A stretch of DNA of 64,000 nucleotides from assembly GCA_034231615.1 (NCBI GenBank), contig CM067306.1, forward strand, positions 31,132,617 to 31,196,616, in the 5' to 3' direction. This document shows positions 1-64,000 of this stretch, piece after piece. The DNA comes from Meghimatium bilineatum (lineage: Eukaryota > Mollusca > Gastropoda > Stylommatophora > Philomycidae). The position numbers and the translations under genes were made by a program. Within the stretch, counting starts at the first letter, position 1, and every line of letters starts with the position of its first letter. The notes under the pieces were generated by a model that did not search any database, was not told the DNA's origin, and saw nothing but the letters and a program-made list of their open reading frames with translations.

Positions 1-534
1 TGCGAAAGATCACGTGTAAGTGCAGACATGTTAACTTTGCGGGTTGCATGGTACAATGATTGATGGCGTGCCTCTTGGCCTGAAATCTCTGCCTTCAGCA
101 CATGTGCTTGCTTGGTCAAAATTGTGGGCCTACCCGTTGTAAGGAATGGTCTGAACAGCCTTAGTTTCCAGCTTATATTGGCTGCATTAAACCCCTACTT
201 TACGTCTAGGAGCTGACCTTGATGGAGGATGCTACAGATGTTACGATGAAGTTAATAATACGCACAAACTGAGTCCCTCGAAAATTATACAGTAATGTGG
301 GGGGTCATCCTTCAAAAGAACAGATATAGACATGTTTCAAGTGAAAGAAAGATTTTTTAAATCGTTCATGTGATGCTATAAGATTTTTAATGTGATGTTC
401 ATTGGTTATCGACACAAAGTGTGAAAATCACGGGAAAAGTCAAAAGCAATAATATACCTACATACTGCTGATAAACTGGAACATGGTAATGAAGTTTTGC
501 CGTGCAAATCAATGATAGCACGAATAATAACACA
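1..534. other. Intergenic, no gene seen
   Basis: No convincing coding frame, RNA gene or clear repeat is visible. The stretch is AT-rich and its reading frames are short and broken. Confidence 0.5.
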
Positions 535-830
535 TACAAATTGACGCTTCGACCAAAAGACCTTTATCAAAAACATATTCATAACATGGTTCTTTTTTGT
601 TGTATTATGTTGTGAATCTGTTCTTGATAAAGGACTTTTGGTCGAACCGTCGACATTGTGTATGTTATTTGTGTTACCAGTGAATAGCGAAAAGTCGAAA
701 TTGTCAATTTCGAAGGATGAATGCGATGGTACACATGACTGTATTGCTGAAAAAAGGACTGGAGAAAAACAACATACAAAATTGACGTTTCGATTGTAAT
801 CCCTTCCTGAAGACAGCAATAACCATACAC
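535..830. repeat. Inverted-repeat (hairpin) element, degraded
   Basis: The arm at about 549-585 (cttcgaccaaaagacct...) is the near reverse complement of 612-652 (...aggacttttggtcgaa), around a short loop. A third, diverged copy of the flanking module (acatacaaaattgacgtttcg) appears at about 772-793. The arrangement suggests a small fold-back or MITE remnant. No transposase is present and the ends are not defined. Confidence 0.45.
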
Positions 831-1289
831 GTGGACAAAGATTGGAAAGAGTGATATCTATAGAATAGCTTATAAATTGCCAGATAAGAGTTGCAACAGT
901 TAAGCAAATTTATTTTTAGTCTAAATTAAACATGACCAGTAGTAGCAGGTGATGCTTAGTGCTATTGTGGGGGAGGCAGGACGGGAGGAGCACGTACGTA
1001 GTTTTACTACCAGCTGCGACACGGATTCAATAATCTAGTGACTTTTTTTTTTAAATTAATTCAGGACATGCTCCCAATGCGTGGGGAACTAAAGAGATCA
1101 TGGCTACAGGTCAGGACCTCTGCGCAGTATTTGTTAGTTGGTAACCAAAACCTGTATTGGGATAGGCTCAATCACCTGGGGAAAAAAAAAACAAAGAAAG
1201 AATGAGGGAGCAAACTCTTGATGTGCATTTATGCATAGTTTGCCCTTGTACATGGTACATTATTTCTTTGTATACTGTAGTTTCTCGAA
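831..1289. other. Intergenic, nothing recognised
   Basis: Low-complexity AT-rich DNA with short A and T runs (around 1026 and 1182). No coding or RNA gene signal is seen. Confidence 0.4.
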
Positions 1290-1930
1290 ATTTCTTCTTA
1301 GGCGTCCGTTGTCAAACTCATGCATTACTATCAGAATGTAAAAGCCACAAACACCAACACAAGATGATTATCACATTATGAACAGATCAGAGCAAGTTAT
1401 AATTCTGCGCCTCAGAACAGGACACAACCGACTCCGCAGTCACATGTATACAAAGTTCAAGATTGGCAACACAGCCATGTGTACATGTGGACAGGCAGCA
1501 CAGAGTGCCAAACATATACTTCAAGAGTGTTTTGAGCATGAAACGTTGAGGCAGACATATTGGCCAGAGGAAACAACACTGGAATCAAAGCTATATGGGA
1601 CACTGTATGAACTACAAAAGACAGTGAGTTTTATTCAGGAGACAGATTTACAGATATAGACATGTTTCAAGTGAACGAAAGAAGAAGAAAATCAGAATGT
1701 AGTCCGGAGAATGGAATTTCTTGTGTCATTGTTTACATCTTTGCTGCGATATCTGCTCCTTTCGAGATGACACGTCCTAATTCAGCTTGGCTTCTGAATC
1801 ACTTTGTCCATGTATGAGGTGTGACATCCAACTCCTCCCCATAATCTCCTTACTCACCTCTTACGACATTCATGGAAGGTAAATAGTGTTGTTATTATTT
1901 TCTCCCTTTTCGGGCCCCAACACCAGAAGA
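1290..1930 (-). mobile_element. SINE1 copy split by a LINE A fragment
   Basis: Segments 1290-1340 and 1702-1930 together match the reverse complement of SINE1: the reversed tail with cttctta, then tcaaactc and gtagtccggagaatgg, ending near the conserved head (ccttttcgggcc at about 1907-1918). The match is interrupted exactly by a LINE A 3' fragment flanked by an 11-bp target-site duplication. The SINE is therefore older than this LINE insertion. Confidence 0.7.
1341..1690 (+). mobile_element. LINE A, 5'-truncated 3' fragment
   Basis: It encodes the last ~93 residues of the LINE A polyprotein in frame from 1378 (starts MNRSEQVIILRLRTG), including the post-RNase H motif CxCG..H..C, and stops at 1657-1659. 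The usual 3' UTR and a (GAA)n tail follow. Target-site duplication atcagaatgta lies at 1330-1340 and 1691-1701. This is a dead-on-arrival insertion typical of target-primed reverse transcription. Confidence 0.9.
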
Positions 1931-1972
1931 GCAAATCTACCACTAAAACAAATGGAGTAGAGAAATGCCACT

Positions 1973-2046
1973 GAGTAAACAGTGAGAAATCGATAAAATA
2001 ACATGAATGATGGACTCTGAGTAAACAGTGAGAAATCGATAAAATA
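1973..2046. repeat. Short direct duplication
   Basis: A ~28-bp segment (tgagtaaacagtgagaaatc plus 8 bp) occurs at about 1973-2000 and again at about 2019-2046. No function is evident. Confidence 0.7.
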
Positions 2047-2274
2047 GATTTGCTGGATTACTGACCTGATTTGTAGACAATAATATTTGAATATTTAACC
2101 TAAATAAAAATGATAAAAATAAAATTCAGCAATATTTTTTATCACACGGCCTTCAAAAATGACAAGATGACTTCACTAAGGTTCTCACCTGTGATTACTT
2201 GGAAATGATTTGTAAAAGAAGGGGGCCGTCCATTAATTAAGTCAATAATTATAAGTGTAAAGAATTCGGATACA

Positions 2275-2291
2275 CCCCCCCCCCCCCCCCC
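2275..2291 (+). repeat. Poly-C tract
   Basis: A run of 17 cytosines. Similar homopolymer G/C runs occur near 2880, 40927 and 54464. The exact length may be affected by assembly. Confidence 0.8.
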
Positions 2292-2329
2292 GCTTAATTA
2301 ATTCACTCTTGTGAGGCCAACTTCTTGAT

Positions 2330-2485
2330 GTTGAGATGGGGCGTAGCCCAGCCAACTGAGGCTGGAAGCTAAGATTGGTTATTCATCCCCCCACATCGAG
2401 CAAGTCCTACCCAAACAAGCACATGTGATGAAGTCGGAGATACCAGGCCGAGAGGTGCACCAGTAACCATGGCATCACTCAACAC
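2330..2485 (+). mobile_element. LINE A 5'-UTR-like remnant
   Basis: The segment (gatggggcgtagcccagcc...gaggctggaagctaagattgg...caagtcctacccaaacaagca...) parallels the 5' untranslated region of the longest LINE A copy at about 21065-21215. It is not followed by LINE coding sequence. It may be an internally deleted LINE or a derived non-autonomous element that shares the LINE head. Confidence 0.55.
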
Positions 2486-3175
2486 GACTAGAAAATGTCA
2501 ATAAAAAATGTCCAAAAATACATTCAAATTATTGGCAGAAATTGAGGATCCCAGGGAAGAGAAGAGAAAGTGTGTCATCTCTGACAAGATAAGAAAAGCG
2601 CACAATCAAAATCTAACTTGGAATTTTATTCGGCAAACTTTTTGATGGCTGCTAGAAAGGAGAGCGAAGCAGTTATGGGAATGCCCCATAAGTTATGGGG
2701 GTATCATGTTGTTGGTTTCTAACCAAGAGCCTTATTGCGACGAAACAAGTAAATAGTATCCCCCTTTTCCCGCCATTGAGCACACCGAGGAATATGGTAC
2801 AAAGCCAGTATTTTTTTTAATTTATGAGAAAAAGCTCCAGAATAATCGGTTCACAAACTGAATCTAGAAATGGGGAGGGGGGGGGGCAGAAGTAACAATG
2901 CAAATATCAAAATAAAGAGTAATTGGTATAGTGTTATGTCAATAAAGTGAAATAACAACACACTTGTCATTGTTATAATCTTTATTGACATATACTGGTA
3001 ACACTTATACCTATTTATGTTTATTTTGATAATTTTTATTTAACTGCATGATGCCCTCTGTCACTCTCCCATGACATTTGGTACCCATTTCCTTAGGCTG
3101 GGCTGACCTAGGATCCGTTGGTGATTAATATTTTTAGATGAACTGAAAATTTCTTGATCTTTAGCGTTCATCATC
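2486..3175. other. Intergenic, nothing recognised
   Basis: AT-rich sequence with a G tract near 2874-2886 and several stop-riddled frames. No gene or known repeat could be identified. Confidence 0.4.
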
Positions 3176-3188
3176 AAACTCCCGCTTC

Positions 3189-3343
3189 CTGCCGAAGACG
3201 GATTTGTCGGGCCATTGGCGCAAATAAAACTGCGACACAGCGCATTTCCATTCTCTGGACTACATCCTGCTGAAAATCTAATAGGACCATGGTCCTGCTA
3301 CAAGAGAAATTCAGCAGGAGTTTGAGAATGTACGTTGAAGAAG
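3189..3343 (+). mobile_element. SINE2 copy with perfect TSD
   Basis: A 155-bp copy of SINE2: conserved head gccgaagacgga, core catttccattctctggacta and tail ending in GAAGAAG. The 13-bp duplication aaactcccgcttc lies at 3176-3188 and 3344-3356, which fixes both ends. No coding potential is seen. Confidence 0.85.
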
Positions 3344-3469
3344 AAACTCCCGCTTCGTCTCTCTTTGTATACAATGATCATACGAGATTTCTGTTTTATT
3401 TGTAACAATGACCCGACACATCTATCTTCGATGGAGAACTGGAAACAGAACCATGGACAAGCCCGTATA

Positions 3470-3722
3470 TTGCCATTGCCCGAAAGGAGAGCAGAGAAAA
3501 GTGGCACTGTTACCTTCCATGCATGTCATAAGAGGTGAATAAGGAGGTTTTGTGGATAGAGTTGGCCCATCACAAAGCTTGTCAAGTGACTCAGAAACCA
3601 TGCTGATGTCGAATGTGTCCGTCCGAAGATGCATATACCACAATCCAGCTGTAAATCATGACAGAAAACATTCCGTTCTCCTGACTACATCCTGCTAATC
3701 TGCAGGAATTTGAGAAAAGAAC
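3470..3722 (+). mobile_element. SINE1 copy, diverged
   Basis: It matches SINE1 from the head (gcccgaaaggagagcagag) through gttaccttccatgcatgtc and actacatcctgctaatctgc to the tail (gaatttgagaaaagaac). A short reversed piece (actcctgcaggtttgcatga, 3795-3862) lies just downstream, so an inverted SINE1 pair is present. Confidence 0.75.
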
Positions 3723-3885
3723 TTTGGAAAACCCAATTAGGAAGCCCCAGGGCATTTCCAGTGAGCTAACATTAACCACTAACTGTTACAGGAGCCACTA
3801 CTTTTCTCAAACTCCTGCAGGTTTGCATGATGTAGTCCAAAGAATGGAATGTGTTGTCCAATGGAATCCCTCTATATTGCATTCA

Positions 3886-3950
3886 TTTATAACAAATTTC
3901 CCTATAGGGGTCTATAACAAATTTCCCTATAGGGGCCTATAACAAATTTA
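3886..3950. repeat. Short tandem repeat, ~27 bp unit
   Basis: About 2.5 copies of tataacaaatttccctatag followed by gggg(t/c)c. Each unit contains the self-complementary ccctataggg. Confidence 0.8.
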
Positions 3951-4097
3951 TATAACAGTACTTCTCAAAATCCCTTATATTTATTCTTTTATTTATACAG
4001 TATATGACAAATAAGTCAAAAACAAAAAATAGGTAGTTGAAGAACATAGGCGCAAAACATCAAATACCACCTGAACCAGGGTAGCAGATGTGATTAC

Positions 4098-4310
4098 TTT
4101 AATGTGAAGTTTTACCTACAAACAAAAAAAGTAATTTGTCCATTTGCATGTGAAAATCCCACTATTAGACTGGAAATTTGAAGACCATTTTTTTTAAATT
4201 GCTAAGAGTGGGGTTTTTACCTACCCTTTGATTAAGTTCCTATTAAGATAAGTCATGTTCAGATTTGCTGAGGCTGGGGTGTACGCACACCCCGAACCAT
4301 GCATACAAAG
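4098..4310 (+). repeat. Interspersed repeat R5, copy 1
   Basis: About 210 bp similar to 8130-8345: both hold ttttacct..aa, then (t)cccactatt or ttcactatt, ggggtttttacc and aagtcatgttca, ending in a run of g and t. Class unknown; no ends or coding sequence identified. Confidence 0.6.
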
Positions 4311-5406
4311 ACTGAATACAACTGATAATTATAAACTACAAACCATGAGAACATTTTTAAATTGTGCGTCCGTCTTATTCTTAATAATCAAGTCATTGGC
4401 ATTTCAATTAAATTTTATGTTAACATGTATAATTTCTACACAAATTCAACCAATTAAATTACTCTTATTATAAGAAATTCACTCATTTTTAAAAACTAGT
4501 ATACTTTATAAAGTTTTTCACAACAATGGTACAGTATAAAGCATCTAAAATGGTCCTGTCCCTGCAAAACCAGGACATCTGGTCACCCTGGGTATAGAGA
4601 TGGTTGGTTGGTTGCTGATCTAGCAGTTCATGCCCTTTGATCCAGGATATAGAGATAAGCATATACTAATTTTCACTAAAAAATATTTATAGAAATAGTG
4701 GATTAGATTAGACTTACCTTCAGTTTTCTGAGGTATCCAGTTTTCTTGATATCTGAGCCTGGCCGCTCATATGTATACTGTCTACTGCCCATACTTTGGA
4801 AATGTGTATCTTTATTGACAATGACAACCAACAACTATGGTGGACACTGACCCCTTGTCCTGACTGTCCCCTTTGAACTAACTGACTCCTTTCTTGAGTA
4901 ATAACAAATGTTCTTATATTTCCTTTTTGGCTGAAGAATAATGCTATCTGCATCTTTCAATGTACGTCATGTTTGTGGCTTGATATAATAACGTCACGAA
5001 GATGTTAGGAAGATTTATTGCGCAGAAAATTATGTGCTATTAGCAGGAACACCTGCTCATGAGCTGTTTGGTTGTGTGATCCAGTTTCTGTTGACAAGAA
5101 AGCAAGGAGATATATTGTCAATCATTACTTATATTGTTACATTCTGTTTTTAAAAAACAGTTACTCAGTTTTAAAATGTCCACATTTGCAAACTCAACAT
5201 ACAATTAATATGAACCCACTGTGCAGAATATCTGGTTTTGAAATAGCAGACAAACTAGCAAAAACTTTACTTTCGCTTTATAACCCTTTATGGTATGCCT
5301 CGCAGCATCAGGGGTATGTGGTTTCTGGAGATGGCTTTTTTTCTGTGCTTCATATAAGTCTGTTTATGCTGACTCATTTATTTATCAAGGAAATATAAGT
5401 AAGTAA
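4311..5406. other. Intergenic, nothing recognised
   Basis: AT-rich sequence. The longest frame (5072-5398, +) has no recognisable motif and ordinary AT-rich codon content, so I do not call it a gene. Confidence 0.4.
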
Positions 5407-5828
5407 ATATTGTCCTCTGGCTTCCTACTTATATTTACCTGTATTCACAATTATTCGAAGCAAAATTGTATTGTCTATATATGTTATCCATGTTTACAAG
5501 AAGACCTATCGGCCCTTGTATAACTAATACGGATATTATGTTATATGTTTGTTGTTACTGAGGATGTTTCAATACCTGTATGGGATGTTTGTTGTTGTTG
5601 TAATAGTCCTTGTCTCGATCGGTCAGTTCTGGTGACTTTGTGTGCACGGTTTGAATGGCTTAATGAAATCACATCTTTTTTTGGAGATGCGGTTAGTCAA
5701 GTGCGGAAGAACGCATGTTCAATAGTTGCTAGGCGATTTGGTGCTGTTGAACGGACTGGTTCAATTCCCGTTAGTCTCAAGAATTTTTAAAAATTGTCCT
5801 CTGGCTTCCTACTTATATTTACTTGTAT
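5407..5828. repeat. Segment bounded by ~37-bp direct repeats
   Basis: attgtcctctggcttcctac plus about 17 more bases occurs at about 5407-5443 and 5792-5828. The ~350 bp between them contain an open frame (5545-5790, +) with no recognised domain. The direct repeats are too long for an ordinary TSD. They may be a local duplication or ends of an unknown element. Confidence 0.5.
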
Positions 5829-6949
5829 TATATTGGCACTAGGACCAGCTCCAGAGTCAGTGAACAAGGTCGCACAAGAAAACTGTCCCCAATGAGGCCC
5901 GTTTCTGTCACCTTTTTATGATTTGCCTAAAACTGAGCAAGACATTATCATTATACAAGTTTCAAACACAACCTGCAACAGCTTTGTCTGGATGATTTTT
6001 CTACACGAACCCCTGTACCTTACTTCACATGGAGAAACTGTCCTTAATCTCTGAAGTAGGCACATTCTCCTGTCTCTCCCTCTTCATCCAAAGCAACTTC
6101 TTTCATCTGTCGTCTGTTAAACTTCTACGGTGAAGGCTTTGCGACTATTCAGTGATGATTTCTTAGGGCACGCCGACGAAATCCGAGGAAACCGAAAATT
6201 TTTGCAGAAAGAATCGTTCAAAACGATGATAACCATGTCAATGCAAACCAAGGTTTCAATGTAATATATTTGATCTAAAAATGGATTTTATAAAATATGG
6301 TAGCATATCCTATTCAGGACGTAGCTATCAACCTAAAATTTTTTGGCTGTAGTGATTTTCTAGCAATTTAAATATGTACATCACTGTTTTCTGAAGGTCT
6401 GTATGCACAATTGGAGCTGCGTGGGGTGCAAAGGGAACGCAATGCTCTAGGCGGACCCAGGGTTAGCAGATAACAAAGATCCCAAATGTACCTCCTCGCG
6501 GTGCACCCTGGTAACAGAAAACAGCAGCTTGAGCTGATTCTGGTCAAATCATTTGGGGATCGTGTCTGAGAATGTGGAGGAAGCAGATGGAAATAGATTT
6601 GACTGCAAAAGAGACAGACAATATTTCAGACACCATCTGCATCACCACATACAGCGACATACAGTGACGCCTGTTAGTCCAGTCAGAACATTGGAGGTGC
6701 GGCCAATGTAAAAGGCACGTAAAGGTGGTTGCATGGAGAGAAACAAATATATGTCATAATGAGTACAATGATATAATGAAAGGGCAGAACAGCGCCAGAC
6801 GGCAGCGCGAACTGCAAATGAAAAGTTCCTAGGAAAGGGGAATTATAAGCTCTGTTAGCTCGAGACGAGCTTCTAGTTACCTGTGATCCTTATAAGCAGA
6901 AACCCAGACCCAATCTTGGGCGCTCGGAAAAGCAAGAAGACCTAAACCA
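5829..6949. other. Intergenic, nothing recognised
   Basis: No coding, RNA or repeat signal could be supported. Confidence 0.35.
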
Positions 6950-7345
6950 ACTCTAATGTCGATCCTTCCTATACCGGAAATATGCTCGCAAAGAGAAAGG
7001 GTTCAGAACCCGATGGGCTTAGACAAGAAGGGGACAACGATGGCAGTCCTGGCCCAACTCTATTGTCAAGATTTCCTATACCGGAAATACACTTGCAGAG
7101 AGAAAGGGTTCAGTACCTGATGGGCTCAGGCGCTATTGGGACAAGGTCGCTCAGCTCGAGAACGCCTTGCTCTCAAATGCGTGGTGTGAGACTCAAACTT
7201 GTGCGAGGGGTTCACGATGTCTGAAAACGACGCCTCAGGTAGGAGGGCGAATGAGCCAGGGTCAAACTCTTCTGGCAAGTTCTTCCTCATACGGAACCAG
7301 GCTCGCGGATGAGAAAAGGTTCAGTACCCGATGGACACAGGCAGA
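6950..7345 (+). repeat. Degenerate tandem repeat, ~105 bp period
   Basis: Three related units begin near 6951, 7058 and 7264. They share aactctaatgtc-type starts, cctataccggaaat, a self-complementary gggttcagaaccc-type block and gatgggct. The spacing (107, then 206) suggests one diverged unit between the last two. Open frames across it (6982-7224 and 7167-7508, +) repeat with the units and show no known domain. Confidence 0.6.
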
Positions 7346-7559
7346 GTTCGTCCAATTGCACGAGATGGGTTATAGACGGTGGAGCACCTCGTGCCAGATA
7401 GATGCGCTCGACAAGCGCCTTGGCGAAGAGGCACTACACACCAGTGTGCCCAGCAACAGATACACAGGCTGTCACGGACTAGGGACCAAACCCAAAATAA
7501 AGGAATGACGAAAATGGATGTGCTGGACCTTGGACGTCCTCACCACAAGTGGCCAACCG

Positions 7560-7675
7560 GGGTGCAAATAATCACAGTTTTACTGTGGAACTTGCAGCAC
7601 AACGTACCTCACGCTCCCTGGCGGAAATCACACAAAATATTTGTTGTGGTTATTTGAGAGCGAACGCTGAAGAAG
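7560..7675 (+). mobile_element. SINE3 3' portion
   Basis: The block gcaaataatcacagttttac, gcagcacaacgtacctcacg, ggcggaaatcacacaaaata, then gagcgaacgctgaagaagg recurs at 10055-10195 and 35115-35250. The tail resembles those of SINE1, SINE2 and the LINEs. Confidence 0.65.
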
Positions 7676-7930
7676 GAGGAGCTGCGTAGCGCAGTGGTTA
7701 GCACACTGGCTTCGCATATAAGTGGTCTTTGAATCATTCCCCAGTTGAGGCGGAAATGTTTTTCAGACCGCAATGGCTTCCGAGGTCAACCCAGCCTTAA
7801 TTGGGTACCAGATTAGTCAGGTAAGTAAAGACTGTGAGGGAGAGAAGATGGCTACCGCCCTCATATAGCAGAGCCACTGAAACGTTAACATCTCACACCC
7901 TATTGCATTAATAAATGCTATGGGTTCACT
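7676..7930 (+). mobile_element. tRNA-derived SINE
   Basis: The head resembles a tRNA gene with a pol III A box (tagcgcagtggttagcac at about 7687-7704) and a weaker B-box region (gtctttgaatcattcc). A tRNA-unrelated body follows (gggtaccagattagtcagg, taccgccctcat) and ends in attaataaatgctatgggtt. The same 3' end occurs at 59805-59898 with a clean TSD. Not a functional tRNA: the cloverleaf is not closed. Confidence 0.7.
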
Positions 7931-7934
7931 TTAT

Positions 7935-8010
7935 GCACAATTGCCTGCAGTGGGATTCAAACCTGGTATCTTAGTCATCACAGAAGCACCACGCCAACAC
8001 AGAGATGGAC
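7935..8010 (-). mobile_element. tRNA-like SINE head, reverse orientation
   Basis: On the minus strand a good B box (ggtttgaatcccac, at about 7946-7959) and a plausible A-box region (ttggcgtggtgctt) lie ~40 bp apart, as in a tRNA head. It directly follows the plus-strand SINE in tail-to-tail orientation. It could be an independent SINE. Confidence 0.5.
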
Positions 8011-8129
8011 TGTGGATTGCATATCATATTTTGGATGTCATGAATAGCCCAGCATACTGGTTGTCATAAGCAACCCAGCGTACTGGTTGTCATGAACAAC
8101 CCAGGAAAGAGGTTATGGCAAACAACTGC

Positions 8130-8345
8130 ATTCAGGAAGGGGTTTTACCTATAAGAAAAAAAAGTCATTTGTCAGTTTCTTGTGTAAATTTCACTATTTG
8201 ACAGGAAATTTTAAGTCCTTTTAAACTAAAAGCAGCTAATGAAGGGGTTTTTACCAACCTTTTGGTTAAGTTCCTAGTACTAAAAGTCATGTTCATATTT
8301 GCTGGGGGGGTGTATGTATTAGAACACCCACATCCCCTCCCCAAT
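8130..8345 (+). repeat. Interspersed repeat R5, copy 2
   Basis: Second copy of the ~210 bp repeat described at 4098-4310. It ends in a G run and a gtgtatgta / aacacccac segment. Class unknown. Confidence 0.6.
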
Positions 8346-8540
8346 CTATGGACCTAATTCCAGCTTTTTTTAAACAATAGTGGTTTGCAGGCCAATATTA
8401 ACATTTCAAAATTTTAATATTTCTGCTCGACTGTCTGCAGCACTACCTCTCAGTCACAGACCTGGATAAAATGTAGTCTACAAAACAAATTATCAATGAT
8501 TTATAATAATGGAAAACCAGATACTCCTACATCGTCATTG

Positions 8541-9017
8541 TAGTTAGTGAGCACTAAGCTGGAGTCATGTTGCTCACATGTAGTTAGTGAGCACTGAGCT
8601 GGAGTCATGTTGCTCACATGTAGTTAGTGAGCACTGAGCTGGAGTCATGTTGCTCACATGTAGTTAGTGAGCACTAAGCTGGAGTCATGTTGCTCACATG
8701 TTAGTGAGCACTAAGCTGGAGTCATGTTGCTCACATGTAGTTAGTGAGCACTAAGCTGGAGTCATGTTGCTCACATGTAGTTAGTGAGCACTGAGCTGGA
8801 GTCATGTTGCTCACATGTAGTTAGTGAGCACTGAGCTGGAGTCATGTTGCTCACATGTAGTTAGTGAGCACTAAGCTGGAGTCATGTTGCTCACATGTAG
8901 TTAGTGAGCACTGAGCTGGAGTCATGTTGCTCACATGTAGTTAGTGAGCACTGAGCTGGAGTCATGTTGCTCACATGTAGTTAGTGAGCACTAAGCTGGA
9001 GTCATGTTGCTCACATC
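8541..9017. repeat. Minisatellite, 12 units of 40 bp
   Basis: Twelve near-identical units begin tagttagtgagcact. The fifth (8701-8737) lacks 3 bp. Every unit has the complementary pair gtgagca / tgctcac, ~17 nt apart, so each can form a hairpin. The only common variant is actAagct versus actGagct, in the order A G G A A A G G A G G A. The absence of unique spacers and the near-identical units argue against a CRISPR array. Confidence 0.97.
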
Positions 9018-9640
9018 TTATAACTTTAAGGCGAGCACAAAGAACACAGAAAAAATGTACAATTGGTGGAGAAACAGACAAGTCTGAGTGACCCATACAT
9101 AGGGTATTGTCTGAAATTATTAGGAAAATGGGTACCAAAATAAAACCATTTAACACTTTATGACAAAGCAACAATATATTTGTCGGTAGAGCATTTTTCT
9201 TAAAGGTGGCCAGACAATTTGTCGTCTTTGTTAAGAGTTAAAATGCTCTCACTAAGAGTGTATTTGATTCCAATGATTATATTTCAGTTTCAACCGTGTA
9301 TGATATCAGTTCCGTTCTTAAATCTATTCTCGATGAACATCACATGCCTCTGGTTCTGAACTGTAATCAATAATGCATCAGAATATCAACAGCAACATTT
9401 GGTTTTTCTGATGGCATCCTTATCTATTCTTCGAAAAATATATAATCACTATAAATGATGTTTTTGTACTTCAAATGTGATAAGACTTTCATAGATTATG
9501 TGCATAATGATGAGTTTCATTTTGTGAGCTGCTTGTGAATTTAAATTAATTGACATTGGTAAGTGTAAATTTATAGTTTTTCTCTTCTTAAGTTTATATT
9601 ATCCCCCCTGCCTATATCTCATTTTATATTTAATTATTGC
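9018..9640. other. Intergenic, nothing recognised
   Basis: AT-rich DNA without supported features. Confidence 0.4.
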
Positions 9641-9647
9641 TCATGTG

Positions 9648-9868
9648 TTGCCAGGGCACGAAATGAGAGAAAAGAATATCATTGTTTACCTTCAATGAAT
9701 GTTGAAGAGACGGCTGAAGTTATAGGGTGGAATTGACTGTCTCATCCCAAATAGGGTCAAAGTGACCCAGAAGCCATGCTGAACTCGTGTTAGACAATGC
9801 ATTCTGTTCTCTGGAATATATACTACTAACATGCAGGAGTTTGAAAACAAACGCAGAAGAAGAATATA
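9648..9868 (+). mobile_element. SINE1 copy, diverged
   Basis: It matches SINE1 across ttgtttaccttcaatgaatg, catcccaaatagggtcaaag, gacccagaagccatgctgaa and atgcaggagtttgaaaac, and ends in cgcagaagaagaa. Confidence 0.8.
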
Positions 9869-10054
9869 TAATTATAATTAGTGGCATTACTATTGAAAGT
9901 GCTCAATGGTATTGACTATTGCTGTTGGTGGTCACCCCTTCCTAGTTTCTGTGGTGTCTGTGAGCTACCTGACTGTCTTAGTCTTTATACAAATAAAAGA
10001 ACTATCAAGTATTATAAGTTTATTGTGTCTATTCTGAATATTAGAGAGTAGGGC

Positions 10055-10195
10055 ATGCCGAAAACGGATGTCCTGTGCAGGAAGACGTAAAAATATTATA
10101 CACAGCACAACCGTACCTCACGCTCATTGTCGGAAATCAAATCTGATTGTTTAGTTAGTGTTACTGGAGTGCAAACGCAGAAGGAACCAGTGTTC
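10055..10195 (+). mobile_element. SINE3 copy, 3' portion
   Basis: It shares gccgaaaacggatgtcctg, acagcacaaccgtacctcac, gtcggaaatcaaatctg and gcaaacgcagaagga with the copies at 7560 and 35115. No TSD was found. Confidence 0.6.
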
Positions 10196-11592
10196 TCTAA
10201 ACAAATTTAATAAAATAATAATAACAATATCAACAATAAAATTATCACTGCTACTCCTATATTTTAAATCGAAATAAACATTAGGCCTAACTCAAAGTTG
10301 ACATCCTGTTAGAACTTGATCCTGTTTTAAAGTGTTTATATTTCCTGTTAGTTTATTTCTAACATTATTTAACTTCCCATGCGCGCTTCTAAACGATTTT
10401 AACTAAACTGTAGCCACAATTTAAATACCTTGTTATCAAGTCGTACTCCGATCCACTTATAAATAACAGGAACACAGCTTGTTCACTAAGCGAAAAAAAT
10501 ATAATGCGCAGATGAATGTGTACAAACAATATGAGAACCGGTAGCCTACACCGCACGCTCGCTCAAATAAAATGCGATCTTCATTCATCAATAGTGCTTT
10601 ATCAAATAAAATAGGTCTACAGCTGACGACAAACGAAACAGGGTTTTTCCAACGGCAGTGACTAGCGCGGCATCAGCGCTAGATTTCAAACAAAAAATGT
10701 TAGTTATTAGCTTATTTCTACCTCTAAATTTAAAAATAGAATACATTTTAATAACAATTTCTAACCTGGGGTTCACTTCTAACCCTTTATGCAAGCCGAA
10801 GTGGGAGAAGGAAGGGGGATTCGATTTTAAATACATTTGTAGACCACGAAAACAAAACAATTCAAGGACGAAAAATTCCCGAAGTCGCCATTATTGTCTG
10901 ATCATGTGGTCGACAGCTTGTAAACAAGCTCTACGCATGCGTAAACTTTAAGGTCGAAAGGTTAAATCGTCATCTTATGACGAGAAGTTATTGTCTACAA
11001 GACGGGGATCCATTAATCCTAACTTCACTTAAGGAAAACAAGTCTACACGTCAAGAAAAAACTATAATTACTGCCGTGCATCTGACGTTTTTTTTTCGAT
11101 CGCATAGGCACATAAACATGTTATGACATGATGGAACACATTCATTTTCTTATATGTTTCTAAAATAAATAGAAATGCAACGTTTATGGCAACGGCAATG
11201 TTTTAAATTTTCATTCATGAACTTGGTTGGTAGGGGGATTGAATTAATCAATGTTGCAATGAATTCACAGATTGTATACCAAGACATTAGCTAATTAGTC
11301 GAAAGACCATCCTGACTGCACATCGTTCCACAAGCGCCATGATCTCCTTCTCAAGGTATCCCTCAGCGTGATCACATGTCCATGATGGTCTACATTACTT
11401 AAACACGACAATAATCAAAAGCGTAACGAAAATAAGTCATAATTAATTATATGCAGATTTCTTATAATTCAACCAGAAGACCTGCACCTTTTTAAGAATG
11501 GCATTGTGCTGACAAGAGTATTATTACTCGTCAACATCTTCATATTGACATGTTGTTAAGAAACCATCGACCCCATCCATGATTTACCAAAC
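10196..11592. other. Intergenic, nothing recognised
   Basis: AT-rich sequence with no supported gene. The two opposite-strand frames at 10588-10951 overlap each other and show no domain, so they look like chance frames. Confidence 0.4.
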
Positions 11593-11603
11593 GTCATCTA
11601 GAT

Positions 11604-11722
11604 TCTTCTTCTTCTTTCGTTCACTTGAAACATGTCTATATCTGTAATTCTGTCTCCTTAATTCTTCTTCTTCTTTCGTTCACTTGAAACATGTCTATAT
11701 CTGTAATTCTGTCTCCTTAATA
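11604..11722 (-). repeat. Tandem-duplicated LINE 3' end, 59-bp period
   Basis: The terminal block (cttcttctttcg, cacttgaaacatgtctatat, ctgtaattctgtctccttaa) occurs twice, 59 bp apart, before LINE A1 coding sequence begins. Other LINE A copies here have one unit. Confidence 0.9.
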
Positions 11723-14700
11723 AAACTCACTGTCTTTTGTAGTTCATACAGTGTCCCATAGAGCTTTGATTCCAGTGTTGTTTCCTCTGGCCAATATGTC
11801 TGCCTCAGCGTTTCATGCTCAGAACACTCTTGAAGTATATGTTTGGCACTCTGTGCTGCCTGTCCACATGTACACATGGCCGTGTTGCCAATCTTGAACT
11901 TTGTATACATGTGACTGCGGAGTCGGTTGTGTCCTGTTCTGAGACGTAGAATTATAACGTGTTCTGATCTGTTCATATTGTGATAGTCATCTTGTGTTGG
12001 TGTTTGTGGCTTTCTTATTGACTTTATCATCTGTTTTTTCTGATGGTAGGTGATTGGTATATCTGGTTGGTCTTCGGCAGCACCTTCCTTAGCCAGTTGG
12101 TCTGCTTTTTCATTTCCTGGTATTCCACAGTGAGAGGGTATCCACTGCATGGTTACCCTATACTGGTAAGACAATTTGCTAAGTAGTTTTTTCACGTCTG
12201 TTAGTTTTCCAGACTGGAGAGCTTGAAGCACTGACCTTGCATCTGTCAGGAATACCACAGGCTGTAGGTCAGAGTTGGAGTTCAGCAATTTTTTAGCTGC
12301 CACACTAATTTCCTGGATTTCTGCATCATAATTATTGCAGAATTTTCCTGTCGGTGTTCTGATTGTATCTCTAGGCTTGTGTGGATATTTTATATATACA
12401 CCTGCACCTCCATTCCTCACAGCATTCTGTGCTGACCCATCTGTGTACACTCTGACCCATATATCTTGTGGATATTCCTCATCCAGGAAACTGAGGGTGA
12501 CTGTCATTCGCTGCACACTGTTCTGTTCGTCCTCGCTTAGTATTCCTTTCACATGGGTCTGAATGTATATTGGCATTCCATGGCTTTCACTCCACGGGGT
12601 TTGCTCTGGTACAGACCTTAAGGGGCTGTCAACTTCAGGTAGGTCTGTAAGTTGTCTACGGAGTCGTTTAGCTTGATGGATAAAGCTGCTCCTTTTCAGT
12701 CGTCCCATTGCTAGATTTTGGAATCTTTCCTTCATTGGATGACTTGGCATACACTGAAACTTTTCTGCTTGAATTAGTACTTTTGTGTCTCTGCGTTTGC
12801 CAAGTGTTTGCATTCTTCCCATTTTCTGCATCTCTGCTATGGGTGTTGATTTCATTGCTCCCAACATTATTCTAAGTGCCTGGTTTTGCACTTTATCTAG
12901 ATCTTGTAATGTGGTGTTTGATGCAGGACACCACGCAGCTGAACCGTATTCCAGGTGTGGTCTTATGCCTTGCTGGTAAACTTTACTGAGTATATTTCCA
13001 CTGGCTCCCCATGTGGTTCCACTTAGTTTTCTCAGGATAGCTAGCTTCCTCCTGGCTTTTGTTGTTGCTTTGTTTATGTGCTGCTTCCATGTCAGCTTAT
13101 CATCAAAAGTAACTCCGAGGTATGTGGGTTGTTTGTCTTCTTTCAAGAGCTCTCCATCTATCTTGATATGACCAGCTTTATGTTTTGGTGAGAGGGTAAA
13201 GAGTGTAGTACTGCACTTATCTGTGTTAATGCTGACGCACCATCTATTTGCCCATAAGATTAGGGCATCGATAGCTCTTTGTATTTGTTTAGTGGCCACT
13301 GTTGCATGTTCTTCCGTGCACCAGATCACCAGGTCATCAGCATACATTGCCACTTTGATCCCGTGTGGTAGTTCAGCAACTAGGTCATTCAAGTAAACCA
13401 AGAAAAGTGTGGGTGACAGGACTCCTCCCTGGGGGACTCCATGACGCAGTAGAACTTTCTTGCTCTTGCGACCATCTAATTGTACCCTGGCTCTTCTATT
13501 ATGCAGGTATGCTTTTACCCATTTGTACATTCTTGAGCTAACCCTGCAATTTCATAATTTCTTTAGGAGCCCTTCTTTCCAGACCTTATCAAGTGCTTTC
13601 CTGAGGTCTATCCATGCTGCTAGTACCAGTTTCTTTTCTTGGAAGGCATCCTCAATCTCTTGGGAGAGGTAGGTTGCCTGATCTTCAGTAGAGTAGCACT
13701 GTCTGAAACCTGCTTGCTGTGATACCAGAAGGTTTTCACTTTCAAGGTACCACTGCATTCTAAGATTGATAATGCGTTCCATTGTTTTACATAGACAGCT
13801 TGTGAGGCTGATGGATGGGCCAGTAGTTGGAGACTGTGTTGCCATCTTTTCCTGATTTGAGGAGTGGTATCATTATTGCTTCTCTCCACGCCTGTGGTAC
13901 ATTACCTGTGGACCAGCTTGTGTTAAAGATCTGCAGTAGCTTTGCTCTTGCTGCAATTCCCAGGTTTCTAATCATTTCATTGGACACTCCATCAGCTCCA
14001 GGGGACTTTTTCATTTTCAATTTGGATATTGCATGATCCAGTTCTCTCATTGTGATTGGTGCCTCCATGACTTCAGGTATAGGTTCGCCTTGTCCAATGT
14101 TTTGCTGGTTCTCTCGAACCTCCTGTTGTATGTCTGCGCTGACTTTGACGTTATTGTCTTCTGCAAAGTAATCTGCAAAGTAATCAGCTGCATGTTTACC
14201 TGTTAAAATGTTTCTATCTTTATAAAGTGTGATCCTGGTATTTCTCCCTGTACCTTCATCATTTAGTTGTTTTACAAGTTTCCATAATTTCCTAGTATCT
14301 CTTTCTAGGTTCAGCGACTCTGTTTTTTCTTTCCAGCTGCTCCGTCTGGCTTGTAACTTGGCTCTTTGAAATTTAGCCTTTGTTTGCTGATATTTGTTGT
14401 GATGTTCTTGGCTAGGTCTGTTCTCAGCCTGCTGTCTAGATGTTTCCATCTCATTTTGCAGCTTTTCCAGTTCATCATTCCAGTAGGGTTTGTAATTTTT
14501 GCGTGCCCCCCTGGGTATGGTTTTACTAGCAGCATGTAGTATACATCTATTAAATTCACTCACTGCTCTATTGATGTCTTTGTCCAAGTTCATGTCCTTA
14601 GCTAGAACACTGGTTAAATGCTGGTACATTTTCCAGTCTGCCCTTTTATAGTTCCACCTAGTGAGCGTGCTGCTGTCCGTGGTAAATTCATTGTGGATTT

Positions 14701-15159
14701 CCAGAAATACTGGTCTGTGGTCACTACCTCCAAGCTGCTTTCCAACAACACGTGTGATGTTCCATTCCAAGCCTGGTGAGTGGAATGCTAGGTCTGGTGT
14801 AGAGGTGGTGTGCCATGCTCTCGAGTAGAAGGTTGGCGAGTCTGCTGGCTGGTTAATAAGGATGAGATTATTTTCATCCTGCCAGCTCTCAAGTTCCTCA
14901 CCTCTCTTGTCGATATGATCGTAGCCCCAGCTCTGAGAGTGGCTGTTGAAGTCACCACACACCATAAGTCTCTCTTTATCTGGAATTGTGTCTAGTGTCA
15001 ATGGTTTATCATTTGGGCAGTAGTAGTTCAGGAGATGGAATTCTGCACTGTCTGTTTTTAGGTGGAGCATCTGGTATTCTGCCCCTTCCATATATACTTC
15101 AAGCTGACATGCGCTGATATTGTTTTTAACAAGTGTCAGAATTCCACCCTTTTGCCTGT
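11604..15159 (-). mobile_element. LINE A (I/jockey-type non-LTR retrotransposon), copy A1
   Basis: A 3.56-kb, 5'-truncated insertion with perfect TSD gtcatctagat at 11593-11603 and 15160-15170. Reading on the minus strand it encodes the C-terminal part of an AP-like endonuclease (CGDFNSHS, GSDHRPVF in 13787-15091), the reverse transcriptase (IDLRKA, catalytic YADD) and a C-terminal RNase H (TDGS, DAEIQ, LTDARS, PSHCGIPGNEKAD), then a motif CTCG..H..C. The frame 11695-13530 is 611 residues, with YADD at 63-66 and TDGS at 363-366. It is disabled: an in-frame TGA replaces the CGA seen in other copies (13552-13554), and a 4-bp catc duplication near 13814 shifts frame. The 3' UTR end is duplicated in tandem. 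The RNase H suggests the I/Nimb group, which I cannot assign firmly. Confidence 0.93.
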
Positions 15160-15170
15160 GTCATCTAGAT

Positions 15171-16989
15171 ATATCCAAATCAGCGCTGATAACTTACTTT
15201 TCCGAGATTGCGAGCTTTTACTCTTTCTTCCCTGTGCCAGGTGGTGGTATGTGCATGTCTTCTTAAACGTGTGTTGTGTATGTATAGGGTGTAGGTGATG
15301 GAAGGGTTTGGTGGTTGATACTTTACTTAGCAATTTATGTTGGGGTAATTTTTTCTAGATCTTTTTATGGGTTTTTTTTTTAATTTTCTCCGCTTTCACA
15401 CCCAGCGGACTGATCTAACAAAGTATGGTCTGGGACCACAGGAACACCAATTTCCAACTGGTACGATGCTTTGTCATGGATCTTTCCAGACTTCCATCTA
15501 TGGGTAGTGGATTTGGGGCGTGCCTCATCCCTCTCCATTCCCCGCCACCTACAGCCTGCCGGCACACAAGATGTGTGCCATGTCTGCCAAATTTGGAAAG
15601 ATATGTAGGATTGTCACGTCCTGAATTGGATGGTTTCCTCTCAGATCTCCACTTCCTCCAGTTAATTCTGGGTGTCAGTTCAAAATACATCATCACACTG
15701 ATGATATCTTGAAAGTTCGGGTCACAGGACCTAACGAGGTCCACAAATTGGACGGTTCTCTGCTCTGAGGGGGGGGGGATGATCAACTGGACATTACATC
15801 ATAAAAATATATAACTGTAAAGATAGAATGCTGGTGGGATTTCACGCACACAAAAAACACATCACTATACAGTCATATCATCTTCTAGAAGTATAATGTG
15901 CAAGGTGGTTGATCTGGTGGTCATTTGTGATTGCCACAAGACCTTCCGTATGCTGGGAGGAGGGCTTGGCCAGTCTTCTTCTTCTTCTTGAACCCCAGGA
16001 ATTGAGAGCGATTAGCTCTTACATACTATGTGCAGTGGAGATTTCTCCGAGCTTTCTTTCATACCCAGGAGGCTTCAACTTTCAGCTTAGTGCAATGCCT
16101 ATTGAAGGAGCCTTCTACTCAGAGGGGGTATATGTCACGTGACGAGCTGATAGTTTACCTTAATCACACATTACTTGTATTTCCTCGACGAGGCGCTTCG
16201 CAGCTAGCGAGCTGTTTTCTCGTGTAGAAAGGCCATTCCATTACCATCCTTTGTGTTCCTTGGTCGCAGACCGAATTTCTTCCGTATGAGCCGTGTTGGG
16301 TAAAGGCGACTGTCGAATTATACTTAGGGTATTATACACATTCCTAGACGAGGTGCTGCTTTGCCAAACACGTCGGTAGTCTGGGATTTGACCTGTGCAT
16401 TTCTCGCGCACTCGCCTCGTCCGCTTGAGATGGTCTTCCAATCCATCGCCATGTGCGGTCTGTGATGCTGACTCTTCGTCATTGGGTATATTACCAAAAG
16501 ACGTAGGTAAAATACGAATAACGGACAAGGTGCTTCTCAGTGGGTAATTTGGTACTGAATCCAATTTTCTCTGTGTTGAGCAACGGCTGAAGACGAGTTA
16601 TGCTTGGTTTGCAGTGTAGTGAGAGACTTGCGCCCCTCTCTACGTTGCCCACTGTGTCCAGAGTTCGAGTCTCAACATTGCTTTGGTTAGACATTTGAAC
16701 AATGCAATCCCCGAAACTTTTTCCATACCTGCCTGTGTGCAATGTGGAGCTATATTCAAATATTTTTTCCATACGCAGGAGTGCATGTACAAGTTGGCGT
16801 ATCCAATACTTGAGTCACGACTCCTACTTTTAATGGGGTCAATTGTGATGGGACATGTGGACCTCTGTGTGTTCTCGAGCATAAACAGAACTTCGGTCTG
16901 TCGGTTTCGTGCTGGACCATTGTAGCTTCATTGTCACTGGGTGGACTCACATACTACGTTGCCCTCGAGCGTGTGTTACCCTCTCCAGA
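15171..16989. other. Intergenic with unidentified repeats
   Basis: No host gene could be supported. Overlapping opposite-strand frames at 15415-15786 and 15425-15712 have no recognisable domain and cannot both be coding. Segments 15965-16135, 16375-16490 and about 16780-16870 recur in diverged form at 37625-37800 and 53265-53990, so much of this stretch is old repeat (family R4). Confidence 0.45.
15965..16135 (+). repeat. Interspersed repeat R4, copy 1
   Basis: It shares aggaattgagagcgattagc, ttacatactatgtgcagtg, gagctttctttcatacccag and gcttagtgcaatgcctattg with 37625-37800, and more weakly with 34985-35100 and 53265-53400. No ends or coding sequence were defined. It may be the front part of the SINE3 family, because the 34985 copy runs directly into a SINE3 3' portion. 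Confidence 0.6.
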
Positions 16990-17817
16990 CTCGGTGTTAT
17001 CGTCCGTGTGTTACCAATGCCAGAGAGGGGAGCAAAAAATGGTGCAGTGAAGAATGGAGATGCTGGCGTGTACATAAAATATCTAGAAAAATAAAAAAGG
17101 ATTCCACATGTTCACCAACTGGAATATTCTGCTCCAACTACTCTGCAGAAGTACAGGCTTCAAAAATTGCTGCAGAAATAATTAAAAACACAACAAGCCA
17201 ATGTCAACGGGTGGTATTTCTTACTGATGCTATGTCTGTCCTACAAGCCATTGAGAGCGATAAACTGCCAGACCTGAAAGAAACCATGCGAGAAGTTAGC
17301 ATCCAAAGAAGGATAATACTACAGTGGATACCATCCCACTGTGGCATACCAGAAAATGAAGAGGCAAATACGCTGGCGAAGGATGGAGCATCACTGGAAC
17401 AAAAAGACCAAGAAATCACATACCAAGAAAAGAGAACCTTCATCAAAGCTATCAGGAAAGTCAATCACCCAAAAGACAACTATCTCAACAGAGCAGGTTA
17501 TTATCTTCCTCCTCAGAACAGGAAACAACAGATTAAACAGTCACTTAAATGGACTAAGACTGGTCCATTCACCTCTGTTCCTTTGTGGGCAGACAGGACA
17601 GACCGCTGAATGTCTACACAGTATTTGCATTACTATTTGAACATATACTGCAAGACTGCAATACACTAAACCAGTTAAGGGAAGAACACTGGCCCACAGA
17701 GATGGATATACACAGAAAGATGTGTGCGAGCACTGATGAGCTTTCAAATACAGCAGCATTTATTAAGAAAGTAGGACTTGCTGTGTAAACATGTTAAACT
17801 GCAAACGAGAAAAAGAA
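16990..17817 (+). mobile_element. LINE B, 5'-truncated RNase H and C-terminal part
   Basis: A relative of LINE A, clearly a different family. It encodes GDAGVYIKYLEK, then an RNase H (NYSAEVQA, FLTDAMSVLQA, IPSHCGIPENEEA) and the post-RNase H region (LLRTGNNRLNSHL, HILQDCNTLNQLREEHWP), with frame changes near 17095, 17490 and 17630. It ends at a gaaaaagaagaa tail. That tail is the site where LINE A2 inserted in the opposite orientation. The first ~45 bp resemble a SINE1 head. Non-functional. Confidence 0.85.
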
Positions 17818-17828
17818 GAAGAGCACTC

Positions 17829-20513
17829 TTCTTTCGTTCACTTGAAACATGTCTATATCTGTAATTCTGTCTCCTTAATAAAACTCACTGTCTTTTGTAG
17901 TTCATACAGTGTCCATAGAGCTTTGATTCCAGTGTTGTTTCCTCTGGCCAATATGTATGCCTCAGTGTTTCATGCTCAGAACACTCTTGAAGTATATGTT
18001 TGGCACTCTGTGCTGCCTGTCCACATGTACACATGGCTGTGTTGCCAATCTTGAACTTTGTATACATGTGACTGCGGAGTCGGTTGTGTCCTGTTCTGAG
18101 ACGTAGAATTATAACTTGTTCTGATCTGTTCATATTGTGATAGCCATCTTGTGTTGGTGTTTGTGGCTTTCTTATTGACTTTATCATCTGTTTTTTCTGA
18201 TGGTAGGTGATTGGTATATCTGGTTGGTCTTCGGCAGCACCTTCCTTAGCCAGTTGGTCTGCTTTTTCATTTCCTGGTATTCCACAGTGAGAGGGTATCC
18301 ACTGCATGGTTACCCTATACTGGTAAGACAATTCGCTAAGTAGTTTTTTTAAGTCTGTTAGTTTTCCAGACTGGAGAGCTTGAAGCACTGACCTTGCATC
18401 TGTCAGGAATACCACAGGCTGTAGGCCAGAGTTGGAGTTCAGCAGTTTTTTAGCTGCCACACTAATTGCCTGGATTTCTGCATCATAATTATTGCAGAAT
18501 TTTCCTGTCGGTGTTCTGATTGTATCTCTAGGCTTGTGTGGATATTCTATATATACACCTGCACCTCCATTCCTCACAGCATTCTGTGCTGACCCATCTG
18601 TGTACACTCTGACCCATATATCTTGTGGATATTCCTCATCCAGGAAACTGAGGGTGACTGTCATTCGCTGCACACTGTTCTGTTCGTCATCGCTTAGTAT
18701 TCCTTTCACATGGGTCTGAATGTATATTGGCATTCCATGGCTTTTACTCCACGGGGTTTGCTCTGGTACAGACCTTAGGGGGCTGTCAACTTGAGATAGG
18801 TCTGTAAGTTGTCTACGGAGTCGTTTAGCTTGATGGATAAAGCTGCTCCTTTTCAGTCGTCCCATTGCTAGATTTTGGAATCTTTCCTTCATTGGATGAC
18901 TTGGCATACACTGAAACTTTTCTGCTTGAATTAGTACTTTTGTGTCTCTGCGTTCGCCAAGTGTTTGCATTCTTCCCATTTTCTGCATCTCTGCTATGGG
19001 TGTTGATTTCATTGCTCCCAACATTATTCTAAGTGCCTGGTTTTGCACTTTATCTAGATCTTGTAATGTGGTGTTTGATGCAGGACACCACGCAGCTGAA
19101 CCGTATTCCAGGTGTGGTCTTATGCCTTGCTGGTAAACTTTACTGAGTATATTTCCACTGGCTCCCCATGTGGTTCCACTTAGTTTTCTCAGGATAGCTA
19201 GCTTCCTCCTGGCTTTTGTTGTTGCTTTGTTTATGTGCTGCTTCCATGTCAGCTTATCATCAAAAGTAACTCCGAGGTATGTGGGTTGTTTGTCTTCTTT
19301 CAAGAGCTCTCCATCTATCTTGATATGACCAGCTTTATGTTTTGGTGAGAGGGTAAAGAGTGTAGTGCTGCACTTATCTGTGTTAATGCTGACGCACCAT
19401 CTATTAGCCCATAAGGTTAGGGCATCGATAGCTCTTTGTATTTGTTTAGTGGCCACTGTTGCATGTTCTTCCGTGCACCAGATCACCAGGTCGTCAGCAT
19501 ACATTGCCACTTAATTCCCGTGTGGTAGTTCAGCAACTAGGTCATTGATGTAAACCAAGAAAAGTGTGGGTGACAGGACTCCTCCCTGGGGGACTCCATG
19601 ACGCAGTAGAACTTTCTTGCTCTTGCGACCATCTAATTGTACCCTGGCTCTTCTATTATGCAGGTATGCTTTTACCCATTTGTACATTCTTGAGCTAACC
19701 CTGCAATTTCGCAATTTCTTTAGGAGCCCTTCTTTCCAGACCTTATCAAATGCTTTCCTGAGGTCTATCCATGCTGCTAGTACCAGTTTCTTTTCTTGGA
19801 AGGCATCCTCAAATCTCTTGTGAGAGGTAGGTTGCCTGATCTTCAGTAGAGTAGCACTGTCTGAAAAATGCTTGCTGTGATACCAGAAGGTTTTCACTTT
19901 CAAGGTACCACTGCATCCTAAGATTGATAATGCGTTCCATTGTTTTACATAGACAGCTTGTGAGACTGATGGGCCTGTAGTTGGAGACTGTGTTGCCATC
20001 TTTTCCTGATTTGAGGAGTGGTATCATTATTGCTTCTCTCCACGCCTGTGGTACATTACCTGTGGACCAGCTTGTGTTAAAGATCTGCAGTAGCTTTGCT
20101 CTTGCTGCACTTCCCAGGTTTCTAATCATTTCATTGGACACTCCATCAGCTCCAGGGTGTCATTCTCTGCATACTGTTCTGTTCGTCCTCGCTTAGTATT
20201 CCTTTCACATGGGTCTGAATGTATATTGGCATTCCATGGCTTTCACTCCACGGGGTTTGCTCTGGTACAGACCTTAAGGGGCTATCAACTTCAGGTAGGT
20301 CTGTAAGTTGTCTACGGAGTCGTTTAGCTTGATGGATAAAGCTGCTTCTTTTCAGTCGCCACATTGCTAGATTTTGGAATCTTTCCTTCATTGGATGACT
20401 TGGCATACACTGGAACTTTTCTGCTTGAATTAGTACTTTCGTGTCTCTGCGTTCGCCAAGTGTTTGCATTCTTCCCATTTTCTGCATCTCTGCTATGGGT
20501 GTTGATTTCATTG
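17829..20513 (-). mobile_element. LINE A copy A2 with rearranged 5' end
   Basis: One TSD pair, gaagagcactc (17818-17828 and 20514-20524), encloses two LINE A segments. Segment 17829-20156 runs from the 3' tail to the RT entry (PGADGVSNEMIRN). Segment 20157-20513 repeats a later part of the element (MKSTPIAEMQ through EDEQNSMQRM) in the same orientation. Within the main segment RT (YADD) and RNase H are readable in 17885-19510. Defects include a lost base near 17911, a stop just upstream of YADD at about 19511, and a frame change near 19810. The two parts meet at a short shared aggg. Non-functional. Confidence 0.9.
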
Positions 20514-20790
20514 GAAGAGCACTCGAATTCGGGTCTGCATCGATAGTCTTCCGTTGCAAAAAATGGTTCTCATTTTTTGGAATGCTGAATTGGCTTGTGC
20601 TGTTCGGCTCTTTATCTCACTTGAGCATCTACCTTGTGCTGTTAACAGGGTGCCAAGATATTTCACCTTTTCAACTTGTGTTAATTTTGTATCATTAATT
20701 ATTATGTTACATCTTGGTGGTGTATGTCTCTTCGAGACAACCATTACTTCTGTTTCTTCTTGTTTAAACTGAGGCCTTTGTTTTCACTTT
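20514..20790 (-). mobile_element. LINE D-type RT fragment
   Basis: The minus strand encodes CNIIINDTKLTQVEKVKYLG, TAQGRCSSEIKSR and RLSMQTRIRVLF, the RT thumb region of a non-LTR element in the RTE/CR1-like range. It is interrupted on the left by LINE B, which is itself interrupted by LINE A2. It is therefore the oldest element in this nest. Confidence 0.7.
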
Positions 20791-20867
20791 CTTTCACTAA
20801 TTTATTCAATAGGACTTGTAGTTCTTGCTTGCTTCCTAGCCATATATACACACAATAAAAAAAATTG

Positions 20868-20970
20868 GCACATCAGCAAAGTGTACATGTGGGTAAGCCA
20901 ACCAAACTTCAGAGCATATCCTCCAAGAATGTGAAAACTATGAAACATTCAGATGCACATACTGATCTTC
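20868..20970 (+). mobile_element. LINE C-terminal remnant
   Basis: One frame reads AKCTCG, then a stop, then ANQTSEHILQECENYETFR. This matches the post-RNase H motif CxCG..H..C of LINEs A and B. Broken and short. Confidence 0.65.
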
Positions 20971-21038
20971 TGATACACATATATATGAGGTACAAAACTT
21001 TATGGTACAAAACAAGAAATGGAAAACACTGCTCAATT

Positions 21039-21803
21039 CTCCATCGAGACCAGCACCGTGCAGAGGTGATGGGGCTTAGTTCAGCCATCAGGGGCTGGAA
21101 ACTAAGACTGGTCGGGCAGTCCCACTCGAGCAGGACCATAGTCCTGCCCAAGTAAGCAGAGTGCTGAAGACGGAGGCATCCAGCCAAAAGGCGCACAGAT
21201 AATCAGGATGCCACGCACAAAACACAATGGAAACATGTCTACATCTATAAATAGTTATGGTGCCAGCCCTGTGGCGGACGTTCAGGCAGGGACGGTGCCC
21301 GGCCCTATACCTCGAAAGGGCCCAACCTCAGTTACTGGAAGTCCTTCTCAATTGCCCCGAGGAGCCAGGAGGCAAGGGAATAGAGCTACTGGCCAAACAA
21401 ACAAACGACCAATAAAAATAATGCACTGGAATGCTGAGGGTGTCAACAGTAAAAGAGATGGATACAGCAAAAAATTGGAACTTGAAAATGTCCTCAGTGA
21501 AGAACAAGTTAGTATATGCTGTATCCAAGAAACACACCTCAGCAGCGACATAGCCTTCAAAATGAGAGGCTACCAGTGCTACCGGTCTGACAGAAAGGAC
21601 AGGCGAAAGGGTGGAATTCTGACACTTGTTAAAAACAATATCAGCGCATGTCAGCTGGAAGTATATATGGAAGGGGCAGAATACCAGATGCTCCACCTAA
21701 AAACAGACAGTGCAGAATTCCATCTCCTGAACTACTACTGCCCAAATGATAAACCAATGCCACTAGACACAATTCCAGACAAAGAGAGACTTATGGTGTG
21801 TGG
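21039..21803 (+). mobile_element. LINE A copy A4, 5' UTR and endonuclease part
   Basis: The most complete 5' end in the window: a ~170-bp leader, then a coding start at 21208 (MPRTKHNGN...). A low-complexity N-terminal stretch leads into the AP-like endonuclease (IMHWNAEGVNSK, CIQETHLS, GGILTLVKNN, NYYCPND). Coding is cut at MVCG (21803), where a reversed LINE A begins. The same element resumes at 24037. A probable TSD (ctgctcaatt at 21029-21038 versus ctactcaatt at 26593-26602) brackets the composite. Confidence 0.85.
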
Positions 21804-24036
21804 TTCTTCTTCTTCTTCTTTCGTTCACTTGAAACATGTCTATATCTGTAATTCTGTCTCCTTAATAAAACTCACTGTCTTTTGTAGTTCATACAGTGTC
21901 CCATAAAGCTTTGATTCCAGTGTTGTTCCCTCTGGCCAATATGTCTGCCTCAGCGTTTCATGCTCAGAACACTCTTGAAGTATATGTTTGGCACTCTGTG
22001 CTGCCTGTCCACATGTACACATGGCTGTGTTGCCAATCTTGAACTTTGTATACATGTGACTGCGGAGTCGGTTGTGTCCAGTTCTGAGACGTAGAATTAT
22101 AACTTGTTCTGATCTGTTCATAATTTGATAGTCATCTTGTGTTGGTGTTGGTGTTTGTGGCTTTCTTATTGACTTTATCATCTGTTTTTTCTGATGGTAG
22201 GTGATTGGTATATCTGGTTGGTCTTCGGCAGCACCTTCCTTAGCCAGTTGGTCTGCTTTTTCATTTCCTGCTATTCCACAGTGAGAGGGTATCCACTGCA
22301 TGGTTACCCTATACTGGTACGACAATTCGCTAAGTAGTTTTTGCAAGTCTGTTAGCTTTCCAGACTGGAGAGCTTGAAGCACTGACCTTGCATCTGTCAG
22401 GAATACCACAGGCTGTAGGCCAGAGTTGGAGTTCAGCAGTTTTTTAGCTGCCACACTAATTGCCTGAATTTCTGCATCATAATTATTGCAGAATTTTCCT
22501 GTCGGTGTTCTGATTGTATCTCTAGGCTTGTGTGGATATTCTATATATACACTTGCACCTCCATTCCTCACAGCATTCTGTGCTGACCCATCTGTGTACA
22601 CTCTGACCCATATATCTCGTGGATATTCCTCATCCAGGAAACTGAGGGTGACTGTCCTTCGCTGCACACTGTTCTGTTCGTCCTCGCTTAGTATTCCTTT
22701 CACATGGGTCTGAATGTATATTGGCATTCCATGGCTTTCACTCCACTGGGTTTGTTCTGGTACAGACCTTAAGGGGCTGTCAACTTCAGGTAGGTATGTA
22801 AGTTGTCTACGGAGTCGTTTAGCTTGATGGATAAAGCTGCTTCTTTTCAGTCGCCCCATTGCTAGATTTGGGAATCTTTCCTTCATTGGATGACTTGGCA
22901 TACACTGAAACTTTTCTGCTTGAATTAGTACTTTTGTGTCTCTGCGTTCGCCAAGTGTTTGCATTCTTCCCATTTTCTGCATCTCTGATATGGGTGTTGA
23001 TTTCATTGCTCCCAACATTATTCTAAGTGCCTGGATTTGCACTTTATCTAGATCTTGTAATGTGGTGTTTGATGCAGGACACCACGCAGCTGAACCGTAT
23101 TCCAGGTGTGGTCTTATGCCTTGCTGGTAAACTTTACTGAGTATATTTCCACTGGCTCCCCATGTGGTTCCACTTAGTTTTCTCAGGATAGCTAGCTTCC
23201 TCCTGGCTTTTGTTGTTGCTTTGTTTATGTGCTGCTTCCATGTCAGCTTATCATCAAAAGTAACTCCGAGGTATGTGGGTTGTTTGTCTTCTTTCAAGAG
23301 CTCTCCATCTATCTTGATATGACCAGCTTTTTGTTTTGGTGAAAGGGTAAAGAGTGTAGTGCTGCACTTATCTGTGTTAATGCTGACGCACCATCTATTT
23401 GCCCATAAGGTTAGGGCATCGATAGCTCTTTGTATTTGTTTAGTGGCCACTGTTGCATGTTCTTCCATGCACCAGATTACCAGGTCGTCAGCATACATTG
23501 CCACTTTGATCCCGTGTGGTAGTTCAGCAACTAGGTCATTGATGTAAACCAAGAAAAGTGTGGGTGACAGGACTCCTCCCTGGGGGACTCCATGACGCAG
23601 TAGAACGTTCTTGCTCTTGCGACCATCTAATTGTACCCTGGCTCTTCTATTATGCAGGTATGCTTTTACCCATTTGTACATTCTTGAGCTAACCCTGCAA
23701 TTTCGCAATTTCTTTAGGAGCACTTCTTTCCAGACCTTATCAAATGCTTTCCTGAGGTCTATCCATGCTGCTAGTACCAGTTTCTTTTCTTGGAAGGCAT
23801 CCTCAATCTCTTGGGAGAGGTAGGTTGCCTGATCTTCAGTAGAGTAGCACTGTCTGAAACCTGCTTGCTGTGATACCAGAAGGTGTTCACTTTCAAGGTA
23901 CCACTGCATCCTAAGATTGATAATGCGTTCCATTGTTTTACATAGACAGCTTGTGAGGCTGATGGGCCTGTAGTTGGAGACTGTGTTGCCATCTTTTCCT
24001 GATTTGAGGAGTGGTATCATTATTGCTTCTCTCCAC
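21804..24036 (-). mobile_element. LINE A copy A3, inserted inside copy A4
   Basis: A 5'-truncated reverse-strand LINE A. One continuous frame of 732 codons (21840-24038) covers RT (IDLRKAFDKVW, YADD), RNase H (TDGSAQN, DAEIQAI, PSHCGIAGNEKAD) and the C-terminal CTCG..H..C motif. The first few codons of that frame run past the junction. This is the best preserved coding copy here, but it lacks the endonuclease and so is not autonomous. Its (GAA)n tail abuts copy A4 endonuclease sequence at 21804. Confidence 0.92.
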
Positions 24037-26592
24037 ATTTTAACAGGTAAACATGCAGCTGATTACTTTGCAGATTCCTTTGCAGAAGACAATAACGTCA
24101 AAGTCAGCCCAGACAAACAACAGGAGATTCAAGAGAACCAGCAAAACATTGGACAAGGCGAACCTATACCTGAAGTCATGGAGGCACCAATCACAATGAG
24201 AGAACTGGAGCATGCAATATCCAAATTGAAAATGAAAAAGTCCCCTGGAGCTGATGGAGTGTCCAATGAAATGATTAGAAACCTGGGAATTGCAGCAAGA
24301 GCAAAGTTACTGCAGATCTTTAACACAAGCTGGTCCACAGGTAATGTACCACAGGCGTGGAGAGAAGCAATAATGATACCACTCCTCAAATCAGGAAAAG
24401 ATGGCAACACAGTCTCCAACTACAGACCCATCAGCCTCACAAGCTGTCTATGTAAAACAATGGAACGCATTATCAATCTTAGGATGCAGTGGTACCTTGA
24501 AAGTGAAAACCTTCTGGTATCACAGCAAGGATGTTTCAGACAGTGCTACTCTACTGAAGATCAGGCAACCTACCTCTCCCAAGAGATTGAGGATGCCTTC
24601 CAAGAAAAGAAACTGGTACTAGCTGCATGGATAGACCTCAGGAAAGCACTTGATAAGGTCTGGAAAGAAGGGCTCCTAAAGAAATTACGAAATTGCAGGG
24701 TTAACTCAAGAATGTACAAATGGGTAAAAGAATACCTGCATAATAGAAGAGCCAGGGTACAATTAGATGGTCGCAAGAGCAAGAAAGTTCTAATGCGTCA
24801 TGGAGTCCCCCAGGGAGGAGTCCTGTCACCCACACTTTTCTTGGTTTACATCAATGACCTAGTTGCTGAACTACCACACGGGATCAAAGTGGCAATGTAT
24901 GCTGACGACCTGGTGATCTGGTGCACGGAAGAACATGCACCAGTGGCCAATAAACAAATATAAAGCTTTATCGATGCCCTAACCTTATGGACAAATAGAT
25001 GGTGCGTCAGCATTAACACAGATAAATGCAGCACTACACTCTTTACCCTCTCACCAAAACAAAAAGCTGGTCATATCAAGATAGATGGAGAGCTCTTGAA
25101 AGAAGACAAACAACCCACATACCTCGGAGTTACTTTTGATGATAAGCTGACATGGAAGCAGCACATAAACAAAGCAACAACAAAAGCCAGGAGGAAGCTA
25201 GCTATCCTGAGAAAACTAAGTGGAACCACATGGGGAGCCAGTGGAAATATACTCAGTAAAGTTTACCAGCAAGGCATAAGACCACACCTGGAATATGGTT
25301 CAGCTGCGTGGTGTCCTGCATCAAACACCACATTACAAGATCTAGATAAAGTGCAAATCCAGGCACTTAGAATAATGTTGGGAGCAATGAAATCAACACC
25401 CATATCAGAGATGCAGAAAATGGGAAGAATGCAAACACTTGGCGAACGCAGAGACACAAAAGTACTAATTCAAGCAGAAAAGTTTCAGTGTATGCCAAGT
25501 CATCCAATGAAGGAAAGATTCCCAAATCTAGCAATGGTGCGATTGAAAAGGAGCAGCTTTATCCATCAAGCTAAACGACTCCGTAGACAACTTACAGACC
25601 TACCTGAAGTTGACAGCCCCTTAAGGTCTGTACCAGAACAAACCCCGTGGAGTGAAAGCCATGGAATGCCAATATACATTCATGCCCATGTGAAAGGAAT
25701 ACTAAGCGAGGACGAACAGAACAGTATGCAGCGAATGACAGTCACCCTCAGTTTCTTGGATGAGGAATATCCACAAGATATATGGGTCAGAGTGTACACA
25801 GATGGGTCAGCACAGAATGCTGTGAGGAATGGAGGTGCATGTGTATATATAGAATATCCACACAAGCCTAGAGATACAATCAGAACACCGACAGGAAAAT
25901 TCTGCAATAATTATGATGCAGAAATCCAGGCAATTAGTGTGGCAGCTAAAAAACTGCTGAACTCCAACTCTGGCCTACAGCCTGTGGTATTCCTGACAGA
26001 TGCAAGGTCAGTGCTTCAAGCTCTCCAGTCTGGAAAACTAACAGACTTAAAAAAATTACTTAGCGAATTGTTTTACCAATATAGGGTAACCATGTATTGG
26101 ATACCCTCTCACTGTGGAATACCAGGAAATGAAAAAGCAGACCATCTGGCTAAGGATAGTGCTGCCGAAGACCAACCAGATATACCAATCACCTACCATC
26201 AGAAAAAACAGATATTCTTTTTTTCAAGTCAATAAGAAAGCCACAAACACCAACACAAGATGACTATCACATTATGAACAGATCGGAACAAGTTATAATT
26301 CTACGTCTCAGAACAGGACACAACCGACTCCGCAGTCACATGTATACAAAGTTCAAGATTGGCAACACGGCCATGTGTACATGTGGACAGGCAGCACAGA
26401 GTGCCAAACATATACTTCAAGAGTGTTCTTAGCATGAAACGCTGAGGCAGACATATTGGCCAGAGGAAACAACACTGGAATCAAAGCTCTATGGGACACT
26501 GTATGAACTACAAAAGACAGTGAGTTTTTATTAAGGAGACAGAATTACAGATATAGACATGTTTCAAGTGAACGAAAGAAGAAGAAGAAGAA
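24037..26592 (+). mobile_element. LINE A copy A4, RT-RNase H and 3' part
   Basis: Continuation of the plus-strand element: linker (ILTGKHAADYF), RT (to MYADDLVIW at about 24895-24925), a stop and frame change at 24961, then thumb and RNase H in 25096-26235 (TDGSAQN, DAEIQAI, PSHCGIPGNEKAD). A second frame break lies near 26215 (T-rich insertion), and a TAG stop at about 26430 falls inside the C-terminal domain. It ends in the usual (GAA)n tail. About 745 bp of LINE A are missing between 21803 and 24037, judged against copy A1. Confidence 0.9.
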
Positions 26593-26642
26593 CTACTCAA
26601 TTTATAAAAGAAACAACTCTGTAGTTATTAGATGTTATTAGT

Positions 26643-26805
26643 CCGCCGAATACGGATGTGTCGGGCCACTGGCGCAAATAAAACGGCGACACAACGCATT
26701 TCCATTCTCTGGACTACATCCTGCTGGAAATCTAATAGGACCATCGTCCTGCTACAAGAGAGATTCAGTGGGAGTTTGAGAATGAACGCTGAAGAAGAAG
26801 ACATT
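26643..26805 (+). mobile_element. SINE2 copy
   Basis: Typical SINE2: ccgccgaatacggatgtgtc, ggccactggcgcaaat, cattctctggactacatcct, and a tail gaacgctgaagaagaagac. A possible short TSD attagt lies on each side. Confidence 0.85.
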
Positions 26806-26965
26806 AGTGAGCGAAAGAAGAAGTTGTTCTATAACCATCAAGTAGGGCATGACTATGGGTCTCAACAACATGCAAAACTTGCACAAAGTAGCATCATATC
26901 GCCCGAACTTGAAAGCTCTGGTTTCTGCCCTACGCACCAAATTCGGCGTAGAAGGAACATAGATA

Positions 26966-27000
26966 AATAGATAGATAGATAGACAGACACATAGATAGGG
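26966..27000 (+). repeat. (GATA)n-type microsatellite
   Basis: Imperfect agat repeats (ataaatagatagatagatag, acagacacatag). Confidence 0.85.
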
Positions 27001-27005
27001 TCACG

Positions 27006-27300
27006 AAAGTGGTTCTCAACTTTTTTATGGCCCATGTCCCCTTTTGGGCCAACGTTTCTTCCGTGACCCTATGTCGCCTAAAAACAGTCATAACATTTCT
27101 TTGCTAGTAACCGGGTGTTCTCAAGCTTTATCGCTATTACCTCTATGTTTATCATTAACATAGTTATCTTCACGTGTCCCCCATGGACAGGTCTATGGCA
27201 CTGCTTTTTCCAAATTTGTCCCCCCCCCCACTACCATTCTAGTCCCCGGAGACCTCCGGGTGACATAGGCCTATGGCTCACGTCACGTCGAGAACCACTG
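27006..27300. mobile_element. hAT-like MITE
   Basis: It begins with agtggttctcaacttttt and ends with gtcgagaaccactg, an imperfect terminal inverted repeat of the cagtggttctcaac type common in hAT non-autonomous elements (family knowledge). The interior is C/T-rich without coding potential. Flanks gtcacgaa and gtcaggag could be a decayed 8-bp TSD. Confidence 0.55.
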
Positions 27301-27842
27301 GTCAGGAGAACGGAATGTGTCCTTAAAGTATGGTTTACAACTTGGCTGCGATATTTAAACTTTCGGCTTGACATATCAGAATGCACCATGCCTTTGACCT
27401 ACTATGATATGGGACAACTCGATACCAAAATCTTTCGAAGTCACCTCTGACGATGTGCATAGCAAGTATAGTGTAGTCATTCATTGTTTCTCTTTTAGGC
27501 CATCGTCACACATGGGGACTAAGACTCATAACAGTAAATAAATCACATCGTAAAGTCCGCGACACCGATGGTGGAGATGAGAGGGTCCGATATAATCAGG
27601 ACCTCATCCTTACAATACCTGGGCGTGCGATTTGATAGTAGTCTGTGTTTCCAGGAACACGTTGATCATGCTATCGCTAAGTCCCGCAGAGGACTTTGTA
27701 GCACTGAGAGTAATGGCAGCGGCTGACACTAAACAACCACAGCTCGTAATCTTATACGAGGTCCTTGTCCTCCCTGTCATTGAGTATGCAGGCACTACTA
27801 TCACCGCCAGTCACATACAGATTGAGGGGCTGGAGAGGATTC

Positions 27843-27961
27843 TTCTTCTTTTTCCTCTGCGTTCGTTCTCAAACTCCTGCAGATTAGCAGGATGTAGTCC
27901 GGAGAACGGAATGCGTTTTGTCATGGTTTACAGCATTGCTGCGATATCTGCACCTTTCGGC
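27843..27961 (-). mobile_element. SINE1, truncated, TSD-flanked
   Basis: 119 bp of reversed SINE1 (gttctcaaactcctgcag, gattagcaggatgtagtccg, tttacagcattgctgcgata) inserted in LINE C. The duplication ctggagaggattc is perfect at 27830-27842 and 27962-27974. The head half is missing, as in 5' truncation. Confidence 0.92.
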
Positions 27962-28462
27962 CTGGAGAGGATTCAAAACGAAGCGCTGCGGATCATTCTT
28001 GGATGTACAAGGGACACACCCTGTGTGGCTATGAGATTTCTCCTTGATTTTCCGAGCATATCTCATAGAATTGATATGTGACGTGCCAGTGCATACCTTA
28101 GAGTGAGTTTTGACATAGACCACCCACTACACAGCGAACACCCTCTTGTGAAGGGAAGCAGGCTCAAGAGAGGCATATCGTGGATGGGTCGGGCTGAGGA
28201 TACCGTTAAACATATCTGTGCACCAGAAGACATATCTCCTGGCGCGGAATGGATACCTATTCCTACGTTCTTTCAAGAGGCAGTCAAGACCGTCACTACA
28301 CTCAACAGAGAGTGCAGGAAACACAGCCACGTAAGCGTGGATGCTGAGGTAAAGGCACTAATATGCGAAAATGCCGATGATTCAGATGTTGTGATTTATA
28401 CGGACGGGTCGGTCATCCGTCACCAGCGATGCGCATAGGCCTTTACTGTCAGATCAAAAGGG

Positions 28463-28734
28463 CCACCCGTGTGTTGTCGAGGCCCGAAAGGGGAGCAAAG
28501 AATATAAACACTGTTTACCTTCCATGAATGTCCTAAAAGGCGACTAAGGAGGTTATGGGATGGTGTTGGCTGCCCCATCCCATATAGGGTCAATGACCCA
28601 AAGCCATGCTGAAGTCGGATGTGTCGGGCCGAAATGCGCAGATATCTCAGCAATGCTGTAAACCATGACACAACGCTCGTTCTCCGGACTACATATTGCT
28701 AATCTGCAGGAGTTTGAGAACGAACGCAGAAGAA
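28463..28734 (+). mobile_element. SINE1, full-length reference copy
   Basis: 272 bp bounded by a perfect 12-bp TSD agatcaaaaggg (28451-28462 and 28735-28746), inserted into the LINE C RNase H region. It runs from ccacccgtgtgttgtcgagg through gcccgaaaggggagcaaag and actacatattgctaatctgc to gaacgaacgcagaag. It has no tRNA-like A/B boxes that I can see, and no coding frame. This copy defines the family. Confidence 0.92.
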
Positions 28735-29504
28735 GATCAAAAGGGAAAACAGTACACGAAGCTAGTGGTGCCTTTACCGTAACAACGAGCAGTCTAATTA
28801 TGGAAGTATTCGCCGTAACGCAGACACATTACTGGCTGGAATCGCATACCTATTCCCATGCATGCATGCTAAGTGATTCACTGAATATGATTCAGAAAGT
28901 CAAAACAGGTGATGTACGTATGGAATGGGCGGAGTCATTGTAAAGAGCTAAAATGCGGACATCACTACGAAAACCCACGCTTATTTTTGTCCCCGGACAT
29001 GCGGGCGTGGAGGGAAACGAACGGGCCGACAAATTAGCTAGTCTCGCCACCACAACAGACGGTCAGTCTATGGACCGAGCAGACATACTCACTGCTCTTC
29101 GTGAGTCCTCACGATAAGATGATTTTGAGATGAATAAGCATGAGTCAATATCAAGAATTGGAAGTGAGGATAGGCGTGGCCCGAAGAGAACCCCTGACAA
29201 AGATTTCAAAAAGATTAGTAAACCAACAAAGAACCAGAACAATCAGTCGTTATACCCAGAGAGATTTACTGAAGCGGAGATCGGAGCACCTATGGACGTG
29301 TCCGGTGTGCGAAGATGATAATCAACATACCTACTTGTAAATGATTCAGAAATTGAACAATTTTGTTTCTGCTATAAACAATATGCATCTTACAGACTAG
29401 ACCTATAGAATATTATGTTAATGAATAATGAACATGTTAATGAATTATTGTCTATTGTCTATCCCCAGGTGGTTTGTGGGTGATTGGAGCTCGAGCTTGC
29501 GTTC

Positions 29505-29620
29505 TAAAGCTAGATGGCATCGGCTGTGATATGATCGTGTCTGTTCAGGATGTCCCTAACGTTTTCTATCCATCTTTTCCGTGGTCTTCCTCTGGCTTTA
29601 TACCCTAATCTCATTTGGTT
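29505..29620 (-). mobile_element. LINE C-terminal remnant next to CCT1
   Basis: The minus strand reads YKARGRPRKRWIENVRDILN then RHDHITADAI. This is the basic GRPRKRW tail common in RTE/CR1-like reverse transcriptase ORFs. It ends ~140 bp upstream of the CCT1 start codon. Confidence 0.65.
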
Positions 29621-29761
29621 ATATGATTGTACGGGAAACTTGTTGTGATGCATTCTTATAATAATAATGAATTATATTAATGAATAAAAGAAATGCGAAT
29701 GCAAATTTTTATCTTCGCTGTGTGATGTAACTTCCTGATCTTTCGGAAAGCGTGATTCAAC

Positions 29762-29834
29762 ATGGCGAATACAACGGCAGCTTTGACAGTCGGTGGAAAC
29801 AGAACGACAGGACAATCTGTTAGAACACAAAATG
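29762..29834 (+). CDS. CCT1: CCT1 exon 1
   Basis: Encodes [20 protein letters not shown] and four more residues, the variable N-terminus. It ends in phase 1 before donor gtaaga. No clear TATA box is visible in the AT-rich 100 bp upstream, and the transcription start is not determined. Confidence 0.93.
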
Positions 29835-32800
29835 GTAAGACAACACACATGTACCCTTTATTATTAATTTATGATATGTTTGTATCAAAACTCTAAATAG
29901 TTGAGTTTAAACAATAATAAGTTTAGTTTAGTTATGCCGGCACACTGGCTAGAACATTCCAGAAAGTAGAAAGAATTAATAAATTATTGTTATTGTACGC
30001 CTTATAATATTGTGGAATGTGGTCATTATTCGAGGAAACAAAAACCACAAAACGTTTAACCGTAGGAGTTATATAGATAGTAATAGGGCTAGTAATATAT
30101 ATTATTTTTATGGCAAGTCGTAGTGAAATTTGCGGTAACTACTAGTACTACTACTACGGATCAACTCTTCACACTCACTCAGTCACTGCTATAATAAATA
30201 GCACAATTGTTTACATTTTTACGAATCTGACGTCACGAATTTCCCACTGCGCATGCCCAGTCAACTATCTATTAGCCAAGTGGCAATGAACTTTCAAACT
30301 TAAAAATTATAACTTAATTTATTTATTACTGTATTATGGTGCAAGTTGCTTTGGTTGTTAGGTAATAATATAGGTATTAGCACTAAATTTTCAAATTGGG
30401 TTTATAGTATTATAAACACCACAGCTAGATAGCCCTTGAAATTTGTATTTCAACGACACCTCAACCAAGTCTGTAGGTCAATTCTGTGAAAAGTTATGAA
30501 TTTTTTGGTCAAAATTTAACGAAAAGATAATTACATGAGAACATATAATAAAATATGAACGGACTGATGAAGAAAGTTGTGACCAAGAATTGAAGCCGAA
30601 TTAACAATTTATGTAATATTTTAGTTATTTACGATAAAATATGCATAAAACTATACATTTTTGTGTCCGGGAAGGCAAGACGCATCTTTTGAATATACTG
30701 CACACATTTTCAGACATAATTGGGGCTAATTAATATTCAAAATGGTGGCTAATTTACATAATTTAATTTCAATTTAATAGACTTTTCATTTAATATTTCA
30801 ATTATTTATGATAAAATACCCTACAAACTATACATTTTCGTGTTCGGAAATGCCAGGCGCACTTATTGAATACACTGTAAAAAATTTCTGATGTAATTGG
30901 GGCTAATTACTATTCAAAATGGTGGCTAATTTGCATAATTTACTTTCAATTTAAGTCTAATTATTAAATATTCAGTTATTTATGTTAAAATACTCATAAC
31001 TTCCTAAGAGTTTTATCGTAAACAACTAAGATATTGCATAAATTGTTAACTCGGCTGTAATTCTTCGTCACAACTTACTTCACAAGTACATTTATATTTG
31101 CTTATGCGTTCTCATGTAATTATTTTTGTTATATTTTGGCCCCAAAAAATTCATAACTTTTCACAGAATTGACCTACAGACTTGGTTGAGGTATCATTGA
31201 AATACAAATTTCAAGGGCTATCTAGCTGTTGTGATTCACCTTCCCTAGTGCCTTCAGCTTCCTTGACAAAGACTCACACTTCTTCGTCATATTTGCAACT
31301 GTGCGTTTCTTTTTTGCACAGGCATCACAGTCATATCTCATCTTCTTAGGGGATGGTGATCTATTTAGTGTACCTGAGAAACAAGGTTGCATATTAAAAG
31401 TACATGAAAGAGATGATGAATCAATTTGAGTAGAATGATGTTGCAAATCATCACTGGTCAATTTACTAATAAATGATATAGGGAATTGCTCAGGTAAAAA
31501 ATTCATAAGTATGGACCAGTCTTTGTTGGCCATACTCTTTAAATGTTTCGTCAGTTTTACATTAAAACGCTTCAAAGCTGAAAGAAGACAAGATTCATTG
31601 ATACACTTATCTGGTTCTGCAACAAGCACAAGAGACTGGATCTTCCTCATTACATCTACTGGGGTATTGGTGCGGTCCAGTAACAGCTGTGCAGCATAGC
31701 CTTTCTTTACTGGGTACTCAGGTGCAAACTGAGCTACATACGCCTTCAGATCATGTATATTCTTCTTGCTTGCCATCATGTCTTCTATAAAAACAATAAT
31801 ATAAGTAAGAGTTTCAGGGTCTAAAAGAACACAATATTAAAAATTTCATTTGATAATTAAAATAAATACATTACATTATTTATTATAAAGTACAAAATAA
31901 AATTGAAGCCTCACTAACTCTAGGCAGAGATATAAATTAAGTGCTCACCCTCAGCTCATCCCTTTTGCTGCCTTGTAATACAGGATTTTAGTGTGAAAAT
32001 ATGAGCTCTCAATCATCAATGTGAAGTTTCTTAAAAGTTTTATGAGCCAATGATAATTATAAAAGTACAAGGCTAAGCCTAGAAACTCAAGGCTTATTGT
32101 AGGCCTAATTTAAATGTAACATCATTAAGCCTTATAATATTTATATAATAATAGGTATATGTCTAAACCCAACATTATCATATTACGGACTTTTCAATAA
32201 ATCTACTTTCATGAAGCCTACATTAAAAAAAAACACTTCCGTTGTCATGGCAATTGCATGGCAGTACAGACTCGTAAATGTTGATTTACATTTCACATTG
32301 TAACTACATGATCTAGATATTTATACAGCAGATGCACATATGATTTTTTAGAAAAGTCATATGTAAATTAGAGACATAAGAATTACAATATTTAAACAAG
32401 AATATTTATAACAATTGTTACCTACTATCAGCATAGCACGAAACAACAGCCGGTAAAAAATTAAAAATGGCGGATAAGTACACCCATAAAAAAGTGGATA
32501 GACATAGGTTTAGAAAAATTGAACAGATAGACTATACAAGAAGAAGATGCATTCAAAATTCATACATGTGTAAACAAATGGCTTATGAACATTAAAATAA
32601 GCATCTGGTTTTCAAATGGCAACATCTAAGGCATTAATATTCAAAAATATCAGCTAATTTTAATGAAATTCACTTACTTCAGCGTGTCCAAGAACTTGTT
32701 ATAAAAACTATGATGTTAATCCACTCGAAGAACAGATCAAACTGACCTCTGACTTGTCCCACAAATGAAAAGTATAATGTCTTTGTACTTCTAGTCACGG

Positions 32801-35800
32801 ACGCTATCGAAATGACAATAGAAAGTGGTCATATCTCGCGTGACCACAATTTTGGGTTTCAAAATGGCCGCTAATGGGATAAATATCAAGGGACATAACC
32901 CATTTTATCACTAAATTACTAAAATTATCTTACTTGCTAATGCCTAAATAATATAATTCGTTGTGACCGTTGCTCTAGTTTTGAGGTATTGCCTAACCTT
33001 TGTACTTTGTGTCATTTGGCAAGCTTAAGGTTAAGTACTTAGAGTACGGTTAGGATTAGAAATAATATTGGTATACTCTTTCTATCTACGGTCACCGCGC
33101 TAAATATAGCACACTTGACATTTTTAAACAAGCGACGCCATGGAGTTCCGCTAGAAAATCCGGCAACCAATCAAATCCCTCGCGTGATATCACACACCCA
33201 ACAAACGGCAAACGATTTTGTGCATGGCGGACATTTAAAAAAAAAGATTTGATCGATTTGAGCAGAGATTTCACTAGCGGAAATCTGCAGTCACCTAATT
33301 AAAAATGTAAACAGTGTGAAATGGGTAAAATGAAGCACTTACCTTATTCACCGGATAAATTCTCCGCAAACCATGCATTAATTATAATATAAATCTCAGA
33401 TCATAAGAATAACACAAACCATGAGCACCGATCCACTTTGTTGAAATGTGCGGGCTTTTGCTGGTTTCTGATCATGCCTCGCCCAGTGTTGCCAACTTAT
33501 TTCATCATAAAGCACCAGATTTGAGTGCTTTCTTTCGAATATTTTTGTTCAATAATTTTATAATTTGAAATAACTGGACATTCACATGCCATGAGGGGGA
33601 AGACCCCCCAACCCCCCTTTAACATTCAAATGTTATGTACCCCCCCCTTTTTATACCACCCCTCCCTCTCCTTTTTTATTATTTTTTTATCTCCTTTATT
33701 TCCCTTAAAACCACACACAACCCTAACTAACTAACCTCAGATCTCCAAAACGATTCCCGCGCAAACCGTGATATCATAACCTCTCGCAAGCCATGGCACA
33801 TTTCCGCGCGAACAGTGGATCAGCGCAACTTCAGCTTTGGGGAATACCTCAAAATTAGGTCAAATTCCACAGTGACCGTAGATATGTGGATTGCGCCATA
33901 ATATTTCTAAAGTGTGCTCACCTCGCTCCGTGTGTAGCAGGCAGAAATAATTATCGCTCATTACAAATCAAATCATTGATGTAAATTGGAAAAGAAATAG
34001 ATTAATGATTATGCATAAGTTCATCTGTGTCTAGATTTGCACTTAATGATTTTTGGGATGTGACATCACGAGCCATTAATTTCATTGGTGTTAAACGGAA
34101 ATCCGTGACGTATAAGTAAAAATGTAAACTGCTATTTATAGCGCAACGAAGAATCAAAAGCAACTTTTACCCTTTATTATTATTTATAACAAATTCTAAC
34201 CCTTACCCCCCTCTCTAATCTAAATTCTAATGCCTGCTCGTCTAGTTTGTCTCCACTGTGACTTTTGTTGTACTTTCGAGGTATTTCCTGTTGTTAGATT
34301 ACCTTATTTTCGTTATAAGTTTAAATATGGAGAAGGAAGCTTGTGAGGTAAGGTACCATGATATATTATTTATTTAAAACGATTTCATTAGAATTAGCGT
34401 TTAGGTTCCGGGGGGAAATCCATGACGTGAGGTAGTTAAAACTATAAATGGTGTGCTATTTATAGCACAGTGAAGACTTAAACTAGACTTCTACCGCTAA
34501 TGCCAAATTAATATTCTATTTCAAATAACATACTTTAATTTTGATTACAACTTCCGCAATCATACTGCAAAGGTTCGGTAATACTTCGAAACTAGAACAA
34601 AGGTCACAGTGAAGAGTTGATCCGTAGTTGCACCAAATTTGCATATAATCAATCAATGCTACTTCAACTTTTGATAGTTCTGTGTTTTAGGGGACAATTA
34701 TTTGTCTAATCAGTTGTTTGTTGTGGTGTTTGAATATCATTTCTGTGACATTTAATTTTCAGTTCTTGCTGCAATGTCAATTGCCAACATTGTCAAGAGC
34801 AGCTTGGGTCCAGTCGGACTTGACAAGATGCTCGTGGATGAGATTGGGGTAAGTATTTCAAATATTTTGGGGTTTGTTTTCATCTCCAATAATTATGCAG
34901 AAATCGGCTGTGCACAACTACGTAGCGCGTAACGGTGGCACACCATAACTACACTCCCAGTGGAGATCACGACTCTTCGTGTAGATTATTATGGAGCATA
35001 CGGAAAAATTTTTTCTAAAGAATTGAAAGCAATAGAGCTCTTTTATTCTTATATACATTAATGGGTTTCTCCAGAGTTTTATTTTATACACAGAAGACTC
35101 AACTTTGAATCATATCGAAATCGGATGTGCTGGACCAGCAGGTGCAAATAACACAGCTATGCTGTAAACTGGCAGCACAACATACTTCATGCTCCCCGGC
35201 AGAATTCTCACACAAAATGTTTATCAGAGAGTGAACACAATCAATTTTGAGCAGTGGATTACTTGGCTTGTGCGCCAGCTGCATGAATTAATGTGCATTT
35301 AGTGCTTGCCGATGGATTGAAAGTCCATCACCAGTTGAGTGTGTGGGAAATATACATGTAAAATCCCAGATGCCAGACATGTGTGACAAAATATGCGAAA
35401 AAAGGGAGAATAAAAGTTTTCTTTGTGTGTTTTTGGATTATTTCCCTGGTGTTAAATACTAAACACCAACATTGTGTTTATTATTTACCCCACTAGCTCA
35501 ATGGGGCTTTTTAATAGTGCAGTTTCAGGTAGTCCTTCCCGCAGCGCAGTAGGTTAAGATCATAATATGGTCCCCCTTGTATATCTTCGCATCTTCTGAA
35601 AACACTCCTTGCAACGGTAACATCGTCTTTATCGGTCAAAAGATAGTTCAGCACAATGACAGCCATTTTGTAGCTAGAATGCAGCAGCAGAGTCACATCA
35701 CAAATTTCTTAAGATTTTGAATCAGCACAGATTAAAAAAAAAAAAAGGGAAATGTAGACCCCTCTCCTAGGAAAGAACCAACAAAAACATCTTTTAATCA

Positions 35801-38800
35801 AAAGGCCTTTAGAAAAGAAACATGAGTAAAAGCTGTACTATGAATGCTATACTACAAATACTGTTAGTCATGTTTTATTTTGTTCTTCAATCAATCAATA
35901 TCAATAAACCCATAACCCTTCAGGGTCGTAGGGGTACCACATTGGATGCTTCAGCACACAGAGTCCTCCAGCGAATTCTATCGTCAGCGATATGGATGAG
36001 TGTGGAAATATCTAGCCCTGTCCATTCCATGATGTTGTCTGTCCATGTCTTTATTTGACCTCCTCTGCTTCTTCCACCCTCGACAGTTCCCTGCAGTATT
36101 GTTTTTGACAAGGAATCGTGCCTGCATACATGTCCGAACCATGCTAGTTTTCGTCGTTTCACTATTGAAAGCAATGGCTCCTGGACACCTGCACACATCT
36201 CTACTTTATTTCTTACGTACACATTGGTCTTATGTTCCCTATAGGAAATTCGTAGAATTCTTCTGTTGCATTTATACTCGAAAGCCTGTAATCTTCTCTC
36301 CATGTCCGCAGTGAGTGTCCAACTCTCACAACCATACAACACAACAGAAAGCACCAGCGACCTATACAGTTTGATTTTCACTCCAACACTGATGTTGCTT
36401 TTCCAAATCACAGTTAGCCTTGACAATGACGCTAAAGCCATCTCCAGCCTTATTTTTAGTTCTGCTTTGCATTTACCATCGCTGCATATACTGGATCCGA
36501 GGTATGTGAAGGTATTCACCTCTTCAAGCTTGTGTCCATTCATCATGATATTAGTCTGGTTTTCTGTGTCTCTGCTGTTTACCAAAATTTTGCTCTTATC
36601 TGAATTGATTTCCATTCCGTACTTGCTGGTAACTTTTTCTAACTTTGATGTTAATTCTTGCAATGATTGTTCTGACCCAGCTATAAGATCAATATCATCA
36701 GCGAAACGCAAGTTGCAAATAGGGCGACCTCCGATCGATATAGAAATATGTATGTTCTTCAATATACAAATATGAATTGTATTCCCACTTAACAGAAAAG
36801 TACTTCTGTATTCGTTCTCAAACTCCTACAGGTTAGCTGAATGTACTCAGGAGAATGGAATGCAATGTGTCCTGGTTTAATCTTAGCTACACCTTTTGTC
36901 CCGACAAATCTGACTTTAGCATGGTTTCTGGGTTAATTTGACCCTCTATGGGATGGGGCAGTCAACACCACACCCAAAACATGCATCATTACTTCTTACA
37001 TTGTGCACGACCGGTAACAGTGTCAGTATTCTTTGCTCCCTTTCAGGACCATGGCAACAAAACACGAGTGAGGAAAGTACCAAAATCTCATTGTAATATA
37101 TCTGGTCATCAAGAAGTTTGTGATATATTGTTTTATAAATTGGTTTAGAATGAAACATGTTAATTATGATGTCATGTACTTAAACTTATCCAATCAGTGG
37201 TTGCATGTATTGAAGTTACTGATTCCAATGTTTATTTTGTTTTGTCTCTTTAGGATGTGACTATTACTAATGATGGTGCAACCATTTTGAAGCTTTTGGA
37301 AGTGGAACACCCAGCTGCCAAAGTTCTTGTAGAACTGGCCGAGTTGCAGGATCAGGAGGTTGGAGATGGCACTACAAGTGTGGTATGTGCTCTCATTTTA
37401 TTGTTTTTTCCCTTTTTGTTTGGTTCATGGGCGTACTAGTGTTCTTGTCGATATCCAGTTGTTGTTGAGTAGATCTATTTTTGGCAGCTCAATGCAGAAA
37501 ATGTATGCATGTCTTCTGAAGTTAACTTAATGATCCATATATTGAGTTGCTGTTGTTGGTGCCTGTAAAAGTTTTTACCCTGCATTTGAGAGCAGTGGGA
37601 TCTGACATAGTTGTTTGCTTGTTTGAGAACCACAGGAATTGTGAGCAATTAGCTCTTACTTCCTATGTGTAGTGAGGTGGTCTTTCTGAGCTTTCTGTCA
37701 TTCATACCCAAGGATATTTTGGCTTAGTGCAATGCCTATTGAAAGAACCTTCTACCCAGAAGTGGTCTATAATTTTTTAGATGACCTGCTACAAAGCTTC
37801 CATAAGAGAGCCTCAATATAATGGCATGTCATCTAAGGTTTTTGGTGTGTGCCATTGGTGAGACCCACAGACGCAACCGCATTCATCTTATACTGTAAAA
37901 CCATTAACTTTTTTGTACTTTTGCCCTGTAACTTTTTATATTTTTTTTACATTACCAGTTATTTATGGAGGGTATTTGGAAAATGCAATAACGTTTTATT
38001 GGAGCTTTTTGTATATTTTAAAAAATGGAAATATTTTCTTCTGTGTTCATTCTCAAATTTCCACTGGATCTCTCTCGTTCCAGAATAATGGTCCTGCTAG
38101 ATTTCCGCAGGACATAGTCCAGAGAATGGAAATGAATTGTGGCGCTGTTTTAATTTTTGGCCAGACACATCAGTCTTCAGAGTGTCTTAATTCAGGTGGG
38201 CTTCCCAAATTGAAATAAAGGAATGGTTATTGAATGTAAAGATACTGCCGAAGACAGATGTGTTGGACCATTGGCGCAAATAAAACGACAACACAATGCA
38301 TTTCCATTCTCTGGACTATATTTAGCTGGAAATCTTGCAGGACCATTGTCCTGTTACAAGAGAAATCCAACGGGAGTTTGGGAATGAATGCTTAACCGAT
38401 TCGCCCTTAGAGCTCCGCGGAGTCGCTTCTATGTGCTGACACCTGGAGCGCCGCGGAGTCGCTTTTTTTTACATGTATCGTTGCGATCGATAGTACATTT
38501 TTTGTGTGTGCTGGATCTATCAAAATCCACGACCATTGCGTAGGTCCGTGGTTTAGCTTCTGTTTTATGTTTTAATCGGACATAAAAATTATTTATTACG
38601 ATTTTTTTAAAAATTAGCGGAGTTTTAACCGATTTTCGAGTCGCTGCCAGCTTTTTTTTTTACTTATGTCGTTGCGATCGATATTACATTTTTAGTTTGC
38701 GCTGGGTCTATTAGAAACCATGACCATTGCGTAGATCCGTGGTTTAGCTTCCTGTTTTATGTTTTAATCGAAACAATCGGACATAAAAATTATTTATTAT

Positions 38801-41800
38801 GATTTTTTGTAATTAGCGGAGTTTTAACCGATTTTCGAGCCGCCGCTGCTCGATTTTTGTTACTTGTTTCGTTGCGATCGATATTACATTTTTAGTTTGC
38901 GCCGGGACTATTAAAAACCATGACCATTGCGTAAATCCGTGGTTTAGCTTCCTGATTAATTTTTAATCTACGAGATCGGGGAAAAAATGGATTTATTACG
39001 ATTTTTTAAAAAATTAGCGAATTATTAGACCTAGTTTTGGAAATGGAAGATATTATTCATATGTACACTGATGCCGTAGTTACGATGGAAATATGCACGA
39101 TGTAGGTAATTTGCGTATCAAATATAACGTGGAAAGCAACAGTGAAGTTCTTGTTAGATAGGCCTAATGTTTCCGACAAAGAGATGGAAATGCGTGGCAC
39201 TAATTGTGATATCGCAAATTTCGCCGTAGTGATGTAGTTTTTCGAGTAGAAGTTGAGAGTTTTCTACAAAACATTGGGTCTGTACATAATCTTGATGAGA
39301 TTGCTACACGTTATGAATACTTTAGCATCATTGTCAACGATGTTTTATCAATTTGCAGCCGATCTGACAAATTTGTATGTAATATAACGCAAAGAACAAA
39401 CAAGGAAAGAAGACACGCGCTGAACATCTGCAACTGTCATTGAAATAAAACGTCATTTAAAAAAAATTTATATTATGATGGACCTGTGTATTCTGTTTGA
39501 GTATGGCACTGGAGTACAGATGACAGGTTCAACGTTTTGGGCACTTCATCCTCTTTGGAAACAAGGGGATTTGAGAATATATCTCAATATTTTCATATCA
39601 ATATGACTCCTCTACTCAACACCCCAAAGTTAAAAAAAAAATAATTTCTCCACATTATGTCAAGTTTGACAGTTTATTATTTAAAACATATATGTATTAA
39701 ATTATCTTTGATATAGGTTTATGTAAGACTATTCATTTTTCTGTTGATCTGCAAAGTCTGAGTGTGATATGATGAATAGTTTGAAAGAAAATGCAATTTT
39801 GTCATTATCATATCCATATTTTGGAGGAGTTGTGCCCCTTGCCGTAGGGATCAGGGATTGACAATTGGAAAATCTCATAAGGGTGAAAGGGTTAAGAAGA
39901 AGAAGAATGTAAAGATGTAAGTTTTGTTGATGTTATAAGTGAGAAAATGGTGAAGATAAAAAGTTCAAAAAGCAAACACAAAATTGACTCATCTAGTTTT
40001 TTTCGATGTATTCTATGCAGAATATATTGAAATGCAGCTAGATACCTAGGTCTATTCTATTTTTATTATTTCATAACTAACATTTTCATAATATTGTCTG
40101 TGAAAACAAACATAACACTTTGACCTCTCTAGGCCTAATAGTCCTACATATCAATATACCTAAAAAAAAAATGGCTGCCATTTCAAATTACTTTGACGGA
40201 TTACAGAGTAGTCACTAGATCTCTAAACCATGACATTAATTTACAAGCAATGAGTGACGAAGGCCACTGACATGCTAAAAATTTGAGTCTAGTGACTAGT
40301 AGCTGACAGCATGCTAAAGGTTAAATGGCTATTGACTTGCATAACCTTTAAAACTGAAAGATATAGGATTGGTTTCTCTTATATTACTTTTCTATTGTCA
40401 TTTTGTGCTTCAGTCAATGCCCTTTTCTGGTATCCAGTGACACTACATTAGCATCTGTTTCATATATTGCTGTGGGTGTTTTTAGTCTCCACAATTCAAA
40501 AGTTACTGAGATTGTGAGGAGAGCTCTATTGATCTTTGCTTTGCCAGGATTGGATATTTATCAGTAGCCCAGATGACAAGGTAAGGTTATCATCAAACAA
40601 TACTTTTGTGTAACATAGAAAATAGGTTGTCTGGATATCTTATAAACATTAAGCCAGAGATTGTCACAAACAAGAATATGAAATAGTTCTGCAATGGTGC
40701 GTCTGGATCATTCATAAAAGCAATGACGATCCACTGAGCATATTCATATTTACCTAGAACAGTAGTTCGTAACTGTCTTTGGTCCTCCCATATTGGGATA
40801 ATTTTTGTCCGTGGCTTCCCTCCCAAGGTGCCTTTACAAAAAGCATAAATAATTCCTTTGTTACTTTCTCATTAAATATTGTTTAAAAGGCCATTTTTCT
40901 GTGGCCGCCCCCCAACCCGTGAAGTTGGGGGGGGGGGGGGAACATATGGCCCTTGCTGAGAACCACTGGATATACACAGTTATAGAATTGCTGGGTTTTC
41001 TTCTAGTTGCTGATTAGGGAAGGATATAATACAAACAACTCTCTAAGACTAGCCGAAAAAAGGAGCGCTGGTACATTAACCATAAGTGTGTTACCGGGCC
41101 CGAAAGGGGAGCAAATAATAGCAACACTGTTTACCTTCCACGTGTGTCGTAAAAGGCAACTAAGGAGGTTATGGGATGGGGTTGGCTGTCCCATCCCATA
41201 TAGAGACCCAAAGCCATACTGAAGTCGGATGTGTCGGCTGAAAGGCGCAGATATCGCAGCAATGCTGTAAACCATGACACAACGCATTCTGTTCTCCAGA
41301 CTACATCCTGCTAATCTGCAGGAGTTTGAGAACAAACGCAGAAGAAGAAGAAATACACTAACCAGTACTTGTGATATTCCTGAGTTAAATGTAGATTGGT
41401 TATGTACAAATGTACCTGTCGGTCAGCATGGTGTATTGGTTTATATTCTCTACATAGGTGATCATTGCAGCAGAGCTACTTAAGAATGCAGATGAGCTGG
41501 TGAAATGCAAGATCCATCCAACATCTATCATCAGTGGCTACAGACTAGCATGCAAGTAAGTTAATACAATCTCATCTCGAGCACATCACACATTCTGTCA
41601 GCAAACCAGAAAAAAGACTCAACTTCACTTCCAAACTGTTCCCTTTTAACCTTTAGCAAGCTGGATTAAATTTATACTATATATTACATGCCACCGGACT
41701 GTTATGAAAATTTGCTTTAATTTTTGGTATGCATACTAGTGTGTAGTTATATTTTTCATATGGGAAATGCGAGGAAGTTGTGAAGATGTTTGTTTTTTGC

Positions 41801-44800
41801 AAAAACAACCAAACATGGGCGTATGAAAAATGCAATAAATGTTTTCTTATTGGAGATTTAAAAAAAATTGTTGCTCATTTAAATAAAGAGTTGAATACTG
41901 CAAATATGTGTGCACTTTGTTTTTATGTGTACGTATTACTCGTGTGAGGAAGTGGTAAAGTGGTATTTTTCACAAAATACAAAAACACAACACATGCAAA
42001 CATGGGTGTTGCTATAGAAAATGCAATAACTTTTTTAAAGAGATATCTACATACTTTTTGTACATGTAAATAAAGAATTGAATACAGCACATATTGGTGA
42101 AAGTTTTGTTAGAGCACATGTGATACAAGAGGCATGAGGACGTTGTAAATATGGGGGGAAAAGGGAGGAAATTGTAAAAATCTGAAAAAAATTATATTTT
42201 TTTAGTACCTTTCTTTTCCAAAGTGACAACCCTAACAGACTTTCTCACAACAAAGTCTATTGTTTTTATGAATTTTCACATCCACACAAACATAATATTG
42301 TTTTAGAAATTAATAAAACATAGATTTAACTTATGCCGAATAAAATTTGTTCTCTGGACATATACCTAGTCTTGGTTGGCAATATCGTTAACCTTTAGGG
42401 CCCTGAATTAAAAATTAAGAAACATCCCCTTGGGCCTGAATTCTTTTTTGGAAAATTTTCTTTATTGATGGTGGGTGTTTTGAAAACGTGATAACTTAAT
42501 CGCAAAACGCAATTTTCAAATCGCACATGTAACTTCTTGACGACCCTAATACTTGAGCAATGCGTGGAATCATTGATAAAATCCTCATAAATACCTATAC
42601 TTATTGTATATATATTGTTTTATATCAAAACTAGTATAAGATGAACTAAAAAAACTAATAAAACGTGAAGAAATTGCATATAACGTCCGCCCGGTAAACA
42701 CTAGGTCTATCCCGACACGCAGCGTAATTATTGTCTATGCACTCACGTGGCACCCCTGATACATATTATTTTTGTGTTTTTGAACGACTACACAAACATT
42801 CTTATCAAATAACAACATATTAAACACAAAAAACAACAATTAAAACATGTAGTTTATAAGAAATCGCATATAACGTCCGTCCGGTAAACACTAGGTCTAG
42901 CCCGACACGCAGCATAATTATTGTCTAAGCACACACGTGGCACCCCTGATACATATTATTTTTGTGTTTTTGAACGACTACACAAACATTCTTATCAAAT
43001 AACAACATATTAAACATAAAAAACAACAATTAAAACATGTATTCACGATCACTTAGCCATGCCACGCGGTACTCAATTTGATAGTAAAATATGGCTAAAA
43101 AATGGCCAACGTCGTTCCAGAAATTCCTTGACAAAACCAGCCGGTTTTCTCTCTTCTTGCAGTCGTAATGAGTAAAGTAACTTGACCTTTAAACTGCGAC
43201 GTATTCCTAGCGTCGTTTGGTGTGTTTTATACGTCACGGGATCATTACTTTGTGAAGTTCCGTACTCGGGAATCGGGCGATATCCTATGTAGCGGGATTG
43301 CGCCTGCAGGCACAACGGAGCTGTTCTCATAGGCGCATTATTGCAACCGCAGAGTCGTAAAGGTTAATGCATTAGGCAGCAAAGACATTAGTTATTCGCT
43401 TTGTTTGCATTCATTCAGAAACTTCTTCAGTTTAACAGGATATAATCCTGAGAATAGAATACATTGTGTCATGGTTTCAGCAAACTAAAATAGCTTACCC
43501 TTTTGAAATTCAACCATGACATTCAGATCACTTTGACCCTCTATGGGATACCCAATGCTTCTTAGTCATCTCATATGGCATGCATGACATGTAGCAATAT
43601 TGCTATTCTTTGCTTTTCTTTTGGCATCCTGCAACTCCTATACTCTTCTTCTGCGATCATTCTCCTGTAGAATTTACTCCAGACTATGGTATGTGTGTCA
43701 TGGTTTACAGTTCATCTGTGATATCTGCAATTTTTTGCTGAACACTTTGGATAAAAGCATTGACTATGGTTCACTGACCGACCCTCTATGGGATAAAATA
43801 GCAAAATCCAAACCTCCTTAGATGACTTATGCAACATGTCTTGCAGGTAACAGTGTCACTTCTTTACTCCCCTTTCGTGCACTTCAACACACTACTAGCT
43901 GACCTGCTTATGATCCCAGTGTCTTGTGTTTGAAGAGATTAGTTTAGTTTTTCAAATGATCTTATGTGATAAATGTAAACTGTTTGAATTAATCTCCACA
44001 GGGAGGCAGTCAAGTACATTCAGGACCATTTGACAATCTCTGTGGATGATCTCGGTCGGGATTGCATTGTTAATGCCGCAAAGACCAGCATGTCCAGTAA
44101 AATCATTGGATCGTATCCTTTATTATACCTCAGCATATTCTTTAAGGATGAAGTGTTATTACAAATATTGATTATGCTATGTCTACAGTTATAAAGCATT
44201 TAGTTCTGTGTTTGTTATAAAACTCCTCTTGGTTATCCGGATATAGTTCTGAGAATGGAGTGCATTGTGTCATGGTTTACAGCTTGTAATATATGCGCCA
44301 TTTACATCATGACAGTGTCACTAATCTTTGCGCCTGTTTTGGGCCTCCGCAACACTCGGTGTTTATTAATGTCTTACAACATTAACAGTGTCAAAATACA
44401 TTGTTGGAACCAATCTCCACACAATGAATAAGCTTCTGGCTGATAATAAACCATCCTGCTCAAGTGTTAACAGGCCGAAAGGAAGGCAAAGAATAGGGAC
44501 ATTGTTACCTGCCATGCATTTTGTATGAGGCGACTGAGGAGGTTTTTGAGATGGAGTTGTTATCCCATAAGATGGTCAAAGTGACCCAGAAACCACGGTG
44601 AACACACGTGTCAGGCTGAATGGTGTGGGTATAAAATTTCATCTGTAAACCGTGACATTCCCAAACTACATCCTGTAGGAGTTTGAGAACAGATGCAGAA
44701 GATAAAGTTCCATTTATGGTTTTAAAATTACAGCAAATTATTTTTTTCAGGGATAAAATTCACTCATAAAGATAAAAGGAGTGTTGATTTAAGAAAATGG

Positions 44801-47800
44801 CAATAATTGCAGTTTAAATTAGCGCTGGATGGTGTCAGGAATAGCTGGATAGCTCCCCTCAGGGCCAGATAAATGGGATACATTATATGGAACACAACAA
44901 TAGCTCACAAACACATGCATATATCACACAATGGCATTGGGTCAAAGGGCATGAGCCCATGGACAGCTGGATCAGCAACCAACCAAATTACAAAATAATA
45001 GTGATGTAAGTGTGTGCACAAATTTGTGGTGAGCATGGGTTATCGAGATGTTAAATGGAATTTGACTGCAAGCATTTTGAAGCAAACTATAGTAAAATTA
45101 TATAAATAACTAAATGGTCGGAGGGTGCCCAAATAAGTGGAGGGTGCCGCAGTAACCAAAGTAACAAATAGTAATGCAAAAAAAAAAAAAACGCAAATGC
45201 ACCCAACTGCAGAACCAAATGACCCCTACCACCAAATGTCACGCAAGGAACAAACCATCATTTTCAGACTACGAACTGGTCACAACAGACTGAGAAGTCA
45301 CATGTTCCGAAAGCTGAAGATTGGTGAGACAGACCTGTGCAACTGTGGACTGAGCCCAGAGACTGCAGAACACATTCTTCATGCCTGTCAACTCTACCAA
45401 GAAGAGAGGGAGAAAATATGGCCTACTGAGACGGCACTGCTTCCAGACTTGAGGGGTTCCATGGATGACCTGAAGCGAATCACACAATTCATTGAAGCTA
45501 TTGGTGCTGTAACCTGATATCTGACTGAAGAACGATGAAGAAGAAGAAGAAGTAATGCAAAATTAGATAAACACCTTACTGGGAATTCCTAACTATGAAC
45601 AAATTTAGATGAAAAGGTAATGTTAAACTCCCTTTCTGTCATCTAAATTTGTTCACAGTTAGGTATTCCCAGTAACCTGTTTATCTAATTTTGCATTACT
45701 ATAGTTTTCTAATGTAGTTGCAAGAAATCTGGCAAATTCACATTCCCAGCAATTTGATAAGTTTATTATAGTTAATATCCCTAACAGTTGCTAGTGATGC
45801 AGATTTCTTCTCCAACATGGTGGTAGATGCTGCTAATGCTATTAAAACTCCAGATGGAAAGGGAGGTTACCGTTACCCCATTAAAGCTGTGAATGTTCTG
45901 AAGGCTCATGGCAGAAGCACAAGGGAGAGCATTCTAGTTCAAGGCTATGCTATCAACTGCACTGTGGCTTCACAAGGTATGTAGACAATTTCGGTCTGGT
46001 ACTGTCTTTTTTTATGTATAGCACTGTCCTAGATGATAGTTTTGGTGTATAGGATAATCCTGAAACTGAAAAAAATGATTAAACTTGTTTTCCATAGAAA
46101 ATGTAGGTTGCTTTAGTTCTGTAAAATGTATACGTCACTAATACATGTATTATGTTAATTCTGCATTGCATACAAATTACTGTGTTAGTGACTCGTAATA
46201 AATTTGTAAAAGTTATCAATAACTAACTTGAACACATACTAATAAAAATTTTGGGTAGGGTTAGTGGTAGCAAGCAATTCGTGAGAAATTAACATGCACT
46301 ATATTCGCTAAAAAAAAACCAAATTTGTCGGGCCATTAATGTGACACACACAAAAAATGGCACAACACCACATTTCCATTCTCTGAATTATATCCTGCTG
46401 AAAATCTAGTAGGACCATTGTCCTGCTACAAGAGAGATCCAACGGCAGTTTGAGATTGAACGCTGAAGAAGACTAGTTTCTTAGCTAATTAGGTCATTAA
46501 CAAATTTGTTCTTTACTACACAAATATACCATCCTGTTGAATTAATTTCTAATATTTTCTTAACATTGTATCTAATAAAGCCAGCCTTCATTGTCATACA
46601 GCATAAAGACATTTACTTGTTAACTGACATTTCTTTCAGCGATGCCCAAGTCAGTGCAGAATGCCAAGATTTGTTGCTTAGATTTTGGTCTTCAGAAGAC
46701 AAAGATGAAACTGGGAGTCCAGATTTTGATTGAGAAACCAGAGCAACTTGACCAGATGAGACAAAGGTAGATTTCATAACATTCATTTAGAGTAACATGA
46801 TCAGATGAGACAAAGGTAGATTTAATAACATTAATTTAGAGTAACTTGATCAGATGAGACAAAGGTAGATTTAATAACATTAATTTAGAGTAACTTGATC
46901 AGATGAGACAAAGGTAGATTTAATAACATTCATTTAGAGTAACTTGACCAGATGAGACAAAGATAGATTTCATAACATTAATTTAGAGTAACTTGACCAG
47001 ATGAGACAAAGGTTGGTTTTATAGCATTAATCTTATCACCTCTCTCAATCTGGCAATAGTTCCTGTATATTCTGTGGATGTTGTGTGTTGACACATTCAG
47101 TGTTAACATCATGCTGTAGTCGGATATGTGAGGCTGAAAGGTGCAGATATCACAATTAATCTTAACCATGACACGATGCAGTCCATTGTCTAGACTATTC
47201 TGCTAATGTGCAGAAGTTTGAGAATGAGCAAAACAGTATTGATGTTTGACCAAGAGCTAGAAAACTGCTGCATCACAACTATAGGCTAAAATATTGGTTA
47301 TAAATCAAAGTCTGTAAACTTCAGGCATACTCACATATTCAGTGTCTCACAGCAGATTCAGTGTCTCCCAGAAGATGTCGAAGGGTTATGTATGCTGATA
47401 GTTTATGCGGCTCTCTGGTTAACAATACTTCTTACTCTGCCCAGCAGGTTGCTAGTCCTGTTCATACTGTGCTGCTCTTGGTGATTTCTCCAAATTGCAG
47501 TGTAGATCTTCACGTTTGAAGTTAAATGTGTACACAGCACATCCAGTTTTCTGACATGAAATGACATGCACAAACAGTGTTGCTATTCTTTGCTTCCCTT
47601 TCTGAGTTAGGCAACACACTGAAAAAATTCAAAGATTTTAGGTGCATTAGATGCTTGTCAGCTGATATTAATATTTATTACTAATATTTGACTAATGAGA
47701 GTCAAATATTAAAAATACATTTTATTTTGGAATGGAAACACAATCTATATTAAACTCTTACTCTGACCATATACTTGAGGATTGTGAGATACAGAATAGC

Positions 47801-50800
47801 ATAAGAAATTAGACATCTAATTGTCTTGTGATGAAACATTCTTTATGATTTAGATCATGATATCTCATCAGACACTCTAATTTTTTTCTGAGGACATGTT
47901 AGAATTTGTTTGCACAAAATTCAAAATGACTATACAGACCTTGGATGACAGGATGAAGTTACTATGCAACTGTAACCTTGATGCTTTCTCAGCAACTCAA
48001 TGAGCTTCCGTAGACGCCAACGACATTACGCTACCAGGGCCAGTCTGCGTCTAGTCACCTGTGTTACTATACCCAGATTCCTCACTGTGGAATTACACAA
48101 AGTTTAGCTCACATGACATAGAATTCTCCCCACACGAAACTAGGAATACTGAAGGTGAAATTCCTTTACACATTACGATTTTAAGATAGAGAATGCCGGC
48201 CGATTTTGCCAGCAAATTTTTGAAACGACTTTTGTAGATTTTCGACGCCATATTTTACTATCAAATGTAATACCATGGTGCTGCATGGCATGGTAATTGA
48301 TCATCATGGAAAGTAATATCTACATGTTTTATTTGTTAGTTGTGTGTGTTGTCATATTATAAGAATGATCATTTATTAATTGAATAACACAAAAACTATC
48401 TGGTGCCACGTTTCACATGGAAAATAATTACATTGTATGTCAGTCTAGACTAAGGATGGACATTATATGTGATTTTTCATGTTTTATTAGTTTGTTTAGT
48501 CCATATCACATTATTTTGGATATGAAACATATATATGACAGGAATAGTTATTTAGGGAGATTTTGCCAGTGTTGCTTGCCCATACACTGTTCAAGCATAC
48601 ATTCAAGTTTTATACATTTCCATCCAAGAAATTTTTAAATTGTAGTTTTAAGATTTCCCCCTCAATTTTCAACTTTAAAAATTGCTCACAATTGTCATAT
48701 GCATACAACCCCCCCAAAAAGGATTATATGCATTATTCAATCCTTTATTAAATGTACATTTTGATATTTTTACAAAGTTATCGCCTTTTACCACTCACCA
48801 AAAATAATGCACATTGCCAAAAAATAATCCATGCTAAGGGGAGAAAATTGTGTAATTTTAATCCAGGGTCCTAAAGGTTAAGCATGCAGACAGTGGCTGG
48901 AGTTGGTCTAATATGATAAGAATGAATTTGATATTTGTGCCTAGACATGCAGGTAGGCTTCCTTATATGGTGAGCATTGTGACCGGACAAGCGATGGTCT
49001 GAGCTGATGTTCTGAATGCTCTTAGGGTGCAAGGATGAGTGTCAGATGCAATAAATACTTGTGAACTTGCAACTCTGAGCAGACTACAGGAATACCATGT
49101 CAAGAGAGGCATGTTTAAACAAGTGTTATGCAGGTAACCAAAAAGGACTGGTAAACGAACACAGAGTAGGTGTAGGTGTGGTCACTCGCTACACTATGAG
49201 GGATTATCTTGAGGAGATCTGAGCACTTTGGTTTGATGAGCAGTGAGGGCAGCTCAAAATTGAGCTTTGACTAACCAGGAGCTCTTCTAGATGAAAAAAG
49301 GTCTGAACATTGAAAAAGCTGACAATTAGAAATACTAGAAATGACTGACTATAGGCATCACAGTAAAGGATGGTTAACAATCATTGCTGAGATGTCCTGA
49401 ATTAAGTCATTCTCCAGTAATTTTCCTGCATCCTGATCTCATACACTTTTACTCATCTTGGCTCATGATTAATTTTTTCTTTGCCCCTATTTTGTGTTGC
49501 CAGCCATTGAAAAGCATGGAATAAAGTAAGCCAAATATAAGATAAGCGCACTAGACTATCCCTTTGAAGAACCTGTTTTCTAGAGATACTAGTAAGAATT
49601 AGTACAAGATGGGAAATGGAAATTGTAAAGGAAATATGGCAATGTGTATTGACGATCAACCTGTAACTTAATGCTATAATTAATCTGGCTACCATTTCTA
49701 GATTTTTGTGATGTGCCAATGTCCTGAATGCAAAAAAAAAACATTTTTTCAGAAACAATCTGCTTTAGTCTAGAAAGGTAACTGTTTGTAGACATTACGT
49801 TGTAGACATTACACAATTTCAATCACCCATTTGTTGTCTGCCTGAAAGGGGAGCAAAGAACATCAACACTGTTTACTGTTGTTAGCACTGTTTACGTTTG
49901 TTCATATTGTAACAGACAACTAAGTAGGTTATGGAATGGAGTTGGCTGTCCCATTTTTCATATATGTTAAAGGGGCACAAAATACCATTATGAAATTGGA
50001 TGTGTTGTGCCAAAAAAGGTGCAGATATCTCAGCAAAACTGTAAACCATTACATATGCATTATTCTCTCCAGACTACATTCTGCTAATCTGCATGAGTAT
50101 GAGAACGGATGCAGAAGAATAGCATAAGAAATTAAACATCTAATTGTCCTGTGATGAAACATTCTTTATGATTAGATCATGATATCTCATCAGACACTAA
50201 TTTTTTTCTGAGGACATGTTAGAATTTGTTTGTACAAAATTCAAAATGACTATACAGACCTTGGATGAAGTTACTATGCAACACTGCTTTCTCAGAAATT
50301 CAATGAGCATGCAAAGAAAGATTGACACAAGCAGTGGCTGGAGTCGGTGAAGTGGTCTAATCTACAAAATTTGACTTCTATTTTACATTAATGTATGGCT
50401 TGGAAACATGGATAATGTACAAACAAGTAGAAGATATAAATTATGTCTTTGAATTGTGAATTCCGCCGAAGATGGATGTGTTGGGCCATTGGCACAAATA
50501 AAACAGTGACAAAGCATTTCCATTCTCTGGACTACATCCTACTGGAAATCTAGTAGGACCATTGTCCTGCTGCAAGAGAGATCCAATGGGAAGTTAAAAA
50601 TGAACGCTGAAGAAGAAGAATTGTGAATTTAAAAAAGAATGAGAAACTCATGGCAAGAAAAGAAAACACTAGTTTTTGGAAAAAGGTCTAAATGGAAGTA
50701 AAATGTTTTGGACATTAAAAGATGTGACACCTTACTTGAAGGTAGAATTGAGGGGAGACAAACAAGAGGTGAGCAGAGATATAAGTGAGAGGAAAATATC

Positions 50801-53800
50801 ATGAGATAGAAGGATATTCTAAAGGTAAAGATAATATGAGTTATGAACCAGTGTCATATCGCACTGTTTCTCATAAGTGCTCTGCTGTCTAGTCAGTGGG
50901 TGACTACAAATCGCCTGACTATCATTGCCTACCGCACTTGCTCAGTAACGATTATCCCATTCCTTGACCTTCCCTGGGCATTAGCAGATGACCTAACAAT
51001 ACACTACCTCTGCTGCCTATGGGTACAATTCAACATAGTGAACCACCAAGACAGATGTTTGAGTTTCATTGTAGCCAATTGTGCGGAGACAGCACTCGAT
51101 GATGATGATGGCATAGTATACTACATTCTATCTTTGATCAGTCTGTTGTTACTCTACATGTGATTCTCCCTCTACAGAGAGCTAGACATCACTAAGGAGA
51201 AGATCCAGAAAATTATTTCTGCTGGTGCCAACGTCGTTCTGACAACTGGGGGCATTGATGATCTCTGTCTGAAATACTTTGTGGAGGCTGGGGCAATGGC
51301 TGTCAGAAGATGCAAGAAGGCTGATCTCAAAAGGATTGCTAAGGCAACTGGAGGTAAGTTTAGTTATACCTGGAATCTGATGTTATATTTGACCTGATAA
51401 ATTATGTTTAATTAAATCTGCAATTTGGGCTTCATAGTCATTGGGCCTCAGTGGTTATTGATTTGATTCCCAGCTAACAAGGGTTTTCTCTAGATTTGTT
51501 TTCTATCATACATGCCTTTGGAATTGCCATATCCTCAGAAAATGGGTACCAGAGGAAAGCATCCACAGTGATGCGAACCATATCACCCTTAGAATACTCA
51601 CAGTATAGTAAAGGCCTTCTACTGCATATCACATTCTTTCTGAAACTCCTGTTGGTTAGCAGAGTGTAGTCCAGAGAAGTGTCTTTTATGATGATGCATT
51701 CTACTTCAGCATGATTTTTGTGTCACTTTGACCCAATATACAATGGGGGCAGACAGCCTTATGGCAGTTAAGTTTTGCTAATATATATATATATATATAT
51801 ATATATCAATAAAAAATCTCTAATAATACCTATTCTTTTTTTTTATGGATGTCAGAGTTGGACAAAACAGCATAAATGGAGAGGAGAATACATGCCTCTG
51901 AAAACAAATGTTAGAGACAAATATTGCACATAAACTATACAGAACATAAAACCAACATATTCGCGAGAAGCAAAGTAAATACTCTTGGAGGCCAACAATA
52001 ACATCTCATGGCAGTGGTGAGGCGTTGCAAACTTGTGTGGTTTGGCCACGTGATGAAGCACGATTATATTTCCAAAACTATATTGCAGGAAACAGTTGAG
52101 GGTGGAAGATGAAGATTAGGAAAGTATGGATTGATAATATTAAAGACTGTACATGATTAAGATTCTCCACACTTAAAGAACAGAGGCATGTTGAAACTTT
52201 TGTGCTGATGGTTCCATAGTGGTACCACTACGACCATGAAGAGTTATGGGATGATGAGTTTTGCTATTGTTTACTCCCCTTTTGGACTTCAGCAACACAC
52301 AGGTGCATCAAACAAATAGAATATCAGTATTTGTATGACTTGAAATAGAAACCAAAATAATAGCAACACTGTCATGTTATAAGAAACTATGGGGTTTGGG
52401 TTGTGGATTTGGCTGTATCCCATTGATGGTCAACATGATGACTGAACAGCCATGCTGAAACCATATGTTTAAGACCAGGAGGTGCAGACAACACAGCTTA
52501 GATATAAACCATGCCACAAAGCATTCTAGACCACATCCTACTAATTTACAGGAGTTTGAGAATGAACACTGGAGTATTTTTGTAAATTTCTTCTGCAGCT
52601 ACATTTTTGATGACCCTGGCTAACATGGACGGAGAGGAAACATTTGAGCCTTCTTATCTAGGACATGCAGATGAGGTGGCACAAGAGAGAATCTGTGATG
52701 ATGAGCTTTTGATTATCAAGGGGTAAGTTTATCTGTGCTGCTAGACATGTGTATACATTTAGTAGATTTTGTGTGTGTGCAGTAGACTGCTAATGGGAAA
52801 ACCAACATAGTTGCAACATAACATACCAGATCTTAGAGCAGATGTCTCCTTTTTGAAAAATAAACATGTTAAGAGTAACACCAAAACTGTGCCATATAAA
52901 ATGATTATCATACCATCACTATGCTACCAGTGTCAAACATGGATACTAACAACAAAAGACAAGAGAAAACTGGTTACAACACTTTGTCTACGTAGAATTC
53001 TCAGAGGAAAAATAAGACAGTATCAGAAATAAAGGCAACAGATTAAGTGGTTCTCACATGCTTCCAGACTATCATCAGTGCTCCTCAGAATGCATTACTA
53101 TACTAACACAATAGCTACAGCGGCAGACCATGCAAAAGATGGATCACAGAAATAAAAGAATCAATGAAAACAAACATATGAAGCACACAATAAAGTCATC
53201 TCCAAAGAATTTGTCTACCCATAAAGGTTATAAAGAGAAAAAGATAGATTGCTGTTTCAGCCATTGTTGTTTTGATCCCTAGGAATTGTCAGATGAAGAA
53301 ATTATTTGTTGTGTGCAATGAGATGGTTTCTTCAGTTTTATTTCATACCATCATGATGGTGGAGTCAAATGAGACCCAGAACACGGTCCTAGATGCCAAT
53401 GTGTTCATGGTGCCCTGACTGAACAGGTGGCACATGGAGTTGTGAAAAGCATCTCTGCAGGATGTAACAATTTCCTGGGAGAGCCCATCAATCAGTCAAA
53501 TATGTTAGCCCTGCATAATTTGAGAGCTCCCTTGCATGGTGCTGAATGCATAGCTGGCTGCTCCACCCGTACCACTGACCATGCTTCAAAGCTTTGTTGC
53601 TATGGACACCAAACAAGAAGGTATGCTTGGCAATAGAGTTGAAGCCCATGACTCCCAACTCTGCAAGTCATGAAAATATAGAAAAGCAAAAATCCCTACA
53701 ATTTTCATCTGAGTAGGAGACTTCTTTTCAATAAAGCTCTGGAGAAACTTCCATATTGCACATAAGAGATAAATGCTCCTAATTCCTCAATACCCAGAAA

Positions 53801-56800
53801 TCAACTCTCAGAGATTAGTCTTCTACTCTGGGATTTGACCTGTGCATTTCTCATGCACTCACCACATCCACTTGTGATGACCTTCCAATCCATCGCCAGG
53901 TGCAGACTGTGTTTTGACATTTTTCATTACCCAGGATTACATGTTCAAGTTGTTACATACACAGCACTGCCCTCTAGTGCATTGCCTTTTCGAGATTCAT
54001 TGTTTACTCTTAATCATTGCCATAACATAGTGAGATATACCAATATCATGACATTGGCTGCCCCTCTAATGCTTCTGTATTTTGTCTGATCGAAATGAAA
54101 TGCACAAGTGTCTTACTTCACTGTGATGCTGGATGTGTTGGAGTAGATGTCTCTGAGATAATTCTAATTCCACCTCCATAGATATGAGTCAAAAATCGTT
54201 GGCCAGGTACGCAGCAAGAGCAACTGTATTTCTGTTTCCAGGGTGCATCAGGAGGAGGTACTTTTAGGATCTTGATTATCTGCCAACCATGTGTCTGCAT
54301 ATAAGGAAGATTTTGTGGGAGTGAGAGAACTAACAAAAATATGATTATAGTAAGGGCCACACCCCCCACTAAGCAATATGATTGTTAAGGTGGACAAAAA
54401 ATATTGTTTTTTAATTTATACGGACCTTTACGTTGAAACACTGATTGAGCATATAAGAATGGGGTGGGGGGGGGGGGGGGGGTTGTATGGCATAGCCACC
54501 AGTGGGGTGTATATGCATCCGGCAGCAGTTCTTGCAACTGTAACAGACATACATATTTATTAGTAGCTGGTAAGCTAAACAGTTTACCAAACATGAATCT
54601 TCTGTTTTTTGTGTACACCTTATTAGTACAAACTATTACTGCAGTCGCACCAATTATCAATTCACACTCCATGTGTTGATGAGACCCAAAAGGGGAGCAA
54701 AGAACAGTCAGCTTACCTTCCATGCATGTCATAAGAGGGGAGTTTTGTGTCGAAGTTGGCTGTCCTATCCCATATATGGTCAAAGGACCTAGAAACCATG
54801 CTAAAGTAGGATGTGTCCAACCCAATAGAGCAGAGATATCAATCGAAGCAAGCCTCTAGTAAACCGTGACACAATTTATTCCGTTCTCCGGACTACATCC
54901 TACTAATCTGCAGGAGTTTGAGAACGAAAATGAAAGAATAGTCACTGACGTGTTTTTTTTTAGATATGCCGAGATAATATAAATAATATTGATTGTGGTA
55001 TTTGATATTTGTAGACCAAAGGCTTGTACAGCATCATCTATTATTCTGCGTGGTGCAAATGACTTTATGGTAGATGAGATGGAACGTTCAATTCATGATG
55101 CCCTGAGTGTGGTAAAACGTGTTCTGGAGTCTAAAAAAGTAGTGGCTGGAGGAGGAGCTGTAGAAGCTGCATTATCAATTTACCTGGAAAACTTTGCCAC
55201 GTCTTTGGTAAGGATTGATGATGCATGTTAGAGATGATAGTGCTATATGTTGTTACTTCAGAAACAGAAGGGATGATAATTCTATATGTTGTTACTTATA
55301 ACAAGTAAGGATGATATTACTCTATATTGTACTTATAACAAGTAAGGATGATATTGCTATATGTTGTTACTTCAGAAACAGAAGGGATGATAATTCTATA
55401 TGTTGTTACTTATAACAAGTAAGGATGATATTACTCTATATTGTACTTATAACAAGTAAGGATGATATTGCTATATGTTGTTACTTTCCCGGCGAAGACG
55501 GATGTATCAGACCATTGGTGCAAATATAACGGTGACAACACATTTCCATTCTCTGGAATTCTAGTAGGACAGAGATACAGCGTGGGTTTAAGAATGAACG
55601 CTGAAGAAGTTGTTACTTTAGACAGATGATTGTGCTATATGTTGTTACTTCAGAAATAGTAATGTAGATACATAGTACTATATATTATTACTTCAGAAAC
55701 AGTATGGATGATAGTACTATAATATGTTGTTACTTCAGACACATTAGAGATGATAGTGCTATATGTTACTGTATAAACAGTAGAGATGAACAATAAATTT
55801 CAGGTTCCTGTACATCTACCAAGGCAAACAACAAAAGGGGAAACAATTGCTGTGATGTGAGCAATAAAATGACAGCTTTACTTCAGATTGTCTGACAGAA
55901 AGTACAATGCAACCTTGCAGAATAAACCCACTCCAGATAGAAATTGGATATACTGGGTTGAAATGTATAAATACCTGCTCTGGGACAAATCTAGTAGCAC
56001 TATGTATTTATGCTCTCCCGAACCAAATCATATGGAAACTCATTTCAATTATTTGAGAGCATTTGCAAAAGAAGATCCAAACATGTATGCGTGATGTTTA
56101 AATAATTAATTGTCAGTACTGTTTTGTGTAAATACCCGTTGACTCATTTCTTCCAGGCCAGCAGAGAACAACTCGCAATTGCTGAATTTGCCCAATCTCT
56201 CTTGGTGATCCCAAAACAGCTGGCAGTCAATGCTGCTCAAGATTCCACAGACCTGGTTGCCAAGCTACGAGCTTTTCACAACACTTCCCAGACACGCGCA
56301 GAGCATAACGAGCTGAGATGGTGAGTTTAAACACTGCAAGAATTTTAAAATTGGACTCTTCCTTAGCTGATATTGCTGCGCTCTATTTGAGACATACTTG
56401 TCCAGTGAGGGTAGATTAAACAGTAACCTTTAGTACGCTGCATTAAAATTGTAGCTGTCCCCTGTCATCTACATTTTTTAAAAGTTACATGTTATTTATG
56501 AAGGGTATTTTGAGGACACATTTTTTTTTTTTTTTAGATTTTTGTAGAATTGTGTTTATGGAAATAAAGGAATGGTTACTGAATGTAATGATACAAGGTT
56601 TATTGGTGTATGTGAGAAAATGGTTACAGCTTAGCTGCAATCAACACATTTGACTATGGCTTATGGGTCTGTTGGACCCTCTATCAGAAGTCGCTGCACA
56701 AACCATGAATCTGCAGTGGCTCCTCTGCATGGTGGGTGGATATAATTGGTGGTAATATCCAAGTTTTAAATAATTATGGAAGAGTTTTATGCTTAAATTG

Positions 56801-57686
56801 TGTTCATTAACACTTTCACTGCCACTTGCGACAAGACTTTCAAGAGAAATTTTGCTGATTCTATACCGGTTTTATTCAATGCATGACATGTTTATTACAA
56901 ATATCACTCATTCCAAAATGCTAGAGTCTGTTATTAGATTGATACAGTGCCATTAATTAGAAATTTAATAATTAGGTAATTTTGTTGCAGATTTTCATTG
57001 AACTCTTCATAATGGACGATATTGCAGATGGTACCTTTCAAAAGTGACTTTTTAAGCGAGTAATATTTGATGGTCTAGATAGAACAAGTGATAGAAACTG
57101 ACATAATCAGATACAGAATTTGATTATGATTCAAGTAATGATAGTCATAAGCTAATGTGAAGACATTTACGGATCCAGAGCGTGTGATGGACACAAATTC
57201 TAGCATGACTGCCATTGCTAGTCAAAATCATTAAGTAATGGGGATGAAACCTTTTTAATATCTTGAAACTTTTATATAGCTTATTGTCTGAATGTCTTGT
57301 GTACTTGAGCTTATTGTTCGAATGTCTTATGAAACTTTCAACGCCCTAACATTATTGTTATAAAATATTTTTTTAAACAATAACATGTAAGTGTTAAACA
57401 ATAGCTCTACTACAGGTAAACTACAATAAATGGTTGTTGTGTGCTAATGATGCTTTCTAATCTCTCGTTTGTCAGGGTCGGTCTAGATCTGTATGAAGGT
57501 GTAGTCAGAGACAACAGGAAGGCTGGTGTACTGGAGCCTGCCATCTCCAAAATCAAATCTCTCAAGTTTGCCACCGAGGCTGCCATAACCATACTTCGTA
57601 TTGATGACATGATCAAACTTGTGTCTGAGAAACAATCTGGCCAGTCCTACCAAGATGCTTACAGATCTGGAGCTTTGGATGATTGA
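29762..57686 (+). CDS. CCT1: T-complex protein 1 subunit alpha (CCT-alpha), 12 exons
   Basis: Subunit of the cytosolic TRiC/CCT group II chaperonin, which folds actin, tubulin and other clients by ATP-driven cycling. Twelve exons join in frame (29762-29834, 34763-34848, 37254-37382, 41458-41555, 44002-44112, 45795-45976, 46640-46766, 51178-51353, 52599-52722, 55015-55207, 56157-56320, 57476-57686) to 1674 nt, or 557 residues. That is near the usual alpha-subunit length. The ATP-site motifs are present: [10 protein letters not shown] (~39-48), NDGATIL (59-65), GDGTTS (90-95), catalytic-type Asp397 in HDAL and GGGAVE (414-419). All introns are GT-AG. I see no frameshift or stop, so the gene appears functional. 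The start is the first ATG of exon 1 (acaacATGG context reads attcaacATGG). Its introns are filled with mobile elements. The family assignment is firm; the joins rest on frame and homology, not transcripts. Confidence 0.97.
30417..31233. repeat. Fold-back repeat with ~230-bp arms
   Basis: The arm at about 30417-30650 (cagctagatagcccttgaaa, ctcaaccaagtctgtaggtc, cagaattgacc-complement) is the near-identical reverse complement of 31000-31233. Between the arms lie two direct ~180-bp repeats (ggggctaattaatattcaaa at about 30722, ggggctaattactattcaaa at about 30899). The right arm overlaps the last codons of the minus-strand ORF. Confidence 0.85.
31222..31779 (-). CDS. Unrecognised 185-codon ORF, possibly one exon of a transposon gene
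   Basis: It begins [18 protein letters not shown]. The C-terminal half holds [17 protein letters not shown] followed by a basic, coiled-coil-like [16 protein letters not shown] do not recognise the family. On the minus strand the ATG is preceded by tttttatag, a fair splice acceptor, and AAG/GTGAAT near the 3' end could be a donor, so it may be an internal exon. The last residues and stop fall in the fold-back arm. It lies antisense in CCT1 intron 1 inside the TIR element, so a transposon origin is likely (inference). Confidence 0.4.
   Translation of the reverse strand: MMASKKNIHDLKAYVAQFAPEYPVKKGYAAQLLLDRTNTPVDVMRKIQSLVLVAEPDKCINESCLLSALKRFNVKLTKHLKSMANKDWSILMNFLPEQFPISFISKLTSDDLQHHSTQIDSSSLSCTFNMQPCFSGTLNRSPSPKKMRYDCDACAKKKRTVANMTKKCESLSRKLKALGKVNHNS
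34763..34848 (+). CDS. CCT1: CCT1 exon 2
   Basis: Acceptor tttaattttcag, donor gtaagt. Encodes [20 protein letters not shown] and DKMLVDEIG, the start of the equatorial ATP-binding domain. Ends in phase 0. Confidence 0.97.
34930..35255 (+). mobile_element. SINE3 copy (R4-like front plus SINE3 3' part)
   Basis: The front (aattgaaagcaatagagctc, tttctccagagttttatttt) is a diverged R4 repeat. It runs into the SINE3 3' part (atcggatgtgctggacc, gcagcacaacatacttcatg, agagagtgaacac). This suggests R4 and SINE3 are two halves of one longer family. Confidence 0.5.
35275..35420 (+). mobile_element. Diverged tRNA-derived SINE
   Basis: It aligns with the SINE at 7676: cagctgcat..., then gattgaaagtccatcaccag and gttgagtgtgtgggaaat. 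A- and B-box positions are recognisable but mutated. Confidence 0.45.
35882..36775 (-). mobile_element. RTE-like LINE (LINE D), 3' part
   Basis: An intact 280-codon frame (35920-36762) encodes an RT palm and thumb: [18 protein letters not shown] (FADD catalytic motif), [35 protein letters not shown] and [15 protein letters not shown]. The 3' end leads into a short microsatellite (tcaatcaatcaa on +), a habit of RTE elements. It is 5'-truncated and lacks an endonuclease. Confidence 0.85.
36801..37065 (-). mobile_element. SINE1 copy, diverged
   Basis: Reversed SINE1: attcgttctcaaactcctac, tcaggagaatggaatgcaat, tgaccctctatgggatgggg and attctttgctccctttcag. It sits ~190 bp upstream of CCT1 exon 3. 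Confidence 0.8.
37254..37382 (+). CDS. CCT1: CCT1 exon 3
   Basis: Acceptor tttgtctctttag, donor gtatgt. Encodes [20 protein letters not shown] to GDGTTSV (residues 54-96), carrying two ATP-site motifs. Ends in phase 0. Confidence 0.97.
37625..37800 (+). repeat. Interspersed repeat R4, copy 2
   Basis: It shares gtgagcaattagctcttact, tctgagctttctgtcattca and gcttagtgcaatgcctattg with 15965-16135. Located in CCT1 intron 3. Confidence 0.65.
38244..39904 (+). mobile_element. SINE2 split by a TTAA element
   Basis: The SINE2 body (38244-38391) and its GAA tail (39896-39904) are separated by ~1.5 kb. The SINE2 TSD gaatgtaaagat (38232-38243 and 39905-39916) brackets the whole, so the inner element arrived later. 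The flanking host segment resembles 56560-56600. Confidence 0.8.
38396..39891. mobile_element. piggyBac-like non-autonomous element (TTAA TSD)
   Basis: 1,496 bp flanked by TTAA at 38392-38395 and 39892-39895. The ends are imperfect inverted repeats (ttaaccgattcgccctta versus the reverse complement of the right end, ttaaccctttcaccctta). Three ~190-200 bp direct units (cgttgcgatcga at 38479, 38670 and 38870) occupy its left part. No transposase frame is seen. A TTAA duplication with CC-starting termini is characteristic of piggyBac (family knowledge). Confidence 0.7.
40757..40971. mobile_element. hAT-like MITE, degraded
   Basis: The left end cagtagttcgtaact and right end gctgagaaccactg form a decayed cagtggttctcaac-type inverted repeat. 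A poly-G tract lies near the right end (40927-40940). No coding sequence. Confidence 0.5.
41083..41353 (+). mobile_element. SINE1, near full length
   Basis: A good match over the whole family: gggcccgaaaggggagcaaa, cgtaaaaggcaactaaggag, aagccatactgaagtcggat, actacatcctgctaatctgc and tail gcagaagaagaag. Probable TSD tacattaacca (41072-41082) versus tacactaacca (41354-41364). It ends ~105 bp upstream of exon 4. Confidence 0.88.
41458..41555 (+). CDS. CCT1: CCT1 exon 4
   Basis: Acceptor ttctctacatag, donor gtaagt. Encodes [20 protein letters not shown] through GYRLACK. Ends in phase 2. A SINE1 copy ends ~105 bp upstream. Confidence 0.97.
41640..42387. repeat. AT-rich repeat region in intron 4
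   Basis: It begins ttaacctttagcaagctgg, like a TTAA-element end. It holds two ~190-bp direct units (gaaaaatgcaataaatg at about 41825, gaaaatgcaataactt at about 42015, each followed by aaataaaga(g/a)ttgaata). A related piece is at 37975. Probably a diverged TTAA element adjoining the next one. Confidence 0.45.
42392..43363. mobile_element. piggyBac-like non-autonomous element, copy 1
   Basis: 972 bp with TTAA at 42388-42391 and 43364-43367. The ends are inverted: ttaacctttagggccctg and, on the minus strand, ttaacctttacgactctg. It contains two 190-bp tandem units (gcatataacgtccg at 42676 and 42866, through to about 43043). A minus-strand copy lies at 48005-48877. Confidence 0.75.
43428..43890 (-). 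mobile_element. Two tandem diverged SINE1 copies
   Basis: 43428-43618 (cctgagaatagaatacattg, accctctatgggatac, tgctattctttgcttttc) and 43630-43890 (cttcttctgcgatcattctc, tgtgtcatggtttacag, ctttactcccctttcgtg). Both are reversed. The second ends ~110 bp before CCT1 exon 5. Confidence 0.78.
44002..44112 (+). CDS. CCT1: CCT1 exon 5
   Basis: Acceptor aatctccacag, donor gtatcc (weaker than its neighbours). Encodes [20 protein letters not shown] through [11 protein letters not shown]. It is flanked by SINE1 copies in opposite orientations. Confidence 0.95.
44228..44700. mobile_element. Inverted pair of SINE1 copies
   Basis: 44228-44365 is a reversed, partial copy (gagaatggagtgcattgtg, tcatggtttacagc). 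44468-44700 is a plus copy (ggccgaaaggaaggcaaag, gccatgcattttgtatgagg, actacatcctgtaggagttt, gatgcagaag). Both lie in intron 5, just after exon 5. Confidence 0.75.
45171..45699. mobile_element. Hairpin MITE interrupted by a LINE fragment
   Basis: Without the LINE (45182-45550) it is ~150 bp that folds almost completely on itself. The arm gtaatgcaaaattagataaa...gaacaaatttagatga pairs with tcatctaaatttgttcacag...gcattac. TA lies on both sides (45169-45170, 45700-45701), suggesting a Tc1/mariner-type TA target (inference). Confidence 0.75.
45182..45550 (+). mobile_element. LINE E, 5'-truncated 3' fragment
   Basis: It encodes a third variant of the post-RNase H domain: [37 protein letters not shown] and [15 protein letters not shown]. 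It stops and ends in (GAA)n. TSD agtaatgcaaaa lies at 45170-45181 and 45551-45562. Inserted in the hairpin MITE within CCT1 intron 5. Confidence 0.85.
45795..45976 (+). CDS. CCT1: CCT1 exon 6
   Basis: Encodes [20 protein letters not shown] through [10 protein letters not shown]. Only the acceptor at gttgctag (ag at 45793-45794) keeps frame with exon 5. The upstream cag at 45786-45787 would not. Donor gtatgt. Confidence 0.93.
46319..46475 (+). mobile_element. SINE2 copy, diverged
   Basis: aaatttgtcgggccattaat, catttccattctctgaatta, ctagtaggaccattgtcctg and tail gaacgctgaagaagac. In intron 6, ~165 bp upstream of exon 7. Confidence 0.82.
46640..46766 (+). CDS. CCT1: CCT1 exon 7
   Basis: Acceptor catttctttcag. 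Encodes [20 protein letters not shown] through EQLDQMRQR, in the apical, substrate-binding domain. The donor is acaaag/gtagat. This exon end is copied five more times downstream in a 49-bp minisatellite. Confidence 0.95.
46755..47025 (+). repeat. 49-bp minisatellite copying the exon 7 splice donor
   Basis: The block gatgagacaaaggtagat starts at 46755 (exon 7 end plus donor) and recurs at 46804, 46853, 46902, 46951 and 47000, exactly 49 bp apart. The first three extra units and the last keep GT after acaaag. The unit at 46951 reads acaaagAT, losing it. Reading through the true donor meets an in-frame TAG at once (CAA AGG TAG). Confidence 0.97.
47090..47235 (+). mobile_element. SINE1 3' half
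   Basis: catgctgtagtcggatatgt, gctgaaaggtgcagatatca and ctgctaatgtgcagaagttt. A reversed head fragment (agtgttgctattctttgctt) lies at about 47545-47625. Confidence 0.7.
48005..48877. mobile_element. piggyBac-like non-autonomous element, copy 2 (inverted)
   Basis: Reverse-orientation relative of 42392-43363: shared gccatattttactatcaaat, gcatggcatgg and acatgtttt-type blocks near 48250-48330, and a right end cagggtcctaaaggttaa. TTAA is at 48878-48881. The left terminus is eroded (gagcttccgtagac). It has lost the 190-bp tandem repeats. Confidence 0.65.
48890..49310 (+). mobile_element. LINE C remnant, strongly degraded
   Basis: It follows the end of LINE C RNase H at the DNA level: cctagacatgcaggtagg, tgaccggacaagcgatgg, ctgagctgatgttctgaatg, ctcttagggtgc. 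This lines up with the 29000-29330 region. No open frame. Confidence 0.5.
49838..50118 (+). mobile_element. SINE1 copy
   Basis: gcctgaaaggggagcaaaga, aacactgtttactg, gttatggaatggagttggct, cagatatctcagcaaaactg, tctgctaatctgcatgagta and gatgcagaag. In intron 7. Confidence 0.82.
50350..50800 (+). mobile_element. Degraded RTE/CR1-like LINE with SINE2 inside
   Basis: Pieces of a C-terminal RT domain are readable: [13 protein letters not shown] before the SINE, and after it [17 protein letters not shown] followed by RQTRGEQR. The interruption is the SINE2 at 50463-50617. Confidence 0.6.
50463..50617 (+). mobile_element. SINE2 copy with perfect TSD
   Basis: 155 bp from ccgccgaagatggatgtg to gaacgctgaagaaga. 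TSD gaattgtgaatt lies at 50451-50462 and 50618-50629. Together with 3189-3343 it defines the family length. Confidence 0.92.
51178..51353 (+). CDS. CCT1: CCT1 exon 8
   Basis: Acceptor ctccctctacag, donor gtaagt. Encodes [20 protein letters not shown] through RIAKATG, including [18 protein letters not shown]. Confidence 0.97.
51421..51765. mobile_element. Diverged tRNA-like SINE, then reversed SINE1 piece
   Basis: 51421-51620 resembles the 7676 SINE (ctcagtggttattgatttga, ttcccagctaacaagg, aatgggtaccagagg). 51630-51765 is reversed SINE1 (ttctgaaactcctgttgg, agagtgtagtccagagaag). Confidence 0.55.
51779..51806 (+). repeat. (TA)n microsatellite
   Basis: About 14 uninterrupted TA dinucleotides in intron 8. 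Confidence 0.95.
51850..52257 (+). mobile_element. RTE-like LINE (LINE D) 3' remnant
   Basis: In shifting frames it mirrors the end of the 35882 element: NKC-type [34 protein letters not shown] and [10 protein letters not shown]. The DNA ends gtggtaccactacgaccatg aagagttatgggatgatga, matching that element's 3' end with its microsatellite. Confidence 0.72.
52258..52575. mobile_element. SINE1 pieces abutting exon 9
   Basis: 52258-52300 is a reversed head (ttgctattgtttactcccct). 52355-52575 is a plus copy (aataatagcaacactg, cagccatgctgaaaccat, aggaggtgcagacaacac, gagtttgagaatgaacac). The plus copy ends ~24 bp before exon 9. Confidence 0.75.
52599..52722 (+). CDS. CCT1: CCT1 exon 9
   Basis: Acceptor atttcttctgcag, donor gtaagt. 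Encodes [20 protein letters not shown] through [11 protein letters not shown] plus-oriented SINE1 ends ~24 bp upstream, so the acceptor tract lies at its very edge. Confidence 0.96.
52800..53210 (+). mobile_element. Degraded RTE/CR1-like LINE C-terminus
   Basis: 52811-53032 encodes [31 protein letters not shown] and [10 protein letters not shown] frame break follows, then [17 protein letters not shown] sequence near 53120. In intron 9. Confidence 0.65.
53211..54670. other. Intron 9 remainder with old R4 repeats
   Basis: 53265-53420 (tagggattgtcaga-like start, gatggtttcttcagttttat) and 53825-53990 (ctgggatttgacctgtgcat, ttccaatccatcgccaggtg) are diverged copies of pieces at 15965-16870. A poly-G tract lies at 54464-54482. 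Nothing coding is supported. Confidence 0.5.
54671..54938 (+). mobile_element. SINE1 copy
   Basis: cccaaaaggggagcaaagaa, cttaccttccatgcatgtca, tatcccatatatggtcaaag, ccggactacatcctactaat and caggagtttgagaacgaaa. It ends ~77 bp before exon 10. Confidence 0.85.
55015..55207 (+). CDS. CCT1: CCT1 exon 10
   Basis: Acceptor gatatttgtag, donor gtaagg. Encodes [20 protein letters not shown] through [14 protein letters not shown], with HDAL (catalytic-type Asp397) and GGGAVE. A SINE1 ends ~77 bp upstream. Confidence 0.97.
55208..55487 (+). repeat. Tandem repeat starting at the exon 10 donor
   Basis: A 114-bp unit (from gaaacagaagggatgataat to atattgctatatgttgttac) occurs twice, at 55261 and 55375. 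It includes several copies of aagtaaggatgatatt, which resembles the exon 10 donor (ttg/gtaaggattgatgat). Related shorter units (gttgttacttcagaa) continue after the SINE2 to about 55770. Confidence 0.85.
55488..55608 (+). mobile_element. SINE2, internally deleted
   Basis: 121 bp: cccggcgaagacggatgtat, catttccattctctgg, gaacgctgaagaa. TSD gttgttacttt lies at 55477-55487 and 55609-55619, inside the intron 10 tandem array. Confidence 0.9.
56157..56320 (+). CDS. CCT1: CCT1 exon 11
   Basis: Acceptor tttcttccag, donor gtgagt. Encodes [20 protein letters not shown] through [14 protein letters not shown], the C-terminal equatorial domain. Confidence 0.97.
56321..57475. other. CCT1 intron 11, little recognised
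   Basis: 56480-56600 resembles the intron 3 sequence around 37960-38250 (gttatttatgaagggtattt, ggaatggttactgaatgta), an old shared repeat. The rest shows nothing identifiable. Confidence 0.45.
57476..57686 (+). CDS. CCT1: CCT1 exon 12 (terminal)
   Basis: Acceptor ctcgtttgtcag. Encodes [20 protein letters not shown] through YRSGALDD and stop TGA at 57684-57686. It contains the conserved [17 protein letters not shown] block of CCT subunits. Confidence 0.97.
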
Positions 57687-58210
57687 TGTGCATTTCCACT
57701 TTGATCTACATGTGTTATACTTTTTCATATCTTCTTACTTCTTATTCAGTTGTGTTTTTTTTTACCTGAGCTGAAAGGGCATATGAAGATCACAATTATT
57801 TCTAAAATATTGAAACTGGTCTTCAATTTGTGATTATTCTGTAGTTAGAGGTAGCCTGATTGGTGGCTTGTTGATAGTTAATTTTGGTAAGAGTTGAGAA
57901 GCAGGTTGGCAGAATTAGTACATGCACAAAGTAGGAACTGTGTTCTTAGCTAATTTTAACAACTTGGTTTGGGCCGAAGAAATATGTATGTTAAAAAAAT
58001 AGAATAATTAGGAATTTTGGAAGGTCTTACATTGGGAAATTTGTTATAAAAGAATGCACTACGGATGTAAATTCCATAGTATTTGGACAGTCAGTACTTT
58101 CTTGGTATTTGTGTAAAAACAGCATATTATGGATGACATGACAGCTATATCTCTTTATTGGTAATTTATTTAGATTTTGAGAAGAATAAATGCTTTGTAA
58201 ATGTTCCTGA
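57687..58210 (+). other. CCT1: Probable CCT1 3' UTR
   Basis: AT-rich sequence after the stop codon, without repeats recognised elsewhere in the window. An AATAAA follows ~500 bp downstream with a T/G-rich stretch after it. The length is inferred from the signal only. Confidence 0.6.
58185..58190 (+). terminator. CCT1: Candidate polyadenylation signal
   Basis: A canonical AATAAA, followed within ~40 bp by tgatgagattttgttag and a gtgttttt tract, a typical downstream element. Confidence 0.6.
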
Positions 58211-58373
58211 TGAGATTTTGTTAGTTTAGAGTGTTTTTAATTTTGTGTTATCATATTTTTGTCAGATATTGCAGCTTTAATGCAAGCTGTACAACATGAT
58301 GTTCGCCCGTCGTAATCGATGATGACGTTTTTGCGTTTTTAAATGACTAACAAGTCCAAGCGCACACAAAATG

Positions 58374-58625
58374 TTCTTCTTCTGTGTTTCTTCTCAAACT
58401 CCTGCAGATTAGCAGGATGTAGTCCAGAGAATGGAATGCGTTGTCAGTTTACAGCATTGCTGCGCTATCTGCGCCTTCACATCCTGGCACATCCGACTTC
58501 AGCATGGCTTTGGGTCACTAACCCTATATGGGATGGGACAGCCAACTCCATCCCATAACCTCCGTAGTCATCTTTTACGACATGCGTAGAAGATAAAAAG
58601 TTGCTATTCTTTGCTCCCCTTCGGG
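58374..58625 (-). mobile_element. SINE1 copy, well preserved
   Basis: Reversed SINE1 almost end to end: cttctcaaactcctgcagat, tagcaggatgtagtccagag, catccgacttcagcatggct, ccctatatgggatgggacag and attctttgctccccttcggg. ~160 bp past the CCT1 poly(A) signal. Confidence 0.88.
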
Positions 58626-58689
58626 CGAAGTTCTTCTACAGAATTGACAACTGTAGAGGGTGTCTATGGGACGTTGAGATGTTTTTTCT

Positions 58690-58915
58690 TTTCTACGTGC
58701 CCGCTTCTTTCTTGCAGTATCTAGTCAGGTCTGTTCCGTCGCTAGTGCTCCTGTTCTAATGGTGTAACGCCATGCTGTTCTAGCCTGAGCGAGGCTCTCC
58801 CAAGCGCATACGTCAATATTAAGATGTTTCAGTGATGACTTGAGCGTGTCTTTGAATCGCTTTTTCTGTCCGCCAGCTTTTCGAATTCCTGCCTTGAGTG
58901 CTCCATAAAGTTATG
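58690..58915 (-). mobile_element. LINE C-terminal remnant
   Basis: The minus strand reads GALKAGIRKAGGQKKRFKDT, LKSSLKHLNIDVCAWESLAQ and ARTAWRYTIRTGA, then a stop. This is the GGQxKRFKDTLK...WE..A..R..WR pattern seen at the end of many CR1/RTE-like RT ORFs. Confidence 0.7.
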
Positions 58916-59396
58916 TACAACATAATCTTGTGAACAAAATAAGTTGTACTAATGCTGTTCAATAATTTCCCCAATTTTTATTCCTAAAACCATTATACTT
59001 AGAAAAGTTGGTTCTACCACCTTCAGTAAGTCCCCTTATGGTTGTATCGTTCGGCAGTATAGAAGACCTGTTCGCTGAATTAATTAGTACCCCCATTGTT
59101 TATGTTGTTTGGTTATTGTCTGGATTTCGGGTGGTAATTATTTATATGCTTGGAATCGCATGCCAAAGTGAAATTGAGATGCAAAATTATTCTAGCAAAT
59201 ATCTTCCTAGCGATGGACAGTAGATAAACTCCTTGATGGTTATTACAGGATTGGTGGTTCAGTGAATCCCTAGGGGTATAAACGCTGATGGTTCTGGTTC
59301 TATGTTGGTTCACTGCTCTTTTTGAGCTCTTTGTCAGGGGTTCTCTACGGGCCACACCTATCTTCACTCCTAATTCTCGATATTGACTCAAGGCTA

Positions 59397-59560
59397 CCGC
59401 CGAAGATGGATGTGTTGGGCCATTGGCGCAAATCAAACGGCAACACAACGCATTTCCATTCTCTGGACTACATTCAACTGGAAATCTTGTAGGATCATTG
59501 TCCTATTACAAGAGAAATCCAGTGGGAGTTTGAGAATGAACGCTGAAGAAGAAAAGAAGA
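59397..59560 (+). mobile_element. SINE2 copy in LINE C
   Basis: ccgccgaagatggatgtgtt, catttccattctctggacta, atcattgtcctattacaag and tail gaacgctgaagaagaaaag. It interrupts the LINE C reading in reverse orientation. TSD not clear. Confidence 0.85.
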
Positions 59561-59804
59561 CAAGCTCATCCAAGTCAAAATCCTCAGATCGTGTGAGGAC
59601 TCACGAAGAACAATGAGTATATCTGCTTGTTCCATGGGCTGACCAGCTGATGTGGTGACGCTAGCTAATTGGTCGGCACGTTCGTTTCCTCTGTGTCCGG
59701 GGACAAATATAAGCGTGAGTTTTTGTAGTCGTGCTCGTATTTTTGCTCTCTCTAATGACTCCACCCACTTCCTACGTACATCACCTGTTTCCACTTTCTG
59801 AATC

Positions 59805-59898
59805 TACCGCCCTCATTTGCAGAGCCTGTGAAATGTGAGATCGCTAACATCTCACACCCCTACGGCATTAATAAATGCTATGGGTTACTTTACTACTT
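59805..59898 (+). mobile_element. Truncated tRNA-SINE 3' end with TSD
   Basis: 94 bp matching the 3' part of the 7676 SINE (taccgccctcat, aacatctcacaccc, attaataaatgctatgggtt). Flanked by a perfect actttctgaatc at 59793-59804 and 59899-59910. Confidence 0.9.
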
Positions 59899-60235
59899 AC
59901 TTTCTGAATCCTATTCAGCGAGTCACTTAATATGCACGCATGGGAGTAGGCTTGCGATTTCAGCCAGTTGAGTGACTTCATTATGGTGAATACTTCCATT
60001 GTTAGGCTGCTTGTTGTTGCAGTAAAGGCACCACTGGCTTCGTGTACTGTTCTTCTTTTTGATATGGCAGTAAAGTCCCATGCGCATCGGTGGTAACGGA
60101 TGACTATCCGTGTAAATTACAACGTGTCGTCGGTATTAACGCATATTAGTGCCTTGACGTCAACGCTCACGTGGCTGTGTTACCTGCACTCTGTATTGAG
60201 TGTAATGACGGTCTTGAATGCTTCTTGATAGATCA

Positions 60236-60707
60236 TATATATATATATATACATATATTATATGCTTCTTGTAAATAATAATTATACAAATGTATAATTA
60301 TTGTATCCCTGAAATTTTGTGGGACAGTTTCACGTTTCCATAACTACTGGAAAACATGAAATCAACTTAGTATTGAGATTATCACAGTTGTCTTTTGATG
60401 TTTACGCAGCACACAGAAATTAAGGGCAAGGTCGTAAGGACAAATTGTCAAAGACCAAACAAACGTTTATACAAACCAAACTTGAAATCCTGTGCGTTGA
60501 TTTCATAGATACAAATTAATTGCTTTATCTAGATGAAATGTGAAAAGACAAAACCAATATATTGTACTTCTGGTAACTCGCTCAATGAATAACGCAGCCA
60601 TTTATAGAAAAAAATGCTGTCACAGTGTAATGCTCTCCTTGACATTCAAGTGAGACAATAAGAGCGTTCTGAGTTGGGGGGGGGGGCTACCTTTTTTTTT
60701 CATCAGG
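60236..60707. other. Intergenic, nothing recognised
   Basis: AT-rich, with a short TA microsatellite (60238-60252) and a G tract at 60678-60687. No gene or repeat supported. Confidence 0.4.
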
Positions 60708-61160
60708 TGCCATGCCGGGTGGCGTAGGCGGTCATGGTTCTCCACAGCTCTCTGTCCACAGTATTATGTATCAAAGTCGTTGTTTCCTTGCCGTGCCAGG
60801 TTGTCAAACTGTCTAATATTTTCTCACATCGCCCTGTCTCTGGTGCCTTCAATCTTGCCTGTATTGATAATGTTCTCTAAACCTGCCCGTCTCATATAGT
60901 GGCCAAAAAAAAATAAATTACAGTTTGCTTATATTGTTACGGTCCGTTTCGCAGTTATCTCTTTCAGCACCTCTACATTAGTTTTTCTGGCAGTCCATGG
61001 TATTCTCAGCATTCTTCTGTAGAACCACATCTCTGTTGCCTCCAATCTCCCACTTTCCAGTTTGTTTATTGTCCAAGACTCGCACCCATATGTTAGTATA
61101 GGGGTTATATAGCACTGCAGAACTCTCTTTCTCACCTCTAATGACAAAGTCTTCTTACAC
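60708..61160 (-). mobile_element. LINE C-terminal remnant (RTE/CR1-like)
   Basis: 60929-61147 encodes MSLEVRKRVLQCYITPILTY, GCESWTINKLESGRLEATEM and YRRMLRIPWTARKTNVEVL. After a frame change the end reads DRELWRTMTAYATRHGT near 60720-60770. Lacks the catalytic palm. Confidence 0.75.
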
Positions 61161-61744
61161 AGTATAAGTACGTTTTTTTTTTACCTTGTCCATTATATTC
61201 TATTTTACAAGATTCCAGTCTCATGGGAAATTTGTTCACGTGCTGCACTAAACCTTAGTCAAATGGTCACGCAAGAGAGATGTTCTACGAAAAAGGAAAA
61301 AAATATTAAGAATACAAATTATGATTTGTCAGATGCTGGCTTTAATGCTGAAATAACTGGAGATTTCAAAAAGCGTCATCTGCACGATTTTGTAGGTGGA
61401 TTAACTCTCAAGGCAAAATCTGTGACATTTTACTTTATCTGTGAGCTCGAAGTAGCAGCCATACTTGTAAGAGATTTAGTGATCAGAGCATTGCATGGTG
61501 GAGTACTTTTTACTGGTACAGACTTCATCGATTTGGAAACGTGGGTTGATGACCTGTCATGCATCGAAAATGCGAAGTTCATGTGGTTGTGAAATCTCAG
61601 CCCACATACACGGTTTATGACGTGAGTTTTTTTTTTTCCAGTGGCTCTTCCTGTACTGGAAACTTATCACAACGGAAGGAGACGGTGACATACCATTTAC
61701 TCTTGACACCATTGGATAGGCATATGTTCGCAATGACAAATAGG
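61161..61744. other. Open frame of unknown nature
   Basis: A 109-codon plus frame (61263-61592) has fairly balanced composition (MVTQERCSTKK... to ENAKFMWL). No domain, splice-site pair or neighbour supports a gene, so it may be chance or an old element. Confidence 0.2.
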
Positions 61745-61935
61745 GGTGATTGCTGCGATATCTGCGCCTTTCGGCCTGACACTTCAGCGTGGCTTTGGAT
61801 CACTTTGATCCTATATGGTATGGAAACCGTCAACTCCACCCCATAGCCTTCTTACTCACCACTTACGACATGCATAGAAGGTAAACTGTATTGCTATTTT
61901 TTTACTCCCTTCTGGAGCTTCGGCAACACTGGCAA
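61745..61935 (-). mobile_element. SINE1 copy, tail half missing
   Basis: Reversed: gattgctgcgatatctgcgc, ctttcggcctgacacttcag, catagccttcttactcacca and tgcatagaaggtaaactgta. Confidence 0.8.
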
Positions 61936-62419
61936 GATTTTTTTCAAATACAGCAGCAATTATCAAGAAAACTTACTAGTACGTTAAACTGCAAACAAGT
62001 AGAGGATTTAGAATATTCTATAATCCGTAACACGTAGGGGTGTAAAAGGGAGATGAAAATTGATGTCCCATATACCAAACCGCACCTAGAAAGCGTGAAA
62101 GGTGTTGATGGTTGTGACATATTGTCTCCAGAACTTTGTTTTCCTAATGAACTACCTGAACTCTTCTCTGTCTTGGGCGATGCAGCTTGAATTTTTCGAC
62201 GATGTATTCATTCTATCTTTATGTTGATGGTTACGCCAGTTGATATCTCAGGGCAGTATTGAGATGAAGGAAAACGTGATACAAATTCAAGGAAGATATG
62301 ATCAAATAAGTTGCAGAGGCGTGAGGAGTCGCAGAATTGAATGATGATCGGTTTTCAGGCTATTGCAAGTCTGGTCGCTTGATATGAAGTAATACTTTGC
62401 CTCGTTAGAATGTTGGTAA

Positions 62420-62645
62420 CTCATTCAATCCAACTGTTTCTTTGTCTTCTGTATCTTGCTGTTTCCATTTTCATGTTATATGCTCTTGCTGCTGGTCAAG
62501 GGTTCTTTCTCATTAAGTGGCCGAACCATTTCAATCTCTGTTTTTCAATATATTTTGACCACGAATGTTGTTCCAGATGTTGATGAAACTTTCTCTCTTA
62601 TTCTTTATTTAGTGTCCATGTCTGACAGTGAAAACATAATGTTGG
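62420..62645 (-). mobile_element. LINE C-terminal remnant
   Basis: The minus strand contains RLKWFGHLMRKN and a following basic stretch (ARAYNMKMETARYRRQRNSW in a shifted frame), the WFGH signature of RTE/CR1-like ORFs. Heavily decayed. Confidence 0.55.
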
Positions 62646-63179
62646 GATGAATATTGAATTTTTTATGTGTCTTTTGGTTTCCTGTTTCAAAATTGGAGTA
62701 AGTTCATAATCTACTTAGTTGGTTTTTTCATCAGCTGTAAAAATGTTTGTTTGTTAGTTGGTGGATTTGTCTGTCTAGTCAGACACGCCCCCTTTCAACC
62801 GTGGAATGGTTTTCCTTTGGTTATATCGGGGCGTATATCGTGGCCCAATGGCCTGGGTTGTCCTGTTAGGGACTGGTGATGTGACCTGGGGTCTGGTCTG
62901 CGTGTCCTTATGAAAGAAAATATTGGGGGATTGGGATGTAGTCCTAAGAAGGACTTGTTTGTTGTACTTGGTGCGTTTGGTGTTAGGCTGGTGGGTCTTG
63001 GTTCTCCTCCTGGAAATAGATGGTTGTAGATCTTTTGTTGGCATCCTAAGGTTTGGATGGCCTTGTAGACTCTGGAGGATTTTATTTTCCTTTTTTTAAA
63101 AATATTCAATAAATGTAAATTAAAAAACGACTTTACTGCTTATATACATATATAGTATTTTTCCATTAAACAATGGGTT
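62646..63179. other. Intergenic, nothing recognised
   Basis: Two overlapping minus frames (62775-63044, 62795-63109) are rich in T, P, R and N without a known domain. They cannot both be real and neither is supported. Confidence 0.35.
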
Positions 63180-63365
63180 CTTACACACTCACTCATACAT
63201 ATATACATGCACCCATATACTTTACATATGAAAAAATACACATGCATCCATATACTTTACATATCAAGAAAAACCCATGTACCTATATACTTTACATATC
63301 ATACATACCTATTCACATACATATACTTTACACATCATAATTACATATGCACCATATACTTTACT
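63180..63365. repeat. Degenerate minisatellite, ~35-50 bp units
   Basis: Five imperfect units each contain (c)atatactttacatat or a close variant, separated by acacatgcatcc-type spacers. AT- and CA-rich. Confidence 0.8.
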
Positions 63366-64000
63366 TCTTGGAGCTGACTGGCAGCAAATAGCATGTCCAT
63401 TATTTTTTTACACACATGGAATTCCCACTGACTTTCTGGCAGAAGATCATCTGCAATTTTATGTGTAATTTAGTTGAGCATTACACAAGCCAATATTTTT
63501 CCAGCTTTGGATAACAAAACTATTTCTATGTGGTTATAACAGAACTGGGGTCATTACTGAAGATGTGTCTACATTATTTACCAAATAAACCACACATTAT
63601 TTAATGAAACGAGCTTTTGCTAAAGGCGCACACAAAACCTCATCTATCGATCTGCGTGGAACGCATTGAGAGCCCCACTTTCCTGGAAAACTTTTGGGGA
63701 GCGGGGGAGTCGAGAGAGCTCTCAGTCCATTGCGCGCAGATCGAATGCTCGGTAGTAGACGCTGTTTTATTTCCGCGTAACAGAAGCTGTGTGAAATCAG
63801 CCTAATATTTAAAAGTTGGAAAGTGTTGGACACGTCTACCCGTAATTAACCCAAAACTGTTTACTTCATTTTGCTTCATACAGGTAAACTATTACGGCAT
63901 CTTTCCGATTTTTTTAGCAGTGTTCCTGAGATCCAAAGCGTGACAAAAATATTAAGTTTCTGTGCAAGCACAGCTCGTCATATCATGAAGATTTCTGCTG
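63366..64000. other. Intergenic, nothing recognised
   Basis: Overlapping frames on both strands at 63597-63833 show no known motif. No RNA gene or repeat recognised. Confidence 0.35.

Follow-up and report, generated by a model that had tools for sequence, protein, structure and literature searches.

How one 5′ splice site comes to be chosen when it has been copied, almost letter for letter, several times into the intron behind it is the question raised by the end of exon 7 of the CCT1 gene in the window analysed here (the whole stretch of 64,000 nucleotides). Most work on donor choice relies on duplicate sites made by engineering, and the array described below is a natural counterpart, in which four copies identical over 22 bases stand at exact 49-bp steps and a wrong choice is fatal to the CCT1 message. 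As a natural test it can serve to show to what extent a donor is chosen by its position alone, and it bears on whether the tandem repeats known as mirages, described for amphioxus, occur more widely.

The host gene and the exon concerned are placed as follows.
29762..57686, plus strand: CCT1 (T-complex protein 1 subunit alpha; TCP1-alpha), 12 coding exons from start codon to stop codon
46640..46766, plus strand: exon 7 of CCT1, 127 nt, followed by intron 7 (phase 2, 4411 bp)

The CCT1 exons were located with a human TCP1 sequence, and their edges were then fixed by frame and splice signals. When spliced from the window, they give a complete frame of 557 codons with no internal stops, the product of which scores 940.1 bits against TIGR02340, the NCBIfam model for T-complex protein 1 subunit alpha, whose cut-off is 800.2, and matches PDB 6qb8_a at 895 bits; in the same NCBIfam profile comparison none of the models for other CCT subunits reached its own cut-off. 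Judged by this predicted product, the gene is CCT1/TCP1-alpha, the subunit-alpha equivalog model having been passed above its cut-off and above the other subunits, and both the gene name and the exon number given in the initial annotation are borne out by that score and the 12-exon model. The genome comprises 1,612,235,226 bases in 32 contigs, the window lying within one of 68.0 Mb (C9). Among the 41 best candidates scored in a whole-genome protein search, 23 matches to CCT1 were obtained, 12 of them inside CCT1 itself at 84-100% identity and the remaining 11 elsewhere in the genome at 30-60% identity; five of the loci elsewhere were typed, each having another CCT subunit as its best match, and neither a second CCT1 gene nor a spliced CCT1 copy was found among those 41 candidates. 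One CCT-like match (L003, C24:26381680-26382963), 30% identical to CCT1, runs for 436 aa in a single open frame with no introns and is maybe a retrocopy or an intronless CCT gene. Within CCT1, intron 5 (44113-45794) has the donor GTATCCTT, with TATCCCTAAC close upstream of the acceptor, and looks like a U12-type (minor spliceosome) intron by the consensus of that class.

The tandem repeat at the end of exon 7 was called by TRF at 46740-47031 with a period of 49, 6.0 copies, 93% matches and 0% indels, which agrees with the earlier description of the exon 7 donor followed by five further units at exact 49-bp spacing. By unit-by-unit alignment the last unit is traceable to 47033, its exon-like part ending at 47011, and the 27 bases beyond 47033 match the array unit at no more than 10 of 27 positions. 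The parts of the array are these.
46740..47033, plus strand: 49-bp minisatellite, six units, each joining 27 bp from the end of the exon to 22 bp from the start of the intron
46740..46766, plus strand: coding exon part of unit 1, with CAA (Gln) kept where the other five units read TAA (variable column 5)
46767..47011, plus strand: five intron-exon modules of 49 bp each, with a mean of 2.60 differences per 49 over 10 pairs
47012..47033, plus strand: terminal diverged intron part, with 5-6 differences in 22 against each of the other five

The layout can be written E1 + 5 x [I-E] + I2, namely one exon end, five intron-exon modules and one diverged intron end. With six 49-bp units and identities of 42-48/49 between different units, it is no chance repeat, and even the terminal intron part resembles the other five more closely than chance allows for this base composition (P at most 1.5e-4). 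The units differ at ten columns, one of which is C in the coding copy and T in each of the five exon-like parts; the coding copy is barred from this T because it would make an in-frame TAA. Each junction between units carries AG (ATTTAG/AG), after which an exon-like stretch follows and ends in a donor. In a whole-genome DNA search with the array (1.61 Gb) the locus occurs once, and the one further match (69% over about 200 bases, C17) sits in an unrelated array with some 30 units of 45 bp and looks like a chance resemblance. A dispersed element was considered as the source of the array and rejected, the exon part having no copies outside the array in the window at up to 8 mismatches in 27, and the intron part five scattered window matches, at the 6-mismatch limit (6/22).

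The donors provided by the six units are listed with their scores from a donor matrix.
46767..46768, plus strand: native donor AAG/GTAGAT, score 6.46
46816..46817, plus strand: decoy donor 1, AAG/GTAGAT, score 6.46
46865..46866, plus strand: decoy donor 2, AAG/GTAGAT, score 6.46
46914..46915, plus strand: decoy donor 3, AAG/GTAGAT, score 6.46
46963..46964, plus strand: lost donor, AAG/ATAGAT, score -3.50
47012..47013, plus strand: decoy donor 4, AAG/GTTGGT, score 5.85, with lower predicted accessibility (probability of being unpaired 0.005 and 0.002)

This unit-by-unit reading agrees with the initial annotation on GT at 46767, 46816, 46865, 46914 and 47012 and on the single AT, which stands at 46963; its count of four decoys in five keeping GT also holds, but only three of these carry the native sequence, the last being GTTGGT and not GTAGAT. 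To call the whole an array of competing donors is a fair description of its anatomy.

What the use of a decoy would do to the message follows the early stop that had been predicted for it. Exon 7 ends in CAA AG and exon 8 (51178) starts with A GAG, and any decoy spliced to exon 8 reads CAA AGG TAG; when the five non-native donors were each spliced to exon 8 by script, every one gave 269 aa and then TAG. Only the native donor gives the 557-aa product, and the statement that the first site must be preferred stands as well. Skipping of exon 7 shifts the frame and leads to a stop after 228 aa. By the general rule of nonsense-mediated decay, decoy-spliced CCT1 transcripts should be degraded, the TAG that they acquire lying 702-898 nt upstream of the last junction.

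It has to be noted that the native donor does not stand out from copies 2-4. Copies 1-4 are identical across the donor from -14 to +8, and the predicted probability that the donor 9-mer is unpaired is similar in all four (0.06-0.13 under two settings). RNA structure that hides the decoys was rejected as the reason for the choice, predicted accessibility being similar for copy 1 and copies 2-4 and lower only for copy 6. Among the ten U2-type donors of CCT1 the native exon 7 donor has the lowest matrix score (next 6.81), and by U1 pairing energy it is the third weakest (-6.5, after exon 4 at -5.6 and exon 3 at -6.4). Nor are the decoys the strongest pseudo-donors of intron 7, in which 13 of 236 GT sites reach the native score, three of them decoys; the ten non-decoy sites that score at least as high as the native donor all lie beyond 48150, more than 1.3 kb away. 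With donor letters and predicted accessibility alike in copies 1-4, local letters do not explain which donor is chosen, and the likeliest cue is the distance from exon 7's own acceptor.

Arrays of this anatomy have been described before. PMC3087553 defines mirages as tandem duplications, resembling minisatellites, across the exon-intron boundaries of amphioxus genes, reports them in two globin genes, BflGb6 and BflGb9, and cites the case of Adh3, with units of 10-72 bp. According to the same text, RT-PCR and the Adh3 data suggest undisturbed splicing although many mirage units carry AG/GT, and two haplotypes had six and three units (PMC3087553). A second report adds a mirage in PGBD5, whose splicing its authors infer to be normal, and mentions troponin C as well (PMC3902484). 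The CCT1 array resembles the amphioxus mirages in being a tandem repeat across an exon-intron boundary of a coding gene with the splice signals copied, in repeating a 3′ exon boundary, as does that of BflGb9, in having a unit length within the Adh3 range, and in the divergence of outer units (PMC3087553, PMC3902484). Each of its units spans the boundary with 27 bp of exon and 22 bp of intron, a splice dinucleotide is present in many and not all units (GT in four of the five extra ones), and a diverged outer part (5-6/22) accompanies homogenised inner modules (mean 2.60/49). The array thus has the anatomical features of a mirage, and CCT1 keeps an intact 557-aa frame through the first donor. 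It is a true, tidy example of this known kind in an essential gene, a class in which the initial annotation had not placed it. Unlike the amphioxus mirages of Adh3, BflGb6, BflGb9 and PGBD5, it has CCT1 as its host gene, and what is unusual about it is the likely non-amphioxus host, the placement in an essential gene present once, and donors so similar that position can be singled out as what decides between them. At 1.61 Gb the genome exceeds the roughly 0.5 Gb of amphioxus genomes, which makes another lineage likely.

Two further kinds of boundary repeat invite comparison. In human segmental duplications, boundary minisatellites with units averaging 30 bp and four copies can change splicing, according to PMC2812944, and these variable internal tandem repeats share with the CCT1 array their place at exon-intron boundaries; as described there, however, they belong to young paralogs in which new introns formed, whereas CCT1 is single copy with no new intron evident. 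The Rogers model of intron gain, with its potato RdRp case, similarly has a tandem duplication across an exon-intron boundary multiply the splice signals, as the CCT1 array does (PMC4974935). Unlike in that model, the extra copies in CCT1 appear to lie wholly inside the old intron with no intron gained, and intron gain by tandem duplication was rejected, a single intron 7 joining exons 7 and 8 in frame. For a boundary-spanning repeat in CCT1 itself, no published case was found in a literature search made mostly outside subscription papers, such repeats being reported for amphioxus and human.

The array is, quite probably, a minisatellite grown across the exon 7/intron 7 boundary of CCT1, of the mirage kind and a neutral by-product, with donor 1 used nearly always. 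Under this explanation, the spliceosome would pick the first donor because, among the copies, it closes the 127-nt exon at the shortest distance from that exon's acceptor (exon definition), position being invoked because the letters and the predicted pairing of copies 1-4 offer no preference; the reading frame, open for 557 aa, suggests use of the first donor. Transcripts that use a decoy would be removed by nonsense-mediated decay, and with that removal expected, the array would cost little and drift. Between unit 1 and units 2-5 the exon-derived parts show 1-3 differences in 27 and the intron-derived parts 1-2 in 22; the former are not clearly better kept than the latter, as expected without selection for the decoys. 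What counts against this explanation is the occupancy model attributed to Eperon in 1993, according to which, reportedly, the intron-proximal one of several well-filled donors is favoured, the opposite of what CCT1 needs.

As to the history of the array, the layout points to an old duplication and a burst of copying that came later. The simplest order, read from the present units, would start from a presumed single-donor ancestor, in which an early tandem duplication would have produced two copies (E1-I1 and E2-I2, E for exon end and I for intron start) that then diverged, the middle module I1-E2 being multiplied to five at a later time by slippage or unequal exchange. Against such a simple two-step history, unit 6 resembles the other units far more in its exon part than in its intron part; compared with unit 5, it shows no difference in 27 in the former and six in 22 in the latter (Fisher P 0.005), a contrast for which gene conversion or some constraint would also be needed.

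Other readings of the array give it a function. In one of them, decoy use is controlled, with unit number setting its rate, and decay of the resulting transcripts tunes the level of CCT1. Three decoys are identical to the native donor across 22 bases, the native donor is the lowest of the ten U2-type donors by the matrix (6.46), and all decoys yield the same early stop; yet by U1 energy the native donor is not the weakest, the decoys show no sign of selection, one of the five lacking GT and another having a different donor, and the amphioxus cases are said to splice normally (PMC3087553, PMC3902484). Such regulated unproductive splicing seems to us quite improbable. The suggestion made earlier of a tunable source of unproductive splicing is unsupported here, and the amphioxus reports state that regular splicing is undisturbed (PMC3087553, PMC3902484). 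Much the same low probability is given to the copies acting as a landing pad, where U1 snRNP would bind them uncut and help to define an exon with a weak donor. The matrix does score the native donor as weak, four more U1-like sites lie within 250 bp, and a downstream donor can recruit SRSF1 and aid the upstream acceptor, as stated in PMC8724738, but the argument is indirect and the U1 energy of the donor is just the third weakest of ten. Also unlikely is a joint claim that would make the array an inherited dial outside cephalochordates, with unit number either strengthening exon 7 through more U1 sites or leaking transcripts into decay, so that the output of CCT1 becomes allele-dependent. The same claim, held with the same reserve, has near-identical donors in an essential single-copy chaperonin gene distinguished by position alone. 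A regulatory role of the array is possible but unsupported.

That the array is instead an intermediate of intron/exon change, its exon-like parts between AG and GT being on the way to a new exon or a boundary shift, is considered very unlikely. It would fit with the AG found at every unit junction (ATTTAG/AG) before an exon-like stretch with a terminal donor, and models of this type have been proposed for mirages (PMC3087553) and for intron gain by tandem duplication (PMC4974935), but the decoy donors, when joined from exon 7, all lead to an early stop. We give still less credence to an assembly artefact, with a real unit number other than six, or of one. Tandem arrays are frequently mis-assembled, and the draft genome of amphioxus contained one mirage in a wrong assembly, according to PMC3087553; here, however, the units can be distinguished at ten columns, and the array is short and lies within a 68-Mb contig of a 32-contig assembly.

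Tandem arrays are frequent in the sequence examined, with 61 merged arrays of period at least 10 in 264 kb. When the 16 TRF arrays of the window were placed at random, at least one of the 22 CCT1 junctions was touched in 57% of trials, which makes some array at a splice junction less surprising; the exon 7 array alone covered a donor in 4.9% of trials. A survey of 41 exon matches (82 edges) in the CCT5, CCT8, CCT7, CCT4 and CCT2-like loci, or 106 edges with CCT1, took match ends as approximate edges, with the CCT2-like row and one CCT7 row as merged pieces and two further CCT loci left out. No second boundary-spanning array was found at the 82 approximate edges of the five other loci, and the idea that mirages are common in this genome is not supported; an overlap was flagged only at CCT1 exon 7 and in CCT7, and in the latter the match had overrun the donor, with the array beginning after it. 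The CCT7 array itself (L036 and L037 on C1, 40 kb when joined, in which the donor is at base 19405) has a 36-bp period and starts 26 nt past the donor. Donors with an array start within 30 nt number 2 of 47 (CCT1 exon 10 and CCT7) against 0.33 expected (P 0.043, post hoc), so the case for crowding of arrays just after donors is weak.

The CCT1 exon 10 instance is another minisatellite at the start of intron 10 (55233-55486, in the region 55208-55530), about 25 nt past the exon 10 donor. At 55305, 55342, 55419 and 55456 it carries CAA/GTAAGG, which by the matrix scores 8.33, the native exon 10 donor reaching 7.89, and use of these decoys would end the protein at 440 aa, with a stop 237-388 nt upstream of the last junction. 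The 25 bases past the native exon 10 donor align to this array with a score of 24, compared with 12-16 for the other ten donors (shuffle P 0.05 with the hexamer held fixed), and the intron 10 minisatellite may be an old, worn mirage.

Upstream of CCT1, at 11695-26235, several copies of what is presumably a LINE overlap or lie nested within one another, with frames for reverse transcriptase and RNase H-like frames on both strands. An intron 5 frame at 45137-45517 (region 45137-45562) resembles the C-terminal end of these copies, followed by a GAA-rich tail, and looks like a truncated LINE end. Also outside CCT1, a 40-bp tandem array of 12 copies with 97% matches lies at 8539-9016.
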